Positions 1 to 64,000 of a DNA stretch of 64,000 bases are shown here, piece by piece. Positions within the stretch are counted from its first letter, which is position 1. The number at the start of each line of letters is the position of its first letter. A model generated the notes under the pieces. That model searched no databases. It worked only from the letters and a program-made list of their open reading frames with translations, and was not told the DNA's origin. The translations under genes and the position numbers were made by a program. The DNA lies in the IMG/VR virus record IMGVR_UViG_3300021087_000857, positions 1-64,000 of that record; one strand, 5' to 3'. Origin of the DNA: a virus.

Positions 1-129
1 ATGAATAAAACAACAATCAAAAGACAACTATGGGCAACAGTGTTTCTAGCTGGAATATGTATTCTAGCAGGACTGTATGCAATATACGATTACTTTGATC
101 AGATATTGAGAGCGTATTTCTTTAGATGA
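1..129 (+). CDS. Small single-pass membrane protein
   Basis: A 42-codon frame opens with ATG at the first base of the window and stops at 129, overlapping the ATG of the carbamoyltransferase in an ATGA arrangement. Residues 9-29 form one hydrophobic membrane segment, with basic residues on the N-terminal side and aromatic residues at the end. No family is recognised. The true start could lie upstream of the window, because no ribosome binding site can be seen. The start-stop overlap suggests translational coupling to the next gene. Confidence 0.5.
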   Translation: MNKTTIKRQLWATVFLAGICILAGLYAIYDYFDQILRAYFFR

Positions 130-1643
130 GTACCGTATGGGGAGTCAATGTAGGAACCCACGATAGCAGTATTGCTAGTGTAGTTGATGGCGAATTAGTA
201 TTCGCTGCACATTCAGAACGCAGTAGTCGTAAAAAGAACGACAGAGACCTACATCCAGACACAGTAATGCAAACACTAGACGCTGGTGGGTATCCAGATA
301 GAGTTGTGTTTTATGAACGTGACATGTGGAAACGTGCTAGGCAAATATGGGCAGGACAATATCATACTGCATTTAACAAACCAATAGTAAAGAGTTGTAT
401 TCCTTATTTGGGTTGGTTAAACAGAGAAGGTAATCCCGAACTACGCAAGTATAACAGTGTAGCACATCATCACAGTCATGCAGCCGCAGGTTACTACACA
501 AGCAACTACAGAGATGCCGCAGTATTGGTTGTAGATAGCATTGGTGAATGGGAAACACTAAGCATATGGAAGGGACAAGACAGAGAACTAAAACGTGTGT
601 TTAGTCAAGGATATCCAAACAGTGTGGGTTTATGGTATAGTGCTATGACTCAACGAATTGGATTAAAACCCAACGAAGATGAATACATATTAATGGGTTG
701 GGCCGCATTAGGCGATCCTGAACGTTTTAAGAAGCGTATCTTTGAAGACTTCTTTTATCCACTTAAACCAAATAGTCCTAGAATCAAATTCCGTCATAAC
801 TTACACCGAGGTTGTACTTGGTGGGCTCCAGAACTTAATACAATACAAGATTATGCCGACATAGCCGCAGCCACACAAGCAGTTTATGAATATGTATTCA
901 AACATTTAATTAAACAAACAAAGAAGTTAGTAGACAGTGATAACCTAGTTGTTATGGGTGGTTGTGCATTAAATTGTGTTGCAAACAGTATAGCATACAA
1001 CGAATACAATGGAAATGTTTGGATAATGCCTAACCCAGGTGATGCAGGCAGTAGTTTGGGTGCAGTATTGGCCTATCAACAAGATTTTATAGAGTGGACA
1101 GGTCCTTATCAAGGATACAACATTGCAGGCGACTATCCAGTAAACAATACGCTAAAACAATTGCAATCAACAGGACTAGTTGGAGTTGCTAACGGCAAAG
1201 CAGAGTTTGGACCTAGAGCATTGGGTAATAGAAGTTTACTAGCAGACCCTCGTGGAACAGATGTCAAAGACAGGGTAAATACTGTCAAGCGTAGACAAGA
1301 ATTTAGGCCTTTTGCACCAGTTATACTTGAAGCAGATGCAAGTGATTACTTTGATGGACCAGTTGGACCATACATGCAATACACAAGTGTTTGTAAACAA
1401 CCGGAATTGTTTCCTGCTATTGCACATTTAGATAACACAAGCAGAGTACAAACTGTGAACAAACAACAACACCCAGGCTTATTTGAGCTACTTACTAAAT
1501 GGAAAAACAAAACAGGTTGTCCTATGTTGTTGAATACAAGTTTAAACATCAAAGGCGAACCAATGGTAGATACTGAAGCAGACGCAGAGCGTTGGCAGGA
1601 ACAATACAATGTTCCAGTATTCACAAAAGAGGGCAAACAATGA
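126..1643 (+). CDS. NodU/CmcH-family carbamoyltransferase
   Basis: At 505 residues this is a little shorter than full-length family members. The N-terminal Kae1/ASKHA-like part begins with GVNVGTHDSS and carries the family histidine cluster HHHSH (about residues 114-118). The C-terminal part has the conserved EFGPRALGNRS block near residue 360. The family transfers the carbamoyl group of carbamoyl phosphate to a hydroxyl of a sugar, an antibiotic or another small molecule, via carbamoyladenylate. The acceptor cannot be read from the sequence; a sugar or nucleoside hydroxyl used in phage glycan or DNA modification is plausible. The start at 126 overlaps the upstream stop and the stop overlaps the next start, so the gene sits in a coupled operon. 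Confidence 0.9.
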   Translation: MSTVWGVNVGTHDSSIASVVDGELVFAAHSERSSRKKNDRDLHPDTVMQTLDAGGYPDRVVFYERDMWKRARQIWAGQYHTAFNKPIVKSCIPYLGWLNREGNPELRKYNSVAHHHSHAAAGYYTSNYRDAAVLVVDSIGEWETLSIWKGQDRELKRVFSQGYPNSVGLWYSAMTQRIGLKPNEDEYILMGWAALGDPERFKKRIFEDFFYPLKPNSPRIKFRHNLHRGCTWWAPELNTIQDYADIAAATQAVYEYVFKHLIKQTKKLVDSDNLVVMGGCALNCVANSIAYNEYNGNVWIMPNPGDAGSSLGAVLAYQQDFIEWTGPYQGYNIAGDYPVNNTLKQLQSTGLVGVANGKAEFGPRALGNRSLLADPRGTDVKDRVNTVKRRQEFRPFAPVILEADASDYFDGPVGPYMQYTSVCKQPELFPAIAHLDNTSRVQTVNKQQHPGLFELLTKWKNKTGCPMLLNTSLNIKGEPMVDTEADAERWQEQYNVPVFTKEGKQ

Positions 1644-1744
1644 TTAGTTGGATTAAGAACAAAATTGCAGAATGGAAATACAAACGCAAAATGAAAAAGA
1701 AATTAGAAGAACTAAAGAAAAAGGACCCATTTATTTACGACTAG
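1640..1744 (+). CDS. Small basic protein, 34 aa
   Basis: The ATG overlaps the carbamoyltransferase stop (ATGA at 1640-1643), and the frame runs to TAG at 1744. The product starts MISWIKNKIAEWK and then becomes very rich in lysine and glutamate, so it is probably an amphipathic helix. Overlap coupling and the next gene starting after a clear AGGA support it as real. No family is recognised and no function is proposed. Confidence 0.5.
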   Translation: MISWIKNKIAEWKYKRKMKKKLEELKKKDPFIYD

Positions 1745-1755
1745 AAAGGAATGCT

Positions 1756-1968
1756 ATGGCACACTCAATAGAACAAGTATACGACAAAATAAAAGTACTA
1801 CACACAAAAGGTTTAATGTTACACAGAGAACGTTATAAAACTGCAGGTAGTTACGATAAAGTACAAGTACAATTTATGTTAGACGATATAAGAGCATTAG
1901 CAGGTGATATTCAACACGGGTTAGTAGATCTAGATATTGAATTCAGCAAGACAGACACAGAAGAATAA
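1756..1968 (+). CDS. Hypothetical protein, 70 aa
   Basis: I start this at ATG 1756, behind the AGGA at about 1747-1750, rather than at an upstream in-frame ATG (1672) that would overlap the small gene at 1640-1744. The product (MAHSIEQVYDKIKVL...) is probably all helical and acidic at its C-terminus. Its stop overlaps the next start. No family is recognised. Confidence 0.6.
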   Translation: MAHSIEQVYDKIKVLHTKGLMLHRERYKTAGSYDKVQVQFMLDDIRALAGDIQHGLVDLDIEFSKTDTEE

Positions 1969-2306
1969 TGGAACATTTAAAAAAATATATAGGTTTATAT
2001 CTTTTAGCAATAATTGGGTTAGCAATCTATTTTGATGCAGCCGAGGATAGTTATCCAGTATGGGTATGGTGGTTGCTAATTCCTGTAGTACTATGGAAGA
2101 CACCACCTTTTAATATTGGTGATTGGTTCTGGGGTAAAATAGCAAGTTTTTGGATGTGGATATTGAAACCATTTACTACATGGCAAACCACTTGGCCTAC
2201 ATGGGTAAGGTATGTGTTTGGTATCGTACTTATTATATTGTTTGAAGAATATATTTTAAAGCCAGCAGGATATACAATGTATCCTTGGAGAATGGATTTT
2301 TCATAA
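1968..2306 (+). CDS. Trp-rich membrane protein, 112 aa
   Basis: The start overlaps the upstream stop (TAATG). There are about four hydrophobic stretches: near residues 7-22, a Trp-rich stretch at 31-43, one near 57-67, and a clear C-terminal helix at about 84-96. Tryptophan content is unusually high. No signal peptide or enzyme motif is visible, and the family is not recognised. It is likely an integral inner-membrane protein of the infected cell, translated with its neighbours. Confidence 0.65.
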   Translation: MEHLKKYIGLYLLAIIGLAIYFDAAEDSYPVWVWWLLIPVVLWKTPPFNIGDWFWGKIASFWMWILKPFTTWQTTWPTWVRYVFGIVLIILFEEYILKPAGYTMYPWRMDFS

Positions 2307-2671
2307 TGTTTGATAGCAAAAAGCCAACCGCACAGATGTTGGGCAGGTGGCAACCGTTTCACGATGGACATTACAAGTTGTTCAAAGAGATTTTAAAAAA
2401 GACAGGTCAAGTATTAATAATGGTTAGAGATGTACAAGGTGTAGACGATAACCCATTTGATTTTGATACAGTTAAAAAGAATATAGAAGATAGACTTAAT
2501 CCAGAATTTGCAGAACAATTTAAAATAATACTAGTACCAAACATAACAAATATCTGTTATGGTAGAGGTGTCGGATACAAAATTGAGGAAATAGTTTTGG
2601 ATGAGGAAACACAAAAAATATCAGCTACTAAGATTAGAGCTAAAATGAGAGATAAGGGAGAGTTAAAATAA
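2306..2671 (+). CDS. Nicotinamide-nucleotide adenylyltransferase-like nucleotidyltransferase
   Basis: The Rossmann-type nucleotidyltransferase signature GRWQPFHDGH is at residues 13-22 and the C-terminal ISATKIR motif is near residue 107, the (S/T)xxxR element of NMNAT and related enzymes. At 121 residues it is a minimal version. Known relatives join NMN and ATP to give NAD, or activate other phosphates as nucleotidyl esters; the substrate cannot be fixed from sequence. I chose ATG 2306 (TAATG overlap) over ATG 2285, because the conserved motif normally lies close to the N-terminus. It adjoins a nitroreductase-like gene, so a role in redox cofactor supply is possible. Confidence 0.75.
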   Translation: MFDSKKPTAQMLGRWQPFHDGHYKLFKEILKKTGQVLIMVRDVQGVDDNPFDFDTVKKNIEDRLNPEFAEQFKIILVPNITNICYGRGVGYKIEEIVLDEETQKISATKIRAKMRDKGELK

Positions 2672-3384
2672 TGAATACATTAATTGACGTATTTGAAAAA
2701 AGGCATACAACATTCGCATGGGACGAAGAACGTATACCAGAGAGAGAATTAATACTAGAAGCATTAAAAGAAGTACATGCTCATATACCAAGTAAAAACT
2801 TGCAATTCCCATATCAAGTTAGATTAATGCGTAATGATGATCCTGCTATAAGAAAACAAATAATGGGAATCTGTCAAAGAAATATGCACATGACTATAGA
2901 AGAAGATCATGGAAATCCACAAGTACTTGCACCTTGGCTAATAGGTTTTAATGCAAGATTCGTTGCAGACTTAGAAAGACGATATGAACCTGACAGTGTT
3001 AGAGGAGTATATGATGGTGAAGGTAAAGGAAAACTTAGAACCAATGATGAACATGGTGCTCAAACACAAACAGAAAACATAGAGATTGGTATCTTTAGTG
3101 CATATATAATGCTTGCACTTGCTAACAGAGGAATTCAAACTGGTATGTGTGCAAACATTTGCATTAACTATGAAGAAGCTACTGAAATATTTAAGTTAGA
3201 AGAAGATGAAAAGGCATTAGATTTTAGATTTATTATGGGTATTGGGTATGGTAAAGATATTGAAACAAGACACGACTATCTTGATCCAAGAATTAATAAA
3301 GAAAAACCTATTCCATTTGCACCAGTAGATGTTGAAGAAATATATCCTAGACCAGCGTTTGACGATATTATTGTACAATTGTAA
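2671..3384 (+). CDS. Nitroreductase-family flavoprotein-like protein
   Basis: The 237-residue product has the layout of the FMN-dependent nitroreductase fold: an N-terminal helical part, a central ENIEIGIFSAYIMLAL helix near residue 135, and a C-terminal GIGYGK segment near 190 that matches the usual IGYP-type region. Such enzymes reduce quinones, nitro compounds or other acceptors with NAD(P)H. The start overlaps the upstream stop, so it is probably cotranslated with the NMNAT-like gene. The true substrate is unknown, and a catalytically divergent role is possible. Confidence 0.65.
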   Translation: MNTLIDVFEKRHTTFAWDEERIPERELILEALKEVHAHIPSKNLQFPYQVRLMRNDDPAIRKQIMGICQRNMHMTIEEDHGNPQVLAPWLIGFNARFVADLERRYEPDSVRGVYDGEGKGKLRTNDEHGAQTQTENIEIGIFSAYIMLALANRGIQTGMCANICINYEEATEIFKLEEDEKALDFRFIMGIGYGKDIETRHDYLDPRINKEKPIPFAPVDVEEIYPRPAFDDIIVQL

Positions 3385-3389
3385 AAAGT

Positions 3390-4667
3390 ATGAATGGTTC
3401 TGATTCATTAATATACCATAAATGGAATAAGCAAGGTAAATTAGAAAACAATTTATGCAAGCATCCATTTACAGGGTTTTATATAGGACCAACAGGTAAT
3501 ATAGTTCTTTGTTGTATGGGACAGGATCTCCCCTTGGCACATATTGATAATGTAGATGATTTGGAATTATTCTATAACGATTCCGTAATGGAAAAATTTA
3601 GAAAAGGACTAGGACAAGGAAAATACTCAATAATGCCACCTTGTAATACTTGCTATCAAATGGAACTACAAGATTTAAACCCATTTAAAACTTCAATGGG
3701 CAATACTTTTAAATTTAAAAACTTTGATGATGATTGGAAGGCTTGGCAGATGAACGATCATAGGCCAATGAGATATTTAGAATATACATTGAGCAATATA
3801 TGTAACGCCGATTGTGCCACATGCAACAGCGAATGGTCTAGTAAATGGCAAGAACTAGATAGAAAGTTTAATAGATCAGTTACTCCACTTCAAAAGGTTG
3901 CAGATAAAAATATTGCAAAGATAGAAAAAGTTTTATACGGGTTAGAACATTTAATGATTAAAGGTGGCGAACCTTTCGCTGATATTAGAAATATAAGAAT
4001 ACTACAAAAGTTAATTGAAGTTAATCCTAATTGCCAAGTACATATAGTAAGTAACTTTCATGCAATAACTCCCGAAGCAATGGATATAATAGCAAACCTA
4101 CCTAACGTAAACTTTATAGCTAGTATAGACGCAGTTACTTCTGAGACATATAAATGGATTAGAGGAGGCAACTTTGAAAAAACAATTGCTAATATGAAAA
4201 CCGTTAGCAAATTAACAAATAATAAAATATCAGTAAACGTTACTATTTCTCTATATAACTATTTTCTACTAGATAAAATTAGAAAGTTCTTTGCTGAACA
4301 ACAACTGGAAGGATATTTTAAGAATATAAATTTTAGTAGTATTGCACGAGAGCCTCATCATACAATTGGATTATTGCCAGAGCAACTGTATAATAAACAA
4401 CAAGATAAGTTAAAAAAACACTTTGCTGATGATAATAATCAACTTGAGTTCAATGAACTCAACTGTAATATTGTTAATACAAGTGCAATATATTTAGATT
4501 ATGAGAAAATACTAAAACCTTCTTATAATAGTGATACACCAATTGAAGAAAGAGAAAAATTAATGAAAGATTTGTTTTTTCGTACTTTAGACCAAATGAA
4601 CGAGCATAGAGGGTTTGATCTATGTGATTATGTTCCAGAATTAAAAGAATGGCGAATAAACACTTGA
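3390..4667 (+). CDS. Radical SAM protein with N-terminal twitch-like Cys domain
   Basis: The radical SAM CX3CX2C motif CNADCATC is at residues 138-145, followed by a GGEP motif in IKGGEPF. An N-terminal cysteine region (CKHPF near 23, LCCMG near 41, CNTC near 85) resembles a SPASM/twitch auxiliary cluster domain placed before the radical SAM barrel. Such enzymes cleave SAM to a 5'-deoxyadenosyl radical, often to modify peptides or proteins; the substrate here is unknown. It is one of at least four similarly built proteins in the window (see 19046, 56433, 58425). It is followed by a strong promoter, so it ends one transcription unit. Confidence 0.85.
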   Translation: MNGSDSLIYHKWNKQGKLENNLCKHPFTGFYIGPTGNIVLCCMGQDLPLAHIDNVDDLELFYNDSVMEKFRKGLGQGKYSIMPPCNTCYQMELQDLNPFKTSMGNTFKFKNFDDDWKAWQMNDHRPMRYLEYTLSNICNADCATCNSEWSSKWQELDRKFNRSVTPLQKVADKNIAKIEKVLYGLEHLMIKGGEPFADIRNIRILQKLIEVNPNCQVHIVSNFHAITPEAMDIIANLPNVNFIASIDAVTSETYKWIRGGNFEKTIANMKTVSKLTNNKISVNVTISLYNYFLLDKIRKFFAEQQLEGYFKNINFSSIAREPHHTIGLLPEQLYNKQQDKLKKHFADDNNQLEFNELNCNIVNTSAIYLDYEKILKPSYNSDTPIEEREKLMKDLFFRTLDQMNEHRGFDLCDYVPELKEWRINT

Positions 4668-4692
4668 CAACAGTCTACAAGTACACTATAAT
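4664..4692 (+). promoter_or_regulatory. Consensus sigma70-type promoter
   Basis: TTGACA at 4664-4669 and TATAAT at 4687-4692 are separated by exactly 17 bases. It drives the cold-shock gene operon. Transcription would start near 4699. Confidence 0.85.
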
Positions 4693-4700
4693 AATACTAA

Positions 4701-4718
4701 TCTGCTACTAATAGCAGA
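4701..4718 (+). promoter_or_regulatory. 5' leader stem-loop
   Basis: TCTGCTA and TAGCAGA form a perfect seven-base stem around a CTAA loop, right at the predicted transcription start. It could cap and stabilise the mRNA or act as an operator; both readings are inference. Confidence 0.5.
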
Positions 4719-4733
4719 GTAAAGGAGCAATAA

Positions 4734-4868
4734 ATGGGATATTTTATTCTCGGGATACTAATAGGTTGGCTTGTACCAAGACCTAAATTAATAGGTAAGG
4801 CAGAAGCAGCAATATGGAATCCAATTAAACAAAAGATGCCAAAGAGCATAACAAAGCACTTTGGGTAA
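4734..4868 (+). CDS. Small membrane protein, 44 aa
   Basis: ATG 4734 follows an AAAGGAG ribosome binding site at the right distance, directly downstream of the promoter at 4664. The first 17 residues (MGYFILGILIGWLV...) form a hydrophobic helix, and the rest is basic and polar. It is the first gene of the cold-shock operon. No family is recognised. Confidence 0.6.
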   Translation: MGYFILGILIGWLVPRPKLIGKAEAAIWNPIKQKMPKSITKHFG

Positions 4869-4880
4869 GAAAAGGAAATA

Positions 4881-5102
4881 ATGACTACAGGAAAAATAAA
4901 ATGGTTCAATCCAACTAAAGGATATGGATTCATTGAAACTAGCGAACAAGAGTCTGATGTGTTTTTACACATTTCAGCACTACAAGAAGCTGGTATTCAA
5001 ACTATAACTGAGGGTGACGATGTTACTTTCGATATAGGAGAAAACAGAGGTAAAACTACTGCTGTTAATATCAAAAAAGTCGCTACTAGCGAACAAGAAT
5101 AA
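4881..5102 (+). CDS. csp: Cold-shock domain protein (CspA family)
   Basis: A complete 73-residue cold-shock domain. It shows GKIKWFNPTKGYGFI (RNP1-type KGYGFI) at the N-terminus and DVFLHIS (RNP2-type) near residue 28. These small OB-fold proteins bind single-stranded nucleic acid and melt RNA secondary structure, often acting as RNA chaperones or antiterminators. It is the second gene after a strong promoter, so it should be expressed early and highly. A role in adjusting translation during infection is inference. Confidence 0.95.
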   Translation: MTTGKIKWFNPTKGYGFIETSEQESDVFLHISALQEAGIQTITEGDDVTFDIGENRGKTTAVNIKKVATSEQE

Positions 5103-5115
5103 GGGAGAAAACATT

Positions 5116-5292
5116 ATGAATACACATGATGAAATCGTAGTAAGTTACGAAACATATCTTGCAGAGCATCAAAACTTTGAAGATAAAGGCGTCAAAGCCG
5201 CTGCCGCACGTGCCAGAAAAGCACTAGGCAACATTGGAAAACTTTCAAAAGAAAGACGTAAGGAAATCCAAGAAAAGAAAAACAATCTATAG
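5116..5292 (+). CDS. Histone H1/Hc1-like small basic protein
   Basis: The 58-residue frame begins at ATG 5116 behind AGGGAGAAA. It contains an Ala/Lys/Arg stretch (KGVKAAAARARKALG) resembling small histone H1-like nucleoid proteins, then a KERRKEIQEKK helix. A nucleic-acid-binding role is likely but not proven. It lies between the cold-shock gene and another lysine-rich protein, so this operon appears to make abundant small basic proteins. Confidence 0.65.
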   Translation: MNTHDEIVVSYETYLAEHQNFEDKGVKAAAARARKALGNIGKLSKERRKEIQEKKNNL

Positions 5293-5302
5293 GAGAGGGC
5301 CC

Positions 5303-5566
5303 TTGTGGAAATCACTAAAAGATTTACCTACCTTAACTGAATTATTTTTTGGTAAAGGTGTTGACCCTGCAACGTATAAAGGTGAGAATCATGCACCTGC
5401 ATACTTGTCAGGGAAAGGTAAGAAAAAATCATCTAAAAAAAGCACAACCAAGAAGAAGCCTATTCAGGAGGTGAACTCGGCGACTTCTAAGGCTAAGGAT
5501 AAGAAAGCAATCAGTAAGAAACTGACTGCTGAAAAACCTAAAACGATGAAAACTATGAAAGAGTAA
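5303..5566 (+). CDS. Lysine-rich protein with TTG start
   Basis: The frame is open from further upstream, but an ATG at 5234 would lie inside the preceding gene. A TTG at 5303 sits right behind AGGAGAGG (5291-5298), so I take it as the start, giving 87 residues. The N-terminal part is ordinary (KSLKDLPTLTELFFGKG). The C-terminal half is a disordered Lys/Ser/Thr tail with KKKSSKKSTTKKK and similar runs, histone-H1-like in composition. It probably binds nucleic acid; the family is not recognised. Confidence 0.6.
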   Translation: MWKSLKDLPTLTELFFGKGVDPATYKGENHAPAYLSGKGKKKSSKKSTTKKKPIQEVNSATSKAKDKKAISKKLTAEKPKTMKTMKE

Positions 5567-5568
5567 TA

Positions 5569-6264
5569 ATGAATAGCAAGATTGCAAAAGAACTAAACGA
5601 ACTATTAATAGCTAGTCCACAATTGATGCGTAATAATGCATTACTTAGTCAAGCAGTAAATGGAACGTTTGGTGTTTTGATAAAGCCTACAGAACTTTAT
5701 CATACAAGCATAAACGATCTTGCTGACATTATTGATCATGCAGTACTAGAAAACTATTTTAGTAAAGTATGGCAACCACAAACAAAGAAATACAAATATA
5801 GTGGATTAAGTATTATTGACGAAGTTAACAAACTTAAACCTAGAAGTGTATTAGATTTGGGATGTGGATACAACGAGTTCAAAGGTAAAATAAGTAACCT
5901 AATTGGAGTTGATCCTTATAATGACAAAGCAGATGTTAAAAGTAGTATTATAGATTATAATAGTACAGAGCCATTTGATATTGTTATTTGTTTAGGAAGT
6001 ATTAATTTTGGTTCAGTTGATAAAATATATAATGAACTAGAACATGCAGTTAATTTAACAACAACAAATGGGTTACTTTACTTTAGAGCAAACCCAGGAA
6101 CACAACACAAGGCACCAGAAGCCAAGTGGATTGATTTTTTTAACTGGAATAGCCAATTTATTATTAACAGTGCTTCAACTTTAAACTGTTCTATTCTTGA
6201 TCTAAGACAAGAAGACGGTGATAGAGGCTCTAGATACTACTTTGTGCTAAGAAAAGATAAATAA
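5569..6264 (+). CDS. SAM-dependent methyltransferase, class I-like
   Basis: The SAM-binding motif I VLDLGCGYNEF is near residue 98, followed by an acidic strand end (GVDPYND). The 231-residue protein shares distinctive blocks (LGSINFG, RANPG, KW-D-FF-W) with the methyltransferase at 47323, so the two are paralogues. The methyl acceptor is unknown. It starts two bases after the upstream stop and ends the transcript before a structured intergenic region. Confidence 0.75.
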   Translation: MNSKIAKELNELLIASPQLMRNNALLSQAVNGTFGVLIKPTELYHTSINDLADIIDHAVLENYFSKVWQPQTKKYKYSGLSIIDEVNKLKPRSVLDLGCGYNEFKGKISNLIGVDPYNDKADVKSSIIDYNSTEPFDIVICLGSINFGSVDKIYNELEHAVNLTTTNGLLYFRANPGTQHKAPEAKWIDFFNWNSQFIINSASTLNCSILDLRQEDGDRGSRYYFVLRKDK

Positions 6265-6274
6265 AACTATACTA

Positions 6275-6296
6275 AACAATACAGAGTTGTATTGTT
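6275..6296 (+). promoter_or_regulatory. Nine-base-pair stem-loop upstream of tctA
   Basis: AACAATACA (6275-6283) pairs perfectly with TGTATTGTT (6288-6296) around GAGT. There is no T tract after it, so it is not a classic terminator. The inner 14 bases TACAGAGTTGTATT recur at 50149-50162 inside another promoter, which suggests a protein-binding operator. Confidence 0.45.
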
Positions 6297-6303
6297 CCAA
6301 ACA

Positions 6304-6343
6304 TACGCCATACCCAGACGATCGTCAAGGGACCAGAGGCGTA
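6304..6343 (+). promoter_or_regulatory. Nested inverted repeats, structured leader candidate
   Basis: TACGCC (6304-6309) pairs with GGCGTA (6338-6343), CCC (6313-6315) with GGG (6329-6331), and the core GACGATCGTC (6317-6326) is itself a palindrome. The three stems nest inside one another. It lies about 100 bases before the TctA start, in a 179-base gap with no convincing gene. It could be a cis-acting RNA element; I do not recognise a riboswitch class. Confidence 0.4.
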
Positions 6344-6443
6344 ACTCATCAAAAAAATAATAGATGTTTTACTTAATGCAAAAGAATTGTGTCTTAGGCA
6401 CGGACTTTCTTTGGCTAAAATTCATTACAAGGAACCATAACAC

Positions 6444-7886
6444 ATGAGTGCAATACTTACTTTACTCGCAGGAACATTTTACGGATTAATAATTGGCTTA
6501 ATACCTAGCGCCGGTGCTACCACAGGCTTAGTTGCTATGTTTGGCTTTATTAGTTACTTTGCTTTTGATCCTTACTTGGGTGTTGTATTTTGTATGGCAG
6601 TAGTTGCCGCAAGTACAACAGGTGATACTTATGCAGGAATACTGTTAGGTATTCCGGGTGCAAACAGTGCCGCCGCTACAATGGTAGATGGTTATCCACT
6701 AGCACAACAAGGTAGAGCCACTGAAGCATTAACGGCCGCAATTGTAACATCAACATTAAATGGATTATTTTGGGGTACATTAACATTTGCGTTACTACCT
6801 CAATATGCAAAACTTATTATGTATTTTGGTATTCCAGAACTATGGGCATTTATCTTATTAAGTTTAGCATGTGTGGGTTTTGTTAGTAATAAGTTTTGGT
6901 TCAGAAGTATTATAGCCATATGTGCAGGTATCTTTATAGGATTAATTGGCACAGACCCAATGACAAACTTTGATAGATATACATTTGGTTGGGAATACTT
7001 AGGTGATGGTGTACAACTTATGCCGTTGGTAGCTGGCTTATTTGCTTTCCCTGAAATCATTGCAGGCTGGCGTAGAGGAAATTCTATTGCAACATTAGAT
7101 GGCAAACAAACACATACGCATCAGACTTGGCTAGGCATTAAAGCAGTTTGGAAATATAAATGGGATGCATTACGTGGTGGAGGCATAGGAGCATTTGTTG
7201 GCTTCTTACCAGGACTAGGTGGTGCAATGGGAGATTGGATGAGTTATGGTTCCACAGTAGCCGCTCACCCTAACGAAGAATTTGGAAACGGAAATTTGAG
7301 AGGAGTTGTAGGACCGGAAGGTAGCAACAATGCTCAAAAGGCAACAAGCATGATTCCAACAGTATTGTTTGGAATACCAGGAGCTAGTTTTGCCGCAGTA
7401 CTGTTAGGACTATTTGCTTACTTGGGTTTTGAATTAGGAACACAAGAAATTGCCGCAGATATAAAGTTCTTTGACAGTTTAACATTTGGATTTATGTGGG
7501 CTACAGTTATCACTGGAGTTATTTGTGTAGCATTTAACAAATACATTGCAAAGATAACTTATGTGCCTTACATATACTATTTCCCATTTTTAGTGGGATT
7601 TATAATATGGGCTTGTGTTCAATACACAGGCGGATGGCAAGATTATGCTATATTAGTTGTTACTACTTGTTTAGGTTTGTTTATGAGAAAATACAAGTTT
7701 AGTAGACCAGCTATGTTAATGGCATTTATACTTGCTACTAAAGTAGAAGCATTAACACTACAAATGACAACAATTTATTCTATAGATAGATTGTTAGACA
7801 GACCGTTGTTTTTGGTGATAATGAGTTTTGTTGTTATGTTATTAATATTTGGCATAACAAAAAGAAGTAAACTAGAATACGCTTAA
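6444..7886 (+). CDS. tctA: Tripartite tricarboxylate transporter permease, TctA family
   Basis: The 480-residue, highly hydrophobic product has the family features: IIGLIPSAGATTG near residue 17, a GDTYAGILLGIPGANSAAATMVDGYP-type loop near 59-84 (quoted in part), and a repeated PGLGGAMGDWMSYG/GPEGSNNAQ region in the second half. TctA is the large membrane subunit of TTT transporters, which import citrate and other carboxylates with a periplasmic binding protein and a small TctB. A TctC-like gene follows after 22 bases, but no TctB-like gene is visible. Finding a secondary transporter in a phage operon suggests an auxiliary metabolic role during infection. Confidence 0.9.
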   Translation: MSAILTLLAGTFYGLIIGLIPSAGATTGLVAMFGFISYFAFDPYLGVVFCMAVVAASTTGDTYAGILLGIPGANSAAATMVDGYPLAQQGRATEALTAAIVTSTLNGLFWGTLTFALLPQYAKLIMYFGIPELWAFILLSLACVGFVSNKFWFRSIIAICAGIFIGLIGTDPMTNFDRYTFGWEYLGDGVQLMPLVAGLFAFPEIIAGWRRGNSIATLDGKQTHTHQTWLGIKAVWKYKWDALRGGGIGAFVGFLPGLGGAMGDWMSYGSTVAAHPNEEFGNGNLRGVVGPEGSNNAQKATSMIPTVLFGIPGASFAAVLLGLFAYLGFELGTQEIAADIKFFDSLTFGFMWATVITGVICVAFNKYIAKITYVPYIYYFPFLVGFIIWACVQYTGGWQDYAILVVTTCLGLFMRKYKFSRPAMLMAFILATKVEALTLQMTTIYSIDRLLDRPLFLVIMSFVVMLLIFGITKRSKLEYA

Positions 7887-7908
7887 TTTAACTAATAAGG
7901 AGAATAAA

Positions 7909-8961
7909 ATGAAGAAAATTCTATTAGCCCTAGTACTAACACTAGGAATTACATCGTCAGCACTAGCTGAAACATTTACATTTGTTGTTCCACAGAAACC
8001 AGGTTCAGGAACAACTGTATGGACAGAAATTGTTCTAAAAGAACTACAAAGATTTATGCCTGGTCATACTTTGAAACTTAGAAACTTTCCGGGTGCAAGA
8101 GACATTCCAGCAGTTAACGCCTTTCAAAACGAACTAAGATTTGATGATACTATTGTTATGGTATCACATGGTGGTAATGGTGTATCATTCTTACAAGAAG
8201 ATGTAGACTATAACTATGCTGATTGGGAATCAATTGGTATGATGAATTTAAACATTATTGTCGGTAAAAGATTAGATGCTGATTTGGATAATATTATCTT
8301 TGCATCTAAGTCAGGTCGTGTGCCAGATGCAATGGGAATGGCTTTACTATTGTGTGGTAAACTAGACTCAATTGCTGAATACACAACTTGTTTTAAATCA
8401 AAAGTTAACTGGGTACCGGGATTTGGTAATGGTGGTGACAGACGTTTAGCATTTAAACGTGGCGAACTAACTGTTGACAGAGAAAACCCTGCCGCATATA
8501 AGAAGCATATTGCTCCTAATGAAGATGCAGAGCTTTGGTTCCATCATGGAATTCTACAAGCAGACGGTTCACATGCAGATGATCCAAACCACCCAGGTTT
8601 ACAAATGGAAATCTTGTATGAACAAAAGTGGGGTGAGGCTCCATCAGGACCAATGTATGATGCATATGTACTTGTTAAATCATTCCGTGATGCTTTACAA
8701 AAAGCATTTTGGGTAAACGCAGGTAACCCTAATGCAGAGTTGTTACAAAAAGCATTGTTAGAAATGTCTAAAGACCCACAGGCGATTAAGGCTATCCAAA
8801 AGAAAGTTGGAAAGTATGAATGGGTTATTGGTGAAGCAGGAAATGATCGTAGAGATACATTAATGTCATTCATTACTGAAGATTCATTACGTGATTTAGT
8901 TGAATTTTCAAATACTGCTCTAAATATTCCAGCAGTATACAAAGACAAGTTAGTAAAATAA
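7909..8961 (+). CDS. tctC: TctC-like periplasmic substrate-binding protein
   Basis: A Sec signal peptide (MKKILLALVLTLGITSSALA) is followed by the mature start ETFTFVVPQKPGSGT, which matches the TctC/Bug family pattern of an early substrate-binding loop. At 350 residues it is slightly longer than typical members. The gene is preceded by an AAGGAG site and follows the TctA-like permease, so the two likely form one uptake system. The ligand is unknown; family members bind carboxylates and other small anions. The ending overlaps the next start by one base. Confidence 0.8.
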   Translation: MKKILLALVLTLGITSSALAETFTFVVPQKPGSGTTVWTEIVLKELQRFMPGHTLKLRNFPGARDIPAVNAFQNELRFDDTIVMVSHGGNGVSFLQEDVDYNYADWESIGMMNLNIIVGKRLDADLDNIIFASKSGRVPDAMGMALLLCGKLDSIAEYTTCFKSKVNWVPGFGNGGDRRLAFKRGELTVDRENPAAYKKHIAPNEDAELWFHHGILQADGSHADDPNHPGLQMEILYEQKWGEAPSGPMYDAYVLVKSFRDALQKAFWVNAGNPNAELLQKALLEMSKDPQAIKAIQKKVGKYEWVIGEAGNDRRDTLMSFITEDSLRDLVEFSNTALNIPAVYKDKLVK

Positions 8962-9626
8962 TGGCAAACATTTTAGTGATTACCGGGCCACAAGGATCCG
9001 GTAATCATTTATTCTCAAAAGCATTATCTATGCACAATGATGTCTCGGGTTGGGATGACCTGTTAAGAGAGTATTGGATAAACCACGATGCGGCACCTTT
9101 TAAAGATATTTGGTCACATCCCGAAACTATTAAAGAATATGATTGGTCATTAAGTGAGAATTGGGTTCTTAGTGTAAGTGGTCCATATGTAGATATTATA
9201 GACGGGCAAAAGCAAACAGTTTATCCTAACTACAAAGAAGTATTAAGCGAACTTAGTAAAGTAGGAAACCTCCAAGTTGGTATTATTGGTAGAGACCAAA
9301 ATATCATGGGACAAAATCAACTAAGGAAACGAGGAGTAGAAAGTTATCATAACTTTCTCAACAAAGTAGAAGACTTAACAGCACACCCTCATGTGTTTTT
9401 AAGTGTAGAACTATTGTACTTGTTTAGACATCAATACTTAAAGTCACTAGATACCTTGCTTGATATTCCTGTAGATGCAAGTGATGAAAGACTTCATTAT
9501 ATTCTAAATAAAGATCCAAATGCCAAATATGTACACAGTGTTGAACATAGTTGGCTTGATAAACGTAAGAGAGACGGACTATTGAATGATAATAGTCTAC
9601 CTCATGATGAAACATCAACTGATTAG
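8961..9626 (+). CDS. P-loop protein, possible sulfotransferase-like
   Basis: The N-terminus has a P-loop-like ITGPQGSGNHLFSKAL (residues 6-21), which resembles the 5'-phosphosulfate loop of sulfotransferases more than a kinase Walker A. The rest is not clearly assignable. Related short P-loop proteins occur at 16540 and 55653. A kinase-like or defunct nucleotide-binding role is the main alternative. It ends before a transcription terminator. Confidence 0.5.
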   Translation: MANILVITGPQGSGNHLFSKALSMHNDVSGWDDLLREYWINHDAAPFKDIWSHPETIKEYDWSLSENWVLSVSGPYVDIIDGQKQTVYPNYKEVLSELSKVGNLQVGIIGRDQNIMGQNQLRKRGVESYHNFLNKVEDLTAHPHVFLSVELLYLFRHQYLKSLDTLLDIPVDASDERLHYILNKDPNAKYVHSVEHSWLDKRKRDGLLNDNSLPHDETSTD

Positions 9627-9673
9627 TTGATAATCAGTCCTAACTACCTTAGGAACGTAACTTAGGTTACATT

Positions 9674-9698
9674 AAAGGGAGCAGAGATGCTCCCTTTT
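9674..9698 (+). terminator. Rho-independent terminator
   Basis: AAAGGGAGCA pairs with TGCTCCCTTT around GAGA and is followed by TTCTT. It closes the tctA-tctC operon. A smaller hairpin, GTAAC-TTAG-GTTAC, lies just upstream near 9657. Confidence 0.85.
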
Positions 9699-9748
9699 CT
9701 TATGACTACTATTTTATTAAAGCATAGGTTAAAGAAATTGCTAAAAAT

Positions 9749-9756
9749 AATAAATA
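9749..9756 (+). promoter_or_regulatory. Possible T4-like late promoter, AATAAATA
   Basis: AATAAATA differs from the T4 late -10 TATAAATA at one base. It lies 30 bases before the start of the exported-protein operon and just after a terminator, where a new promoter is needed. Confidence 0.4.
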
Positions 9757-9785
9757 GTAGTAGTTAATTAAGGAGACAGCATACT

Positions 9786-10334
9786 ATGAAAGTATTATTG
9801 CAAACATTGATGCTACTATTTTTCTTTGTACTAGGAAGCGTGGCTTATGCTGATCCTATTGTAACAGAATCAACTAGTAACAGCACAGTCACAACAAAAG
9901 GTGACAACAAAACAACCGTAAAAAGTCCACCTCCGAGTGCGATTTCACCGAGTATTAATAGCAGTAATAGTGATCTATGTACTGTAGGTATATCAGGCGC
10001 AGTACAAACTCAGATACTAGGTATCAGTGGCGGATCAACAGTACGTGACTTAAATTGTGAAAGGCTAAAACTAGCCAAAACAATATATGACATGGGTATG
10101 AAAGTCGCAGCCGTCAGTATCATGTGTCAAGATGACAGAGTTTTTAGAGCAATGGAAATGGCAGGCACCCCTTGTCCGTTTTTAGGTAAAATTGGAGAAG
10201 AAGCCCAGCAGGAATGGGATGCTAACGAAGATTTAAAACCTATAAACAAAGAGGAGGAGACTCGAAAGAATGACAAACTTGAAGGTGCTATGCAAGGCAT
10301 TGGTCTTGTTGGTATTCTGCTTTTGTTACTCTAG
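9786..10334 (+). CDS. Exported protein with C-terminal membrane anchor
   Basis: The 182-residue product has a Sec signal peptide ending near VAYA-DP (about residue 22) and a Ser/Thr-rich linker. A conserved-looking middle contains four cysteines (DLCTVG, LNCERL, IMCQDD, TPCPFLG) that could form disulfides. The last 15 residues (IGLVGILLLLL) form a hydrophobic C-terminal segment. It overlaps the next gene by 65 bases. It lies first in an operon of exported or membrane proteins. A virion or host-envelope role is inferred; the family is not recognised. Confidence 0.6.
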   Translation: MKVLLQTLMLLFFFVLGSVAYADPIVTESTSNSTVTTKGDNKTTVKSPPPSAISPSINSSNSDLCTVGISGAVQTQILGISGGSTVRDLNCERLKLAKTIYDMGMKVAAVSIMCQDDRVFRAMEMAGTPCPFLGKIGEEAQQEWDANEDLKPINKEEETRKNDKLEGAMQGIGLVGILLLLL

Positions 10335-13158
10335 TTTTTCTTTAGCAGACACATCAGCTCCGACCAGTCCAACAACTACAAGCCCATACACACTAGATTT
10401 AGATGACGGAACCATTGCGAATCCACAATATGGATGTCCTAGTGGAACAACAGCCGCACAAGTTAATGTTTCAAATTGGAGTACCCAAACAGTTCGCTTT
10501 GGCGAATGTGTCAACACGTTTGCTATAACATATGCAATCAATCAAGCACTAACAGGTACAGGCGTAAGCATAGACAAAGTCCACTACAGTTGGCGTTATG
10601 TCATGTGCTTCAACAAACCTGGCGACAGTTGTAATACTAACCTAAGTAATAGAGTTAACACTAGCACAGGTGAAGTTACAGATGATACATATTTTGATGA
10701 ACTACAAGTTGTTATTGAAATAACAGATAGCAGTGGAAATGTAGTTGAAACTAAAACATGGAACATGGATACTTGGTATCAATGGAATGCTGCCAACAGT
10801 CACAGTGACAATGAAATACAAGTTGGTTCAGTTTATTGGCAGATCGAAGAAGGTAACATAGAAGTATATAATCACATAGATAAAACAGGAACCATACGCA
10901 CACCAAACAGTGTAGGTGATGTAAGGTTTAGAATTAGTGGACACGACAAAGGTAATTGGGATGGATACTACGGACCAGTTATAAACAGATTACAAACTTG
11001 GTTTACTTATAGAGCAAACCCTTGTAACGATACAGCACTTTATGATCCAAGTTGCCCAGGTTATGCAACAGCCTATGCGGCATGGGAATACGAGCAAAAT
11101 TGTAGTGCAAATGCACTTTACGATCCAGGTTGTCCAGGTTATGCAACTGCAAACTATAATGCTCAGTGTAGTGCAGATCCATTATACGACAGTGGTTGCC
11201 CTGGCTATGCAACAGCATATTACAATCAACAATGTAGTGCAGATCCACTTTATGATAGTGGATGTGATGGATACGAAGCAGCATATCTTTCTCAACAATG
11301 TAATTTAGACCAAACGCATAGCAGTCAATGTCCATATTATAGTTCGGCTATTGCTACTAATACACCTGCCATGGAAAACGAAGCAGGACAAGGTAGTGAC
11401 TTTATTGAAATAGTCTCATCAGAAAATAGTGCGGCATATAATATAATATATTACAATAGTAGTGAAATAGCCGCAGGCGATTGGGTTGCATTATGTGAAA
11501 CTTATACCGGTGGATGTGAAGATGCAGTGATTTACCAGGTATCATATTTCAATAGCGAAAATGGACCTTATGCGTTTTTATATACAAAAGATAAAGATGG
11601 TAATACTTTTATCCCTACAAACGGTGACAAGTATAAATTTATGACAGAGACACAGTTTGATGCATACTGTGATTCGAGTTCACTTTATAGTCCAATGTGT
11701 GATGGATATGCGGCTGCATACTTTACACAACAATGCACAGCCAATCCACTTTACAACAGTGAATGCGATGGCTATGCGGCAGCTTACACGGCTCAGCAAT
11801 GTGAATCTAATCCATTGTACGCTACGTCATGCTCAGGATATGCCGCAGCTTACTTGGCTCAGCAATGTAGTATTAGTGCATTGTATGATAGTAGTTGTTC
11901 AGGATACGCAGAAGCCTACTTTGCATATCAGTGTAGTGCAAATGCATTATATGATGAAAATTGTACAGGATACGACGAAGCATATTTAACATATCAATGT
12001 AATGCAAATGTGTTGTATGATGAGAGTTGTACAGGATACGCAGAAGCATTCTTTAATGCACAGTGTGAGGCAGACGCAACTTACGATATTCGTTGTACAG
12101 GATACGAACAAGCATACTTTGATCAACAGTGTTTATATAATCCACAATACGATCCATTATGTACAGGTTATGTAGCACCAGTTGTTGAAGCAAGTCCAGA
12201 AGATTTAATAGATGATGGAGCAGGAACAGGTGATAGTATTGTTGATAGTATTATTGAAGTACCAACATTACCAGTTATTAATTTAATTCCAGAAATACCA
12301 CAAACAGTAGAAGTACCTCAACCTGAAATAGTTATGCCAGATATACCAGAAGTAGAAGTTGTAGTAGTTGAAGTACCTACTCCTGTTGAGCAAATAGAAT
12401 TAGAAGTAGAAGCACAAATAGAACAAGAATTAGAAATACTGCCAGAGGTAGAAGTAGAGACCGTAGAAAGCGAACCACAAAATGAAACGCAAGATTCACA
12501 AGAAGAGTCCAGTAGTGATGTGGAACAGTCAATGGATAGTGACGGGACAGACGAAGATAGTAGCGACTCCGGATCATCAGAAGAAGATAGTTCCACTGAG
12601 GATACTGAAGGAGATACCGAAGAAGTAGAAGAAAGCACAGAAGATGAAAGTACAGAAGATGAGGCTACTGAAGAAGAAAGCACAGAAGAAGAGTCTACTG
12701 AAGAAGAAAACACGGAAGAAGAATCAAGCGAAGAAGAAAGCACTGAAGAAGAATCAACTGAAGAAGAATCAACTGAAGAAGAATCAACTGAAGAGAAACC
12801 AGTTGTAAAGAAAAAGACTACTAAAAAACTAACAAAGGCACAAAAAGAAAAAGCAAAGAAAGAAAAGATGAAAGAAATTATTAAAGATAAGTTAAAAAAG
12901 TTAGCAGATGATATGGGTAAAGCACAAACGCTAGAAGCTCAGCAAGCCTTACAACAAATTATTGCTGCCTTAATTAACTATGTTCCAGGATTTAATGCTT
13001 ACGGAGAGTTAGCAATACCTGGAGTTGATTTCTATCAATCAGATGAAATATATAAAGATAAAAAAGTTCCAGAGAATCTAAGAGGGTTAAGGAACGGACT
13101 TGCAAGTGAATTACTTTGGAATAAGATGGTTGACGAGCAATATGAAGGAATGGAGTAA
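10270..13158 (+). CDS. Large exported Cys-repeat protein with acidic repeat tail
   Basis: This 962-residue protein starts after GAGGAGGAGA and has a Sec signal peptide (to about residue 27). Residues about 28-250 look like a beta-rich domain. Thirteen units of about 22 residues follow (five from about 252, eight from about 467), with the pattern C-x5-LYD-x2-C-x-GYA-x-AY-x2-QQ. A Val/Pro/Glu linker, then a long Ser-Thr-Glu repeat (about 740-842), then a lysine-rich helix and a globular C-terminus complete it. Paired cysteines suggest disulfide-stapled repeats outside the cytoplasm. A virion fibre or adhesin-like surface protein is the most natural reading, but it is inference. Confidence 0.7.
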   Translation: MTNLKVLCKALVLLVFCFCYSSFSLADTSAPTSPTTTSPYTLDLDDGTIANPQYGCPSGTTAAQVNVSNWSTQTVRFGECVNTFAITYAINQALTGTGVSIDKVHYSWRYVMCFNKPGDSCNTNLSNRVNTSTGEVTDDTYFDELQVVIEITDSSGNVVETKTWNMDTWYQWNAANSHSDNEIQVGSVYWQIEEGNIEVYNHIDKTGTIRTPNSVGDVRFRISGHDKGNWDGYYGPVINRLQTWFTYRANPCNDTALYDPSCPGYATAYAAWEYEQNCSANALYDPGCPGYATANYNAQCSADPLYDSGCPGYATAYYNQQCSADPLYDSGCDGYEAAYLSQQCNLDQTHSSQCPYYSSAIATNTPAMENEAGQGSDFIEIVSSENSAAYNIIYYNSSEIAAGDWVALCETYTGGCEDAVIYQVSYFNSENGPYAFLYTKDKDGNTFIPTNGDKYKFMTETQFDAYCDSSSLYSPMCDGYAAAYFTQQCTANPLYNSECDGYAAAYTAQQCESNPLYATSCSGYAAAYLAQQCSISALYDSSCSGYAEAYFAYQCSANALYDENCTGYDEAYLTYQCNANVLYDESCTGYAEAFFNAQCEADATYDIRCTGYEQAYFDQQCLYNPQYDPLCTGYVAPVVEASPEDLIDDGAGTGDSIVDSIIEVPTLPVINLIPEIPQTVEVPQPEIVMPDIPEVEVVVVEVPTPVEQIELEVEAQIEQELEILPEVEVETVESEPQNETQDSQEESSSDVEQSMDSDGTDEDSSDSGSSEEDSSTEDTEGDTEEVEESTEDESTEDEATEEESTEEESTEEENTEEESSEEESTEEESTEEESTEEESTEEKPVVKKKTTKKLTKAQKEKAKKEKMKEIIKDKLKKLADDMGKAQTLEAQQALQQIIAALINYVPGFNAYGELAIPGVDFYQSDEIYKDKKVPENLRGLRNGLASELLWNKMVDEQYEGME
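11023..12186 (+). repeat. Tandem 66-base coding repeats (Cys/Tyr units)
   Basis: Thirteen units of about 66 bases encode the C-x5-LYD-x2-C-x-GYA pattern, in two arrays (about 11023-11358 and 11668-12186) split by a non-repeat insert of about 100 residues. Units differ by many silent and replacement changes, so the array is old but probably still able to recombine. Confidence 0.8.
12580..12795 (+). repeat. Acidic STEEE-type codon repeat
   Basis: Short direct repeats of GAAGAAGAATCAACT-like units encode Ser-Thr-Glu-Glu-Glu runs. The opposite strand is open only because of this repeat composition. The product would be a disordered, strongly negative spacer. Confidence 0.75.
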
Positions 13159-13163
13159 ACACA

Positions 13164-13673
13164 ATGAGTGATAAAACAACATTAGAAGTAGGTGGATTAA
13201 AGTTTACTGGAGGTAAACTATTTTTAGTTATTACTATATTATCTACTTTAGGCGGAGCAGCATGGGGAGGCTTTGAATTCTATAATGACTATAGAAATAT
13301 GAAAGCCAAGATAGAAAAGTATGTAGCACCAGATCTAAGTGGAATTAGAGCAGAACTACAGGTAGTTAACACTAAACTTGACGAAGCACTAGACTATTCT
13401 AAAGATATTAAAAACGGATTACGTGATGATATTGTTAGATTAGAACGTATTGTTGATCAAGTAGAAGATGATGTAAACAAAGTTGAAGATAAAACACGTG
13501 AGCAAATTGATTTAGCTGATCAACGTTTTGAAAACAAACGTGACCAATTGCTAACTGATTACCAACAAAAAGCAGATAGTTTAACAACAAGTACCGACTT
13601 AAAACTTAAAGAATTAGAAAGTAGACTTAACAAAAGACTACAAAGAGCATTAGATAATCCACTAGCTCAGTAA
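13164..13673 (+). CDS. Membrane-anchored coiled-coil protein
   Basis: One transmembrane helix lies near residues 18-36 (KLFLVITILSTLGGAAWGG). It is followed by a long, highly charged heptad-like helix from about 55 to the C-terminus (RLERIVDQVEDDVNKVEDK). The 169-residue product would place a long coiled coil on one side of the membrane. It is the last gene of the exported-protein operon, five bases after the large repeat protein. A tail, spanin-like or envelope role is possible; the family is not recognised. Confidence 0.65.
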   Translation: MSDKTTLEVGGLKFTGGKLFLVITILSTLGGAAWGGFEFYNDYRNMKAKIEKYVAPDLSGIRAELQVVNTKLDEALDYSKDIKNGLRDDIVRLERIVDQVEDDVNKVEDKTREQIDLADQRFENKRDQLLTDYQQKADSLTTSTDLKLKELESRLNKRLQRALDNPLAQ

Positions 13674-13686
13674 TAAAATTAGATAC

Positions 13687-13715
13687 AACACCTCCCAATG
13701 GGGGGTGTTTTGTAT
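13687..13715 (+). terminator. Rho-independent terminator
   Basis: AACACCTCCC (13687-13696) pairs with GGGGGGTGTT (13700-13709), with one G-T pair, around AAT. The stem extends outward through ATACAA and TTGTAT. It closes the exported-protein operon. Confidence 0.85.
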
Positions 13716-13718
13716 TAT

Positions 13719-13726
13719 CATAAATA
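13719..13726 (+). promoter_or_regulatory. Possible late promoter, CATAAATA
   Basis: A T4-late-like CATAAATA lies just behind the terminator and about 100 bases before the next gene, next to a sigma70-type promoter at 13757. Two promoter types may serve the same operon. Confidence 0.35.
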
Positions 13727-13756
13727 TAACTATACTTAAACAACCCCAACAAACAC

Positions 13757-13785
13757 TTGACATTTACACTTATATAATGTATTAT
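13757..13785 (+). promoter_or_regulatory. Sigma70-type promoter
   Basis: TTGACA at 13757-13762 and TATTAT at 13780-13785 are 17 bases apart. A better-looking TATAAT at 13773 is only 10 bases from the -35, so it is not used in this reading. It serves the glycosyltransferase-like operon. Confidence 0.65.
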
Positions 13786-13824
13786 AGCGTATACAATGAC
13801 AAGATTACTTAAAGAGACAATTAT

Positions 13825-14529
13825 ATGTTAGATGTTTTTATGTTAACATTCGGCGAACCCGAAGCAGATGACAATTTTGAAATACTAAAATTAAAAGCCC
13901 CACATGCCAAACGCATTGATAATGTACAAGGATTACTGCAAGCACACCAGGCCGCAGCAGAAGAATCACGCACAGGTTATTTTTATGTATGTGATGCTGA
14001 CGCAGTAATACAAGAAAACTTTGCATTTAAGTTTGAGCCTAGTGATAGACGAGAAACATATCCAGGTGTAAAAGAAACAGAATGTGTGTTTACTTATCGT
14101 AGTCATAATCCTATTAATGATTTGATATACGGATATGGTGGACTTAAATTGTTTCCTAAAAAGAATTTACTAGCAGTAACAGAATTTAAAGTAGATATGA
14201 CTACAAGCATTGGTGCAAAGTTTGTACCTAAGTTTGAGATTGCAAACACTACTGCATTCAATACAGATCCATTTAACACATGGCGTAGTGGATTTAGAGA
14301 ATGTACTAAGTTAGCAAGTAATATTATTGATCACAACAAACAAGTTGATGATGCATATAGATTAGAAGTATGGTGTACACGTGGCGAAAACAGACGCTAT
14401 GGTGATTATGCAATACTAGGCGCTCAACAAGGCAGAGACTTTGGAACGCACTATAAAGGCAATACAGAAGCCCTACGCAAGATAAACGATTGGGAATGGT
14501 TAAAGGAGACATTTAATGAAGCACTCTGA
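13825..14529 (+). CDS. Glycosyltransferase-like protein
   Basis: The 234-residue product has a GT-A-like N-terminus: a strand MLDVFMLTFGEPEAD, then FYVCDADAVI at about residues 52-61, with the DxD motif expected to bind a metal-nucleotide sugar. A YGYGGLKLFPK segment near 100 resembles an acceptor-side loop. The donor and acceptor are unknown. It is the first gene after the promoter at 13757, and its end overlaps the next gene by 14 bases. Confidence 0.55.
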   Translation: MLDVFMLTFGEPEADDNFEILKLKAPHAKRIDNVQGLLQAHQAAAEESRTGYFYVCDADAVIQENFAFKFEPSDRRETYPGVKETECVFTYRSHNPINDLIYGYGGLKLFPKKNLLAVTEFKVDMTTSIGAKFVPKFEIANTTAFNTDPFNTWRSGFRECTKLASNIIDHNKQVDDAYRLEVWCTRGENRRYGDYAILGAQQGRDFGTHYKGNTEALRKINDWEWLKETFNEAL

Positions 14530-15463
14530 TTTTCAAAAAGAATACCATTGGATGAACGGACTAAGTGAATACTTTAAGTTCAATGGACAAGAAGAACGAT
14601 ATGACCAGATTCACAAAGCATTATACCACAACAACTGGTATCGCAAGCGTGATATTATAGTTGAATTATGTGGTAGGATTAACAGCAATCCACATCATGT
14701 TAAGTCGTGGATGAATCTGATGTTGCATGAGCATCTACCAGATGTTGATATAAAAGCACAGTTAGTTGCAACACTTATTCGTAAGCATATGAGAGAAGAT
14801 AAATTTATAGCAAACGTATGTAAGTTTATTAATTATTGGTCAGGAGAAGATGGCGAAGCTGCCGACATGCCGGACATGAATGACTTTCTCAGTAGAGGTC
14901 AAGTCAAAAGTAAATTATGGATGGTAAGTGAGTTAGCTAAAGTAGTAGAAGGAAATTTAGGCAACGTAGCATTCTATGGCGGCTGGTATAACTTTATGGC
15001 GTACTTTTTATTCTCACAGTTTGAAGTTGACAAAGTATATAGTTTAGATGTTGACAGTAAAGTAATAGATCCAAGTAAACGACTTTACCCAAAACAAGTT
15101 GAACAAGAAAGATTTTTACCAAAGACTGTAAATGTATCTAAAATTAAATGGAACAACAATATTGCTACTGTTCCTACTAACCAAACCGACGGAGAAGATC
15201 CTGGAGAGTATTGGGAGTTAGATAAAATTGATATGATAATAAACACAAGTTGTGAACACATGAATAACGAATGGTTTGATAACTTACCAGACGGTACTCT
15301 CGTTGTGTTACAAACAAATGATTACTTTAGTAATCCACAACATAGTAATTGTTGTAAAGATTTAGAAGAAGCCAAAAATAAATATTCTATGCAAAGTGTA
15401 ATGTATGAAGGTGAGTTAGATACCTCTCTATATAATAGATTTATGCTAATTGGCATAAAGTAA
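14516..15463 (+). CDS. SAM-dependent methyltransferase-like protein, 315 aa
   Basis: The C-terminal half has a Rossmann-like pattern: GNVAFYGGWYNF at about residues 149-160 in place of a glycine-rich motif I, VYSLDVDSKVIDPS near 172 as the acidic motif, and MIINTSCEHM near 240 as motif IV. The N-terminal 120 residues are helical and contain HHVKSWMNLMLHE. The acceptor is unknown. It overlaps the glycosyltransferase-like gene by 14 bases, so the two may act on one substrate. Lack of a textbook GxGxG keeps the call tentative. Confidence 0.55.
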   Translation: MKHSDFQKEYHWMNGLSEYFKFNGQEERYDQIHKALYHNNWYRKRDIIVELCGRINSNPHHVKSWMNLMLHEHLPDVDIKAQLVATLIRKHMREDKFIANVCKFINYWSGEDGEAADMPDMNDFLSRGQVKSKLWMVSELAKVVEGNLGNVAFYGGWYNFMAYFLFSQFEVDKVYSLDVDSKVIDPSKRLYPKQVEQERFLPKTVNVSKIKWNNNIATVPTNQTDGEDPGEYWELDKIDMIINTSCEHMNNEWFDNLPDGTLVVLQTNDYFSNPQHSNCCKDLEEAKNKYSMQSVMYEGELDTSLYNRFMLIGIK

Positions 15464-15472
15464 AAGTATTAT

Positions 15473-15715
15473 ATGAAAGACGTAGTTTACATAGATTTTG
15501 TTATAGATGATTTCACTGAGCATTCAGACATAGATGCATGTTGTAAAATATCAGCAGAGATTGGATCTAAAGGATTATTGTATGGTCCAGACTTTTGGTT
15601 CCATGAAGCATTTGTAGAAGATAGCCAGCAGATTCTTAAATTTGGATTCAAAGACAAACACGAAGCTATGTTAATTAAACTAGCAGGAGTACAAAAGTTA
15701 ACAACACTACATTAG
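15473..15715 (+). CDS. Small protein of the DAMLxKLAG family (A)
   Basis: An 80-residue protein starting VVYIDFVIDDF and ending near FKDKHEAMLIKLAGVQ. The C-terminal pattern, F-x2-[EKR]-x-[ED]AM-L-x-KL-[AK]G, is shared with the next gene and with 45605 and 53684. The fold is probably alpha/beta, with two strands and a C-terminal helix. The function is unknown. Confidence 0.6.
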   Translation: MKDVVYIDFVIDDFTEHSDIDACCKISAEIGSKGLLYGPDFWFHEAFVEDSQQILKFGFKDKHEAMLIKLAGVQKLTTLH

Positions 15716-15717
15716 TT

Positions 15718-15960
15718 ATGCCAGCAGTAATAAAGTTTTATACAGACGAATATACAAACAATAAAGATATGTTTGCTACATATGATGCTATTGGAAATAT
15801 AGCATCCTTATTGAGAGCTGAAGGTTTTGTATATGCTGAAGATGTTAGACTAGCAGAAGTATATTATAAAGAACAAAATGGTAGGCAAATAATAGCATTT
15901 GAATTTGTAGACGAACGCAAAGCAATGTTATTAAAGTTAAAAGGAATTAATAATGGATAA
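15718..15960 (+). CDS. Small protein of the DAMLxKLAG family (B)
   Basis: The length (80 residues) matches its upstream neighbour, with the same order of elements: an N-terminal strand AVIKFYTDEYTNN and a C-terminal FEFVDERKAMLLKLKGI. The two are probably tandem paralogues, two bases apart. It overlaps the next start by eight bases. The function is unknown. Confidence 0.6.
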   Translation: MPAVIKFYTDEYTNNKDMFATYDAIGNIASLLRAEGFVYAEDVRLAEVYYKEQNGRQIIAFEFVDERKAMLLKLKGINNG

Positions 15961-16198
15961 AGAATTATGGGACGTAATACTTGATGGCTTTTCATTAAGA
16001 GAATTACAAAAAGAGGCAGCTAAAGCAATTAGTACAATGCCTGCAGATAATAATAGTATTCATAAATTTAATAAACAAGCACATCATAATAGCCAATTAT
16101 GGTACAGAGCAGTTATTATTCATTACTGTGAAGAACATGGAGGATTTCCTAGTGAAATTGGACCTGGCAAAGATGTAAAATTAATAATGGAGGATTAG
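15953..16198 (+). CDS. Hypothetical protein, 81 aa
   Basis: A short, mostly helical product (MDKELWDVILDGFSL...) with a central NKQAHHNSQLWYRAVIIHYCEE stretch near residue 40 (quoted in part). No family is recognised. It overlaps the upstream gene by eight bases, and a GGAGGATTAGG stretch at its end carries the ribosome binding site of the cupin gene. Confidence 0.55.
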   Translation: MDKELWDVILDGFSLRELQKEAAKAISTMPADNNSIHKFNKQAHHNSQLWYRAVIIHYCEEHGGFPSEIGPGKDVKLIMED

Positions 16199-16200
16199 GA

Positions 16201-16539
16201 ATGGTACCAAAAGAATTATATAAAATAGAAGATATAGGCGGAGAACTTGTTAAAGATAACGAAACTTATACCCTTAAAGACAATACACTATTAAATAATT
16301 TAGTTGTTAGTTCCACAAACCTAAAACCATATAAAAGTACAAACGGACATACACATCCTGGGCAAGAAGAAGTATATTACTTTGTTAAAGGTGCAGGTAC
16401 AATGTATTTAAATGATGTTCCAAGATTTGTAGAAGCAGGTGATATAGTATTAATAGAAGATGGAGTACATCACAGAGTTAGTACAGGACCAAGTGGATTA
16501 TATTTTGTTTGTGTGTTTGACGGAAAGCGATCACACTAA
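16201..16539 (+). CDS. Cupin-domain protein
   Basis: The 112-residue single-domain cupin has motif 1 at THPGQEEVYYFVKGAG near residues 52-67 (H, then E, with spacing to the second histidine region) and motif 2 GDIVLIEDGVHHRV near 81-94. These give the usual His/Glu metal ligands. Cupins of this size include sugar isomerases or epimerases, dioxygenases and small ligand-binding proteins. The substrate is unknown. It directly precedes a P-loop protein gene. Confidence 0.8.
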   Translation: MVPKELYKIEDIGGELVKDNETYTLKDNTLLNNLVVSSTNLKPYKSTNGHTHPGQEEVYYFVKGAGTMYLNDVPRFVEAGDIVLIEDGVHHRVSTGPSGLYFVCVFDGKRSH

Positions 16540-17238
16540 ATGCAAAACATAACTATTATATTCCGCGGTGGGCAGTGTGGGAACTATCTTGGATATAATA
16601 TAGGAAAGTATATTACTAAAAGATTTGAAGACCTCTCATCAATAGTTAACCCAGTTAATAACGAATACTTCACTTGCGAAATAGATATATTTAAATACCA
16701 AATTGTATGCAGTCATCTTAATCTTCTTGACAACAAACATATTAAAGATTCTTTTTTTCCTACTACCCAGATTAAAGATACTGTCATGCAAAAACGTGGA
16801 TTTCATGGCACAAAAACCTTAGTTAATAGTAATGCTAAAGTAATAGTAATACATAATAATTCGAATATAGAGTATACAGAAGTGTTATGTGGTATAAAAA
16901 AACAATTGATAGAAAATAAGTTAGATGACATATTTATAGGTTATGACTTTAATAGTTCAATTGCAAAAGAACGAAAAAAGAAATGGGAAGAATTATATAT
17001 TGAACCATATGTTAGAATGGCATCTAACTTTAAAGCAGAAGGATATGATGTATTTAATTTAGAGTACAAAGATTTGTTTATAGATGAAGATGATAATAGG
17101 AATAAATATATAGAACTATGTGACTTTCTAAATGAAGATTATTCTAATGAAGGATATAATCATTTAGTTGAATACACAAACAAAAACATAGCTCTAATGG
17201 AAAAACATTGTTTGTTTGATAGAAAGCAATTACATTAA
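16540..17238 (+). CDS. P-loop-like hypothetical protein, 232 aa
   Basis: The N-terminus ITIIFRGGQCGNYLGYNIGK (residues 4-23) resembles a phosphate-binding loop after a first beta strand, similar in place to the sulfotransferase-like proteins at 8961 and 55653. The middle region VKVIVIHNNSNIEY-like strand and a C-terminal YIELCDFLNEDY helix fit that fold, but no diagnostic motif is seen. It starts at the base after the cupin stop. The function is unknown. Confidence 0.45.
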   Translation: MQNITIIFRGGQCGNYLGYNIGKYITKRFEDLSSIVNPVNNEYFTCEIDIFKYQIVCSHLNLLDNKHIKDSFFPTTQIKDTVMQKRGFHGTKTLVNSNAKVIVIHNNSNIEYTEVLCGIKKQLIENKLDDIFIGYDFNSSIAKERKKKWEELYIEPYVRMASNFKAEGYDVFNLEYKDLFIDEDDNRNKYIELCDFLNEDYSNEGYNHLVEYTNKNIALMEKHCLFDRKQLH

Positions 17239-17591
17239 TGGAATTATTATTAACTAACGTAATTTATGTTGGGTATAGATTATTAGTTACCGCACATATA
17301 GTAAAGTTTTTTAACAAATATATGTTTTACTCGGCTGCAGTTTTAATAGCAGCTCAAGTGAGTTTTTTATATGACGGCGGAATATTTGCTTGGTTCTTTC
17401 AAGCACAAGCATTACCTTCAATGGACGAGCTTATACAAGCCAACGTATTATACACACTTAGAGTAGGAATAGCATGGGCATTTATATATTGGCTATGGCA
17501 GATAAGAAAACTTAATTATTATCTAGCAGTTTTTATTGGAGCAGAAGCAACCTTTATAGTTGACTATTTTATATTTGATGGAGTATTTTAA
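17238..17591 (+). CDS. Polytopic membrane protein, 117 aa
   Basis: Three to four hydrophobic helices are visible: about residues 3-22, 30-48, 70-88 and 92-114. The start overlaps the upstream stop and the stop overlaps the next start (TAATG), so it is coupled to a radical SAM gene. No enzymatic motif or family is recognised. Confidence 0.65.
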   Translation: MELLLTNVIYVGYRLLVTAHIVKFFNKYMFYSAAVLIAAQVSFLYDGGIFAWFFQAQALPSMDELIQANVLYTLRVGIAWAFIYWLWQIRKLNYYLAVFIGAEATFIVDYFIFDGVF

Positions 17592-18685
17592 TGTATGACT
17601 ACAAACAAATAAACGAAGTACATTTAGAAGTTACACAACGTTGTAATGCAAGTTGTCCTATGTGCGACCGTAATGAGAATGGCGGAGCAGTTAATCAACA
17701 TATCAAAAACAACTTACAAGAACTAACATTAGATGATTGCATAGATATATTCCCACACGATTTTATTGCACAACTAAAAACAATGTATATGTGTGGTAAC
17801 TTAGGCGATCCAATTAGTGCTAGAGATACATTAGAAATATTCCAATGGTTCCGCGATTGCAATCCCGACATGTGGTTAAGCATGAACACAAACGCAGGTG
17901 CAAGAGATCCACAGTGGTGGGCCGAGGTTGCTAAAGTAATTGGTCGCAATGGTTGTGTTATCTTTAGTGTAGATGGATTAGAGAATACAAATCATTTATA
18001 TAGACAAGGTGTGCAATGGGATAAAGTAGAACGCAACATGAAAGCATTTATTAATGCAGGTGGCAGAGCTAGATGGGACTATTTAATCTTTGAACATAGT
18101 GAGTGTGATGTAGAACGTGCAGAACAGTTGGCCAAAGAGTGGGGTGTTGAACGCTTTATGAAAAAGAAAACTGGACGCTTTATTAATACAAACAGTGAGA
18201 AAAAAGAAACACACCAAGCAAAGAATAGAAAAGGTGCTGACATGCAACAACTTGCTAAACCTAAAAAAGCAGAGCATCAGAACTTAGCATTATTAAAACA
18301 AGAAGAAATTGAAAAGACATATGGTAGTATGATGGACTACTACAATCAAGCCACAGTAAAATGTAAAGTAGCAGGTAAAGATACTAAGAGTATTTTTATT
18401 ACCGCAGAAGGATTAGTTATGCCTTGTTGTTGGACTGCTGGTCGTATGTACAAATGGTGGCACAGTGATCCTAAGGTAGAACAAATATGGGACTTCATAG
18501 ATGCAGCCGGTGGCAAGGATGGAATTAGTGCTAAAGTAAATGGTATTAAAGGTGTGTTCGCTAGTGGCATTATGAAAGACATACAACGCAGTTGGGCATT
18601 CAATAGTATCAAAGAAGGCAAACTAGGAGTATGTGCCCAGAAGTGTGGTACAGAATTTGATCCATACGCAGAGCAATTTAAATAA
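17591..18685 (+). CDS. Radical SAM protein with C-terminal twitch-like domain
   Basis: The cluster motif CNASCPMC is at residues 18-25, followed by a MCGNLGDP motif near 74 in place of the usual GGEP. A C-terminal cysteine set (VKCKV near 258, MPCCW near 280, VCAQKCG near 350) should bind an auxiliary FeS cluster. The substrate is unknown. It has the same architecture as 35546/36144, 61760 and 62819, so it belongs to a radical SAM subgroup expanded in this genome. Confidence 0.85.
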   Translation: MYDYKQINEVHLEVTQRCNASCPMCDRNENGGAVNQHIKNNLQELTLDDCIDIFPHDFIAQLKTMYMCGNLGDPISARDTLEIFQWFRDCNPDMWLSMNTNAGARDPQWWAEVAKVIGRNGCVIFSVDGLENTNHLYRQGVQWDKVERNMKAFINAGGRARWDYLIFEHSECDVERAEQLAKEWGVERFMKKKTGRFINTNSEKKETHQAKNRKGADMQQLAKPKKAEHQNLALLKQEEIEKTYGSMMDYYNQATVKCKVAGKDTKSIFITAEGLVMPCCWTAGRMYKWWHSDPKVEQIWDFIDAAGGKDGISAKVNGIKGVFASGIMKDIQRSWAFNSIKEGKLGVCAQKCGTEFDPYAEQFK

Positions 18686-18688
18686 ATA
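18681..18688 (+). promoter_or_regulatory. Possible late promoter, AATAAATA
   Basis: AATAAATA (one mismatch to T4 late TATAAATA) overlaps the end of the radical SAM gene and lies seven bases before the next ATG. That is a short distance, so the call is weak. Confidence 0.25.
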
Positions 18689-18694
18689 CATAAC

Positions 18695-19045
18695 ATGATA
18701 GAACTATTCCTTAATGCAATACCTAATGTCTTGGCCGCAATGCTAGTGGGAACAACCGCTGGCGGATTAGTACAAGCATGCGAAAAGGATATTCCTAAAC
18801 TAACAAGACTTAAACCAAGATTAACGGAAGTTATGATTGAACGAGAAGTAAGTGAAGATATTCAAATTGCCTTTTGGGCATCGTATGATAATGCATACAC
18901 CAAAGAAAAAGATATAACACTACCATGCGAAGAAGCCTTGATTGCATTAGGCAGTTCCAAAGAAGAAGTAGAAGAAATTCTCAAAGACGCAAGTGCTAAA
19001 AACAGAGATGAGAATAAAGTAATAATAGATCAAAGGCATCATTAA
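18695..19045 (+). CDS. Membrane-anchored hypothetical protein, 116 aa
   Basis: Residues 3-27 (LFLNAIPNVLAAMLVGTTAGGLV) form one N-terminal membrane helix. The rest is cytoplasmic-looking, with a C-terminal acidic helix (SSKEEVEEILKDASAK). It ends at the base before a radical SAM gene, with no room for separate initiation, so coupling is likely. No family is recognised. Confidence 0.55.
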   Translation: MIELFLNAIPNVLAAMLVGTTAGGLVQACEKDIPKLTRLKPRLTEVMIEREVSEDIQIAFWASYDNAYTKEKDITLPCEEALIALGSSKEEVEEILKDASAKNRDENKVIIDQRHH

Positions 19046-20194
19046 ATGAGTAATAAAAGACCAGCCTGTTATGCCCCATGGATAACAACATATGAGTACC
19101 CACAAAAAATTGTTCCTTGTTGCGAATGGAAACATAACGGTGGAAGATATATAGGAACAGAAGAACATATGTCTTTGGATGATCGATTTAATCATCCAAC
19201 AATGAAAGACATAAAAGAAGAAATGATGTCAGGTATTCTTCCTCCTGAATGTAAAAATTGTGTTAAAATGGAAGAAAATACTAATCAAGTGTCTCTTAGG
19301 CAACAATATAATGGAACAGTCAAAAAAACAGAAAGACTTACTGACTATAAGTTTAATGAAGATGAATTTAAATTAATTAACATGGATTACAGAGAAAGTA
19401 ACTTATGTAATTTTAGTTGTATGATGTGTGGTTATCCTCTAAGTAGTGTACATGCTCAGATAGCCGGAAAGTATGGCAAGACAGGTATTAAGAAAAATCC
19501 TCATAACTTACAAATGTATCTAGATAGACTAGATGAAGTTCGATTAATTCAGTGCTTGGGTGGTGAACCTTTGCTAACAGAATCAATGTGGACTACAATA
19601 AAAGAAGTAAAACGCAGAGGTCTTGAAGGACAAATAAATTTAAGTATTGTAACAAATGGTAGCTTATTACACAGACATGATGATGAGCTTTTAGAATTGA
19701 TAGAGGGATTTAAAGACGTCATGATTGCAGTAAGCATTGATTGTGTTGGTGTTCAACACGATTACTGGCGATCTTCAAACTCTTGGGAAACAGTTAAAAC
19801 TAATGTAGACAAGATATACAAGTGGAGTGAAGGTGGAGAGAGCAACAAAGTCTTTTGTACAAGAACTGCAATTGGATGGCCAAATGCATATGCAGCCAAA
19901 TATGTATTTGATATGTTTAAAGATTGGGATATGCAAAGGAGATGGAACTTAATCACTGGACCTATAGGATTATCATTACCTATGCTACCACAAGAAGAGT
20001 TAGAAAAATTAGCAGAACACTGGAAAGATTATTCAGATGTATCAGAAATGTTTGCTAACACTGTTAGTTCTCCTGATGTATTTCAAATGCAACAACAACG
20101 AAACCAGATAGAAAATTTAGAAAAACTTAGAGATATTAAATTTAAAGATGCATTCCCAGAAATGGCACACATCTACAATAAAGCAAGTATTTAG
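19046..20194 (+). CDS. Radical SAM protein with N-terminal twitch-like Cys domain
   Basis: The N-terminal auxiliary region is CYAPWIT near residue 8, VPCCEW near 25 and CKNC near 69, followed by the radical SAM motif CNFSCMMC at residues 121-128 and QCLGGEPL near 169. The C-terminus LRDIKFKDAFPEMA matches that of the 56433 protein (LRGTDFRNTFPEMA). The product is 382 residues. The substrate is unknown. Confidence 0.85.
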   Translation: MSNKRPACYAPWITTYEYPQKIVPCCEWKHNGGRYIGTEEHMSLDDRFNHPTMKDIKEEMMSGILPPECKNCVKMEENTNQVSLRQQYNGTVKKTERLTDYKFNEDEFKLINMDYRESNLCNFSCMMCGYPLSSVHAQIAGKYGKTGIKKNPHNLQMYLDRLDEVRLIQCLGGEPLLTESMWTTIKEVKRRGLEGQINLSIVTNGSLLHRHDDELLELIEGFKDVMIAVSIDCVGVQHDYWRSSNSWETVKTNVDKIYKWSEGGESNKVFCTRTAIGWPNAYAAKYVFDMFKDWDMQRRWNLITGPIGLSLPMLPQEELEKLAEHWKDYSDVSEMFANTVSSPDVFQMQQQRNQIENLEKLRDIKFKDAFPEMAHIYNKASI

Positions 20195-20195
20195 G

Positions 20196-20224
20196 TTGAC
20201 AAACCAATACAAATTTGCTATAAT
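20196..20224 (+). promoter_or_regulatory. Sigma70-type promoter
   Basis: TTGACA (20196-20201) and TATAAT (20219-20224) are 17 bases apart. The -35 lies inside a small inverted repeat, GGTT-GACA-AACC. It drives the SWIM/exonuclease operon starting at 20261. Confidence 0.85.
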
Positions 20225-20260
20225 TACTACATAAATCAATAAACTAAAGGTTATATCGTA

Positions 20261-20713
20261 ATGATAGACTTAAAGCTAGAGGATCAGCAGTTCGCAGATG
20301 ACTACTCTAAATGGAGTATGTTCTATAATTACGAACTTACTGGCTTCTATGTACGAAAGTTATCACAACAATGCTATCGCCTCAACACACAATTCCCACA
20401 CAATATAGATTTTCGTTCACTATACACAGATAAATTTGTATTGACAACCACTTCCAACCGTGCTACAATCACTAGAAACATAAGCGATACTCATTGGGTA
20501 GAAGATACTTACTATCAAATTGCTAGGTATATTTACAACAATGATATCAATGAACAGGAAATGATACAGTACTTAATTGACAACAACAGAAGCAAGAAGA
20601 AACCATTTGCAATGCAATGGATAGTTGGAGCAATTGAAGCCACAACTGAAGAAGAAATTAAGAACTGTATGCAACATATTAATAATATAAAATGGAATGA
20701 GGAGAACTGGTAA
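20261..20713 (+). CDS. Hypothetical protein, 150 aa
   Basis: First gene after the promoter at 20196. The product has many aromatic and polar residues (YSKWSMFYNYELTGFYV near 16-32) and a C-terminal helix with TEEEIKNCMQHI. No family or catalytic motif is recognised. It overlaps the SWIM gene by one base, so the two are cotranslated. Confidence 0.6.
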   Translation: MIDLKLEDQQFADDYSKWSMFYNYELTGFYVRKLSQQCYRLNTQFPHNIDFRSLYTDKFVLTTTSNRATITRNISDTHWVEDTYYQIARYIYNNDINEQEMIQYLIDNNRSKKKPFAMQWIVGAIEATTEEEIKNCMQHINNIKWNEENW

Positions 20714-20973
20714 TGGCTAAATTTACACAACGATATCTTAAACCTACATTATTTAAACCTAAAGGCTCTGTGTTTGAAGGCTTAATATGGAAACAACCTA
20801 ACTCAAAAGGCACAGACACATATGATGTTACTTGCACAGATAAAGGCTTTACCTGTGACTGTCCAGGTTTTACATTCCGTGGCAAGTGCAAGCACAGTTT
20901 AGAAGTGCTAACACGAGTAGAAATAGCATTAGACGACAAGCATCCACAGTATAGAATGGAGTTTGCACAATGA
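20713..20973 (+). CDS. SWIM zinc-finger protein
   Basis: An 86-residue protein whose C-terminal half carries the SWIM pattern CxCxnCxH: C48-D-C50, then C59-K-H61 (TCDCPGF...GKCKH). SWIM fingers bind nucleic acid or proteins and occur in MuDR-type and recombination-mediator proteins. It overlaps the exonuclease gene by four bases (ATGA), which suggests a shared role in nucleic-acid metabolism. Confidence 0.75.
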   Translation: MAKFTQRYLKPTLFKPKGSVFEGLIWKQPNSKGTDTYDVTCTDKGFTCDCPGFTFRGKCKHSLEVLTRVEIALDDKHPQYRMEFAQ

Positions 20974-21509
20974 CAACACACGCAATGATTGACTTAGAAA
21001 CATTAGGCACTGGTCCTGATTGTGTAGTTTTAACAATTGGCGGTGTTAAATTTAATCCTAATACAATAAGTTCTCCACGAGAGGAATTATATTACAGGTT
21101 TGAAGTAGACGAGCAATTAAACAAAGGCAGAACTACTTTAGAAAGTACCCTTGAGTGGTGGGGTAAACAGGAAGAAAGTGTACGTGAAGAAGCACTAGGT
21201 GATGGCAATAGAACACCAGTGTTAGAAGTATTACATGCACTAAACAAATGGTGTGTAGGTGTTGATACTATCTGGTGTCAAGGTCCTGCATTTGATATTG
21301 TAATATTAGAGAATTTATTTAAACAATATAATCATCACATACCTTGGCCATTTTGGAAGATTAAAGACAGTAGAACATTGTTTGGAATTATGCCAAAAGA
21401 TCCACGTAAAGCAATTGACTTTGCGGCCCACAATGCATTAGAAGATTGTAAAGTTCAAGCATTATGTGTACAACAAACAATAAAAGAATTAGGTTTAACC
21501 ATAAGGTAG
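20970..21509 (+). CDS. DnaQ/DexA-like 3'-5' exonuclease
   Basis: The 179-residue DEDD-type exonuclease has Exo I MIDLETLGTGPD (D and E near residues 7-9), a middle FDIVILENLF (Exo II-type D) and HNALEDCKVQA (Exo III, H and D near 155-160), the DEDDh arrangement. It is close in size and motif order to T4 DexA. Likely roles are 3'-end DNA trimming, turnover of host DNA, or RNA processing. It overlaps the SWIM protein. Confidence 0.85.
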   Translation: MTTHAMIDLETLGTGPDCVVLTIGGVKFNPNTISSPREELYYRFEVDEQLNKGRTTLESTLEWWGKQEESVREEALGDGNRTPVLEVLHALNKWCVGVDTIWCQGPAFDIVILENLFKQYNHHIPWPFWKIKDSRTLFGIMPKDPRKAIDFAAHNALEDCKVQALCVQQTIKELGLTIR

Positions 21510-21573
21510 CCCAATAGTAAGAAGTAATGGTATTACAAAATATCAATTTTAAAGCCATAAACGGCCTTTTTAC

Positions 21574-21602
21574 TTGACATTTTCTAAATACTATTATATA
21601 AT
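21574..21602 (+). promoter_or_regulatory. Sigma70-type promoter for the sliding clamp operon
   Basis: TTGACA (21574-21579) and TATAAT (21597-21602) are 17 bases apart. A late-like CTAAATA lies in the spacer (21584-21590). The clamp ATG follows 29 bases later, behind AGGAGA. Confidence 0.85.
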
Positions 21603-21631
21603 AACAGTTAATCAATTAGGAGAAATATGAT

Positions 21632-22381
21632 ATGAGTACCAGAGATATAGTGCAAGACATTGTTAAGCACACAGCCGGACTAGGCTTTATTACTTCAGTA
21701 AAAGTCACAGGAACAGATGAATCAACTACACTTGATGCCATGGATGCAGATCGTACAGTTATTCTACAAGCAAAATTACACAACACAGTATCAGAATTTA
21801 ACGGTGAGTTTGGACTAGGTAACTTAGGTTTCTTAGCAGGTGTTACTGGATTGGGTAACTATCAAACAGATGATGCAACAGTAGATGTTGTAGCACGAGA
21901 TCGCAATGGAGTTTCAAGTCCAGATCATTTGATGTTTAAAGATGCAGATGGCAACACAGACCAGTATCGCTTTATGAGTAAAGAGATTATTGAACAAACA
22001 CTACAAACTGTAAAGTTTAAAGGTGTTGAGTGGGATGTTACATTAGAACCTACTAAAGCAAAAGTAAATGAACTACAACAAGTAGCAGGCATTTACGGAG
22101 GCATTGAACCTAACTTTACTGTTAAAACAGAAGGCAGTGACTTAATTGTTACTGTAGGTGCAGCTGATGGATCATTTACAGGTAAGCGAACATTTGCACA
22201 AAATGTAAATGGTGAAATTACAGAAGGCTATGCATGGCCACTAGCACAAGTATTAGCAATCCTAAAACTAGGAATGTCAGGTACATGTGTAATGCAAATT
22301 AGTAAGAAAGGTGCATTGATGATTTCAGTTGATTCTGGAATTGGCAAGTACGATTACATTTTACCAGCACTAACAGTATAA
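21632..22381 (+). CDS. DNA polymerase sliding clamp, T4 gp45-like
   Basis: The 249-residue product fits the two-domain T4 clamp. A HNTVSEFNGEFGLGNLGFL block (residues about 50-68) corresponds to the gp45 NGFLGILSL region. The C-terminal KGALMISVDSGIGKYDYIL (near 228-246) corresponds to the closing strands of gp45. The clamp is the ring that tethers the polymerase, and in T4 it also activates late transcription. That would fit the TATAAATA motifs here. It has its own strong promoter. The call rests on remembered similarity, not on a search. Confidence 0.65.
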   Translation: MSTRDIVQDIVKHTAGLGFITSVKVTGTDESTTLDAMDADRTVILQAKLHNTVSEFNGEFGLGNLGFLAGVTGLGNYQTDDATVDVVARDRNGVSSPDHLMFKDADGNTDQYRFMSKEIIEQTLQTVKFKGVEWDVTLEPTKAKVNELQQVAGIYGGIEPNFTVKTEGSDLIVTVGAADGSFTGKRTFAQNVNGEITEGYAWPLAQVLAILKLGMSGTCVMQISKKGALMISVDSGIGKYDYILPALTV

Positions 22382-22392
22382 GAGAATACATT

Positions 22393-23886
22393 ATGGCAGA
22401 CAGAAAAGATTTAACAACTAGTAATAAAGACTACAGTGTGTTCTTACCGAGCATCAGTAGTTTCTATTCTAAGTTCATTGCACAAGCACAATTGCGTCCA
22501 GACTTTGTTAAGCCTGAGCGTATGCCTAAGGGCTTTGAATATGGAATAGATGGCTTTGACTTTTTAAAACCCAAAGACAATTATTACAATTACAAGTGGG
22601 GTCTTTACTCTGCCGGACATGCTACTCGAGATACTGCAAAGAGTGATGTACAGGAACCAATGATCCAAAAGCGTGACAGGGAGAATAGTTTTATCCTTGG
22701 CGACAGTGGTGGGTTCCAGATTGCTACAGGTGTAATCAAATGTGATTGGCCTAACTTTAAAACAGATGATGACTTACGTAAAACAATTTTAAATTGGTTA
22801 GAACATACCGCAGATTATAGTATGGTACTCGATATTCCTACATTGGCTGCGGCGCCACCGCTTAATGCTAAAACAGGATTAACTGATTGGGTTGATTGTT
22901 TAGAATATACAATGTTTAATAACGATTACTTTGTTCGTAACAGACAAGGTAAAACTAAGTTCTTAAATGTATTGCAAGGCAACAACGAGCAACAAGCAGA
23001 TGATTGGTATGCGGCAGTTAAGCATTATCCATTTGAAGGTTGGGCTATGGCTGGTTACAACATGAAGCAATTACATCTTGCATTACGCAGACTTATTGTT
23101 ATGCGTGATGAGAAGATGCTTGATCCGGGTAGAGATTTAATTCACTACTTGGGTACAAGTAAATTAAATTGGGCATGTATTTTTACAGCGATACAACGTA
23201 ACATAAGAGAAACTATTAATCCTAATATGATGGTAACGTATGATGCGGCTAGTCCATTTATTACTACTGCCAAAGGACAAGCGTATACACAACATGTTCA
23301 TAGAAATAGTAAGTTTAGTTATGTTATGGAAGCGGCAGTAGACGATAAACGTTTTCAGCACAGTGAAATACCTTTTCCGTTTAACAGTCCTATTGGAGAA
23401 CGCATGAACATGGGTGACTTATGTTATATGGGTCCAGGTATGTTAAACAAACTTGGAAAAGAAGGCAAGACAAGTTGGGATAGTTTCTCATACTTCTTGC
23501 TAATGGCACATAACGTTTATCAACACATTGAGTCGTGTCAACGTGCTAACACACTGGCCGACATAGCAACAACAAGATACAAGCCTAGTCACTTAGAATG
23601 GAATAAAGTTAAGCCTGGGCAAAGTGAATTTGACTTATGGGTACCACGTGATGTAATTTATGTTACAGAGTTTATCAATAAGTTATTTAAAAGTGAAACA
23701 CCTATGCAAATGCTCGAAGAAGGTGAAGCAATGCTAACACACTTCAGTGGTATGAAAACTATTAAAACGACACAAGGTGCATTTGATAGTTTATTTGACT
23801 CAGGTGACACAGTTCAAGAAGAAAGCGATGGAGAGTTTACATCAGAACAAGCCGAAGCGGCAGAGGACTTCTTAGAACACCTATAA
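22393..23886 (+). CDS. dpdA: DpdA-like 7-deazaguanine DNA transglycosylase
   Basis: The 497-residue protein has the tRNA-guanine transglycosylase core: ILGDSGGFQIATG near residues 101-113 (nucleophile or general-base Asp region) and VLDIPTLAAA near 146-155, then GWAMAGYN near 218. Phage DpdA enzymes exchange guanine in DNA for a 7-deazaguanine base, which protects against restriction. FolE (27814), QueD (38301) and QueE (38748) in the same window make the precursor, which favours a DNA over a tRNA target. It follows the sliding clamp by 11 bases. Confidence 0.8.
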   Translation: MADRKDLTTSNKDYSVFLPSISSFYSKFIAQAQLRPDFVKPERMPKGFEYGIDGFDFLKPKDNYYNYKWGLYSAGHATRDTAKSDVQEPMIQKRDRENSFILGDSGGFQIATGVIKCDWPNFKTDDDLRKTILNWLEHTADYSMVLDIPTLAAAPPLNAKTGLTDWVDCLEYTMFNNDYFVRNRQGKTKFLNVLQGNNEQQADDWYAAVKHYPFEGWAMAGYNMKQLHLALRRLIVMRDEKMLDPGRDLIHYLGTSKLNWACIFTAIQRNIRETINPNMMVTYDAASPFITTAKGQAYTQHVHRNSKFSYVMEAAVDDKRFQHSEIPFPFNSPIGERMNMGDLCYMGPGMLNKLGKEGKTSWDSFSYFLLMAHNVYQHIESCQRANTLADIATTRYKPSHLEWNKVKPGQSEFDLWVPRDVIYVTEFINKLFKSETPMQMLEEGEAMLTHFSGMKTIKTTQGAFDSLFDSGDTVQEESDGEFTSEQAEAAEDFLEHL

Positions 23887-23903
23887 AACAAAGGAGAATG
23901 TAA

Positions 23904-24110
23904 ATGGGTACAGGAACAATTAATAGTAAGAAAAGACATCTAGCACATCTAGTTGAGAAGCATAGAGAACTTGACAAAGAAGTAACTATGTTATACAATA
24001 AGCACATGAGCGATGATGTTATTAAACCACTTAAATTGGACAAACTACATTTAAAGCAAGAAATATCGTCCTTAACAGAAACAATTAACAATTTAGAAAC
24101 TGGAAAATAA
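23904..24110 (+). CDS. DUF465/YdcH-like small protein
   Basis: The 68-residue coiled protein has the DUF465 pattern: LVEKHRELDKEV at residues about 14-25, then LKLDKLHLKQEI near 46-57. The family is short, helical and of unknown function, common in proteobacteria. It sits directly after dpdA behind an AAAGGAGAA site. Confidence 0.8.
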   Translation: MGTGTINSKKRHLAHLVEKHRELDKEVTMLYNKHMSDDVIKPLKLDKLHLKQEISSLTETINNLETGK

Positions 24111-24111
24111 A

Positions 24112-24645
24112 ATGGAAAGAGATTACAGTTCAAGTGATAACATTACTGGTGTTACATATTTTATAGGTAAAGAAATAGAACACACACTTGCATTTGGTAA
24201 GAAAACATTATTTGTAGTTGGCATTCAAGATGCAGACGAAGTATTAGAAATGGCACAAAAGAATGGTGTTGAACATGTTTACTTAGGTGCTAATCAAAGT
24301 TTTGAAATCACAGGCGAAGATGGCACAGATGATGAGCAAGCAGGATGGGATGCAATGGTTAATGCATGTACGTCTGAAGGTTATTTAGTTACACTTGACT
24401 TTGATCTTGAAGATTTAGAATGGGTACAAGAAAGCGGGTACTCAGAACACAACAATTTTATTCCAATGATCAGTGTTAAAGTTCCATACATTGAACAATT
24501 GGGATATAATGCTAACATTAAGATCGATGATGTTGATTTTAATGCTACAAATAAAGGGGTATGGACACACTCTGTACACTCGTTAATGGACCCTAAGAAG
24601 TTCACAAACTGGAACCAATATAAACAAGACGAAATAATCGAATAG
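24112..24645 (+). CDS. Hypothetical acidic protein, 177 aa
   Basis: An alpha/beta-looking protein: TLFVVGIQDADEVLEMA near residue 32, GVEHVYLGANQSFEI near 51, and a C-terminal DFNATNKGVWTHSVHSL near 140. No catalytic motif is recognised. It starts one base after DUF465 and is in the dpdA operon, so a role linked to DNA modification or replication is possible but unsupported. Confidence 0.55.
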   Translation: MERDYSSSDNITGVTYFIGKEIEHTLAFGKKTLFVVGIQDADEVLEMAQKNGVEHVYLGANQSFEITGEDGTDDEQAGWDAMVNACTSEGYLVTLDFDLEDLEWVQESGYSEHNNFIPMISVKVPYIEQLGYNANIKIDDVDFNATNKGVWTHSVHSLMDPKKFTNWNQYKQDEIIE

Positions 24646-24654
24646 GAGAATACT

Positions 24655-24849
24655 ATGACTAAAAAGATTCGTTTAACTGAAGATGAAACAAATGTAGAAG
24701 AAGTAACACTTGAACCTACAACAGCTCCAGCAGGCGCTAACGATATAGCTGTAAGACAACTTATGAAATATCTAGAAGCAATTGACTGGAAACTATGGGA
24801 ATTACTAAAAATTCAAAAGAAACTTGCAGACGAGAAAGACGAGGAATAA
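24655..24849 (+). CDS. Hypothetical small protein, 64 aa
   Basis: A short acidic product with a C-terminal charged helix (LKIQKKLADEKDEE) and a middle DIAVRQLMKYLEAIDWKLWE segment (residues about 32-51). It follows an AGGAGAA site. No family is recognised. Confidence 0.55.
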   Translation: MTKKIRLTEDETNVEEVTLEPTTAPAGANDIAVRQLMKYLEAIDWKLWELLKIQKKLADEKDEE

Positions 24850-24850
24850 T

Positions 24851-25243
24851 ATGCTAGATGTAACACAAAGGCAAATTTGGGTAACCTTTCAAAAAGAAGG
24901 TGTACATTTGTACCCTGCGGCGAAAGATGATCCTGCACTTGCAACAGGAGGTTGGGATGATGTTTCATTTCTAGGTGTTGCACATAGACATATTTTTCAC
25001 TTTCGTGTAGCAATTGATGTATTCCACGATGACAGAGATATTGAATTTATTCAATTCAAACGTTGGTTGGAATCATTATATGCTTCAGATATATTAGAAC
25101 TTAATCATCGTAGTTGTGAGATGATTGCAGAGGAATTAGCACAGGAAATTCACAACAAGTATCCTGGACGTTCAATAACAATTAGTGTTGCGGAGGATAA
25201 TGAGAACGGCGCAACAATGACTTTTAACCCTAAACAAGGATGA
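24851..25243 (+). CDS. Hypothetical protein, 130 aa
   Basis: I start at ATG 24851 behind GAGGA, rather than at 24824, which would overlap the upstream gene. The product has VWVTFQKEGVHLYP-like and HRHIFHFRVAIDVFHDDRD segments (quoted in part; near residues 9-22 and 44-62) and an acidic C-terminal half. The order suggests a mixed alpha/beta domain. No family is recognised. Confidence 0.55.
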   Translation: MLDVTQRQIWVTFQKEGVHLYPAAKDDPALATGGWDDVSFLGVAHRHIFHFRVAIDVFHDDRDIEFIQFKRWLESLYASDILELNHRSCEMIAEELAQEIHNKYPGRSITISVAEDNENGATMTFNPKQG

Positions 25244-25249
25244 CATATT

Positions 25250-25621
25250 ATGTCAGAAGAAACAGTAAAAAAAGATAAAGAAGTTAGTAATCCAGGATCT
25301 GGAAGTTATTTCAGATTGATGGGTTATTATAATATTAACGATATTAAGTATGATCTACTTAAAATCATTCAGCCATATGATGGCTATATGTATAATGAAA
25401 AAGATACTAATAAACTTATTAGTGTTTTCAATTCATACTTGGGCGACTTAAAAAGAAGCTACAAGATTTACGCATTTGAAATTGCAGATACTGAAAAAGA
25501 AAATGCAATTACATTTGATATTCAAATTAAAATGCAAAAGGACAGAAGCCCTAAAAAGCTAAAGATTCACGTTGGTAAACTTTGGCTTAATCCATCTTCT
25601 GAAGAAGGTGACAATGCGTAA
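25250..25621 (+). CDS. Hypothetical protein, 123 aa
   Basis: The C-terminal half (FNSYLGDLKRSYKIYAFEI, then ITFDIQIKMQKDRSPKKLKIHV) has a loose resemblance to the C-terminal domain of contractile-tail sheath and tube proteins. I treat that only as a hint. It overlaps the glycosyltransferase gene by eight bases. No family is recognised with confidence. Confidence 0.5.
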   Translation: MSEETVKKDKEVSNPGSGSYFRLMGYYNINDIKYDLLKIIQPYDGYMYNEKDTNKLISVFNSYLGDLKRSYKIYAFEIADTEKENAITFDIQIKMQKDRSPKKLKIHVGKLWLNPSSEEGDNA

Positions 25622-26828
25622 GTTATTCTACATGGGCTTAGAACCTTACGAAGGCCGTTACACATTACAATTACAAGACTGGAGTGAAGCGGCATTTAAA
25701 GAGCGTGGTATAGATTATGTAATCGTACCAGGCGAAACTATCGACAATACTAAATCAATTTCAGTAGGACAAGTGTTAGACGCACATGGGCGTTCATACT
25801 TTGGTATGAGCCAGCTCATGAACCTGGTACAAATGATGCGTAACGGAGAGTGCGGAGGAGATGATGTGGTTTTCTTTGAAGATATGTTTCAACCTGGTAT
25901 TGAAAGTCTTCCATATATTATGTGTCAAATTCCAGAAGAACAACGACCACAGATTTATTTACGTTGTTTAGCACAAGCAGTAGACCCAGATGACTTTGTT
26001 CATGTATGGGGTATGAGCAAGTGGATGTCGTTATACGAACAAATGTGTAATGAGATTCCTAATGTACATATTCTTGCAACCAACGAAGAAATGGTTGCAC
26101 ATATGCGTATTGCTAATTGGAATGCACCTATCTATAATATTTCAGGTTTAAGTTTTGGCAAGAGGGAAGTGCTCTCCAGAATTAACAACCAAATTAAGCC
26201 ATGGGAAGAACGTAGCAACAGAGTAGTATTTGCGGCACGTTTTGATCAGGAGAAGCAACCAGACTTCTTCATGGATGTTATTGAAATGGTACACGAAAGA
26301 ACTAAATCTTTTGACAGAAACGATTTAACAGATTCCATATATCCTGTAGAATTTGCAGTACTAAGTGGTGGTCCGTTGCGTAGTAATAATCAAAAGTATT
26401 TAGATAGAGCTTTAAAAATGGAAGCGGAAGGCAAACTTACAATCCTAAAAGACTTACAAAAGAATGATTACTATAACGTAGTAAATGATTCTAAAGTAAT
26501 GTTTAATTGTGCATTGCAAGACTGGGTATCTAATACAGTCAGTGAAGCAGATGCATTGGGTTGTAATGTTGTCTATCCTGCATACAGAAGTTTTCCAGAA
26601 ACATTTGCAAACGATCATACAAGACTTTATATGCCTTGGAGCAAAGAAGATGCAGTAAGTAAAATACTAGCAGGACTCGAAGCACCAAGTGATAAGATGG
26701 GTAAGATTAGTGATTGGACTAATGGTACTATTGATCGTATGCTTGACATTATGGAAGGTAGATTTGATGACATTTGGCTACGCAGTGGTAACAGATATCG
26801 TGACCATGTAGCAGAGGAGAAATACTAA
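25614..26828 (+). CDS. Glycosyltransferase-like protein, 404 aa
   Basis: Start ATG 25614 follows an AAGGTG site and overlaps the upstream stop. The product has a GT-B-like C-terminal half: VVFAARFDQEKQPDFFMDVIE near residue 206, then KLTILKDLQKNDYYNVVNDSKV near 276, and SNTVSEADALGCNVVYPAYRS near 305 with the EAD..G pattern of retaining glycosyltransferases. The nucleotide-sugar donor and acceptor are unknown. The next gene, two bases on, is a GalE-like epimerase that may supply the donor sugar. Confidence 0.7.
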   Translation: MRKLFYMGLEPYEGRYTLQLQDWSEAAFKERGIDYVIVPGETIDNTKSISVGQVLDAHGRSYFGMSQLMNLVQMMRNGECGGDDVVFFEDMFQPGIESLPYIMCQIPEEQRPQIYLRCLAQAVDPDDFVHVWGMSKWMSLYEQMCNEIPNVHILATNEEMVAHMRIANWNAPIYNISGLSFGKREVLSRINNQIKPWEERSNRVVFAARFDQEKQPDFFMDVIEMVHERTKSFDRNDLTDSIYPVEFAVLSGGPLRSNNQKYLDRALKMEAEGKLTILKDLQKNDYYNVVNDSKVMFNCALQDWVSNTVSEADALGCNVVYPAYRSFPETFANDHTRLYMPWSKEDAVSKILAGLEAPSDKMGKISDWTNGTIDRMLDIMEGRFDDIWLRSGNRYRDHVAEEKY

Positions 26829-26829
26829 T

Positions 26830-27798
26830 ATGAAAATACTAGTAACAGGAGCAGGTGGGTATATAGGCTCACAGACATGTAAATTTCTAAGTGACAATGG
26901 ACATAAAGTGGTAGGAGTTGATAGAAATAATCTTCGCCATAACTATTGTATTGACAGTTATATTGGAAACTATGCAGACTTTGAAGTGCAACAGTTATTA
27001 TTAGACGTTGATAGCGTAGTTCATATTGGTGCAACAAGTTTAGTAGGACCTAGTGTTTTAGACCCTAGCAAATACTATAACAATAATGTTGTAGGAACAC
27101 TAAAACTCTTAGACGCATGTAAAAATCAAGGCGTAAAGAGTTTTGTGTTTGCCAGTAGTGCCGCAACATATGGTGAACCAGAAAGTGGAGTTTGTTTAGA
27201 AACAGAGCAACACACACCTATGAATCCATATGGTTGGAGCAAACGTATGACAGAGATCATGTTAAGTGATTACGCTACTGCATACGGAATGAATAGCGTT
27301 AGTTTGCGTTTCTTTAATGTTGCTGGTGCAGATACATTAATGGAAATGGGACAAGAAAAAGACGCTACACATATTATTGCTATGTTAATTGAAAGAACAA
27401 TGCAGGGTAAAGGATTTACACTATTTGGTGATAAATTTGATACACCTGATGGAACTTGTGTACGTGATTATGTTCATGTAGAAGATGTTGCAAATGGAAT
27501 ATACAAAGCAATTGAATATACAAAAGCAAATGAAGGTGCATATAGATTTAACTTAGGCAATAAAGAAGGTTACAGTAATCTACAAATTGTAGAAGCAGTA
27601 AAACGTAATACTCCATTAGAACCTAATGTTAAAATGGGACCAGCAAGGGATGGAGATCCTGCTACATTGGTAGCAAATACTATGTCAGCCAATGTAGACT
27701 TAGGTTGGACACCAAGATATGATCTTGACACAATAGTCAAAACAGCATATAATTGGTATAGAAAAAAAGCAGAAACTAACACGACATCCTCGTCGTAA
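26830..27798 (+). CDS. galE: UDP-glucose 4-epimerase-like NAD-dependent epimerase
   Basis: Extended SDR family: GAGGYIGS (NAD-binding GxxGxxG) at residues 7-14, VHIGATSLVG near 64, SSAATYGEP near 109 with the catalytic Ser, and YGWSKRM (YxxxK) near 136. The 322-residue length is near family size. The reaction inverts C4 of UDP-glucose or a related sugar. It follows the glycosyltransferase gene, so the two may build a virion or DNA glycan. Confidence 0.85.
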   Translation: MKILVTGAGGYIGSQTCKFLSDNGHKVVGVDRNNLRHNYCIDSYIGNYADFEVQQLLLDVDSVVHIGATSLVGPSVLDPSKYYNNNVVGTLKLLDACKNQGVKSFVFASSAATYGEPESGVCLETEQHTPMNPYGWSKRMTEIMLSDYATAYGMNSVSLRFFNVAGADTLMEMGQEKDATHIIAMLIERTMQGKGFTLFGDKFDTPDGTCVRDYVHVEDVANGIYKAIEYTKANEGAYRFNLGNKEGYSNLQIVEAVKRNTPLEPNVKMGPARDGDPATLVANTMSANVDLGWTPRYDLDTIVKTAYNWYRKKAETNTTSSS

Positions 27799-27813
27799 AC
27801 TCGGAGAAAATAA

Positions 27814-28512
27814 ATGGGAAAATCAGATCAAATTAGAAACAAACTAGAAGAAGCAGGCATCAGATATTGGGCAGGTGATAACATCAGTGCAGTATTACAA
27901 AAAGGTGATAAAGAAGAACTAATTGATGAGGCAACAGTTGCCTTTGAAAAAGTATTAGATACATTAGTTATTGATAGGAAAACAGATCCTAACAGTATGG
28001 ATACCGCTAGACGTCTAGCAAAGATGTATTATAAAGAATTAATGGCAGGTAGATATGAAACAGCTCCGCCGGCTACTGCATTTCCAAATGAACCAGACAA
28101 TGTAACTAATGAAAAGTATGATGGTATGTTAGTTGTACGTAGTGAACTTAGAAGTGTTTGTTCACATCACCATCAGCCAGTAACAGGTATAGCATATATT
28201 GGCATTATTGCCGCTGACACACTAATTGGCTTATCTAAATATACACGTATCGCACAATGGTGTGCAAGGCGTGGCACACTACAAGAAGAACTTGCTATGG
28301 ATATCTCACGTGAGATTATGAAAGCAACTAAGTCAGATGATGTAGGTGTTTACATTCAAGCAACACATGGATGTTGTGAGAACAGAGGTATAATGGCACA
28401 CAGTAGTTTAACACAAACTACAGTTCTTAAAGGTGCTTTCAAAAACGATCCTGCAACTAAAGAAGAGTTCATGGATAATATTAAATTACAATCAGATTTC
28501 GCAGTTAAGTAG
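27814..28512 (+). CDS. folE: GTP cyclohydrolase I
   Basis: FolE converts GTP to dihydroneopterin triphosphate, the first step of both folate and 7-deazaguanine synthesis. Family blocks are present: RLAKMYYKELMAG near residue 67, VCSHHHQP near 113 with the zinc Cys and His, IGLSKYTRIAQWCARR near 138, and HGCCENRG near 188 with the second zinc Cys. At 232 residues it has normal length. With QueD, QueE and DpdA in the window it most likely feeds DNA-base synthesis rather than folate. Confidence 0.95.
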   Translation: MGKSDQIRNKLEEAGIRYWAGDNISAVLQKGDKEELIDEATVAFEKVLDTLVIDRKTDPNSMDTARRLAKMYYKELMAGRYETAPPATAFPNEPDNVTNEKYDGMLVVRSELRSVCSHHHQPVTGIAYIGIIAADTLIGLSKYTRIAQWCARRGTLQEELAMDISREIMKATKSDDVGVYIQATHGCCENRGIMAHSSLTQTTVLKGAFKNDPATKEEFMDNIKLQSDFAVK

Positions 28513-28521
28513 GAGATACTA

Positions 28522-29040
28522 ATGGTTAACAAGGTACACTATACGTGGAAAGATATCGAGCATATGATAGATACTATTAACAATCTTATGTTTGCAGATA
28601 ATTGGCGTCCAGATTATATAGTAGGTATGACACGAGGTGGCCTTGTGCCAGCAGTAATGATGTCAAACAAAACAAGCATTATGATGCATGCACTAGATGT
28701 AAGATTCAGAGACACAGATAATAATTATGATGGACCAGAATCAAATATGTGGATGGCCGAAGATGCATTAGCCAAAGGTAAAAAGATTTTAATCATTGAT
28801 GATATTAACGACACTGGCAAGACACTTAGTTGGATTAGAGAAGACTGGGTAGCAAGTATGGGCGGTGCTTCATATGATGCTAGTGCATGGGGCGATACTG
28901 TTCGTACTGCATGTTTAATAGACAATCAAGCAAGTGGATTTGATGGCATGGACTATACTGCATTGGAAATTAATAAGATGGAAGAAGATGTATGGGTAGT
29001 GTTTCCATGGGAAGGTGAAAGAGATTATGGTAGCACATAA
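28522..29040 (+). CDS. Phosphoribosyltransferase-like protein
   Basis: The 172-residue PRTase fold has GMTRGGLVPAVMMS near residue 36 and the PRPP-binding motif ILIIDDINDTGKT near 89-101. Known relatives salvage purines, or act with unusual bases. The GKT-type loop and length suit a xanthine/hypoxanthine-type PRTase, but the base is unknown. It follows folE by nine bases, so a link to nucleotide or deazaguanine metabolism is possible. Confidence 0.8.
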   Translation: MVNKVHYTWKDIEHMIDTINNLMFADNWRPDYIVGMTRGGLVPAVMMSNKTSIMMHALDVRFRDTDNNYDGPESNMWMAEDALAKGKKILIIDDINDTGKTLSWIREDWVASMGGASYDASAWGDTVRTACLIDNQASGFDGMDYTALEINKMEEDVWVVFPWEGERDYGST

Positions 29041-30199
29041 TCATAATATATCAAAAATATTAAATACACCTACTTTCCTATTACCTTGGGAACATAAAAT
29101 AATATGGAATGCGTTTGATAAAGAAACAATTGACTCTTTATTGGAAGCATTTCACACTATAGATTGGGATAATGCTCCTGACGATGATTTTGAAAATGGC
29201 ATTCAAACAAAATGGATATCACAAGATTTTGTTGAGTTAATGCCACAGTCACTTGCTAAAGATGTATTGCAAGAGCTAAACGGGTGGTCAACACACGAAC
29301 TATTACTTCAGCATTACGATATAGATTATAGTACAGGATACGAAGCTAGTCTTGTATTTGATAGATGTAATCCAAACGGTCTTAACGAAGTACATAATGA
29401 TACAGGTCCACGCAAAGATACATTAACATTGCAATATTATTTACAAATTGATGATGAAACACGAACATTGCATTTAGATAATTTTGATACTCGTGCAACA
29501 TCTGGCGATGCAGTTATATTTAAAAGTCAACCTCATACAATGCACAGTTTTAAAGCAGGAGAAGGTAGCAGATATAGTTTGCGTTTACGCATAGGAACTA
29601 AAATATTAAACCCAAAAGTTATACAAAATAAAAGTGATAGCAAAGTTGGTGTATTAATTGATTGTAAAGATATGGAAAGTGATAGTTGTCATAGATTACT
29701 TGAAGTTAATTTAGGTGCAGTAACTTATAGAAATCTAATTCAAAATGGATTTACTAATATAGTAACTTTTAGAGAACGTGAAGATTATGAGTCAGCAAGA
29801 GATTTATTAAAAGAACACGGAGTAGAAAGAATACTAATGGTATTTGCAGGTGCAACAGTTGATAACACAACACTGGCTCAAGTATATGCGGCAAAGCATA
29901 TTACCGCACCAATTGATAATGATACAGTACTAAGACAGTTTGTAGTGTTTGATACAAACGACAGTGATTTTAATATTGTTGGAGATTACTTGGGTAATGT
30001 TAAAGATAAAATAACACATGCAGACATGATGGATTTGGGTATTGCATTGCTACATCCAGATGAAGACAGTGTAAACTTTTTAGAAGAGATAAGTGAATAC
30101 TTGATACCAAGGTCAGAATTAACAGATAAATTAAGTGAGTATGACAAAGAGTTAGCAAGTATTATTAAAGAAAGAGTAAAGGAAATAAAATATGTCTAA
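29027..30199 (+). CDS. 2OG-Fe(II) oxygenase-like protein with extra C-terminal domain
   Basis: I start at ATG 29027 rather than at the GTG 12 bases upstream. The N-terminal half contains EVHNDTGPRKDTLTLQYYLQ with the HxD dyad near residues 121-123, and HTMHSFKAGEGSRYSLRLR with the distal His and Arg near 170-186, the pattern of Fe/2-oxoglutarate oxygenases. Residues about 200-390 form a separate alpha/beta region with repeated DTNDSDF-like strands and no recognised motif. The substrate is unknown. Confidence 0.6.
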   Translation: MVAHNHNISKILNTPTFLLPWEHKIIWNAFDKETIDSLLEAFHTIDWDNAPDDDFENGIQTKWISQDFVELMPQSLAKDVLQELNGWSTHELLLQHYDIDYSTGYEASLVFDRCNPNGLNEVHNDTGPRKDTLTLQYYLQIDDETRTLHLDNFDTRATSGDAVIFKSQPHTMHSFKAGEGSRYSLRLRIGTKILNPKVIQNKSDSKVGVLIDCKDMESDSCHRLLEVNLGAVTYRNLIQNGFTNIVTFREREDYESARDLLKEHGVERILMVFAGATVDNTTLAQVYAAKHITAPIDNDTVLRQFVVFDTNDSDFNIVGDYLGNVKDKITHADMMDLGIALLHPDEDSVNFLEEISEYLIPRSELTDKLSEYDKELASIIKERVKEIKYV

Positions 30200-30461
30200 G
30201 TATAAAACAGGTGGAACTTTTAGTGTAAAACAATCATACTCTGATGTTGATCTTGCCGCATATACAATAGGAGGCGGCAATGTAACTCTATCAGAGCCTA
30301 TGCCTATAATTGATCCTTACGAAGAAAAAATAAAAGATGCACATTTTAAAATTGAAGTGTTAACAGAACTACTCGAAGAGATGGGAGTAGATGTTAGCAA
30401 ACGAATAGAAGAAAAACTATTTCTAAATAAACTTTCAGGAGAAGACAATGGCAAAGTATGA
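30192..30461 (+). CDS. Hypothetical protein, 89 aa
   Basis: The product has a Ser/Thr/Gly-rich start (GGTFSVKQSYSD) and a C-terminal helix with EVLTELLEEMGVDVSKRIEEK. It overlaps both neighbours, by eight and 14 bases. No family is recognised. Confidence 0.55.
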   Translation: MSKYKTGGTFSVKQSYSDVDLAAYTIGGGNVTLSEPMPIIDPYEEKIKDAHFKIEVLTELLEEMGVDVSKRIEEKLFLNKLSGEDNGKV

Positions 30462-31020
30462 AGTAGAATTATACGGCTATGGTGGTGAGTTTGTATTAGG
30501 CACACTAACAAAAGAGCAGTATGATTTTTGGATAGAAAACGAAGGTGATGGACTAGACAGTCATGTATTTTGGGATCCATATGATGACGCTGATGGAGAT
30601 AATCCTATTACTGATGAAGAAGACCCACGTTTCTTGGGTTACTGGCACGACTTAGATGACATAGAACATGTATGTGGTGCTGATGTAGATTCGTGTAGAG
30701 TTGTAGTAACATCATTAGACTCGGGCGAAGAAGTATATACATCAGATGATGTTAATCTAATACACACCACAGATCAACTTGTAGAAGAACAAAAGAGTGG
30801 ATATTATTGGACTGCATACGCATCGGAAAAAGGTCAGCATTTTTATGCAGAACTTGAGATAGATGGCGAGTTTGATCCAACTAAATTAACAGTAAATGCA
30901 ACTAATATAGACGGTGAACATATAATTGATGAAGTTATGTATAACGAAGAAACACTAGATAATGACGGTGGATCTACGGATACTAAGAGTCAAAGCTATG
31001 AATTGCACGAAATTGTGTAA
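30448..31020 (+). CDS. Acidic hypothetical protein, 190 aa
   Basis: This product starts at an ATG behind AGGAGA and is very acidic, with repeated Asp/Glu patches (DPYDDADGDN near 43, GYWHDLDDIEHVCG near 64) and many Tyr. The second half is beta-rich. No enzyme motif is recognised. It ends before the promoter of the subtilase. Confidence 0.55.
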   Translation: MAKYEVELYGYGGEFVLGTLTKEQYDFWIENEGDGLDSHVFWDPYDDADGDNPITDEEDPRFLGYWHDLDDIEHVCGADVDSCRVVVTSLDSGEEVYTSDDVNLIHTTDQLVEEQKSGYYWTAYASEKGQHFYAELEIDGEFDPTKLTVNATNIDGEHIIDEVMYNEETLDNDGGSTDTKSQSYELHEIV

Positions 31021-31037
31021 AAACCAAGACATTTCGG

Positions 31038-31067
31038 TTGACATCTGACTTATTATATCATATAATA
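31038..31067 (+). promoter_or_regulatory. Sigma70-type promoter with palindromic -10 region
   Basis: TTGACA (31038-31043) and TATAAT (31061-31066) are 17 bases apart. The -10 lies in a perfect inverted repeat, TATTATAT-C-ATATAATA (31051-31067). It shares the 12-mer TATCATATAATA with promoters at 46443 and 54043. It drives the subtilase gene. Confidence 0.85.
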
Positions 31068-31095
31068 TACTTATATTAACAGTCAGGAGACTACT

Positions 31096-32646
31096 ATGAA
31101 GAAAATAATTGCAACCGCAGTAATGAGTCTATTCATTGCTCTAACGCCACTTTCGGCATCTGCAAAAACAAGTTACTTCGATCAGTCCTGGTTCCAAAAA
31201 ATGGACCAAATGAAGCAAATTAATTTTGCTAAATCAGTAGTAACTAATTACACAAATATCACTAATAGATATTCATTTATTATAGACAAATACTCTCGCT
31301 ATAGTAACGCCAGTTGGTACAAACGTATTCAAACAAGATACACATGGCATATAGCAGAGATTGAAAAATACAACACTATTATCAATGGCAATAGTGCACC
31401 TACAGTTGTTCGTACTTATGTTGAAGAAGTACCTGGTACAACTTTTAAACGTGGTGAAACTGTTACTAACACAACTAATAATGTTGTTGAAGAACAAGAT
31501 GGTAACACAATTAGAGAGTGGGCAGTAATTACTGTTACTCAGACTACACCAGTTACAACCACATATTATACTAATTATAAAACTGTTAGTGTATACACCA
31601 ACGGTAAAGAAACATATAGTAATGATGTAAAAGTTGACAGAGAAGAAACCATAAATGAGATTGATACACAAGTTAATCGTGAGCTGATTAGAGAGTATGC
31701 TCTTGTTGTTCCAATCGAAAAGGAAGAACCAGACGCACCTACTACAATTGTATTCACAGAAGAAGAATATCTTGCTAGAGGTGATGTTGACTATACAGTA
31801 AGTGATAGTTATTATAATGCTGTTAAGACTATGAACAGTAATATTAATGATTCATATGTTGAAAGACTAGGTGGATACTTTGGTAACAACCTAGATAAAA
31901 TTGGAGCACCAGCGGCATGGTCAAGAGGATACACAGGTGAAGGTAGTGTAATTGCAATCTTTGATACTGGTATCGACACAGACCATAGTGAGTTTACAGA
32001 TAGTATTCTTGATGCACAATGTTTTACAAATGTGTGTGAACGTGGACTTGGAACTGTAGAAGATGGTAACAAGTATGGACACGGAACACATGTGGCAGGT
32101 ATTGCCGCGGCAAACTTAGATGGTGTTGGTACTACAGGTGTAGCCCCTGATGCTGATTTACTTATTGGTAAACTTGCATACGACAGTGGCTTCTTTCAAT
32201 TTAACAAGATTCCTGACGCAATGGAATGGGCAGTTAATAATGGTGCAGATGTTGTAAACATCAGTGCTAGTACACGACCAAGTAGTTCATATAAAAACAG
32301 TCTTACAGAAATTAGCGAAGGTGTTTACTATTCAAATATGACATTTGGTGATTATAACACTCTTGGTTATAATCAAATATTTTCTACAAATGGACATGGT
32401 ACTGCAATGATTGAGTCAATGAAAGGACATGAAACTGTAATGGTTCTTGCCGCTGGTAATGATAGACTTAAAGTGTCTAGTCAAGAATCACACATCGCTC
32501 TTGATTCAGAAATTGGCGATCGTGTACTTATAGTTGGTATGTATGATGAAAGAAGAAACGGCCTTAGTAAATGGAGTAATGCGGCAGGAACTATTTGTCG
32601 AGAACTTGATGATAATGGTACTTGTAAATCAGATGCTTATAAGTGA
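31096..32646 (+). CDS. Subtilisin-like protease, N-terminal part (Asp and His)
   Basis: The 516-residue ORF starts with a Sec signal peptide (cleavage near ASA-KT at residue 24), then a helical and Val/Thr-rich prodomain-like region to about residue 245. The S8 fold follows: IAIFDTGID with catalytic Asp290, and HGTHVAG with His329. It ends at TGA-TAG, two stops in a row, just before the region that should carry the catalytic Ser. The next ORF is in exactly the same frame. The protein alone cannot be an active protease; it could associate with the second half or be read through. Confidence 0.8.
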   Translation: MKKIIATAVMSLFIALTPLSASAKTSYFDQSWFQKMDQMKQINFAKSVVTNYTNITNRYSFIIDKYSRYSNASWYKRIQTRYTWHIAEIEKYNTIINGNSAPTVVRTYVEEVPGTTFKRGETVTNTTNNVVEEQDGNTIREWAVITVTQTTPVTTTYYTNYKTVSVYTNGKETYSNDVKVDREETINEIDTQVNRELIREYALVVPIEKEEPDAPTTIVFTEEEYLARGDVDYTVSDSYYNAVKTMNSNINDSYVERLGGYFGNNLDKIGAPAAWSRGYTGEGSVIAIFDTGIDTDHSEFTDSILDAQCFTNVCERGLGTVEDGNKYGHGTHVAGIAAANLDGVGTTGVAPDADLLIGKLAYDSGFFQFNKIPDAMEWAVNNGADVVNISASTRPSSSYKNSLTEISEGVYYSNMTFGDYNTLGYNQIFSTNGHGTAMIESMKGHETVMVLAAGNDRLKVSSQESHIALDSEIGDRVLIVGMYDERRNGLSKWSNAAGTICRELDDNGTCKSDAYK

Positions 32647-32658
32647 TAGATATATTAT

Positions 32659-33786
32659 GTGGCACCAGGTGTATATATTGCGGCACCAACTAACGATGGT
32701 GGATATGTAACAATGACAGGTACATCAATGGCGGCTCCTCATGTAGCAGGTGCAGTTGCAATTGTACATCAAATGTGGCCACACATGACTGGTGCTAATG
32801 TTAGTCAACTTCTACTTAATACTGCAAGTACAGATGGTATTAATAATTACGATCCTAATGTACATGGACAAGGTATGCTAGATTTAGATGAAGCAACACA
32901 ACCACAGGGTGCAATGGGACTAGCAACCACAGGTAGAATTGATGGTGCTATAGTAGATCTTGCAAACAGTGGTACTATTGCAATGAGTGGTAATACAAAC
33001 ATTTCAGCATTAAGTAGTATAATGGCAGTTGATGATTATGATAGAGATTATTACTTTGATGCTAATGGAATGGTAAACACAATTGATACTCGTACTGCAA
33101 GTGCCACACTAGCAGGTCAACATGGATTTGCTCCAGACTATTATATTGGATACAATGGCGGTAGTATTATTCCTTTATCAAATGCAGGTACACATATTGC
33201 ATTAAATGATACAAATGGTAACGTTAGTATTGTACAACAATGGGACAAATTTAGTATGGGTCTTGTAAACGAATCAGAAAGTTTCTTAGGTAACTATGCA
33301 AACAGTGAGCTTATGAAAGTAGATGGTTCTAACACTGCATATCTAGGTTTTACAGATAGTATAGACTTTAACAATGGTATTAATATGTGGGGTAGTGCAA
33401 CACTAGGAGCAACAAGGCTTAATGTAGATAATAGCTCTATGCTTAAGAGTGCAGACATTATGATGTCTAATAGTGCAACACTAGGTATTAAACAAACTGT
33501 AGACAATGAAACATTTGGATTTGTAGCAAGTTTACCAGTTAGTATTACAAGTGGTAATGCAAACTTTAGTATTCCTACTAGTGTTAATTCAACTGGAGAT
33601 ATTTCAAATACAAATATGAATAGTTCATTGGAAATGGATAACAGAGAGCTTGACTTGGGTTTATTTTATATAAATACATTAACAGAGTCAACTTCACTTA
33701 CTGCTAACATTGAGTTGCGAAATAACTATTCAGGTACTAGCGACAATCATGTAACAGCAGGACTAACTTACAAGGTAACGTTTTAA
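32659..33786 (+). CDS. Subtilisin-like protease, C-terminal part (Ser) with beta-barrel tail
   Basis: In frame with the upstream ORF and separated by TGA-TAG plus three codons; a GTG at 32659 could initiate it, but I see no good ribosome binding site. It holds the missing catalytic block GTSMAAPHVAG (Ser23). The C-terminal 200 residues are Asn/Ser/Thr-rich beta strands ending in YKVTF, with a terminal Phe as in outer-membrane beta-barrels. The whole is therefore autotransporter-like: signal, S8 passenger, barrel. Confidence 0.75.
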   Translation: MAPGVYIAAPTNDGGYVTMTGTSMAAPHVAGAVAIVHQMWPHMTGANVSQLLLNTASTDGINNYDPNVHGQGMLDLDEATQPQGAMGLATTGRIDGAIVDLANSGTIAMSGNTNISALSSIMAVDDYDRDYYFDANGMVNTIDTRTASATLAGQHGFAPDYYIGYNGGSIIPLSNAGTHIALNDTNGNVSIVQQWDKFSMGLVNESESFLGNYANSELMKVDGSNTAYLGFTDSIDFNNGINMWGSATLGATRLNVDNSSMLKSADIMMSNSATLGIKQTVDNETFGFVASLPVSITSGNANFSIPTSVNSTGDISNTNMNSSLEMDNRELDLGLFYINTLTESTSLTANIELRNNYSGTSDNHVTAGLTYKVTF

Positions 33787-34364
33787 TGCAAAAGCAATAC
33801 AAGACTAAGCGAGGCAAACTTGAGGTCATAGCAGGCCCAATGTTCGCAGGAAAGAGCAGTGAGTTACTCAAACGACTGCTCTTTATCGAACACGGTGGGA
33901 ACAAATGTCTTGTATTGAAACCAGTTATTGATGATAGGTATGATGCAAATCATATTATAACACACAATCAATTAAAACATTCTGCCGTTGCAGTAATTGA
34001 CTTAGAACTAGTTAAAGACAACTACACAATAAAGTCATATAACTTCCATACAGTATTCATTGATGAGATACAGTTCTTTGATATGAATGAAACTATGTGG
34101 TTTGTTGAAGAAGGATTACGCAATGGTGTAAACTTTGTGGTAGCAGGTTTAGATCAAGACAGTAGAGGAGTACCGTTTGAAACTACATCAAGATGTTTAG
34201 CACTAGCAGACGAAGTACTTAAAATTAAAGCATTCTGTACAATATGTGGAATGGATGCAGGTAAAACACAAAGACTTAGAGCAACACAACATTCGGATAG
34301 AGTAAAGGTTGGTGGTGCAGAATCATACGAGCCTCGTTGCTCGGAACATTGGGAGAGTAAGTAA
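33786..34364 (+). CDS. tdk: Thymidine kinase (type II)
   Basis: Family features are clear in the 192-residue product: GPMFAGKSSELLKRL near residues 17-31 (P-loop), VFIDEIQFF near 95 (DEXQ-type lasso), and the zinc-binding CTICG near 156 with a later C-S-E-H site. It phosphorylates thymidine to dTMP. It works with ThyX (46673) in supplying thymidylate to phage DNA. Its start overlaps the stop of the subtilase second part (TAATG). Confidence 0.9.
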   Translation: MQKQYKTKRGKLEVIAGPMFAGKSSELLKRLLFIEHGGNKCLVLKPVIDDRYDANHIITHNQLKHSAVAVIDLELVKDNYTIKSYNFHTVFIDEIQFFDMNETMWFVEEGLRNGVNFVVAGLDQDSRGVPFETTSRCLALADEVLKIKAFCTICGMDAGKTQRLRATQHSDRVKVGGAESYEPRCSEHWESK

Positions 34365-34585
34365 TGAATGTATGGGTTGGAACATTGTTAACAATACTAT
34401 TCCTTATTATTATATTCACACTCTTTGGCTTTACTGGCTTAACTTTAGTGATCTTACCTTGGATGCTTTATATGTGGGCAACAGAAAAAGACTATCCAAA
34501 AAAGGTATGTCAGGCTTGTATAGAAGAAATACATATAGAAGCAATCAAATGTAAACATTGTGGTGAAATTCAACCAACAGAATAA
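34364..34585 (+). CDS. Membrane protein with zinc ribbon
   Basis: A 73-residue protein with a membrane segment of about residues 4-36 and a C-terminal zinc-ribbon CQACIEE...CKHCGE (cysteines near 49, 52, 63 and 66). Such small anchored ribbons often bind regulators or nucleic acid, but the role here is unknown. It overlaps thymidine kinase by one base. Confidence 0.65.
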   Translation: MNVWVGTLLTILFLIIIFTLFGFTGLTLVILPWMLYMWATEKDYPKKVCQACIEEIHIEAIKCKHCGEIQPTE

Positions 34586-34599
34586 ATGGAGAGTAAGTA

Positions 34600-34878
34600 A
34601 TGACAGATCATACAATAGATATTTTAAGACAAGTTTGCCAAGAAGAACTTGATGATAAAGTAACTGACTTAACAGATGGAACAGAAGATATATTTGAAGG
34701 CCGTAAAGAGTTTGCAAATACAGTACTAGGACTTATTAATAAACTAGAACGCCCCAGGCAAGAAGATCAAGCTAAAAAACTACAAGCAAAGGCTATCGCA
34801 GCCAGCAATGCAAGAAACGAAATCGCATCTGAATACAACACAGAATGGATGCCAATTGACAACGGAGACTTTAAATGA
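34600..34878 (+). CDS. Hypothetical protein, 92 aa
   Basis: A helical, charged product (QEELDDKVTDLTDG near 13) behind a GAGAGTAAG site. It overlaps the AbrB-like gene by four bases (ATGA). No family is recognised. Confidence 0.55.
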   Translation: MTDHTIDILRQVCQEELDDKVTDLTDGTEDIFEGRKEFANTVLGLINKLERPRQEDQAKKLQAKAIAASNARNEIASEYNTEWMPIDNGDFK

Positions 34879-35078
34879 AAAAAGTAACAAATAGTCAATG
34901 GATTATAGAAGTACAAGAAAATGGTAAAACAAAAGAATTGTTTATAGAGTTTCCACCCGAAGTTCTCAATCAAGTTGGTTGGGATACAGGTGATACATTG
35001 ATCTGGGAAGAACTAGATCATGGAGCTATGAGGCTAACCAAAAAGGAAAACAACAATGAAGAGAAGATTGATAGTTGA
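34875..35078 (+). CDS. SpoVT/AbrB-like DNA-binding domain protein
   Basis: The 67-residue product has the swapped-hairpin pattern FPPEVLNQVGWDTGDTLIWE at residues 26-45 (a hydrophobic, then GWDTGD loop). Such domains form dimers that bind DNA as transcription regulators or antitoxins. The DNA target is unknown, and no toxin partner is obvious beside it. It overlaps both neighbours. Confidence 0.6.
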   Translation: MKKVTNSQWIIEVQENGKTKELFIEFPPEVLNQVGWDTGDTLIWEELDHGAMRLTKKENNNEEKIDS

Positions 35079-35295
35079 TCCACCAAACGGAAGCAAGTAT
35101 GGTTTCCCTAAAGCAGTACCAATTAAAGGTACAATATACTACGGTAGTAAATGGGACTACGGAGTACAAACAGATTTTGATTTAATGAAGTGGCTAGTCA
35201 AAGAAGGTTACCCACAAAAAGAAATTGACAAACTTGGCGATAAGTTTGTATACAAATACTGGACAGTTCCTGCTGAAGAAGTAGATGGAACATAA
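35056..35295 (+). CDS. Hypothetical protein, 79 aa
   Basis: A basic, aromatic small protein (FPKAVPIKGTIYYGSKWDYG near 18-37). It overlaps the AbrB-like gene by 23 bases and the next by 11. No family is recognised. Confidence 0.5.
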   Translation: MKRRLIVDPPNGSKYGFPKAVPIKGTIYYGSKWDYGVQTDFDLMKWLVKEGYPQKEIDKLGDKFVYKYWTVPAEEVDGT

Positions 35296-35539
35296 GCCGC
35301 AAGAGAGATATTATGATTTTATGCTTAGGCGCACACGAGAAGTTCGTGAGCAAGAATTCTACGAAGCATGCATGTACTTTTATATGGTTAAAGGACATTT
35401 AGATACAAACGATGCTACAATAACAGAATCAAAGGAACATTACTTTAAACGTATATGGAGAGCAGGTTGCGATGGTGCACCACTCGATGAATGGGTAGAT
35501 GGATTTGAAGAAGTATATAAGAAAAAAATGAATAAATAA
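35285..35539 (+). CDS. Hypothetical protein, 84 aa
   Basis: An all-helical charged protein with HYFKRIWRAGCDGAPLDEW near 52-70 (quoted in part). It starts inside the upstream gene and ends six bases before a radical SAM gene. No family is recognised. Confidence 0.55.
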   Translation: MEHKPQERYYDFMLRRTREVREQEFYEACMYFYMVKGHLDTNDATITESKEHYFKRIWRAGCDGAPLDEWVDGFEEVYKKKMNK

Positions 35540-35545
35540 TACTAC

Positions 35546-36178
35546 ATGTTATTAACTAACCCACTAGAAATAGAACTCACAACAAAATGCACACTTGGGT
35601 GTCCTGCTTGTCCGCGAAACAATCCCAAAGAGAAAAAAGAAAATTGGGATGTAGGACACATGAATACAGATATTGCTAAAAGTTTAGCAAACTCTACAGT
35701 AGAACGTTCGTATCTTTTTGTAGGATGTTATGGTGATCCAATATATCACCCAGACTTTATAGATATAGTAAAGTATTATATAGATAGAAATAAAAGTCTT
35801 ACAATTCATACCAATGGGAGTTTTAAAAAACAATCATGGTGGGATAAACTAGCAAGTCTTAATTGGACATATAAGCAAAACTTTACTTTTAGTGTTGATG
35901 GATTAAAAGATACAAATCACATATATAGGATTCGTGCAGATTGGGAATCTATTATGCGAGGAATGAAAACAATAGGATCGTTACCATCAGATCGTAAGCC
36001 TCGTTTAGAATGGAAAATGTTAGTTTTTCCATATAACAAACATCAAGTACCAGAAGCAAGAAAACTAGCACAAGAAATAGGTATTGATACGTTTACACCA
36101 GTTAAAAGTGAAAGAGATATCAATCAATACAGAGTAGAAAACAATGAAATATATAGGTGGCCAGATGATAAAGCCTAG
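35546..36178 (+). CDS. Radical SAM protein, first part (barrel)
   Basis: The cluster motif CTLGCPAC is at residues 15-22, followed by VGCYGDP near 58 (as in 17591) and FSVDGLKDT near 113. The 210-residue ORF stops at TAG (36176-36178) before a C-terminal auxiliary domain. The next ORF supplies one, in the +1 frame. Homologous full-length proteins in this window are 349-366 residues; this ORF plus the next would match. It is either a split pair or a frameshifted gene. Confidence 0.75.
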   Translation: MLLTNPLEIELTTKCTLGCPACPRNNPKEKKENWDVGHMNTDIAKSLANSTVERSYLFVGCYGDPIYHPDFIDIVKYYIDRNKSLTIHTNGSFKKQSWWDKLASLNWTYKQNFTFSVDGLKDTNHIYRIRADWESIMRGMKTIGSLPSDRKPRLEWKMLVFPYNKHQVPEARKLAQEIGIDTFTPVKSERDINQYRVENNEIYRWPDDKA

Positions 36179-36527
36179 ATGTTTATTATATAATATGCCA
36201 ATATTTTTATCTGCTGATAATAGATTAAAGCCGTGTTGTTTTTTAAATCCAGTTGAGCAATGGAACGATTTTATTAATTGGGGCAAACAAAACGGATTAA
36301 ATGTGGAAGAAGACTTAGACATAACAAAACATGACGTAGAAACAATACTAAAAAGCCCAACATGGTTAGCAGTACTAGATGGATTTAAAACAGGTAATGC
36401 TCCACATGAATGTCATGTATCATGTGGTCCTGATAGTTACTCAAGTACATCACAAACAGCTAAACATAGTGATTATGAAGAAAATCCTGATAGTAGTGGA
36501 TTATCTTCGGCTTATAGAGAGGAATAA
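36144..36527 (+). CDS. Radical SAM twitch-like domain, second part of 35546
   Basis: A 127-residue ORF overlapping the barrel ORF by 35 bases in another frame. It contains KPRCLLYN, KPCCFLNP and HECHVSCGPD cysteines, the C-terminal auxiliary-cluster set seen in 17591, 61760 and 62819. Skipping one base near the AAAG at about 36171 would join ...WPDD to KPRC... into one protein. Independent initiation at ATG 36144 is also possible. Confidence 0.65.
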   Translation: MKYIGGQMIKPRCLLYNMPIFLSADNRLKPCCFLNPVEQWNDFINWGKQNGLNVEEDLDITKHDVETILKSPTWLAVLDGFKTGNAPHECHVSCGPDSYSSTSQTAKHSDYEENPDSSGLSSAYREE

Positions 36528-36532
36528 TATTA

Positions 36533-36964
36533 ATGAAGATATTAATATGTGGACTACCTGGTAGTGGTAAAACAACACTGGCAGAACCGTTAGCAGAAGA
36601 ACTAGGTGCTCATTGGTTAAATGCTGATGCAGTTAGAACCGAGTATAATGATTGGGATTTCAGTAAAGAGGGAAGAATGCGACAAGCAGATAGAATGAAA
36701 TCTATAGCCAATACATTAGTAAAAGAAGGTCAAATTGTTGTCGCTGATTTTATTTGCCCTACTAAAGAAACAAGAGATTACTTTGGTGCCGATTTTACAA
36801 TATGGATGGACACTATAAGTAAAGGAAGATACGAAGATACAAACGCAATGTATGAACGCCTTACTGACGATGAATGGGACTATCATATTGAAGCTTGGTT
36901 TGATGATACACACAAACAAATAGTACCTATAATAAAGCGTTTGATAAAAACAAATGAGAAATAA
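36533..36964 (+). CDS. P-loop kinase, adenylylsulfate-kinase-like
   Basis: The 143-residue product starts with a Walker A GLPGSGKTT (residues 7-15), then LNADAVRTEYNDWDFS near 34 and VVADFICPTKETRD near 69. This order of motifs matches CysC-like adenylylsulfate kinases and related small kinases, which would make PAPS. That would be interesting with the sulfotransferase-like genes, but other small-molecule kinases have the same layout. Confidence 0.65.
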   Translation: MKILICGLPGSGKTTLAEPLAEELGAHWLNADAVRTEYNDWDFSKEGRMRQADRMKSIANTLVKEGQIVVADFICPTKETRDYFGADFTIWMDTISKGRYEDTNAMYERLTDDEWDYHIEAWFDDTHKQIVPIIKRLIKTNEK

Positions 36965-36967
36965 TAT

Positions 36968-37756
36968 ATGAACATAACAATATTTGGTTGCGGTTTCGTT
37001 GGAGGAACCGTAGCAAATTACTTAGAAGAAAAATACGAAGGTGAACGTTACAACATAGTAAAAGTTGATCCGTTGCATTATCCAGATGTCGATCCACAAC
37101 AAGCGGCAATGGAAGCAGATGCAATTATTATATGTGTACCCACTCCAAGTGAATACTTTGGAGAATGTGATGATAGTATAGTTAGACAAGTATTAGAACT
37201 ATGCGATGAACGTACTCCTATATTACTTAAAAGTTCAGTAACACCAGATTTAATTAAAAAGTATCCACCAAATGTAATATACAATCCAGAGTTTTTAAGA
37301 GAAGCACATGCAGAAAGCGACTTTAAAAACCAACATACATTTGTATTAGGACACCACGAGAACAACAAAGAACAAGCAAAAAACTGGGCAGACTTATTTT
37401 GTATACCAGAATGGAATGTAGTTTATACAGACCCATGTACTGCAAGTATGATAAAATACACGCATAACGCCTGGCTAGCCACTAAAGTAGCATGGTTTCA
37501 TGAGCTATATAGTGAATTACCACCAGGTATTGACTATGATACTATAACTAGTGCCTTAGGTAGGTTTCCTACTATTGGTTCGACACATATGCAAGTGCCA
37601 AATGCAGATGGAACCCTAGGATATAGTGGTGCTTGTTTCCCAAAAGACGTAAAAGCCTTGACAAAAGTAGTAAAACATAGTATACTTAACACAGTTAAAG
37701 AAACAAATGATAAACTTAATAACACAAAAGGAGATCAAGATGAAGATGAAGATTAA
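36968..37756 (+). CDS. UDP-glucose/GDP-mannose dehydrogenase family, short form
   Basis: The N-terminal Rossmann FGCGFVGGTVA (residues 5-15), ICVPTPS near 55, the SSVTP near 89, and the catalytic cysteine in SGACFPKDV (Cys223) are all present. The 262-residue protein ends soon after the catalytic helix, so it lacks the usual C-terminal UDP-binding domain of about 130 residues found in full-length enzymes. It may work with a truncated substrate site or be partly inactive. It probably oxidises a nucleotide sugar to a uronate. Confidence 0.8.
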   Translation: MNITIFGCGFVGGTVANYLEEKYEGERYNIVKVDPLHYPDVDPQQAAMEADAIIICVPTPSEYFGECDDSIVRQVLELCDERTPILLKSSVTPDLIKKYPPNVIYNPEFLREAHAESDFKNQHTFVLGHHENNKEQAKNWADLFCIPEWNVVYTDPCTASMIKYTHNAWLATKVAWFHELYSELPPGIDYDTITSALGRFPTIGSTHMQVPNADGTLGYSGACFPKDVKALTKVVKHSILNTVKETNDKLNNTKGDQDEDED

Positions 37757-38231
37757 AGATATATTAACAGTAGCAATTGCAGGATTTATATTCATGGCAG
37801 TAACAGGTATTGCAAAAGCTGATAGTTATACTGAAGTTGACGGCTATTTAACACATCATTACAAAACAGTAGAAGTACAAACTAAAGTTTCTAACAGAAC
37901 ATGTTCTGAAGTAGATGTTCCAATTTATCAAAACAAAGATGCAAAAACTGGTGAAGTACTAGGTGGTGCTATTATTGGTGGTATCATTGGTAATCAAATT
38001 GGTAAAGGCAAAGGTAACGATGCCGCTACAATCTTAGGTGCAATACTAGGTGCAGATATAGCCAATAAAAAAAGCAGTAACAAAACTATTGTTGGATACA
38101 AAAGATCAACTGTATGTAAAGATAGTCCAACTTATGTAACTGAAACAAAAAACATTTATAGTCACAGTACAATTAGATTTGCAGACGGTAATAGACAATA
38201 CGATATCAAATTTATTGACGAAGACAAGTAA
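37740..38231 (+). CDS. Exported glycine-zipper protein
   Basis: I start at ATG 37740 behind AAAGGAGAT. The signal peptide runs to about residue 28 (IAKA-DS). A central glycine-zipper (GGAIIGGIIGNQIGKGKG near 78-95) resembles the Rick17kDa/glycine-zipper 2TM lipoproteins. Two cysteine pairs flank it (TCSEVD near 51, TVCKDS near 124). Such proteins insert in or associate with the outer membrane; a role in the host envelope is inferred. Confidence 0.7.
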   Translation: MKMKIKDILTVAIAGFIFMAVTGIAKADSYTEVDGYLTHHYKTVEVQTKVSNRTCSEVDVPIYQNKDAKTGEVLGGAIIGGIIGNQIGKGKGNDAATILGAILGADIANKKSSNKTIVGYKRSTVCKDSPTYVTETKNIYSHSTIRFADGNRQYDIKFIDEDK

Positions 38232-38262
38232 TCAAACCAGAGGACTTTATGCGTCGACCCTC

Positions 38263-38270
38263 TTTAAATA
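38263..38270 (+). promoter_or_regulatory. Possible late promoter, TTTAAATA
   Basis: TTTAAATA, one mismatch to T4 late consensus, lies 30 bases before QueD in the only gap of this stretch. A five-base inverted repeat (AGAGG/CCTCT) lies just upstream. Confidence 0.35.
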
Positions 38271-38300
38271 CTCCGCCGTTTAATTTTATAGGAGAATACA

Positions 38301-38747
38301 ATGGCTTATTATAGCACAAAACATTACGGACACAACATTGGACTAAGTGCAGTGTTCCGCCAACCCAATGCAGATCATTCGCATTGCCATTTGCTACACG
38401 GATATAGTTTAGCATTTACATTTACATTTGGTTGTAATGAATTAGACAACAAAAACTGGGCAGTCGACTTTGGAGGACTAAAACCTTTGAAGGCTTGGCT
38501 AGAAGATAGCTTTGATCATAAAGTAGCAGTAGACAAAGCAGATCCACATATGGATACACTAAAAGATCTTGAAGCAAAAGGCTTAGCAGAACTACGTATT
38601 TTTGATGGAGTAGGTGCAGAGAAATTTGCCGAGCATGCTTTTAATTTTGCAGACAAACTTATACGTGAAGCAACTGATAACAGATGCTATTGTGTTAAAG
38701 CCGAGTGTGCAGAGCATGGAGCCAATTCAGCAATCTACGAGGCATAA
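38301..38747 (+). CDS. queD: 6-carboxytetrahydropterin synthase
   Basis: The 148-residue PTPS-family protein has a zinc-binding histidine set: H at residue 12 (GHNIGLSAVF), then DHSHCHLLHGY near 26-36 (the HGHxY-type core). The C-terminal acid (KAECAEHGANSA near 133) is also seen. It turns dihydroneopterin triphosphate from FolE into 6-carboxytetrahydropterin. The RBS is TAGGAGAA, and it abuts queE, whose ATG begins at the base after its stop. It is part of the 7-deazaguanine pathway in this genome. Confidence 0.9.
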   Translation: MAYYSTKHYGHNIGLSAVFRQPNADHSHCHLLHGYSLAFTFTFGCNELDNKNWAVDFGGLKPLKAWLEDSFDHKVAVDKADPHMDTLKDLEAKGLAELRIFDGVGAEKFAEHAFNFADKLIREATDNRCYCVKAECAEHGANSAIYEA

Positions 38748-39647
38748 ATGGATAAACTTAGATATAGTGAAGCATTCTATTCAGTGCAAGGTGAAGGTAA
38801 ATTTGTAGGAGTACCTAGTGTATTCTTACGTACTTTTGGTTGTAACTTTAGATGCATGAACTTTGGGCTTGATAGGAGTGAACCTAGTAGAGCAGAAAAA
38901 CATGCACAAGGCAATCGTTATAATGATGAGGTATTAGATCTTATCAATAATGATGTACACAAAACAACTAAAGAATTTACAGACTTACCTATTATACACA
39001 CAGGGTGTGATACTTATGCAAGTATCTATCCAGAATTTAAAGAATATAATAAACAAAGAACTATAGACGAAGTAGTAGAACACTTACTAAGTCTTACTCC
39101 TGAAGGTAAATGGACTTGTGATAATGGACAAGATATTCATCTTATACTTACAGGCGGCGAACCGTTGTTAGCGTGGCAACGTTTGTACGTTGATTTATTT
39201 GAACATCCACGTATGAGGGATTTACAAAATGTTACAGTTGAAACAAACACTACGCAACACTTACACAAAGATTTATTCAAATATCTCGACAACAATGACA
39301 GAATTACAGTTACATGGAGTTGTTCGCCAAAGCTCTCCGTTAGTGGAGAATCTTGGGACGATGCTATTAAGCCTAGTGTGGCTAGGGAGTATAGTACTGT
39401 TGATGGTAGCGATATCTATCTTAAATTTGTTGTTGCTGACAGGACTGATATTGACGAGGCTGGTAGAGCTGTTGATGAATATCGTAAAGCGGGTTTGGAC
39501 TGCCCTGTGTACCTTATGCCGTTGGGCGGCAGGTCAGAAGAGTATAATCTCAATGTTCAAGAAGTTGCGAACATCTGTATGGAAAAGGGTTGGAGATTCA
39601 CCCCAAGACTCCACATCAGCCTATTCGGAAACGCATGGGGAACCTAA
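38748..39647 (+). CDS. queE: 7-carboxy-7-deazaguanine synthase, divergent
   Basis: QueE N-terminus FYSVQGEGKFVGVPSVFLR (near residues 10-28) and LILTGGEPLL near 132 are typical. The radical SAM cluster is unusual: C32 and C36 (GCNFRCMNFG) are present, but the third position of CX3CX2C is Phe. A Cys87 in HTGCDTY follows a loop of about 50 residues and keeps the C-D pair normally seen in QueE, so it is probably the third ligand. Its 299-residue length, longer than the usual 210-250, fits the insertion. It makes CDG from the QueD product using SAM, and MetK follows 46 bases later. Confidence 0.85.
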   Translation: MDKLRYSEAFYSVQGEGKFVGVPSVFLRTFGCNFRCMNFGLDRSEPSRAEKHAQGNRYNDEVLDLINNDVHKTTKEFTDLPIIHTGCDTYASIYPEFKEYNKQRTIDEVVEHLLSLTPEGKWTCDNGQDIHLILTGGEPLLAWQRLYVDLFEHPRMRDLQNVTVETNTTQHLHKDLFKYLDNNDRITVTWSCSPKLSVSGESWDDAIKPSVAREYSTVDGSDIYLKFVVADRTDIDEAGRAVDEYRKAGLDCPVYLMPLGGRSEEYNLNVQEVANICMEKGWRFTPRLHISLFGNAWGT

Positions 39648-39693
39648 AGACGGTCTAGAAGATCGTATAAGAAAAGCAGGATACTAAAAAATT

Positions 39694-40791
39694 ATGAAGC
39701 AAGGCAATTATATTTTTACAAGCGAAAGTGTAAGTAAAGGACACCCAGATAAGGTGTCAGATCAAATTAGTGATGCACTAGTTGATGCAGGATTAAAAAA
39801 CGGCGACGAGACAACTCGTGTAGCAGTTGAAACACTTGTAACCACTAACCATGTAACGTTAGCGGGTGAGGTAAAGAACTTTAATGTAAGCAAGGACGAA
39901 GTCAAACAAATCGTTCGTGACAAAGTTAAAGAGATTGGATACGAACAGGATGGATTCCATTGGGATAAGTTAAACATCTATAACGAGATTCATTCGCAAT
40001 CAGGTGATATTGGGTTGGGAACAGATAGTTTTGGTGCAGGTGATCAAGGTATTATGTTTGGTTACGCATGTACAGATAACGATGCAATGCTACCAGCACC
40101 TATTCATTACTCGCATGAAATTTTAAAGTCGTTAGACAAAGCAAGAGAAAGTGGATACGAATTTCTACTACCAGATGCTAAGTCACAAGTAAGTGTTCAG
40201 TACGAAGGTGGAAAGCCAACACGTATTGATCAAATTGTTGTATCACATCAACACAAAGACGGATTTCAACATAGCATTAAGGCACCTATAAAAGATGCCG
40301 CTAACGAAGTATTAGGAGATTTAATTGATAAAGAAACTGTATGGCATATTAATCCTACTGGTAATTTTGTTATTGGTGGACCCGATGGAGACACAGGTCT
40401 CACAGGCAGAAAGATCATTGTTGATACTTATGGTGGTTTTGCTCCCCATGGCGGCGGCGCATTTAGTGGCAAGGATCCTACCAAAGTAGATCGCAGTGCG
40501 GCTTATATGGCACGATGGTTAGCAAAGAATGTTGTAGCAGATAACATGGCTGACTGGTGTAGTATTCAACTTAGTTATGCTATTGGTGTTAAAGAACCTA
40601 CTAGTATCTATATAGATTCAAATGGACACAATAGAAGTATTCAGCAATTTATCCAAAACAACATTGACTTAACACCAAAAGGAATCATTGACAAGTTTGG
40701 GTTATTCAAGTATAATAAGTATAGTGAAAATTGTGTTTACGGACACTTTGGCGACAAAGATGTACCGTGGGAAAGTATAGGATGGAAATGA
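39694..40791 (+). CDS. metK: S-adenosylmethionine synthetase
   Basis: The family is clear: ESVSKGHPDKVSDQISDA (residues 9-26), GAGDQGIMFGYA near 112, GGPDGDTGLTGRKIIVDTYGG near 229 (quoted in part) and GGGAFSGKDPTKVDRS near 252. At 365 residues it is slightly shorter than most bacterial MetK. It joins methionine and ATP to give SAM, phosphate and pyrophosphate. A phage-borne copy beside QueE, with many other SAM users in the window, suggests that SAM is limiting during infection. Confidence 0.95.
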   Translation: MKQGNYIFTSESVSKGHPDKVSDQISDALVDAGLKNGDETTRVAVETLVTTNHVTLAGEVKNFNVSKDEVKQIVRDKVKEIGYEQDGFHWDKLNIYNEIHSQSGDIGLGTDSFGAGDQGIMFGYACTDNDAMLPAPIHYSHEILKSLDKARESGYEFLLPDAKSQVSVQYEGGKPTRIDQIVVSHQHKDGFQHSIKAPIKDAANEVLGDLIDKETVWHINPTGNFVIGGPDGDTGLTGRKIIVDTYGGFAPHGGGAFSGKDPTKVDRSAAYMARWLAKNVVADNMADWCSIQLSYAIGVKEPTSIYIDSNGHNRSIQQFIQNNIDLTPKGIIDKFGLFKYNKYSENCVYGHFGDKDVPWESIGWK

Positions 40792-41072
40792 AAAATATGT
40801 TAGATAAGATAAAAGGTTTAGTTACACCAAAGCCAAAGCAAGAAGTAGTTTCTGATAAAGATAAAGCCACTGCAAAAGGTGAAGCTTACATTAAAGTACT
40901 TGATGTTAAGTTTGACAAAAACAATCCAGGTGATGGATATTTTGAGTTAGAGTGGAATAAAATATTCGTAAAGAAATTACTTGATGCAGGCTACAGTGGT
41001 AGTTCCGATGATGAAATTGTTGATGCTTGGTTTACAGGTCTTTGTAGACAAATTGCTGAAGACGAATCGTAA
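40788..41072 (+). CDS. Hypothetical protein, 94 aa
   Basis: I start at ATG 40788 (ATGA overlap with metK, AGGA upstream) rather than at an upstream ATG within metK. A lysine-rich N-terminus (LVTPKPKQEVVSDKDK) precedes a small alpha/beta domain with YFELEWNKIFVKKLLDAGY near 51-69. No family is recognised. Confidence 0.55.
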   Translation: MKNMLDKIKGLVTPKPKQEVVSDKDKATAKGEAYIKVLDVKFDKNNPGDGYFELEWNKIFVKKLLDAGYSGSSDDEIVDAWFTGLCRQIAEDES

Positions 41073-41099
41073 TTTAATTTTAAACAATATAGGACTTCT

Positions 41100-42098
41100 A
41101 TGATGAGTTATATTTTAGTTGATGCCGCTAATATGTTCTTTCGTGCAAGGCACGTAGTTCAACGTGGTGCAGATATGGACACAAAGATTGGTATGAGTTA
41201 TCATATCATGTTTAATAGTATTAATAAAGTATGGCGTGAGCAACAAGGCTCGCATGTTGTACTATGTTTAGAAGGACGTAGTTGGCGTAAAGATGCATAT
41301 GAACCTTACAAGAATAATCGTAAGGTAGCTCGTGCAGCACTAACAGAAGCAGAGCAAGAAGAAGATCGTGCATTTTGGGATGCATTTGATGAGCTTAAAG
41401 CATTCTTTGAGAAACGTACTAATGTAACAGTATTGCAACATGGTGAGTGTGAAGCTGATGACTTTATTGCACGTTGGATACAAAATCATCCTAATGATAA
41501 ACATTGTATTGTAAGTAGTGATAGTGATTTCTATCAGCTTATTAATAAGAACGTTAATCAATACAACGGCATTACAGGTCAACTTATTACAACAGAAGGT
41601 ATCTTTAATGACAAAGGTAAGCCTGTTATGGATAAAAAAACTAAAGCACCTAAAGAGTTAGGTGACCCAGCATGGTTACTGTTTGAGAAGTGTATACGAG
41701 GCGACACCAGTGATAATGTGTTTAGTGCATTTCCAGGTGCTCGTAAAAAAGGTACTAAAAACAAAGTAGGAATGATGGAAGCATTTGCTGATAAAGATAC
41801 TAAAGGATTTAATTGGAATAACTTTATGCTACAACGTTGGGTAGATCATAACAATGAAGAGCATAGAGTATTAGAAGATTACGAACGTAACAGACAACTA
41901 ATTGACTTAACAATGCAACCTGATCATATTAAAGCAAAACTAGATGAGGCTATTGTTGAGCAAGTACAAAAAGAAAAGAAAGCACAAGTAGGAGTACATT
42001 TTATGAGATTTTGTGGAAAATGGGATATGCAAAGAGTAGTAGACAGAGCTACAGATCACTCTGCCTATTTAAATGCGAGTTATTCCAATGCCCAGTAA
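41100..42098 (+). CDS. 5'-3' nuclease, T4 RNase H-like (FEN family)
   Basis: The 332-residue product has FEN/PIN-like acidic motifs: YILVDAANMFFRARH near residues 4-18, HGECEADDFIARW near 116-128, and SSDSDFYQL near 139-147 with conserved Asp pairs, then RGDTSDNVFS near 200. In T4 the related RNase H removes RNA primers from Okazaki fragments. A replication-repair role is the natural reading. Confidence 0.8.
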   Translation: MMSYILVDAANMFFRARHVVQRGADMDTKIGMSYHIMFNSINKVWREQQGSHVVLCLEGRSWRKDAYEPYKNNRKVARAALTEAEQEEDRAFWDAFDELKAFFEKRTNVTVLQHGECEADDFIARWIQNHPNDKHCIVSSDSDFYQLINKNVNQYNGITGQLITTEGIFNDKGKPVMDKKTKAPKELGDPAWLLFEKCIRGDTSDNVFSAFPGARKKGTKNKVGMMEAFADKDTKGFNWNNFMLQRWVDHNNEEHRVLEDYERNRQLIDLTMQPDHIKAKLDEAIVEQVQKEKKAQVGVHFMRFCGKWDMQRVVDRATDHSAYLNASYSNAQ

Positions 42099-42807
42099 TG
42101 TATATTTGTTTGATGTAGATGGTACACTTACTGTAAGTCGTACATTAATGGATCCAGAATTCAAAGAGTTTTTCCTAAAATTTATAGCCGATAACGAAGT
42201 TTATTTGGTAACAGGAAGTGACTATGCTAAAACACTAGAACAACTAGGTGAAGATATTATGCATGGTGTAAAACGTTCATACCAATGTAGTGGAAACAGT
42301 CTTTATGAAAAAGGTGTTGAAATATCTCACAACGAATGGACACTAGGAAACGAAGAACGTGATTGTTTATCGCATGAGCTATTTGAGTCCAAGTTTCCCA
42401 TTAGAACAGGAATTAATCACATTGAAGAACGTCCTGGTATGGTTAACTTTAGTATACTTGGTAGAGGTGCTAATAAAGAACAACGTGAAGCATATGTTAA
42501 GTGGGATAAAGAACACAACGAACGTGAACGTATTGCTGGTATATTTAATAGCAGATATGGAAACAAAGGTATTAAGGCTCAAGTAGCAGGAGAAACAGGA
42601 TTAGACATTGTACAAGATGGATGCGATAAAGGTCAAGTACTAAATGACTTTGATGATTGCAATGTTATTTTCTTTGGAGATATGATGCAACCAGGTGGTA
42701 ATGATGAACCACTTGCTACTGCTATTGCTTCGAGAGGCAATGACAACGATGGATCTATATGGGTCAAGGATTGGAAGCATACGTGGGATATATTAAAGGA
42801 TTTATAA
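42073..42807 (+). CDS. Phosphomannomutase-like HAD phosphatase
   Basis: Eukaryotic-type PMM pattern within the HAD superfamily: YLFDVDGTLTVSR near 11 (DxDGT, nucleophile), YLVTGSDYAKT near 41, then MVNFSILGRGANKEQR near 121, and FFGDMMQPGGNDEP near 202 (the acid motif GD...ND). The family interconverts mannose-6-P and mannose-1-P, feeding GDP-mannose. It overlaps the nuclease gene by 26 bases. ATG 42088 is an equally possible start. Confidence 0.85.
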   Translation: MRVIPMPSNVYLFDVDGTLTVSRTLMDPEFKEFFLKFIADNEVYLVTGSDYAKTLEQLGEDIMHGVKRSYQCSGNSLYEKGVEISHNEWTLGNEERDCLSHELFESKFPIRTGINHIEERPGMVNFSILGRGANKEQREAYVKWDKEHNERERIAGIFNSRYGNKGIKAQVAGETGLDIVQDGCDKGQVLNDFDDCNVIFFGDMMQPGGNDEPLATAIASRGNDNDGSIWVKDWKHTWDILKDL

Positions 42808-42808
42808 T

Positions 42809-42970
42809 CTGAGTATTGAACAAGGGTTGGGATTACTTTTAATTGGATTAGTAATAACAATAGTAGGTTTTTATATTGCATTTAATGTAGGAACTAAACA
42901 ATTACAAAAACGTAACAAACCAAAAGAAACAAATCCAATAGAAGAACTTAGGAGAAGACTAAATGGATGA
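42809..42970 (+). CDS. Small membrane protein with CTG start
   Basis: A frame of 53 codons beginning at CTG 42809 and ending at 42970 reads L-S-I-E-Q-G-LGLLLIGLVITIVGF, a clear membrane helix, then a Lys/Arg/Glu tail. AAAGG about ten bases upstream could serve it. No ATG exists; TTG 42826 is an alternative. It overlaps the next gene by eight bases. Its coding character and fit in the gap support it. Confidence 0.45.
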   Translation: MSIEQGLGLLLIGLVITIVGFYIAFNVGTKQLQKRNKPKETNPIEELRRRLNG

Positions 42971-43172
42971 ACTAGAAAAAGCATATAGAGATTTTGAAGA
43001 ACTTTCTCTAAAGCACGAACCTTTAGCATCAGCTGGGGTTATGATGGCACAAGCACTTAAAATTTATAAGGCTTTGTTATCCGAAGAAGAATTTAATTTA
43101 ATGACTCAACATGTACTTAACAGTGCTGATGATATTGAATCATTGCAATTAAATAAACCAATGTTGCATTAA
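42963..43172 (+). CDS. Hypothetical small protein, 69 aa
   Basis: An all-helical acidic protein (MDELEKAYRDFEELSLK; later LLSEEEFNLMTQHVL) behind a TTAGGAGAA site. No family is recognised. Confidence 0.55.
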   Translation: MDELEKAYRDFEELSLKHEPLASAGVMMAQALKIYKALLSEEEFNLMTQHVLNSADDIESLQLNKPMLH

Positions 43173-43173
43173 T

Positions 43174-43302
43174 ATGAAAGGTACATTACAATTCTTTTCT
43201 ATTATGATCTTTGCATTGTTATTAGGAATTGTAGTAGGTAATGCAGGTGGGCATGCAATTATGTATTTAGATGAATTTGAAGTAGACAGGACAATAAAAT
43301 GA
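43174..43302 (+). CDS. Small membrane protein, 42 aa
   Basis: ATG 43174 to TGA 43302, with one hydrophobic helix (about residues 7-25) and a Gly-rich end (GNAGGHAIM), then an acidic tail. It overlaps the next gene by four bases. The family is not recognised. Confidence 0.5.
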   Translation: MKGTLQFFSIMIFALLLGIVVGNAGGHAIMYLDEFEVDRTIK

Positions 43303-43625
43303 TTATCGAAAGAGAAAAATTAGAAGGGCAACTTAGAACAAGTATTATGGAAGTAACTTTTAATAAAATTAACGGTGACAACCGTGTTATGACATGTACA
43401 TTAAATGTATCACATCTTCCACCAGCAACTAAAAAAGATCCAATGACACAAGAAAAGATTCGTAAGATTAACGAAGAAGTTATGAGTGTTTGGGATACAA
43501 ATGCTAAAGGATTTAGAAGTTTTAGAATGGCAAATATCACTGAAGTTAAACGACTAGGAAGTGCGTGTTGGTGTGAAAAAAGTGGAAGTTATCCTACATG
43601 CGATAACACACATAAATCTCTATGA
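43299..43625 (+). CDS. SH3-like barrel protein with C-terminal CDGSH iron-sulfur motif
   Basis: The N-terminal two thirds resembles a phage SH3-barrel/WYL-like domain (MEVTFNKINGDNRVMTCTL near 17-35; VWDTNAKGFRSFRMANI near 64-80). The end has CWCEKSGSYPTCDNTH: C90, C92, C101 and H105, the exact three-Cys-one-His spacing of CDGSH (mitoNEET-type) domains, with Asn in place of the usual Gly. CDGSH domains bind a labile 2Fe-2S cluster and act in redox or cluster transfer. The fusion is unusual. It overlaps the upstream gene by four bases. Confidence 0.7.
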   Translation: MIIEREKLEGQLRTSIMEVTFNKINGDNRVMTCTLNVSHLPPATKKDPMTQEKIRKINEEVMSVWDTNAKGFRSFRMANITEVKRLGSACWCEKSGSYPTCDNTHKSL

Positions 43626-44068
43626 CACAGAAAATTAAAGAAATTATAAAAGACAAGTATTGGATCGTAGAAGGCCAATATGGTAAGATAGGTACTCTGC
43701 GTAAAGTAGAAGAAGGCTATGAGTTCTTTGATCAAAATAATAATAAAAAAGAACTACTAGATAGTATTGAGAGCTTCAAATCCGTTAATACAGCGGAGAT
43801 TAGCGGACCAACACAAGAGTATAAAGGGTTACCAACGAACACGAGTATTTTATACCCTGTTGAGCACGACACAATGCCACTGTTTAAAAAAGCAGAAAAA
43901 GGCAAGACTGTGTTTGTAGCAGGATATTATCTACTCAAGTATGATGGTATGGGATGGCAACATGCGTTCTGTCCTAAGTTAGAAACTGTAGAAAAGTATG
44001 AAACAAGAGGACCATTCTTTACTGAATGGGATATGAATTTAAACTTAAAGAAAGCGAGGCAAGAATGA
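43622..44068 (+). CDS. Hypothetical protein, 148 aa
   Basis: A beta-rich product with repeated short blocks: KYWIVEGQYGKIGTLR near 12-27, KTVFVAGYYLLKYDG near 94-108, and a C-terminal GPFFTEWDMN. No family is recognised. The first start overlaps the CDGSH-type gene by four bases, so the two are coupled. Confidence 0.55.
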   Translation: MTQKIKEIIKDKYWIVEGQYGKIGTLRKVEEGYEFFDQNNNKKELLDSIESFKSVNTAEISGPTQEYKGLPTNTSILYPVEHDTMPLFKKAEKGKTVFVAGYYLLKYDGMGWQHAFCPKLETVEKYETRGPFFTEWDMNLNLKKARQE

Positions 44069-44442
44069 AACTATTATGTACATTAGGAGCATTGGTTCTC
44101 CTATCAACATCGGTAATGGCACAACAGGAACTTAATCCAACACTGCCAACACCATCAACTCCAGAAGTTGAACAAGCACCAGAAGTGTCACCATGGAGAC
44201 AAATTAATAGAGTTATTACATGTAATTCGTTGGGAATTGTTAGAAATATACTAGAAACAAATGGACAAACAATATATGCAACTGGTTATAAGACACCAGA
44301 GTATTTGCCAATGGATCCATTTGATGGGGTTATAATTACTAGAAACGAAATAACGTTAGAATACACCATATTGCTTATTAAATCAGATTTGAATATAGCA
44401 TGTGTATTAGCTGGCGGCAATAGATTTGAATTGGTAGAGTAA
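44065..44442 (+). CDS. Exported protein, 125 aa
   Basis: I start at ATG 44065, behind GAGGCAAGA, overlapping the upstream stop. A signal peptide (MKLLCTLGALVLLSTSVMA-Q) precedes a Pro-rich linker (TLPTPSTPEVEQ), then a globular C-terminal domain with two Cys (VITCNSLG, NIACVLAGG). It is likely periplasmic. No family is recognised. Confidence 0.6.
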   Translation: MKLLCTLGALVLLSTSVMAQQELNPTLPTPSTPEVEQAPEVSPWRQINRVITCNSLGIVRNILETNGQTIYATGYKTPEYLPMDPFDGVIITRNEITLEYTILLIKSDLNIACVLAGGNRFELVE

Positions 44443-45281
44443 TGCAATCTGTTCCTAAAAAGCCTTTTATGATTGTACTAGGAACTAGTCATACTAATGG
44501 TGACTGTGAAGAAGGTGACTTTCATCTATATACTTTACAAAATGGCAAGAAGGTTAACCTAGTACAAAAGACTGCATATCAAAGAGTTGCAGAAGAACTA
44601 GGATTAGAAATAGTTCAACTTGGATTATCTGGGTGTAATAATCTAGATCTATTAGAAGCAACAAATGAACTATTGAGTAGAGGGTTTCTTAATGATAACT
44701 GTAAACTTTTTATACTAGAACCTCGTTGTGTTGATAATACAGTAAAATTACCACAAGAATTTTTTGAAGATTTGCCAAATAAAGAGTGGGTGCTCGAACA
44801 CGAACCAACTAGTATACTAGAAGGATGGGGAGTTAGAAGGGGACATGACAATAAAAACAAACCTCCTGCTATACAACAAATATCAAAGGAAGTTAATGTT
44901 ATAAGTCCTATGGATTATACAGAACTGTATCCAAAAGCCAACACAATGCTAATACAAAAAGCAAGTGAAGTTCATATATTTTCTGCCGGAACGGCAATGC
45001 AACTATACGAACATCTTGTTCAAATTAATGCTATAAAAAATATTGTAATGTCTAATAATATTAACTTTAAATGGCAAACATGGAACATACATGATAATGA
45101 GAAACTCATATGTGACCATATAATAGGACCACACTCAGATTTATTTGATCACTTTATAGGTGAAATAGCACCAAAAGGAACAGATGAAGAATTGTTTTGT
45201 AGTTGCGAACATTACAACGAAAATGGGCATATATATTGGTATAATAATATTATTGAGAGTATAAAATTAAGTATGAAATAA
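44442..45281 (+). CDS. SGNH-like hypothetical protein, 279 aa
   Basis: The N-terminus PFMIVLGTSHTNGDC (residues 8-22) has the strand-turn-Gly-Thr-Ser-His pattern of SGNH/GDSL-like folds, and a later CKLFILEPRCVDN near 87 fits the core strand. A catalytic Ser-His arrangement is not proved. A polysaccharide esterase or acyltransferase would suit the glycan genes, but this is inference. It overlaps the upstream gene by one base. Confidence 0.45.
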   Translation: MQSVPKKPFMIVLGTSHTNGDCEEGDFHLYTLQNGKKVNLVQKTAYQRVAEELGLEIVQLGLSGCNNLDLLEATNELLSRGFLNDNCKLFILEPRCVDNTVKLPQEFFEDLPNKEWVLEHEPTSILEGWGVRRGHDNKNKPPAIQQISKEVNVISPMDYTELYPKANTMLIQKASEVHIFSAGTAMQLYEHLVQINAIKNIVMSNNINFKWQTWNIHDNEKLICDHIIGPHSDLFDHFIGEIAPKGTDEELFCSCEHYNENGHIYWYNNIIESIKLSMK

Positions 45282-45312
45282 ACCATTAACTATAGTTTTT
45301 TTAGGTTATTTG

Positions 45313-45320
45313 TATAAATA
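45313..45320 (+). promoter_or_regulatory. T4-like late promoter, exact TATAAATA
   Basis: An exact match to the T4 late -10 element, 22 bases before the ATG at 45343 with AGGAGAA between. The gap has no -35, as in T4 late promoters, which depend on the sliding clamp and phage sigma factor. Confidence 0.6.
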
Positions 45321-45342
45321 CATGTAACAGGAGAAACATTTA

Positions 45343-45645
45343 ATGGCAAGACCAAAACCTACGATTATACTTGACCAAGTGGATAAAAGTTATAATAGTG
45401 AACAAATATTAAAAGCAGAGGCAATTTTTGCAGTGTATTATGAGAGTAAACCAATTAACTTAAGAACGTTGAATACGTTGGTAAACTATCCAGGACCAAA
45501 GTATAAGAAGGTAAGTTTCTCAAATAGTGGGCATGCATTTAATTTAGCAGATAGGCTTAATAAGAAGTTTAATACTGATTTATTTAGTGTAGTAAAGTTA
45601 ACAGATGGTGAGACAGTCACAAGAAATTCAATCGATTCAGACTAA
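45343..45645 (+). CDS. Hypothetical protein, 100 aa
   Basis: First gene behind an exact TATAAATA motif. The product has a YNSEQILKAEAIFAVYYES N-terminus and a helix with HAFNLADRLNKKF near 66. Small, mixed composition, no recognised family. It overlaps the next gene by 41 bases in another frame. Confidence 0.6.
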   Translation: MARPKPTIILDQVDKSYNSEQILKAEAIFAVYYESKPINLRTLNTLVNYPGPKYKKVSFSNSGHAFNLADRLNKKFNTDLFSVVKLTDGETVTRNSIDSD

Positions 45646-45925
45646 GATAATTAGTCTAATTGAACGTGATCATCTCAAAGTAAAGGAAATATTTAAAAAC
45701 AATCATACTTTACGATTGACAAAGTATGGTAAGAATCTTTTAAGTAAACAGTTTGACGCTTATGAATTTGAATCACCAAAGATGAGTGCAAACAATCTTA
45801 TTCTTCTGTTAAGGAAGATGAAATATCCATATTATGTAGACAAGAGTATTATAGTTTTGTTTACAGAAAAGGATGCATTTTTAACAAAGCTCGCAGGAGC
45901 CCAAGGATGGCTAGATGGCAAATAG
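45605..45925 (+). CDS. Small protein of the DAMLxKLAG family (C)
   Basis: A 106-residue product whose end IIVLFTEKDAFLTKLAGAQGW (quoted in part, near 81-98) fits the C-terminal pattern of the proteins at 15473, 15718 and 53684. The N-terminal half is extra, with a basic NNHTLRLTKYGKNLL segment. The start lies inside the upstream gene, so a later in-frame start is possible. The function is unknown. Confidence 0.55.
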   Translation: MVRQSQEIQSIQTKIISLIERDHLKVKEIFKNNHTLRLTKYGKNLLSKQFDAYEFESPKMSANNLILLLRKMKYPYYVDKSIIVLFTEKDAFLTKLAGAQGWLDGK

Positions 45926-46124
45926 AGAAGATAAAGTAGAAGTACCAGAAACAATAGTAGTACATTGTACAGACAACGATCAAGATGTAGAAGTAACATA
46001 TGTATCACAACACAATGGCATAATAAGAACAGACTTACAAGGAATGCCGTTATATTTTAAACACCACAGAGCAAATATTTATGTAGGCAATATGCTAGGT
46101 AGAGAATTTGTAATGAAACTATGA
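45915..46124 (+). CDS. Hypothetical protein, 69 aa
   Basis: A small beta-strand protein (ETIVVHCTDNDQDVEVTYV near 12-30) starting inside the previous gene and overlapping the Smr gene by four bases. No family is recognised. Confidence 0.55.
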   Translation: MANREDKVEVPETIVVHCTDNDQDVEVTYVSQHNGIIRTDLQGMPLYFKHHRANIYVGNMLGREFVMKL

Positions 46125-46429
46125 ACGAACTAGACTTACATGGATACAAAGTACATGATGCTTGGAAAGAGTTTTCTAAGCACATACAACAATGTTATCT
46201 AGATGAACTAAAAACCACAACAATTATTACCGGACACGGTAAGATTGCAGAAGAAATAATAGCATGGGTTCATGCTAATCAATATTGTAAAACAATACAA
46301 CGAAGTAGAAATACTGGAGCGTTTATTGTTCACATCAAAAAGAACAAAAGCAAAAAGAAAGAAGATACTAAAGCAGAAAAGCCTAAAGTGGATTTATCTC
46401 CGTTGCTAAAAAAGTTCAATAGTCGTTGA
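46121..46429 (+). CDS. Smr-domain protein
   Basis: A single Smr domain: MNELDLHGYKV near 1 (the LDLHG motif), IITGHGKIAEEI near 36 (TGHG), and NTGAFIVHIK near 66. A short lysine-rich tail follows. Stand-alone Smr proteins act as nicking endonucleases on DNA or RNA, or in translation rescue. The product is 102 residues. It ends right at the promoter at 46426. Confidence 0.85.
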   Translation: MNELDLHGYKVHDAWKEFSKHIQQCYLDELKTTTIITGHGKIAEEIIAWVHANQYCKTIQRSRNTGAFIVHIKKNKSKKKEDTKAEKPKVDLSPLLKKFNSR

Positions 46430-46454
46430 CAAAACACATTATTATCATATAATA
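46426..46454 (+). promoter_or_regulatory. Sigma70-type promoter
   Basis: TTGACA (46426-46431) and TATAAT (46448-46453) with a 16-base spacer. TATCATATAATA at 46443-46454 is identical to elements at 31056 and 54043. The -10 lies in an inverted repeat TATTAT-CAT-ATAATA. Confidence 0.8.
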
Positions 46455-46457
46455 TTA

Positions 46458-46465
46458 TATAAATA
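46458..46465 (+). promoter_or_regulatory. T4-like late promoter, exact TATAAATA
   Basis: An exact TATAAATA lies just behind the sigma70-type -10 and 24 bases before the GTG at 46490. The gene would then have both an early-type and a late-type promoter, though the region is AT-rich enough for chance. Confidence 0.4.
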
Positions 46466-46489
46466 TTAATTATAGACGGAGTAGTATTT

Positions 46490-46654
46490 GTGATAAATGT
46501 TGACGCAATTAAAGAAAAGATTTACGGCAAAACTAAGATAGAGTTAGAAAGAGATAAACGATATGAATCTAGGTGGGTTTGGTATCATACATTTCTTGCC
46601 GCAGAAATACTTGTTACTAATATTTTGTTAGTAATTATTATATTTAAACTATAA
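46490..46654 (+). CDS. Small membrane protein with GTG start, 54 aa
   Basis: GTG 46490 follows a GGAG-type site and is the first gene after the promoters at 46426. The product has a charged N-terminal half (KTKIELERDKRYESRW) and a C-terminal membrane helix (about residues 33-53, AAEILVTNILLVIIIF). The family is not recognised. Confidence 0.6.
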   Translation: MINVDAIKEKIYGKTKIELERDKRYESRWVWYHTFLAAEILVTNILLVIIIFKL

Positions 46655-46672
46655 AAAGAGGAACCATATAGA

Positions 46673-47326
46673 ATGCAAGTGAAACTAATATCACATAGTA
46701 CAGCGCCTGCTGACACAGGGCTAGATAACTTACAAGAACTAATTGCCTTTTGTGCCAAAGTAAGTAACCCTAACAATCAAATCAACAAAGAAACCAGTGA
46801 GAAACTAATTAGATATTTAATTAAGCATCAACACTGGAGCCCACTTGAGATGGTAAGTGCATGTTTAGAAATTGAAACAACTCGCGACATTGCACATCAA
46901 ATAGTAAGACATAGAAGTTTTGCTTTTCAAGAGTTTAGTCAACGTTATGCTAACCCAGAAGAAATGGGCGAGCAGTTTGTAACACGCGAATGTCGTTTAC
47001 AAGATACAAAGAACAGGCAAAACAGTATTGATACTGATAATGATTATCTAAAAGAGCGTTGGGAAGATGAACAACTAAAAGTTATTATGCAGGCCGAAAA
47101 AGCATACAATTGGGCTATTAGTAATGGTATTGCTAAAGAACAAGCCCGTGTAGTATTGCCAGAAGGTAACACTAAAACAAGATTATATATGAATGGCACA
47201 ATTCGTAGTTGGGTACATTACATTGAATTACGTGGTGCAAATGGCACACAAAAAGAACATATGGAAATTGCACATGCTTGTGCTAAAGTAATTGCTGAAA
47301 TATTTCCATTAGCAAAAGAACTTTGA
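46673..47326 (+). CDS. thyX: Flavin-dependent thymidylate synthase
   Basis: The ThyX signature RHRSFAFQEFSQR (RHRx7S) is near residues 78-90, and the other family blocks HWSPLEMVSACLEI near 53 and NGTIRSWVHYIELR near 176 are present. The 217-residue enzyme uses FAD, NADPH and methylene-tetrahydrofolate to turn dUMP into dTMP. Together with thymidine kinase (33786) it supplies phage DNA. It overlaps the next gene by four bases. Confidence 0.95.
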   Translation: MQVKLISHSTAPADTGLDNLQELIAFCAKVSNPNNQINKETSEKLIRYLIKHQHWSPLEMVSACLEIETTRDIAHQIVRHRSFAFQEFSQRYANPEEMGEQFVTRECRLQDTKNRQNSIDTDNDYLKERWEDEQLKVIMQAEKAYNWAISNGIAKEQARVVLPEGNTKTRLYMNGTIRSWVHYIELRGANGTQKEHMEIAHACAKVIAEIFPLAKEL

Positions 47327-48042
47327 TGAGAATAAACAAAAAAATAACAGATGATTTAGCAAACTTGATACAAGAGCGTTACGGTATTGATGTTAAAGAT
47401 TATCAATCTTTTTTACAATTACAATATGATATAGACGAAGCAGTTTTGGCTCGTTACTTTGGAGATACTAAAGAATCTGCAGATGCAAAAAAATACTGGA
47501 AACAACATCTAAAGTTTGAAACTCGTAAAACAGGCAGACAACTACTAGATAAGATTAATGCTTTGCAAGAACAAAGTAAAGATCCATTTGAAATACTAGA
47601 TGTTGGTTGTGGAGATAACGGATGGAAAGAGCATTTTGGTGAACAACTACTAGGAATTGATCCATTTAATAAAAATGCTGATGTTCAATTAGGTATAGAA
47701 CAATTTGCAAAAGAACGCCCATTTGTATCATGGGATATTGTATTAGTACTAGGCAGTATTAATTTTGGTGATCAAGCAACAATTGAAGCTCAACTAGTAT
47801 CTGCTGCCGGTCTAGTAAAACCGGGCGGTAAATTGTTCTTACGTGCTAATCCAGGTATCACACATATAAATGAGTATGCAAAATGGGTTGATTTCTTTGA
47901 TTGGACAGAGGAATATATAAAAGATGTTGCTAAACGACTTGGATTTACAGTAAACGAAATAGATTGGGACCACCCACAAAGCGAGTTGGATGTTCCAAAT
48001 GGCAATAGATATTACAGCGAATGGACTAAACATAGTGTTTAA
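47323..48042 (+). CDS. SAM-dependent methyltransferase, paralogue of 5569
   Basis: The motif I LDVGCGDNGWKEHFG is near residue 91 and GIDPFNKNADV near 109. Blocks LGSINFG near 143, RANPG near 175 and AKWVDFFDW near 185 match the 5569 protein in the same order, so the two share ancestry. The acceptor is unknown. It overlaps thyX, with the ATG inside its stop region. It ends before the HtrA leader. Confidence 0.75.
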   Translation: MMRINKKITDDLANLIQERYGIDVKDYQSFLQLQYDIDEAVLARYFGDTKESADAKKYWKQHLKFETRKTGRQLLDKINALQEQSKDPFEILDVGCGDNGWKEHFGEQLLGIDPFNKNADVQLGIEQFAKERPFVSWDIVLVLGSINFGDQATIEAQLVSAAGLVKPGGKLFLRANPGITHINEYAKWVDFFDWTEEYIKDVAKRLGFTVNEIDWDHPQSELDVPNGNRYYSEWTKHSV

Positions 48043-48078
48043 CTAGTGTTTAATAGATTACAAATCGTGGTAAATACA

Positions 48079-48132
48079 TATAGTTTCCTATAGAGTTAAT
48101 CTTAGGATTCTACTTTAAAAGGAAACTATATG
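48079..48132 (+). promoter_or_regulatory. Start-codon-sequestering stem-loop
   Basis: TATAGTTTCC (48079-48088) is the exact complement of GGAAACTATA (48121-48130), which contains part of the ribosome binding site and the A of the ATG at 48130. In RNA the hairpin would hide the start. A temperature or protein switch is possible. Confidence 0.5.
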
Positions 48133-49392
48133 AAAAAGTCTAACCTCATCACGTTCTTCAAGAAACCATTAGTAAGAACAATATCAATAATCACAGTAGC
48201 ATTCGTACTCAGCGTAGTAACAAATTCATATTATAGAGAAATACAAGAAAAGATACATGATGGCATTGGCTATGTGTATGATAAAAATGAAACTGTTGGG
48301 CAAGCAATATATGATGTAAATTCATTTCTATTTAATGGAGATGGATTTGATCAAGAGCGTAGAGCAAAAGAAACAATTTACGGAAACTTTGGTAAAGTAG
48401 TTGTACTAAGTGTATTTGCTCCAGATAATCCAGAACTTAATGGAATGTCAGGACGTGGCACTGGTTTTATAATTGATGTTGACGATACTTCAGCAACAAT
48501 TGTTACAAATCATCACGTAGTAGACTCATATATTAAACAACCAAGCATATTTAAAGTAAATGTACAAACTGCTATGCAAATGTGGTCTTATGAAGCAGAA
48601 GTTATTGGTCACGACATAGTAACTGATATAGCAGTTATTAAAATTTACAAGAAAGAAAATGAAGATTGGGAAGCTATAGAATGGGGCACCAAAGACGACT
48701 ATAACACAGGAACACCTGTTGTTGTAATTGGACACGGTATGAGCATGTCTTGGACAAGTACACAAGGACATGTTGTATACAGAGATAGATTTGGTATGCG
48801 TCCATATAACTTAATGTTACAAGTTGATGCAGTTATTAACCAAGGTAACAGTGGCGGTCCTATATTTAATGACCGTGGACAAGTTATTGGTGTTGCTCAA
48901 AGTATTTACAGTCCGGGTAGATCAATTCCAGGTTGGGACGGTGTAGGAATGGCAGTAAGTGTGGAACAAGTAAAAAGAAGTGTTGACTTTATTCTAAGTC
49001 CACAATACCATGCTAAGGGTTATGTACCATATGCAGAGTTTCCATTTAGTCTTGGATCTTTCTTATTTGAAGAAATAAAGCATATACCAGACGAAGATAG
49101 ACATTATGCTTATTTTGATTATACAAAGAAGAAACCAGATGCAGAACCTAATGTAGGTGAATTAGCAGGACTCAAACAAGGCGATGTTCTAATAGAATTA
49201 AATGGTGAAAAGGTTGTTAACAGTTTTTCAGTATTACGTGAAACACTAAAAGCATTTCCAGGAGATGTTTGGTATGTTACTGTATTAAGAGGTGAAGAAG
49301 AATTAACAATAGAAGTAGCACTAAGTGAAATGGATATACAATCACTTAGAGATATCATTACTCAACGAGAAAAGAATCGTAGCGGCAAATAA
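48130..49392 (+). CDS. Membrane-anchored HtrA/Deg-type serine protease
   Basis: One N-terminal membrane anchor (about residues 14-31). A trypsin-like domain with the full triad: His129 in TNHHVVDS, Asp166 in TDIAVIKI and Ser241 in QGNSGGPIF. A C-terminal PDZ-like domain (AGLKQGDVLIELNGEKV near 339, then FPGDVWYVTVLRGEE). The layout resembles DegS/HtrA-type proteases that sense misfolded envelope proteins. The protease face would be periplasmic. Presence in a phage is unusual; it may protect the envelope during infection or process virion proteins. A stem-loop covers the start. Confidence 0.9.
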   Translation: MKKSNLITFFKKPLVRTISIITVAFVLSVVTNSYYREIQEKIHDGIGYVYDKNETVGQAIYDVNSFLFNGDGFDQERRAKETIYGNFGKVVVLSVFAPDNPELNGMSGRGTGFIIDVDDTSATIVTNHHVVDSYIKQPSIFKVNVQTAMQMWSYEAEVIGHDIVTDIAVIKIYKKENEDWEAIEWGTKDDYNTGTPVVVIGHGMSMSWTSTQGHVVYRDRFGMRPYNLMLQVDAVINQGNSGGPIFNDRGQVIGVAQSIYSPGRSIPGWDGVGMAVSVEQVKRSVDFILSPQYHAKGYVPYAEFPFSLGSFLFEEIKHIPDEDRHYAYFDYTKKKPDAEPNVGELAGLKQGDVLIELNGEKVVNSFSVLRETLKAFPGDVWYVTVLRGEEELTIEVALSEMDIQSLRDIITQREKNRSGK

Positions 49393-49404
49393 CCTTTAAA
49401 CAAG

Positions 49405-49433
49405 TTGACAACATAGTCAACATATCTTATAAT
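49405..49433 (+). promoter_or_regulatory. Sigma70-type promoter with operator-like repeat
   Basis: TTGACA (49405-49410) and TATAAT (49428-49433) are 17 bases apart. GTTGAC (49404-49409) and GTCAAC (49416-49421) form an inverted repeat over the -35. It drives the gene at 49457. Confidence 0.8.
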
Positions 49434-49456
49434 AATATAAACAATAAGGAGTAATT

Positions 49457-49810
49457 ATGAATTGTTTAGCACTATCATTAGCAGTAACAATGCACCTTGG
49501 ACTAGCAGGTGATTATAACTCATTACATCCACATGCAAGATGCGATGTTGATAATACAGTAGCCGGAATTTATTATAATAGTGAAGAAAACATAAGTGGT
49601 TACGTTGGATATCAATTTCAAATGCCACATGATATAGAGATTGAACTAGGTTGGGTTACAGGATATAATATGGATAACAAGTATAATATATCCCCTATGT
49701 TTAGAATAGTCAAAGATAATTGGTTTATTACACCAGCATATGAGTCAGGACCTGATGAAAAATGGGGTGTAGCCATTGGTTTTGAAATACCTATTTACAA
49801 AAATAATTAA
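49457..49810 (+). CDS. Beta-barrel-like envelope protein, 117 aa
   Basis: The product opens with a hydrophobic stretch (MNCLALSLAVTMHLGLAG) and continues as alternating aromatic and polar strands (AGIYYNSEENISGYVGYQF; WGVAIGFEIPI at the end), as in small outer-membrane barrels. No clear signal cleavage site is seen. The family is not recognised. It has its own promoter and is followed by a terminator. Confidence 0.6.
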   Translation: MNCLALSLAVTMHLGLAGDYNSLHPHARCDVDNTVAGIYYNSEENISGYVGYQFQMPHDIEIELGWVTGYNMDNKYNISPMFRIVKDNWFITPAYESGPDEKWGVAIGFEIPIYKNN

Positions 49811-49818
49811 ATTAAGTT

Positions 49819-49847
49819 AAAAACCCTTGTAAAATAAGGGTTTTTTT
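49819..49847 (+). terminator. Rho-independent terminator
   Basis: AAAAACCCTT pairs with AAGGGTTTTT around a seven-base loop and ends in a T tract. It closes the single-gene unit 49457-49810. Confidence 0.9.
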
Positions 49848-49870
49848 ATGGCTTTTTTACCTATAAAAGG

Positions 49871-49899
49871 TTGACAGGTAAGACGTCTTACTGTATACT
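49871..49899 (+). promoter_or_regulatory. Sigma70-type promoter with 14-base palindrome
   Basis: TTGACA (49871-49876) and TATACT (49894-49899) are 17 bases apart. The spacer holds GTAAGACGTCTTAC (49878-49891), a perfect 14-base palindrome that would act as an operator. Confidence 0.8.
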
Positions 49900-49931
49900 G
49901 TAAGTATAGTTAATAAAAAAGGAGACGCAAA

Positions 49932-50135
49932 ATGAATACATTTTTAAACATATTAGGCGGAATTTTGTTATTTGGTGGGCTTATGGCTATAGCTGGTTCA
50001 GGTAACGATTGTGACGGTAAGTGTATGGAAACTGCAAATACCTTGGGTGAAATGCTAGTAGTAGCATTTTTTGGATTAATAGCAATGGGAGTAGGTGGTT
50101 ACTTATTTGCCATAGCAAACGGAAAGGGTAATTAA
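49932..50135 (+). CDS. Small two-helix membrane protein, 67 aa
   Basis: Two membrane helices (about residues 4-22 and 40-61) are separated by a loop with two Cys (GNDCDGKCMET). It lies alone between two promoters, behind AGGAGACG. No family is recognised. Confidence 0.65.
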   Translation: MNTFLNILGGILLFGGLMAIAGSGNDCDGKCMETANTLGEMLVVAFFGLIAMGVGGYLFAIANGKGN

Positions 50136-50138
50136 ATA

Positions 50139-50167
50139 TTGACTATTATACAGAGTTGTATTATAAT
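50139..50167 (+). promoter_or_regulatory. Sigma70-type promoter with hairpin operator
   Basis: TTGACT (50139-50144) and TATAAT (50162-50167), spacer 17. An imperfect inverted repeat (50143-50169) spans the whole spacer and -10, with TACAGAGTTGTATT identical to the stem-loop at 6280. Confidence 0.75.
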
Positions 50168-50231
50168 AGTAATATAAGTTATGCCAAAGAAGAAACAAAT
50201 TTTATCACCATTAGAAGAAGGAAGTGAAAAT

Positions 50232-51356
50232 ATGAAAACTGCGATAAGTGAATCAAGAACTGTAAAAATTAGTGAGGCAACTACCCTCATTACACGAGCT
50301 TTTAAAAAGAAGCGTCCTGTATTTTTATGGGGTCCTCCAGGAATTGGTAAATCAGAACTAGTTAAAGAAATTGGCGACTCGGGTGCATTAGGTAAAACTC
50401 ATGTAATTGATATGCGTCTTGCATTGTTTGAGCCTACTGATTTGCGAGGCTATCCTGTACCAAATGTTGAAACAGGTGTTATGCAATGGTTACCACCTGC
50501 AGATTTGCCAAGTAAAGAATTGGCTAAGAAGTATGATACAGTTATTGTATTCTTAGATGAAATGAACTCAGCGGCACCTAGTGTGCAGGCGGCGGGTTAC
50601 CAGTTAATCCTTAACAGACGTATTGGACAATACGAACTGCCAGACAATGTTGTAATGATTGCTGCAGGTAATAGGGAAACTGACAAAGGTGTTACTTACA
50701 GAATGCCTAAGCCACTTGAAAATCGTTTTGTTCACTTTGAACTTAGAGTTGATTTCCAAGATTGGTTGAACTGGGCAGTAATGCACGAAGTTAATCCTGA
50801 TGTAGTTGGTTACTTGTCATTTGCAAAAGGCGACTTATATAACTTTGATCCTCAATCAAGTTCAAGAGGATTTGCTACGCCAAGAGCTTGGACATTTACT
50901 TCAGAACTACTTGAAGGTGAAGACGACTTGTCAGATAGTTTACAAACTGATATGGTAGCAGGTTGTGTTGGCGAAGGTATTGCAGTTAAGTTTATGGCAC
51001 ATAGAAAGATTGCAGGAGACCTTCCTGTTCCAGAAGATGTGCTAGATGCTAAAGTTAAAAAGATTGATACTACTGAAGTATCGGCAATGTATGCATTGGC
51101 TACATCACTATGTTATGAACTACGTGATAGATTTATTACTGGTGAAAAAGCAGGTGCTGATAGCAAGCAGATGGAAAAGTACCACAAGAGCTTTTCAAAC
51201 TTTATCAGCTTTATGATGGATAACATGGAAACTGAAATGGTTGTTATGGCATCAAGAATTGCAATGCAACAATACAAGTTGGTTCCTAAGCAAAAGAAAA
51301 TTGAACGTTTTGAAGAATACTTTAACCGTTATGGACGTTTGGTACTTGACGCTTAA
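50232..51356 (+). CDS. MoxR-type AAA+ ATPase
   Basis: I start at ATG 50232, behind GAAGGAAG, because an ATG at 50181 lies only 7 bases beyond the predicted transcription start and has no binding site. The Walker A WGPPGIGKSE (near residue 33), Walker B VIVFLDEMNSA near 102 and a sensor-like NRETDKGVTYRM near 142 place it in the MoxR/RavA group. MoxR ATPases act as chaperones with VWA-domain partners, here the gene 20 bases downstream. The cargo is unknown. Confidence 0.9.
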   Translation: MKTAISESRTVKISEATTLITRAFKKKRPVFLWGPPGIGKSELVKEIGDSGALGKTHVIDMRLALFEPTDLRGYPVPNVETGVMQWLPPADLPSKELAKKYDTVIVFLDEMNSAAPSVQAAGYQLILNRRIGQYELPDNVVMIAAGNRETDKGVTYRMPKPLENRFVHFELRVDFQDWLNWAVMHEVNPDVVGYLSFAKGDLYNFDPQSSSRGFATPRAWTFTSELLEGEDDLSDSLQTDMVAGCVGEGIAVKFMAHRKIAGDLPVPEDVLDAKVKKIDTTEVSAMYALATSLCYELRDRFITGEKAGADSKQMEKYHKSFSNFISFMMDNMETEMVVMASRIAMQQYKLVPKQKKIERFEEYFNRYGRLVLDA

Positions 51357-51376
51357 TTTAACAGTAGGAAAATAAA

Positions 51377-52549
51377 ATGAACAAAACAGCAGAAGAAAGA
51401 ATTACCCAGTCCAGAGTTAGGTTGCTATTAACTAAACCTTTCTTTGGGCAACTAGCGGTAAGATTAAAAATTGAAGATGCAAGTTCATATTTGCCTACTG
51501 CGGCAACAGATGGTAGAAGGTTTATGTTCAATAGAGAGTTTGTTGATTCTCTAAATGATGAGATGCTTGACTTTTTAGTAGGACATGAAGTATTGCATTG
51601 TGTGTTTGATCACATGCAGGCACGTGGTGATCGTAAGCCTCAACTATTTAATGCGGCGGCTGACTATAACATTAACATGACGCTTGTAGAACAAAACATA
51701 GGTAAGCCAATTACTGAAGATAAACTAGAAGGCGGCAAGATTTGTTTGGACTGGAAATATCAAGGTTGGAACAGTTATGAGATATATGATGACTTGCTAA
51801 AGACTCAGCAAGATGCTAAAGGCATGGATGTGCATATGGACGAAATACAACCCGGTGACGAAGATGGCGAAGGTGGTCAAGGTGTTGAAATGTCTGAAGA
51901 AGAAAAGAAAGCATTAGCAGACGAAATTAAGCAGGCTACTATCCAAGCGGCACAGGCGGCAGGTGAAGGTGTACCAGATGTAATTAAACGTATGATCAGT
52001 GAATTAGTTGCACCTAAAATGGATTGGAGAGACATACTAAGAACTCAATTAGAAAGTTCACTTAAAAATGATTTTACTTTTATGCGTCCTAGTAAAAGAA
52101 GTGGTGAAGTTATTTTTCCAGGTATGAACAAAGACGAAGAACTTAATATTGCAATTGGACTTGATACTTCAGGTAGTATTAGTCAAGATATGTTACGTGA
52201 TTTCCTTAGTGAAGTACAAGGCATTATGGATCAATATCAAAGTTACAATGTACATATCTTTCAATTTGATACAGATGTGTATGGTGCAGATGACTTTACT
52301 AGTGATGATGGTCGTACAATGGATGAATACCAACTTAAAGGTGGAGGTGGTACAGACTTTGATGTAGTGTTTAATTACTTAGAACAGTATAACATTGAAC
52401 CCGATCAACTTGTTATGTTCACAGACGGCTATCCTTGGGGTAGTTGGGGTAATGCAGATTACTGTGATACACTTTTTGTTATTCACGGTGATAAGCAAAA
52501 AAGAATTCAATCACCATTTGGAGTTACAGTACATTATGAAGCAGCTTAA
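51377..52549 (+). CDS. DUF2201/VWA-like metallopeptidase-type partner of MoxR
   Basis: The N-terminal half has a zinc-protease-like HEVLHCVFDH (HExxH) near residue 75. The C-terminal half is a VWA-like domain with the MIDAS motif GLDTSGSISQD near 260 and FTDGYPWG near 349. This layout is that of DUF2201 partners of MoxR ATPases. The two genes probably form a chaperone module that inserts metals or assembles a complex. It overlaps the following gene by 14 bases. Confidence 0.85.
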   Translation: MNKTAEERITQSRVRLLLTKPFFGQLAVRLKIEDASSYLPTAATDGRRFMFNREFVDSLNDEMLDFLVGHEVLHCVFDHMQARGDRKPQLFNAAADYNINMTLVEQNIGKPITEDKLEGGKICLDWKYQGWNSYEIYDDLLKTQQDAKGMDVHMDEIQPGDEDGEGGQGVEMSEEEKKALADEIKQATIQAAQAAGEGVPDVIKRMISELVAPKMDWRDILRTQLESSLKNDFTFMRPSKRSGEVIFPGMNKDEELNIAIGLDTSGSISQDMLRDFLSEVQGIMDQYQSYNVHIFQFDTDVYGADDFTSDDGRTMDEYQLKGGGGTDFDVVFNYLEQYNIEPDQLVMFTDGYPWGSWGNADYCDTLFVIHGDKQKRIQSPFGVTVHYEAA

Positions 52550-53687
52550 ACTATTAGCAATACTACTTTGTATGGCACTTCCTGCTCATGCAAAAGTTAA
52601 ATCTAACGATATTACTTTTCCAGGTAATTTTTATACAGATGATATAAAATCATGTGAAGCAGTACAACCTGTATCATTTACTAATAATAGAACTGTTAAT
52701 ATCATGGAAGGGTTAATTGGTTATGATTGGCATGCTGATCACTCAACAAATAGCAACTCACGTGATGTTCATCATCGAAATATAACTGTACCAATGAATA
52801 TGTTAATGGCGGCAACACATAAAGCACTTGGCAATAACATTCAGTCTGAAATAGAAAATGCTAAAAACTTGTTATTAGATTTAGCTAAAGCAGATACTTT
52901 GTACGATAGTATTGGCTATATTGAAGTAAAAAAGAAACCTGATTGCTATGCCGGTGGAGATGTAAATGCACCTTGTTGGTATCATGAATATGAATTTGCA
53001 AGAAATGTATTTTCAAATTACATGATTACTGCATTGTGGCTAAAAAATGAATTAAACGAACAAGAATTTAAACTTGTAAACAAGTATATCAAAAAGATGT
53101 ACAAAAAGTTTATAAAGCCAACAGAATTTAAAAGTCAAGAACAAGGTTTCTATGCTATGGCTAACGGTGGCACATCAGTATTAGTTTATGCATCTTGGAC
53201 AGATAATAAGAAACTTGCCGCAAAAGAAATAAATTTTAGATTTAAAGAAATGAACAGGCTATTTTATGAAGATGGTTATATCAATAATAATTCATTTAGA
53301 GGATATAGAGCTCAATGGTATCATTCTTATGGGTTAGACATTGCACTTGGTTATGTTTATATTGCTGAGTTATGGGGTGCAGAAGTACCAACTAAATTAC
53401 AAAACAAATTAGTTAAAGCATCTAAATTAGTTAATCTTGCAATAACTGATTGGGACAAGTTTAAAAGTAGAAAGTATATTGGTGAAAATCACAATGCACT
53501 TAATAATCCAGCAGATGCTATAAAACATACTCACCAATTTGCAATTGCAATAGATACACTAATGCTAGAAGTAACCAACGTAGAACTAGAGTACGATCCT
53601 AAATATCTTGGAAAAAGAAAGTATCAAATTACACAATCCTATGGAATAGATGAATTAATAGGATTTCCGTCAGGATGTATACAATGA
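52536..53687 (+). CDS. Exported polysaccharide-lyase-like protein
   Basis: I start at ATG 52536 rather than at 52395. A signal peptide (MKQLKLLAILLCMALPAHA) precedes a 364-residue helical domain with FAMANGG-like, RGYRAQWYHSYGLDIALGYVY near 252-272 (quoted in part) and a KYIGENHNALNNP block near 309, like the alpha/alpha barrel of alginate or related polysaccharide lyases. The catalytic residues are not certain. It may cut exopolysaccharide near the host surface; other glycan-binding roles are possible. Confidence 0.55.
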   Translation: MKQLKLLAILLCMALPAHAKVKSNDITFPGNFYTDDIKSCEAVQPVSFTNNRTVNIMEGLIGYDWHADHSTNSNSRDVHHRNITVPMNMLMAATHKALGNNIQSEIENAKNLLLDLAKADTLYDSIGYIEVKKKPDCYAGGDVNAPCWYHEYEFARNVFSNYMITALWLKNELNEQEFKLVNKYIKKMYKKFIKPTEFKSQEQGFYAMANGGTSVLVYASWTDNKKLAAKEINFRFKEMNRLFYEDGYINNNSFRGYRAQWYHSYGLDIALGYVYIAELWGAEVPTKLQNKLVKASKLVNLAITDWDKFKSRKYIGENHNALNNPADAIKHTHQFAIAIDTLMLEVTNVELEYDPKYLGKRKYQITQSYGIDELIGFPSGCIQ

Positions 53688-54028
53688 CAGCACCGTTATA
53701 TAAACTAGGACTAACACCTAAACTAGTAGACGAAGATACAATAGATATTAGCGAGTTTGATCCTAGGCAAAGAACAAATATTAGGTTATATGGATTGGAA
53801 TGTAAAGATTGGACTCCATTAATGATTAGTGATTATAAAAGAAAATGGGCATCGACTAGTACACCAGTAGTAGTGTTTGACTATGATGGTGCTCTAAAGT
53901 GGTGCAAAAAACATTTATATCATCATACTTTTAATGTTATAAAGTGGTCAAATCCAGACGATAGCCATACAGTACATTTTGAAAAAGAAGAAGATGCAAT
54001 GCTATTTAAATTAGCGTTTAGTGGTTGA
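53684..54028 (+). CDS. Small protein of the DAMLxKLAG family (D)
   Basis: The ATG overlaps the upstream stop (ATGA). The 114-residue product ends HFEKEEDAMLFKLAFSG, the shared C-terminal pattern, and its middle has STPVVVFDYDGALKWCKK near 71-88. The function is unknown. Confidence 0.6.
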   Translation: MTAPLYKLGLTPKLVDEDTIDISEFDPRQRTNIRLYGLECKDWTPLMISDYKRKWASTSTPVVVFDYDGALKWCKKHLYHHTFNVIKWSNPDDSHTVHFEKEEDAMLFKLAFSG

Positions 54029-54053
54029 CATAACCACTTTACTATCATATAAT
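54025..54053 (+). promoter_or_regulatory. Sigma70-type promoter with operator-like repeat
   Basis: TTGACA (54025-54030) and TATAAT (54048-54053), spacer 17. GTGGTT-GACAT-AACCAC (54021-54037) is an inverted repeat over the -35. TATCATATAATA (54043-54054) is shared with promoters at 31056 and 46443. Confidence 0.85.
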
Positions 54054-54062
54054 AATACAATT

Positions 54063-54392
54063 ATGGGAATGGTTAAAAAAGTGAAAGAATCAGAGAATAA
54101 AATAAAATTAGTTAATAATGGCGGAAGCCTAAGTGAAACAGACTTGCAATTAATTGCAGGTACAGAATTAGTTATAAACATGATGAGAAATAGATTATGT
54201 GTGGTAACTAATAACAATGACATAGCCTGGCAAGATCTAATGATAGATGTACAGGGCTTATATCATATTAGACCGTTAGATAAGTCTAAAAGAGTATATC
54301 AGCTATGGTTTGAATCCAAGCAAGATATAGAGCAATTTAATAAGAATCTTTATGTTAGTAAGTTAAGCAATACCGCACACGAACCGGCATAA
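54063..54392 (+). CDS. Hypothetical protein, 109 aa
   Basis: ATG 54063 lies only nine bases after the -10 of the promoter, so the mRNA would be almost leaderless; ATG 54069 and GTG 54081 are alternatives. The product (VKESENKIKLVNNGGSLSE...) is a small alpha/beta protein with a C-terminal YQLWFESKQDIEQFNKN that resembles the end of the DAMLxKLAG family more loosely. No family is recognised. Confidence 0.5.
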   Translation: MGMVKKVKESENKIKLVNNGGSLSETDLQLIAGTELVINMMRNRLCVVTNNNDIAWQDLMIDVQGLYHIRPLDKSKRVYQLWFESKQDIEQFNKNLYVSKLSNTAHEPA

Positions 54393-54395
54393 ATA
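54388..54395 (+). promoter_or_regulatory. Possible late promoter, CATAAATA
   Basis: CATAAATA, one mismatch to the T4 late element, lies 41 bases before the ATG at 54436 and overlaps the upstream stop. Confidence 0.4.
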
Positions 54396-54435
54396 AACAT
54401 AGTAGTTAATTATATTCTACAACAAGGAGAAAACA

Positions 54436-54708
54436 ATGGCAGAAGAAGAAACAAAAACAGTTGAAGTCGAAGCGCCTAAAGATGCAGGCGAAATGGTAGG
54501 ACTAGCCCTACAAGATATCGTTCTTTCAGCTAACATTATTGACCTAGCAACACAACGTGGTGCTTTTAAGGCAGCAGAAGCAGGTCAAGTAGGTGCATGT
54601 TTTAACAAGTTAGTAGCTTTCATTAAAGCAAATACACCTAAACCAGAAGAAAAAGAAGAAGATAAAGCACCAGCAGATGCAGATGCAGACTCTTCTGATA
54701 ATTCCTAA
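54436..54708 (+). CDS. Hypothetical acidic protein, 90 aa
   Basis: The core (DAGEMVGLALQDIVLSANIID near 17-37) is helical. Both ends are acidic, and the C-terminal 25 residues are a disordered Glu/Lys/Asp run ending in SSDNS. It lies behind an AAGGAGAA site and a late-like motif. No family is recognised. Confidence 0.6.
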   Translation: MAEEETKTVEVEAPKDAGEMVGLALQDIVLSANIIDLATQRGAFKAAEAGQVGACFNKLVAFIKANTPKPEEKEEDKAPADADADSSDNS

Positions 54709-54723
54709 CAAGGAGAAATAATT

Positions 54724-55350
54724 ATGAGTATGAACATAAAACACGTGGGTAAGACTCACACAGGAAAAAAATGTGTAGTGGTATTCAGAGAAGTACCAGA
54801 AGAGCCACATAACTGCTTAATCGTAGATACAGATGCACTTCCAGATTGGATGCATGATGATATCATGAATGCAGTAGAATCACCAGGCGCTCAACAAAGC
54901 AATGACTTTTATGAGTATGCAGAACGAACAGTTCTAACAGATGGTACTAATATGCTACAAGCATTGCACACCACAGGTAGACTACAAAAATTACCTACAG
55001 ATCAAATCACACTGACTCCAAACAATGAAGTAGCAGTTGGATTAACTGAGATTAATAATATTGTACGTGAAAATACTGGTGATAAAACAGTAGTTGCTCC
55101 ATCAACTGAACAGGTTGGTATGGCAGGAAAAGATACAGCACCTACTCCAGTAATGGAAAGTGCAAGTGCTCCTAGCAACAACGACGGTATTAGTGATACT
55201 GATTTAGCTAAACAATTCTTAGCACAAGCAAAAGGATACGAAACAGAAGCAAAGAGTTTAAAAGCTCAAGCATATGAATTAGCTCCTGGATTAAAGCCTG
55301 GGCCTAAGAAACCAGTTGCTAAAAAAGAATCTGAAGCAGTTTCAGAATAA
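54724..55350 (+). CDS. Hypothetical protein, 208 aa
   Basis: An N-terminal globular domain (HTGKKCVVVFREVPEEPHNC near 13-32) is followed by an Ala/Ser/Pro linker and a C-terminal helix rich in Lys/Ala (LAKQFLAQAKGYETEAKSLK). The composition suggests a structural or virion-associated protein. It is behind an AAGGAGAA site in a late-like operon. No family is recognised. Confidence 0.55.
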   Translation: MSMNIKHVGKTHTGKKCVVVFREVPEEPHNCLIVDTDALPDWMHDDIMNAVESPGAQQSNDFYEYAERTVLTDGTNMLQALHTTGRLQKLPTDQITLTPNNEVAVGLTEINNIVRENTGDKTVVAPSTEQVGMAGKDTAPTPVMESASAPSNNDGISDTDLAKQFLAQAKGYETEAKSLKAQAYELAPGLKPGPKKPVAKKESEAVSE

Positions 55351-55369
55351 TACTAATTAAGGGAATAAC

Positions 55370-55666
55370 ATGCCAATAGAACGAAAAGACAGGTCTTTCG
55401 ATCTGATCTTTGACCAAGTATCTATGGATCATGTTCCAGCTGAATATATCAAGGAAGTTAGAGTAGATCTAGGTACAGGTGAAAGAATAACACTAACAAA
55501 AGAAGATTTGCAGATGATTAAAAACAAGTCTGCAGATGAAATTATTAAAGCATTAACAGTAGACTCAATGTCTAATATCAGTTTAAAGTTAGATTACACT
55601 GCTATTAAATCAGATGTTATGCGAGGTGTCTCGGGCTTTTTAGGAAAACACTTTGACGACAAGTAA
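55370..55666 (+). CDS. Hypothetical protein, 98 aa
   Basis: A small beta/alpha protein (DLIFDQVSMDHVPAEYIKEVRV near 11-32, quoted in part) that ends GVSGFLGKHFDDK. It overlaps the next gene by 14 bases. The neighbourhood resembles T4-like virion genes, but no family is certain. Confidence 0.55.
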   Translation: MPIERKDRSFDLIFDQVSMDHVPAEYIKEVRVDLGTGERITLTKEDLQMIKNKSADEIIKALTVDSMSNISLKLDYTAIKSDVMRGVSGFLGKHFDDK

Positions 55667-56357
55667 CATATGGTTTTGTGGAATACCAGGAAGTAGGTGG
55701 AGCGGTATCGATATACAGATGCGTTCCATTTTACCCTGTGATCGCACAGACGAAACTCCAGAAAGAACACAATATCACAGAGCGTTTGATCCAAACGATG
55801 CTAATAATGGTCATCGTGGTAGCTATTGGGGTCCTGGCATGGGATGTGGTAAAGACTGGGTAGACTTTAATTTTTTAACAAAAAACAAATTGCAAGATGA
55901 TATTAATAATGTATTCTCTGGTACAGGATATAGAATAATTAAGAGTCATTTTTTTGCAAGAAAATTTAACTTAGACTTTATATGGAATAACTTTCCAGGT
56001 GATCGTATAGTGCTAATATATAGAGAGCCTCAAAAAAGTTTTGCGTGGTGGAGTGAAGTAATGGATATGGCACCAGAACATTATCCAGACTATAGACCAG
56101 GATATACTGACTATAACACCATGCGTGAATTACTATGGAAAGAGTCTGCAATTATAACAGACTTTGCCATACGTAAAGGATTAACATTCAAACCTTACAG
56201 TACACATGAATTTTCCTCTTGGAAAGGTTTTGACCATGCTAGTGCATTTCAAATAGACTTTGAAAAGATAAATAATACTAAGCACAAAGATGTTTTTATA
56301 ACATCGTGTCAAATACCAAATCAAAGGAATAATGTTCATGACTTTCCAAAATCTTAA
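55653..56357 (+). CDS. Sulfotransferase-like P-loop protein
   Basis: The N-terminus IWFCGIPGSRWSG (residues 6-18) resembles a 5'-phosphosulfate loop. RIVLIYREPQKSFAWW near 125-140 matches the 3'-phosphate region of sulfotransferases, where an Arg and a Ser bind PAPS. The 234-residue length is small but workable. The acceptor is unknown. With an adenylylsulfate-kinase-like gene (36533) the phage might make and use PAPS; this is inference. Confidence 0.6.
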   Translation: MTTSNIWFCGIPGSRWSGIDIQMRSILPCDRTDETPERTQYHRAFDPNDANNGHRGSYWGPGMGCGKDWVDFNFLTKNKLQDDINNVFSGTGYRIIKSHFFARKFNLDFIWNNFPGDRIVLIYREPQKSFAWWSEVMDMAPEHYPDYRPGYTDYNTMRELLWKESAIITDFAIRKGLTFKPYSTHEFSSWKGFDHASAFQIDFEKINNTKHKDVFITSCQIPNQRNNVHDFPKS

Positions 56358-56424
56358 GAACATACAGTATATTGATAAAATTAATACTGAACGTTATCTT
56401 GCGATTGGACAAAATAAAATATAG
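56332..56424 (+). CDS. Short ORF upstream of a radical SAM gene
   Basis: A 30-codon frame (MFMTFQNLKNIQYIDKINTE...) starts behind a good AAAGGAAT site and lies eight bases before the radical SAM gene. It overlaps the end of the upstream gene by 26 bases. It could be a leader or a small peptide substrate; chance is also possible. Confidence 0.3.
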   Translation: MFMTFQNLKNIQYIDKINTERYLAIGQNKI

Positions 56425-56432
56425 AGAATAAT

Positions 56433-57860
56433 ATGTCAGATAGTAAATTACCAAGCGATACTTTTTGTATACTTCCGTGGATACATTTAAGTACTAGACC
56501 AGATGGAAGTATGAGAGTATGTTGTACTGCTAACGCATCAAGTGTAGGAGCAACAAATGATAAAGCACACGGTGGAAGAGTAGGTATTGTTAAAACAGAA
56601 GATGGCAAGCCTGCTAACCTAAACAACAGTGATCTTAACAGTAGTTGGAATAACAGCTATATGCGAAGTGTTAGACAAATGATGCTTAAAGGCGATAAGC
56701 CAGCAAGTTGTTTAAAATGCTACAAAGAAGAAGATGCAGGACACAGATCAAAGCGTCAATGGGAAACAGACTATTGGATGCGTGATGGTATTGATGTTGA
56801 CGAACTAGTAGCTCAAACATACGAAGATGGATCAACAGATAGTAAACTACGTTATATTGATATTCGTATGGGAACTAAATGTCAATTAGGTTGTGTTATG
56901 TGTAGCCCACATGATAGTTCAGGTTGGGTGAAAGACTGGAACAAGTTATATCCAAATATTACAAATGAATCTCTAAAAGAAACTATGAATTGGGATTCTA
57001 AAGGTAAAACGTTTGGTGCTAGTTATAATTGGCACAAAGACAATCCAGTATTTTGGGATCAGTTTTATGCACAAATTCCATACATTAGACAGTTATACTT
57101 TGCAGGCGGCGAAAGTACAGTTATTGAAGAACATTATAGTATTTTATCTAAAGTTATTGAAATGGGGTATGCACATCAAATTGAAGTACGTTATAATTCA
57201 AACGGAATTGAACTACCAGATAGACTATTAGAACTATGGACACATTTCCAAAAAGTACGTTTCCATTATAGTATTGACAGTATTGGTGTAATGAATGATT
57301 ATATTCGTTACCCAAGTGAATGGGACCATCAACTTAAAATGTTTGAACGTTTAGATAAAGAAACATCTAACAATGTAGAAGTTACAATTGCATGTGCCGT
57401 TAACGCTCTTAACATTCATTATATTCCAGACTTCCTTAAATGGAAACTTCAGGATAGCGGACTAAAGAAAACAAATATGTGGCCATTTGGTGCAGGCGGT
57501 ATTAACTATCACTTTGTATACTGGCCAGGACATTTGAATGTTAAAGTACTACCAGATGAATTCTTAGATAAGACTGAAGCTAAGTATGAAGAATTTATTG
57601 AATGGTGGAAAGAAAATTGGGAACTAGGTGTTCCAAGTTGGCATAAAGGTAAAGTAACCAAAGAACAATGGCTAGATGCGAGTTATGGAATTAAACGTTT
57701 ACGTGGTATGATTAGTTTTGCTCGCAGTGAAGATTGGAGTAGACGCTTACCAGAATTTAGAGAATATATTAATAAACTAGATGAGTTACGTGGAACTGAT
57801 TTCCGCAATACATTTCCAGAAATGGCATACTTACTAGATGAACCGGAGAATGATAAATGA
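56433..57860 (+). CDS. Radical SAM protein with N-terminal twitch-like Cys domain
   Basis: The longest of the group at 475 residues. The N-terminal auxiliary set is CILPWIH near 11, RVCCTA near 29 and SCLKCY near 91, then the radical SAM motif CQLGCVMC at residues 150-157. The usual GGEP appears as FAGGESTV near 222. The end LRGTDFRNTFPEMA matches the 19046 protein. It overlaps the nucleosidase gene by four bases, so a radical SAM enzyme and a SAM by-product cleaner are coupled. The substrate is unknown. Confidence 0.85.
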   Translation: MSDSKLPSDTFCILPWIHLSTRPDGSMRVCCTANASSVGATNDKAHGGRVGIVKTEDGKPANLNNSDLNSSWNNSYMRSVRQMMLKGDKPASCLKCYKEEDAGHRSKRQWETDYWMRDGIDVDELVAQTYEDGSTDSKLRYIDIRMGTKCQLGCVMCSPHDSSGWVKDWNKLYPNITNESLKETMNWDSKGKTFGASYNWHKDNPVFWDQFYAQIPYIRQLYFAGGESTVIEEHYSILSKVIEMGYAHQIEVRYNSNGIELPDRLLELWTHFQKVRFHYSIDSIGVMNDYIRYPSEWDHQLKMFERLDKETSNNVEVTIACAVNALNIHYIPDFLKWKLQDSGLKKTNMWPFGAGGINYHFVYWPGHLNVKVLPDEFLDKTEAKYEEFIEWWKENWELGVPSWHKGKVTKEQWLDASYGIKRLRGMISFARSEDWSRRLPEFREYINKLDELRGTDFRNTFPEMAYLLDEPENDK

Positions 57861-58432
57861 AATATTTATTAGTCGCACTTGAAAATGAAGTGCCAAATAT
57901 CGATTTACCCGATGATTATACACTAATGATTACAGGTGTAGGTAAAGTAAATGCTACTGTAATGGCTACTATTGCCGCTAGACAACCAGACTGTGAATGT
58001 ATTATTAACTACGGAACAGCAGGAACTTTTAATCCTAAACTAGTTGGTAAACTACACAGAATTGGAATAGTAAAACAACGCGATATGGATGCAAGACCAC
58101 AAGCACCATTAGGAACTACTCCATACGAAGATACAAAATTCAGCAGTGATTTGCAACTTTATAAAGGAAGTAAATTTACATTAAGCACAGGCGATAACTT
58201 TGTAAAAGCCAACCCCGAAATGCAAAGTGACTTTGTAGACATGGAAGGGTATGCTATTGCAAAAGTGGCAGGTATGTTTAATAAGCCATGTATGATGTTA
58301 AAATATGCAAGCGACTTAGCTGACGATAAAGCACCAGAAGAATGGGAAAAGAATCAAGCCAAAGGCAAAGATATGTTCCTAAAATGGCTAGATGATTTAG
58401 AAAAGAATATCCAAGAAATAAACGATGAGTAA
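57857..58432 (+). CDS. MTA/SAH nucleosidase-type (5'-deoxyadenosine) hydrolase
   Basis: The 191-residue product fits the PNP/MTAN fold: MITGVGKVNATVMAT near 25, IINYGTAGTF near 49, FVDMEGYAIAKVAG near 123-136 (the DMEGxA motif) and KYASDLADD near 145-153 (the SDxAD acid). Known enzymes hydrolyse methylthioadenosine, SAH and 5'-deoxyadenosine. The last is the product of radical SAM cleavage and inhibits such enzymes. It overlaps radical SAM genes on both sides, so recycling of SAM by-products is the most economical reading. Confidence 0.8.
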   Translation: MKYLLVALENEVPNIDLPDDYTLMITGVGKVNATVMATIAARQPDCECIINYGTAGTFNPKLVGKLHRIGIVKQRDMDARPQAPLGTTPYEDTKFSSDLQLYKGSKFTLSTGDNFVKANPEMQSDFVDMEGYAIAKVAGMFNKPCMMLKYASDLADDKAPEEWEKNQAKGKDMFLKWLDDLEKNIQEINDE

Positions 58433-59684
58433 TTCGGGCTTTTGTGCATTACCATTTGTTCAATATAGTACTTACAACGGAGGACGTTTTAGACTTTGTT
58501 GTATGGCTAAAGAACCTAAAGAACTAGTCAATCAAGAAGAACTAGGAATTGATGGCACTTGGAATCACAATTATATAAAAGACGTAAGACGCAGAATGAC
58601 TGCTGGTGAGAAATTATCAGAGTGTATTGAATGTCATCATTTAGAACGTAACGGAATAATGAGCTCACGCCAATGGGAAAATAAAGTGTGGGCAGACGTA
58701 ATAGATGATGTAGTAGCAGACGCATCAGCTAATGATTGGGAGATTGACCAGCCTCTACAATTTGATTTTAGACTTGGTAACTTATGTAATTTGCAGTGTC
58801 AAATGTGCAACAAAGAAGCATCTCACTTAGTGAGTGTGGAAAGAGCCACAATGGTACAAAGCGGACTCGGAGCGAACCATCCTGATTGGGACGGCAATAT
58901 TGCAAACAAAAAACAAGCATTACTTCAACCTGGAATAGAGTGGGAGAGCTTTGAAAGAATGTTACCATATGCTCGCAAAATAAAACTAATAGGTGGCGAG
59001 CCTACAGTTGCTCAAGACATGTTTAAATTGTTAGACATTGCAACTGCAAGTGGTCATGCAGAACATATAGAATTAAGTTTTTATACAAACATCACTAACA
59101 TGCAAGATAAATGGTTAGACCAACTATCTAAGTTTGAGAAAGTGATTGTTAACTGTTCATTGGAAGGAATGGAAGATATGAATGATTATCTTAGGCCTCC
59201 AAGTAAGTGGGCAAGTGTATGGAAGAACTTTGATAAGTTAGTTAAGTTCTCAGATACAAAAGAAGGTAAACGTATAAAGGTACGAGTTACTACAGTAAAC
59301 CAAATAACCAATGCATTGCATACTGCTACATTTTGGAAGTTTATGCATGATTATCAGATGACTAGTAATAGAGGCATTGGTATGAGTACTAACCAATTAG
59401 TAGAGCCAGCATACTATAGTATGGCACATGCTCCTGAATGGTTGAAAGAAGAACAACGTGAACAGATTTTGGAATTTCTCAAAAGCATTGGCAACAGTCC
59501 ACATTTTGAGCAATACGAAGAACCTCTTATGGAACTTGTTAATTTTAGTTTGGATCCTGAGCATAAGTATGATGCTGACATCATGCGCCAGTATGTCAAG
59601 ATCACCGAAAACTACGACAGATTCAGAGGACACGACATTATTCAAGTGTCGCCCGAATTTAGAAGAATTAAAAGAGACCTCTGA
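58425..59684 (+). CDS. Radical SAM protein with N-terminal twitch-like Cys domain
   Basis: The N-terminal set CALPFVQ near 7, RLCCMA near 24 and CIECHH near 64, then the radical SAM motif CNLQCQMC at residues 121-128 and KLIGGEPTVA near 188. The product is 419 residues. It overlaps the nucleosidase by eight bases. The substrate is unknown. It is the last gene before the only minus-strand gene of the window. Confidence 0.85.
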   Translation: MSNSGFCALPFVQYSTYNGGRFRLCCMAKEPKELVNQEELGIDGTWNHNYIKDVRRRMTAGEKLSECIECHHLERNGIMSSRQWENKVWADVIDDVVADASANDWEIDQPLQFDFRLGNLCNLQCQMCNKEASHLVSVERATMVQSGLGANHPDWDGNIANKKQALLQPGIEWESFERMLPYARKIKLIGGEPTVAQDMFKLLDIATASGHAEHIELSFYTNITNMQDKWLDQLSKFEKVIVNCSLEGMEDMNDYLRPPSKWASVWKNFDKLVKFSDTKEGKRIKVRVTTVNQITNALHTATFWKFMHDYQMTSNRGIGMSTNQLVEPAYYSMAHAPEWLKEEQREQILEFLKSIGNSPHFEQYEEPLMELVNFSLDPEHKYDADIMRQYVKITENYDRFRGHDIIQVSPEFRRIKRDL

Positions 59685-59738
59685 TTTAACTAAAGCAGAA
59701 ACCTATCATCGATGGGATTGTAAAGTAACTGTAGACTT

Positions 59739-60569
59739 TTAAAACTTTTTAATACGTTCTGCCATACATAGCTCAGGCTTGAGCAAACTTTCATTTAATA
59801 TATCAGCTTCAAAGCATTGTAACTTTGTGCCAAATACAATTTGGTGAGTAATCCATTGTGCATTAAAGAACCAAATATCACCTGGATCAAAAGTAATATA
59901 ATGTAATGGGTGGTGAAACTGATCCCATTTTTCTTCATTCCATACACATCTATCACGCATTCCAGTAATAAATGTATGTATGTTGTTTTTATCTAGTTCA
60001 CCTAAGTTAAACTTATCTTTGTACATGTTATACATTTGTTGTAAGTCTGGACCACACGATAATACTCTAGGACGCTTTTTATCTAATTGAACAAACATAC
60101 GTATCTGTTGTTCTAGTCCAGTGTGTTGTTCATCTAGTTCGTCCAAGTGTAGTTTATTTTCTACTAGTGTATTATATCTATGACTAAGCATACGTTCACT
60201 TGTTTTGTAATGTGGGAATAACATATCAAATACTTCGTTCCATCCATTGTTAGCTTGTTTGTGTTTTTGATGAAATACATTAATTTGCTCGTCATTCCAA
60301 CCACGTTCTATATGCATACGTGATCTATTTTTAATATGACTGTTATACCAAGGCATAATCCATTTGTTATCTTTAATAGTCCAGTCTGGTAAGTCGTCAT
60401 AGTAATCATAATCTAATTGTGGTATAGTTAGATTTTTAATAACCACCGGCCAGCCACTTTCAAATGCTTCGTATAGTTTAAAATTGTCTTTTAGGTCGTG
60501 TTTATTAGCGTCGAAAACATTGACAATGAAGTCGTTTCCTGCTATAATATCTTTAGCGATACGGGTCAT
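59739..60569 (-). CDS. Possible JmjC/2OG-oxygenase-like protein, minus strand
   Basis: The only gene I support on the minus strand. I start at ATG 60569, which has GGAG upstream and leaves a short leader after the promoter at 60612-60640; an ATG at 60608 is the alternative. The 276-residue product has FHHPLHYITFDPGDIWFFNAQWITHQIV near 218-245 (quoted in short runs: HHPLHYITFDPGD; FNAQWITHQIVFG), a His and Gly-Asp pattern like the double-stranded beta-helix of 2OG oxygenases. An EAFESGWPVVIKNL segment near 36 also occurs in JmjC-like proteins. The substrate is unknown. Confidence 0.5.
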   Translation of the reverse strand: MTRIAKDIIAGNDFIVNVFDANKHDLKDNFKLYEAFESGWPVVIKNLTIPQLDYDYYDDLPDWTIKDNKWIMPWYNSHIKNRSRMHIERGWNDEQINVFHQKHKQANNGWNEVFDMLFPHYKTSERMLSHRYNTLVENKLHLDELDEQHTGLEQQIRMFVQLDKKRPRVLSCGPDLQQMYNMYKDKFNLGELDKNNIHTFITGMRDRCVWNEEKWDQFHHPLHYITFDPGDIWFFNAQWITHQIVFGTKLQCFEADILNESLLKPELCMAERIKKF

Positions 60570-60611
60570 GTTGTATAAAACTCCATTTGTGTGTATAGAT
60601 AAATACATATA

Positions 60612-60640
60612 TATTTATGCAAGTAAAAATCCAAGTTCAA
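60612..60640 (-). promoter_or_regulatory. Minus-strand promoter, TTGAAC with late-like CATAAATA
   Basis: On the minus strand TTGAAC (60640-60635) and TAAATA (60617-60612) are 17 bases apart, and CATAAATA covers 60619-60612. The -35 lies in an inverted repeat GTTCAA-6-TTGAAC (60635-60652) in the divergent gap. It would serve the only minus-strand gene. Confidence 0.5.
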
Positions 60641-60674
60641 CGCATATTGAACAAACATCATATGAGAATAAAAA

Positions 60675-61760
60675 ATGACAAAATCAGTTAATGTATGGAG
60701 CGAATTTCAGCCCCTAAAAAGAGTAGTGCTAGGAGCACCGTTTCCACCTGAAACATTTGATTGGCACGAGGACGAAGAAACACGCAATGTAATGCGTCAA
60801 ATCTTTAAAGAAACAGCCGAGGACATAGCAGTGCTGGAGGGAATATTAAAGGACAGAGGTATTGAAGTAGTACGTCCTAAAAATATATTTACAATCACAG
60901 GTGAAGAACAAATTAAATTACCATGGATGCATTGTGGGTTTCCTAACCACCCATTAATGCCACGTGATACACTTATGCCGTATGGCAATAGTATATTTGA
61001 ATGTTTTACAGGTAGCGATAATCGTTACTTTGAGAATCTCGCATATTACGATCATTGTAGTAAATGGTTTAGTGAAGGTGCAGATTGGGTTAGTATGCCA
61101 GGAGTATTAGTAGAAAGTGGTAAAAAATATGACCACTTTGTAGATAATCATCGACTGCTTTATCATGCGGCTAACATGATAAAGTGTGGACGCCACGTTT
61201 TGTTTAGCCAACCCTATGAGGGAGACAATAAACGAGGCAGAGGTACGGAGCTGGGCCGTGAATGGATTCGTAGAGAAATAAAACTACGTTATCCAGATAC
61301 AAAGTTTTTGGACATTCCAGTAGGAGGACATATCGATGGTAAAATAGCATTGCTAAAACCTGGTGTGCTAATGACCTGGAATGCAAATTGGGTTCCTAAA
61401 GAAATGGAAGGTTGGCACATTATTGAAGTAGATGATGATTTTGACATGCCAGAAGATTTCCAACAAACTCGTAAGAAAAGATTCCACAAAGAATATGTAA
61501 GCAAGTGGTTAGAGCATTGGGTAGGTTGTCCAGACGAAAGTGTGTTTGATGTTAACGTACTATCACTAGATGAAAAGACGGTAATTTGTACAGGTAAAAA
61601 TGAACAAGCATTTGCTGAAATGGAAGCACATGGCATTGAACCAATATACTGGAACTTTAGACATCAGTATTTTTGGGATGGTGGCATACATTGTTTAACA
61701 AGTGATATTGTTAGAGAAGGTGGGCAGGAAGATTATATAACTAACAAAAGGTACTATTAA
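60675..61760 (+). CDS. Glycine amidinotransferase-like protein
   Basis: The 361-residue product belongs to the amidinotransferase superfamily: FQPLKRVVLGAP near residue 12, MPRDTLMPYGN near 96, the catalytic His in VGGHIDGKI (His219) and the catalytic Cys in GGIHCLTSD (Cys340). The family moves an amidino group from arginine to glycine or another amine, or hydrolyses arginine-type substrates. The acceptor here is unknown. It lies between the minus-strand gene and two tandem radical SAM genes, overlapping the first by one base, so it may act on the same product. Confidence 0.8.
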   Translation: MTKSVNVWSEFQPLKRVVLGAPFPPETFDWHEDEETRNVMRQIFKETAEDIAVLEGILKDRGIEVVRPKNIFTITGEEQIKLPWMHCGFPNHPLMPRDTLMPYGNSIFECFTGSDNRYFENLAYYDHCSKWFSEGADWVSMPGVLVESGKKYDHFVDNHRLLYHAANMIKCGRHVLFSQPYEGDNKRGRGTELGREWIRREIKLRYPDTKFLDIPVGGHIDGKIALLKPGVLMTWNANWVPKEMEGWHIIEVDDDFDMPEDFQQTRKKRFHKEYVSKWLEHWVGCPDESVFDVNVLSLDEKTVICTGKNEQAFAEMEAHGIEPIYWNFRHQYFWDGGIHCLTSDIVREGGQEDYITNKRYY

Positions 61761-62809
61761 TGAGTTGGTACAAGAACCTACATAAATTACAACTTGACCC
61801 AACAAGTCATTGTAATGCAAGATGCGGTGCTTGTGCTAGAAATATATACGGTGGTGAAACTAGACACGACTTGGAATTAAAACATTTTGACTTAGAGTTA
61901 TGGAAAAGAATAGCAATCGAAGACACTAAAGAGTGCTACATAAATCATTTAAGTCTAAATGGAAATTGGGGCGATGCTTTAATGCACCCAGATATAATAG
62001 AAATAATTGAAATTTGGAATACATATCATCCAGAAAGTGAAATGGCAATAGCAACAAATGGAAGCCTACGTAGTACAGAGTTTTGGAAAAAGTTAGCCAA
62101 CGTACTAAGAAACACTCCTCGACATAGTCTTGAATTTTCAATGGATGGAATGGAAGATACACATCACATTTATAGAAGAAAAACATCACATTCAAAGTTA
62201 GTAGATAATATTAAAACTTTTGTAGATGCAGGTGGAACTGCAAACATATATATGACTTTATTCGAACACAACAAACACCAAATTAAAGAAGTAGCAAACT
62301 TATCTAAAGAATTAGGTGCTGATGGATTTTATATAAGGCATAGTCATCGTAGTAAGATGAAAATTATAGACGGTGAAGAACGATACGATATAGAAGGTTA
62401 TTTTCCAAAAATAATAAAAGGCTCTTTTACTTTTCCAAAAAATAAAAAAATAAATAGTGATGCAAGAGATAGTAAAATACACATACAAAATAATGAAAAA
62501 ATTAAACCAAATACAACAAGTAAATGTCCTTGGAAACAACAACACAAAGTACAAATTGATCCATGGGGAATAATATGGCCTTGTTGTTATGTAAGTAAGT
62601 ATGGTGGTGGTGGGTCAATGACAGGTTTTAATATGGACGAAATTTTTTCACCAGGCAATGATAATATTATTAATAATGTATTTGAACAAAATGATGTAAA
62701 CAAGTATACCTTAAAAGAAATATTAGAAAATAAATGGTTTAATACAACAGTAGATAATGCAATAGCAAAGTCTGAATGGAATATTTGCAATGAAACTTGC
62801 GGAATATAA
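61760..62809 (+). CDS. Radical SAM protein with C-terminal twitch-like domain (tandem copy 1)
   Basis: The radical SAM motif CNARCGAC is at residues 18-25, followed by LNGNWGDALMHP near 68 and FSMDGMEDTHHIYRRK near 128. The C-terminal auxiliary set is KCPWK near 254, IWPCCYV near 271 and ICNETCG near 343. It is a close tandem paralogue of the next gene, with the same order of every block. It overlaps the amidinotransferase stop by one base. The substrate is unknown. Confidence 0.88.
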   Translation: MSWYKNLHKLQLDPTSHCNARCGACARNIYGGETRHDLELKHFDLELWKRIAIEDTKECYINHLSLNGNWGDALMHPDIIEIIEIWNTYHPESEMAIATNGSLRSTEFWKKLANVLRNTPRHSLEFSMDGMEDTHHIYRRKTSHSKLVDNIKTFVDAGGTANIYMTLFEHNKHQIKEVANLSKELGADGFYIRHSHRSKMKIIDGEERYDIEGYFPKIIKGSFTFPKNKKINSDARDSKIHIQNNEKIKPNTTSKCPWKQQHKVQIDPWGIIWPCCYVSKYGGGGSMTGFNMDEIFSPGNDNIINNVFEQNDVNKYTLKEILENKWFNTTVDNAIAKSEWNICNETCGI

Positions 62810-62818
62810 GGAATAACA

Positions 62819-63919
62819 ATGAATTGGTATAGACAGATACATAAATTACAAATAGATATAACAAGTCATTGTAATGCTAGATGTGGTGCTTGTATAAGAA
62901 ATATAAATGGAGGTGCAACTCATCCAGGTTTAAAACTAACCCATTTTGATGTAGATGTTTGGAAACGTATGGCTACCGAAGACACTAGAGGTTGGTGGGT
63001 TAGGCAGCTAACACTAAATGGAAATTGGGGCGATCCAATGATGCATCCTCATTTAGTAGAAATGTTAGAAATATGGATTACTGCTCACCCGGAAACTTTT
63101 ATATCTATTGCAACAAATGGAAGTATGCGTAGCACTAAGTTTTGGTCAGACCTTGCTACAATATTACGTAAAGGATCTCATCACAAAGTTGATTTTGCAG
63201 TAGATGGAATGGAAGACACGCATCATATATACAGACGAAAAACTGTGTTTTCTAAACTAAAAGAAAACATAAAAGCATTTACAGATGCAAAAGGACAAGC
63301 AATTGCAGTAATGACAATGTTTGAACATAACAAACATCAAATAGAAGAAGTAAAAGAATTGGCAAGAGAAGTAGGTTGCAAACACTTTATTGCAAGAAGA
63401 AGTCATAGTGATCATATGCTTATCGAAGACGGTGACGAACAATACGAAATAAAAGGTTGGTATCCAACTGGAAATGGCGAGCATGTAATTGATAACGATA
63501 CTCCGGAACTTGAACAAGACTTTCCCGAAAACGAACATCCACTAAGTGTAAATAGAGACAGAATATGGATGAGAGCTAATGAACGTTTTGAAGAATTAAA
63601 TGATAATCATATACCAAGTAAATGTCCTTGGAAAGATGAAGGGGAAGTACAAATAGACCCATGGGGTGTTGTATGGCCTTGTTGTCATGTAAGTTTATAT
63701 GGCGGTGCTGGAGCATCAGAAAATATGTCTATAAAATTAAACTTTAATGAAGAAGCTGAACAAACTAATTTTATCGAAGAAGGAAAAGAATCAAACAGTT
63801 TGCATAATAGATCGTTAAAAGATATATTAAATAATCAATGGTATAATGATACACTTAATCATGCTATAAAAAATGCAGATTATGATGTGTGCAGACGTAG
63901 TTGTGGGATATGTAAATAA
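62819..63919 (+). CDS. Radical SAM protein with C-terminal twitch-like domain (tandem copy 2)
   Basis: Motif CNARCGAC at residues 18-25, LNGNWGDPMMHP near 68, VDGMEDTHHIYRRK near 129, then CPWKDEG near 265, VWPCCHV near 282 and VCRRSCGIC near 358. The end has one more cysteine than its upstream copy. It starts behind an AAGGAATAA site. The stop overlaps the ATG of the next partial gene (TAATG). Confidence 0.88.
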   Translation: MNWYRQIHKLQIDITSHCNARCGACIRNINGGATHPGLKLTHFDVDVWKRMATEDTRGWWVRQLTLNGNWGDPMMHPHLVEMLEIWITAHPETFISIATNGSMRSTKFWSDLATILRKGSHHKVDFAVDGMEDTHHIYRRKTVFSKLKENIKAFTDAKGQAIAVMTMFEHNKHQIEEVKELAREVGCKHFIARRSHSDHMLIEDGDEQYEIKGWYPTGNGEHVIDNDTPELEQDFPENEHPLSVNRDRIWMRANERFEELNDNHIPSKCPWKDEGEVQIDPWGVVWPCCHVSLYGGAGASENMSIKLNFNEEAEQTNFIEEGKESNSLHNRSLKDILNNQWYNDTLNHAIKNADYDVCRRSCGICK

Positions 63920-64000
63920 TGTACGTTAATCCAATGTTAAATGATACACGCTATCCAACGTGCTTGGCACCTTGGAATGCACTCACTATTAAATGGGGCG
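63919..64000 (+). CDS. Radical SAM/twitch-like protein, N-terminal fragment cut by window edge
   Basis: The frame begins at ATG 63919 in a TAATG overlap and runs out of the window. The 27 visible residues include YPTCLAPWNALTIKWG, which resembles the N-terminal Cys motif of 19046 (CYAPWIT) and 56433 (CILPWIH). It is probably the tenth radical SAM gene of the window, but its barrel is not seen. Confidence 0.5.
   Translation, partial: MYVNPMLNDTRYPTCLAPWNALTIKWG

Follow-up and report, generated by a model that had tools for sequence, protein, structure and literature searches.

Radical SAM genes of the phage record

The IMG/VR record IMGVR_UViG_3300021087_000857 is a 110-kb T4-like marine phage, and the window analyzed here is its first 64 kb (64,000 nucleotides). 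The record contains 19 radical SAM (rSAM) genes, with PF04055 detected 18 times; a QueE homologue at 38748-39647 was excluded from this count. Fourteen rSAM genes form a single, nearly gap-free block at 56433-80947 (24.5 kb, 98.7% coding), which extends 17 kb beyond the window end. Clusters of at least a dozen rSAM enzymes are unusual. The part of the block inside the window holds rSAM ORFs at 56433-57860, 58425-59684, 61760-62809, 62819-63919, and, cut by the window end, 63919-65169, all on the plus strand. An earlier note on this DNA had described five rSAM genes, one of them cut off, in 7.6 kb. ORF prediction, hmmscan, and NCBIfam searches located all five where it had placed them, and the cluster is real but was understated, its true scale being that of the whole block and record. 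PF04055 was matched by hmmscan in the first four genes, the 56433 gene scoring 28.1 bits, just below the 29.5-bit cut-off.

A second IMG/VR assembly agreed with the record across 21.4 kb with 3 mismatches, and median dN/dS values of 0.05-0.22 show purifying selection on the orthologues. Thus, the rSAM island is neither a chance arrangement nor an assembly error.

Most rSAMs in the record belong to NF033640, the N-terminal-twitch (N_Twi) family, for which we know of no activity or substrate beyond the family name. The first gene of the block (56433-57860) encodes a 475-amino-acid N_Twi enzyme, designated R85 and used as an anchor gene (NF033640, 4.5e-125, 418 bits; AlphaFold pLDDT 84). The next, R87 (58425-59684), scored 2.9e-87 (293 bits), and the gene starting at 63919, of which only 63919-64000 lies in the window and which ends at record position 65169, scored 253 bits; nine more rSAM genes follow it up to 80947. 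Two further island genes scored 214 and 314 bits, so that all five N_Twi copies tested exceeded the curated NCBIfam cut-off of 170 bits. The genes at 61760 and 62819 are outside this family (35-41 bits only) and instead have a C-terminal SPASM-like half-domain, with PF04055 at 4.3e-11 and PF13186 at 0.013, under its cut-off, for 61760-62809, and 1.2e-9 and 2.1e-4, respectively, for 62819-63919.

The N_Twi signature, CxxxCxxC plus an N-terminal C-x17-CC ... CxxC, was found in an alignment of 39 R85 sequences and in a cysteine map of the record; the 63919-65169 gene is an exception without the CC pair. In the R85 alignment, the auxiliary cysteines C12, C30, C31, C93, and C96 and the core cysteines C150, C154, and C157 were invariant or nearly so, which supports the earlier proposal of auxiliary-cluster cysteines and an assignment to twitch/SPASM-type rSAMs.

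The PF04055 scan and cysteine map also identified rSAM genes outside the block on the plus strand: a distal N_Twi-type gene at 3390-4667, an N_Twi-type gene at 19046-20194, and a short rSAM core with no auxiliary domain at 35546-36178. The last is followed by a stand-alone twitch-like auxiliary domain (C..CC..CxxxC) at 36144-36527 (plus strand), its split partner. G23 (17591-18685, plus strand), an rSAM with C-terminal auxiliary cysteines, is an anchor gene common to a second phage group and Bdellovibrionota.

Precursor peptides and known rSAM families

No precursor peptide gene was found in the 24.5-kb block, where only three gaps exceed 25 bp and the largest is 173 bp; an island precursor is ruled out, as there is almost no room between genes. 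The earlier note had called no precursor certain, and none is identifiable: the adjoining precursor gene by which RiPP clusters are recognized is missing here. In the rSAM proteins scanned, every NCBIfam model of a known RiPP maturase family was far below its cut-off, which rules out membership in those families. The antiviral viperins and prokaryotic viperins were similarly rejected, as the best NF038283 score, 32 bits, was below the 180-bit cut-off.

SPASM/twitch rSAMs frequently act on peptides. The island rSAMs might introduce crosslinks, thioethers, epimerizations, or similar changes, RiPP-like or post-translational, into a target whose gene lies elsewhere, either a peptide or a protein of the virion or the host. 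The closest PDB folds to the R85 model were the peptide maturases CteB, SkfB, anSME, and SuiB, together with viperins, at low TM-scores, and SkfB was also a PDB profile hit at 2e-11. A predicted tail-fibre gene and the gene of a fibre-like protein immediately precede the island in phages of the second group. This fibre-like protein, its small neighbour, and two GT8-like proteins have homologues that adjoin R85 and G108 on one Bdellovibrionales contig. However, besides the missing precursor gene and maturase matches, the amidinotransferase profile matches small-molecule enzymes, and the window record yielded no copy of the fibre-like protein. We consider peptide or protein modification rather doubtful.

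Partner enzymes

The amidinotransferase at 60675-61760 (plus strand; StrB/SxtG/HsvA/AGAT family) matched PDB profiles of HsvA (6.7e-32), StrB (8e-23), and AGAT (approximately 1e-19) by hmmsearch, and its catalytic residues H219, D221, and C340 are conserved in both phage and bacterial copies. The minus-strand gene at 59739-60608 encodes a putative 2-oxoglutarate/Fe(II)-type oxygenase, predicted from H154-x-D156 ... H255 and K262 only. This protein had no Pfam, NCBIfam, or meaningful PDB match, sequence profile included, and its fold model was unreliable (pLDDT 54); the HxD...H motif is invariant, including in a bacterial homologue at 27% identity. G15 (13825-14529, plus strand) is a putative GT-A-like glycosyltransferase with an invariant D57-x-D59 motif and no match in Pfam, PHROG, or PDB, and G16 (14516-15463, plus strand) reads as a putative SAM-dependent methyltransferase, with no family match in our searches. 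Both are co-conserved with R85.

The kinship of the amidinotransferase to StrB and SxtG, an aminotransferase-like protein (PF00155, 0.0017, under its cut-off), and a carbamoyltransferase at 126-1643 fit a reading in which sugar-modifying rSAMs make a small-molecule signal or natural product that resembles an aminocyclitol or a nucleoside, is tailored with amidino, amino, carbamoyl, and methyl groups, and is not linked to a surface polymer. BtrN is a twitch-domain rSAM that acts on an aminocyclitol. However, we recognized no gene in the island for a cyclitol synthase, an exporter, or resistance, and the bacterial loci are accompanied by GT2 and polysaccharide genes, so that a free small molecule appears improbable.

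Nucleosidase and support genes

An MTA/SAH-type nucleosidase is encoded at 57857-58432 (plus strand; PF01048, 5.6e-14; PDB MTAN, 3e-18), between R85 and R87 with overlaps of 4-8 bp. The earlier note had described a nucleosidase and an amidinotransferase interleaved with the rSAM genes, and the PF01048 match and PDB profile matches confirmed both. Residues E11, M129-E130, and D153 are invariant in 23 orthologues, as expected for the PNP_UDP_1 family, and the scores were under the NCBIfam equivalog cut-offs.

MetK, S-adenosylmethionine synthetase, is encoded at 39694-40791 (plus strand; TIGR01034, 430 bits; cut-off, 309), next to QueD/QueE and outside the island. The record also encodes Apt (adenine), Prs (PRPP), the ferredoxin FdxA, and three Fe-S assembly proteins (an A-type carrier, Nfu, and a SufT-like protein). 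Among the other records of the window-phage clade searched, the nucleosidase was found in 21/21 and MetK in 18/21, and the nucleosidase and R85 occurred together in 31/34 close loci. In rSAM-rich records of the second phage group, each was found in 1/19. MetK also occurred in two records without any rSAM match. As the second group mostly lacks both genes and MetK is present in those two records, the support module is lineage-linked and not required; these counts rule out MetK and the nucleosidase as a general need of rSAM-rich phages. The nucleosidase is not in the bacterial island examined and travels with MetK in this phage clade, and it is therefore probably housekeeping for rSAM chemistry, not a pathway step.

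MetK, the nucleosidase, Apt, Prs, and the Fe-S genes might instead belong to the general metabolism of the phage (methylation, queuosine-type DNA modification, and nucleotide salvage) with no special link to the island. The position of MetK, its occurrence in records with 0 or 1 rSAM match, and the many rSAM-rich phages without MetK and nucleosidase agree with this, whereas the nucleosidase wedged between two rSAM genes and its linkage to the R85 locus in close relatives do not. For the support module only, we regard this as quite possible, if short of an even chance.

Counterpart on Bdellovibrionota chromosomes

In Bdellovibrionota, the phylum that includes predatory bacteria of the Bdellovibrio type, R85 has chromosomal orthologues (50-64% identity over the full length) next to homologues of its phage partner genes, and orthologues also occur in the second phage group (64-66%). 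For phage isolates, a search of 50,697 records with R85 gave no hit at 1e-5, and another island rSAM had distant homologues only, mostly in KVP40-type Vibrio phages (22-23% identity). One Bdellovibrionia chromosomal island (approximately 30 kb on a 917-kb contig) gave 19 reciprocal best hits to the phage record; where paralogous rSAMs are concerned, some of these hits may fall short of true orthology, with R85 pairing at only 29%. The amidinotransferase (45%), the aminotransferase (39%), and both hydroxylase-like genes, the Asp/Asn hydroxylase (32%) and the 59739 protein (26%), were among the hits, and both split rSAM/auxiliary pairs, including that at 35546-36527, are present there (42/57% and 41/29% identity). 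The phage and this island share 4 gene adjacencies, against 1.0 for shuffled order (p = 0.013).

R85, G23, G108, G15, and G16 co-occur at other Bdellovibrionota loci. N_Twi rSAMs were detected in 30/114 Bdellovibrionota genomes versus 0/14 controls, with 4-20 copies in 11 genomes that had been chosen as hits. Glycan genes (GT2, sugar transferase, Polysacc_synt_2, and NTP_transferase) lie inside or adjoin the bacterial loci. Bacterial host names were taken from MAG titles.

In the R85 tree, the viral and bacterial versions fall in separate clades, indicating that the phage-bacterium exchange of the pathway is old; recent capture of a host gene is ruled out by the same separation. MAG matches labelled Neisseriaceae, Gammaproteobacteria, Rickettsiales, Chloroflexi, and Acidimicrobiaceae group within the viral clade and, judged from this placement, are probably misbinned phage contigs.

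Because a matching gene cluster is present on Bdellovibrionota chromosomes, this looks like an uncharacterized biosynthetic pathway common to viruses and bacteria. In the literature searched, we found no published report of the bacterial counterpart. The earlier suggestion of an undescribed phage modification pathway thus holds for the undescribed function and fails for phage exclusivity, as the gene set, in partly kept order, is also chromosomal.

Discussion

Our main reading, which we hold at about even chances, is that the island is a viral version of a large multi-rSAM biosynthetic pathway also found on Bdellovibrionota chromosomes, with phage-supplied support chemistry and a product for which a glycan or glycoconjugate is more probable than a gene-encoded peptide. 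The glycan is favoured because there is no precursor gene and glycan genes abut the bacterial loci. The computed basis of this reading comprises gene identities, conservation, purifying selection, homology with partial gene order, and separate clades; we infer the enzyme order, substrate class, recycling role, electron donor, and phage benefit.

In the proposed pathway, a single product would be built or decorated by approximately 14 adjacent rSAMs together with the amidinotransferase, an aminotransferase-like and an Asp/Asn-hydroxylase-like protein, the putative oxygenase, and a dehydrogenase-like protein. In most of these rSAMs, a SAM-cleaving core would be joined by an auxiliary [Fe-S] half-domain of twitch-like type, located at the N terminus, at the C terminus, or on a separate protein. 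SAM would be made by phage MetK, and the 5'-deoxyadenosine from rSAM turnover would be destroyed by the nucleosidase, with possible adenine salvage via Apt and Prs. 5'-Deoxyadenosine has been described as an inhibitor of rSAM enzymes whose disposal is needed (PMC8102628). Electrons and clusters would come from the ferredoxin and the A-type carrier, Nfu, and SufT-like proteins.

rSAM-rich T4-like marine phages have been on record since 2017 (PMC5332604). TARA_ERS488813_N000010 (Nishimura et al. 2017, PMC5332604) is likewise T4-like and marine, with 12 rSAM genes, an A-type Fe-S carrier, and a PaaD gene (SufT-like family), whereas the present record has 19 rSAM genes and also encodes MetK, nucleosidase, Nfu, and ferredoxin. 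In addition, Bdellovibrionota chromosomes carry a counterpart of its island, and this counterpart goes unmentioned in the available text of that report. The pelagimyophage host recognition cluster (Zaragoza-Solas et al. 2020, PMC7029224) has rSAM cassettes in a hypervariable island with tail fibres and glycosyltransferases, and our second-group islands also adjoin a tail-fibre gene; however, that report, in its available text, presents variable cassettes without a pathway, partner enzymes, or bacterial homologues.

The SPASM/twitch RiPP maturase clusters (SkfB, CteB, AnSME, and PqqE) share the rSAM core, the auxiliary cluster domain, and a similar fold with the present island. In contrast, the auxiliary half-domain here is mostly N-terminal, and many tandem rSAMs occur with amidinotransferase and hydroxylase-like partners and no precursor peptide.

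More tentatively, Bdellovibrionota may make an rSAM-built glycoconjugate with up to approximately 20 rSAMs, of which T4-like marine phages would carry a long-diverged copy with SAM, 5'-deoxyadenosine, and Fe-S support used in infection, possibly coating tail fibres or remodelling the host surface. A pathway common to phages and Bdellovibrionota gives two tractable entries, bacterial isolates and KVP40-type Vibrio phages. If real, the SAM and Fe-S support from the virus would clearly exemplify a phage that provisions an enzyme class with high demands.

Extent of the radical SAM island

The earlier note had placed an island of radical SAM (rSAM) and twitch genes, with a nucleosidase, an amidinotransferase and no certain precursor peptide, near the end of the window. 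All of the genes it named were recovered there as open reading frames with family profile matches. The record is 110,270 bases long (the window being its positions 1-64000), and the island continues from 56433 past the window end to 80947, with 14 rSAM genes in 24.5 kb. The whole record has 19, its QueE homologue counted separately. The island is 98.7% coding, and neighboring genes overlap by a few bases. A second IMG/VR assembly agrees with the record over 21.4 kb with three mismatches, and the median dN/dS among orthologues is 0.05-0.22, indicating that the genes are working. The DNA polymerase and clamp loader of the record matched phage families; these genes, together with a clamp-like gene at 21632, suggest a T4-like phage. 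In most close relatives the island is preceded by a conserved gene pair, found here at 50181-52549, that encodes an ATPase and a DUF2201 metallopeptidase/VWA protein.

Enzymes encoded by the island

Of the 14 rSAMs in the island, 10 have an N-terminal auxiliary region, and in nine of these its set of cysteines is complete. Five of the ten were scored against NF033640 (N_Twi), the family with an N-terminal twitch-like auxiliary half-domain, and all five exceeded its cut-off. In the first island gene, R85 (56433-57860), cysteines 12, 93 and 96 and the core cysteines 150/154/157 were invariant in a 39-sequence alignment, and cysteines 30/31 nearly so. The 63919 rSAM gene has lost two auxiliary cysteines. 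The rSAM genes at 17591, 61760 and 62819 carry a C-terminal version of the half-domain pattern, which also occurs as separate small proteins: one at 36144-36527, paired with a short rSAM core (35546-36178), and one at record 78131-78457, near a short core at 76245-76961. This cassette of short core and separate auxiliary domain recurs in seven other phage loci. The predicted structure of R85 (pLDDT 84) gave PDB matches to CteB, SkfB, anSME and viperin, but the whole-chain TM-scores were low, at about 0.3.

Among the other members, the nucleosidase (57857-58432) matches MTA/SAH nucleosidases and keeps E11, M129-E130 and D153, and the amidinotransferase (60675-61760) matches HsvA, StrB, SxtG and AGAT. 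The protein at 59739-60608 has an invariant HxD...H pattern, shared with a bacterial homologue at 27% identity, which suggests a putative Fe(II)/2OG oxygenase; it yielded no usable structure model. Beyond the window lie an aminotransferase-like protein, whose family match is weak and below cut-off, a protein resembling Asp/Asn beta-hydroxylases (PF05118), a small monooxygenase-like protein and, judged by its sequence, a dehydrogenase-like protein.

Support genes

The record encodes MetK (430 bits), adenine phosphoribosyltransferase and PRPP synthetase, as well as an A-type Fe-S carrier, an Nfu-domain protein, FdxA ferredoxin and a SufT/PaaD-like protein. 5'-Deoxyadenosine, left by SAM-consuming rSAM turnover, is described as an inhibitor of rSAM enzymes (PMC8102628), so a nucleosidase encoded between two rSAM genes would plainly be useful. 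We consider a recycling role somewhat more likely than not. The link of these genes to rSAMs is not universal. The nucleosidase was found in 21/21 and MetK in 18/21 other records of the window's clade, and each in 1/19 rSAM-rich records of a second group. MetK-bearing phages outside the clade had 0 to 24 rSAM matches each, and 3 of 16 had a PNP-family gene. By an automated tally, the A-type carrier occurred in 19 of 40 records. Many records are fragments, and their relatedness means that all these counts are not independent.

Distribution among phages

R85 relatives are encoded by 514 IMG/VR stretches. A search of the collection of phage isolates gave nothing for R85 itself; for another island rSAM, distant homologues occur in Vibrio phages of the KVP40 type. 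The R85 locus includes a nucleosidase in 31 of the 34 close relatives, and the cassette of amidinotransferase and 59739 protein is present in about 20. Relatives selected by the clamp loader, a neutral gene, include several fragments; the close ones had 4-18 rSAM matches, and 5/7 distant ones had none. The second phage group shows a recurring order G15-G16-G19-G23-R85 ... G108, where G15 (13825-14529), G16 (14516-15463) and the rSAM G23 (17591-18685) are window genes. In loci of this group such as L080 and L086, the island begins immediately after genes for a fibre-like protein, one small protein and a pair of GT8-like proteins; in L086 a predicted tail-fibre gene precedes these. Richness in rSAMs along with Fe-S genes was described for T4-like marine phages in 2017 (PMC5332604), and a 2020 paper described rSAM cassettes within the host-recognition islands of phages (PMC7029224).

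Other genes of the window

QueD-like and QueE-like genes (38301-39647) and GTP cyclohydrolase I (27814-28512) likely form a pathway for deazaguanine (preQ0-type) modification. A protein at 22393-23886, lacking a family hit, reads like a tRNA-guanine-transglycosylase relative. A NodU/NolO-type carbamoyltransferase (126-1643; PF02543, PF16861) has relatives near rSAM islands of some other phages. The region 6444-8961 encodes a tripartite tricarboxylate transporter subunit of the TctA family (PF01970, 5.6e-97); the protein after it reads like a periplasmic binding protein. A subtilisin-family (S8) protease spans two adjacent ORFs (31096-32646 and 32659-33786), of which the latter has an extended C-terminal region; an HtrA-like trypsin-like protease with a PDZ domain lies at 48130-49392, and a probably secreted protein at 52395-53687 weakly matches alginate lyases (0.0002, just short of the cut-off).

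Counterpart in Bdellovibrionota

A bacterial scan with one genome per species gave 62 R85-related loci, 44 counted as Bdellovibrionota by database labels. Their neighbors are the phage anchors G23 (mostly 37-46% identity) and G108 (54-64%), plus G15 and G16. One Bdellovibrionia contig of 917 kb carries an island spanning about 30 kb. Its genes and those of the record form 19 reciprocal-best-hit pairs, of which 17 involve the phage island block. Identities were 57% for the split auxiliary protein, 45% for the amidinotransferase and G101, 44% for G103, 42% for G104, 39% for G107 and the aminotransferase, and lower for others. Gene order is preserved in stretches such as G103-G104-G106-G107 and in the 35546/36144 pair, and adjacency common to both exceeded that of shuffled order (p = 0.013). 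Three further Bdellovibrionota islands gave 8, 8 and 2 reciprocal best hits.

N_Twi rSAMs were present in 30/114 genomes of the phylum, one of which has seven copies on a 2.66-Mb contig, and in 0/14 control genomes. The family is strongly expanded in some Bdellovibrionota (loci L207-L266), with 4-20 copies per genome in 11 genomes picked for having hits. To our knowledge, no function has been described for it. We found no paper on the Bdellovibrionota islands or their phage link in the open-access literature, coverage of which was incomplete. Phage and Bdellovibrionota R85 form separate clades, which makes the exchange an old one. We regard it as very likely that the pathway is shared between phage and Bdellovibrionota. 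On one Bdellovibrionales contig, a segment (L227:12284-16695) downstream of the apparent housekeeping genes pheST, rplS and trmD, by sequence reading, has homologues of the phage fibre-like protein (2e-20), its small neighbor and two GT8-like proteins, adjoining R85 and G108.

Possible product

The rSAMs may act on a protein or tail fibre; the R85 fold resembles peptide maturases, and the fibre-like gene stands beside R85 and G108 on that Bdellovibrionales contig. We lean instead toward a glycan or glycoconjugate, because GT2 glycosyltransferases, a bacterial sugar transferase, a CapD-type polysaccharide protein and nucleotidyltransferases lie in or abut the bacterial loci, G15 (no database match) contains a DxD motif, as is typical for glycosyltransferases, and the 24.5-kb block contains no precursor peptide gene. 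The product of the pathway shared by phage and Bdellovibrionota may thus, tentatively, be a glycan or glycoconjugate.
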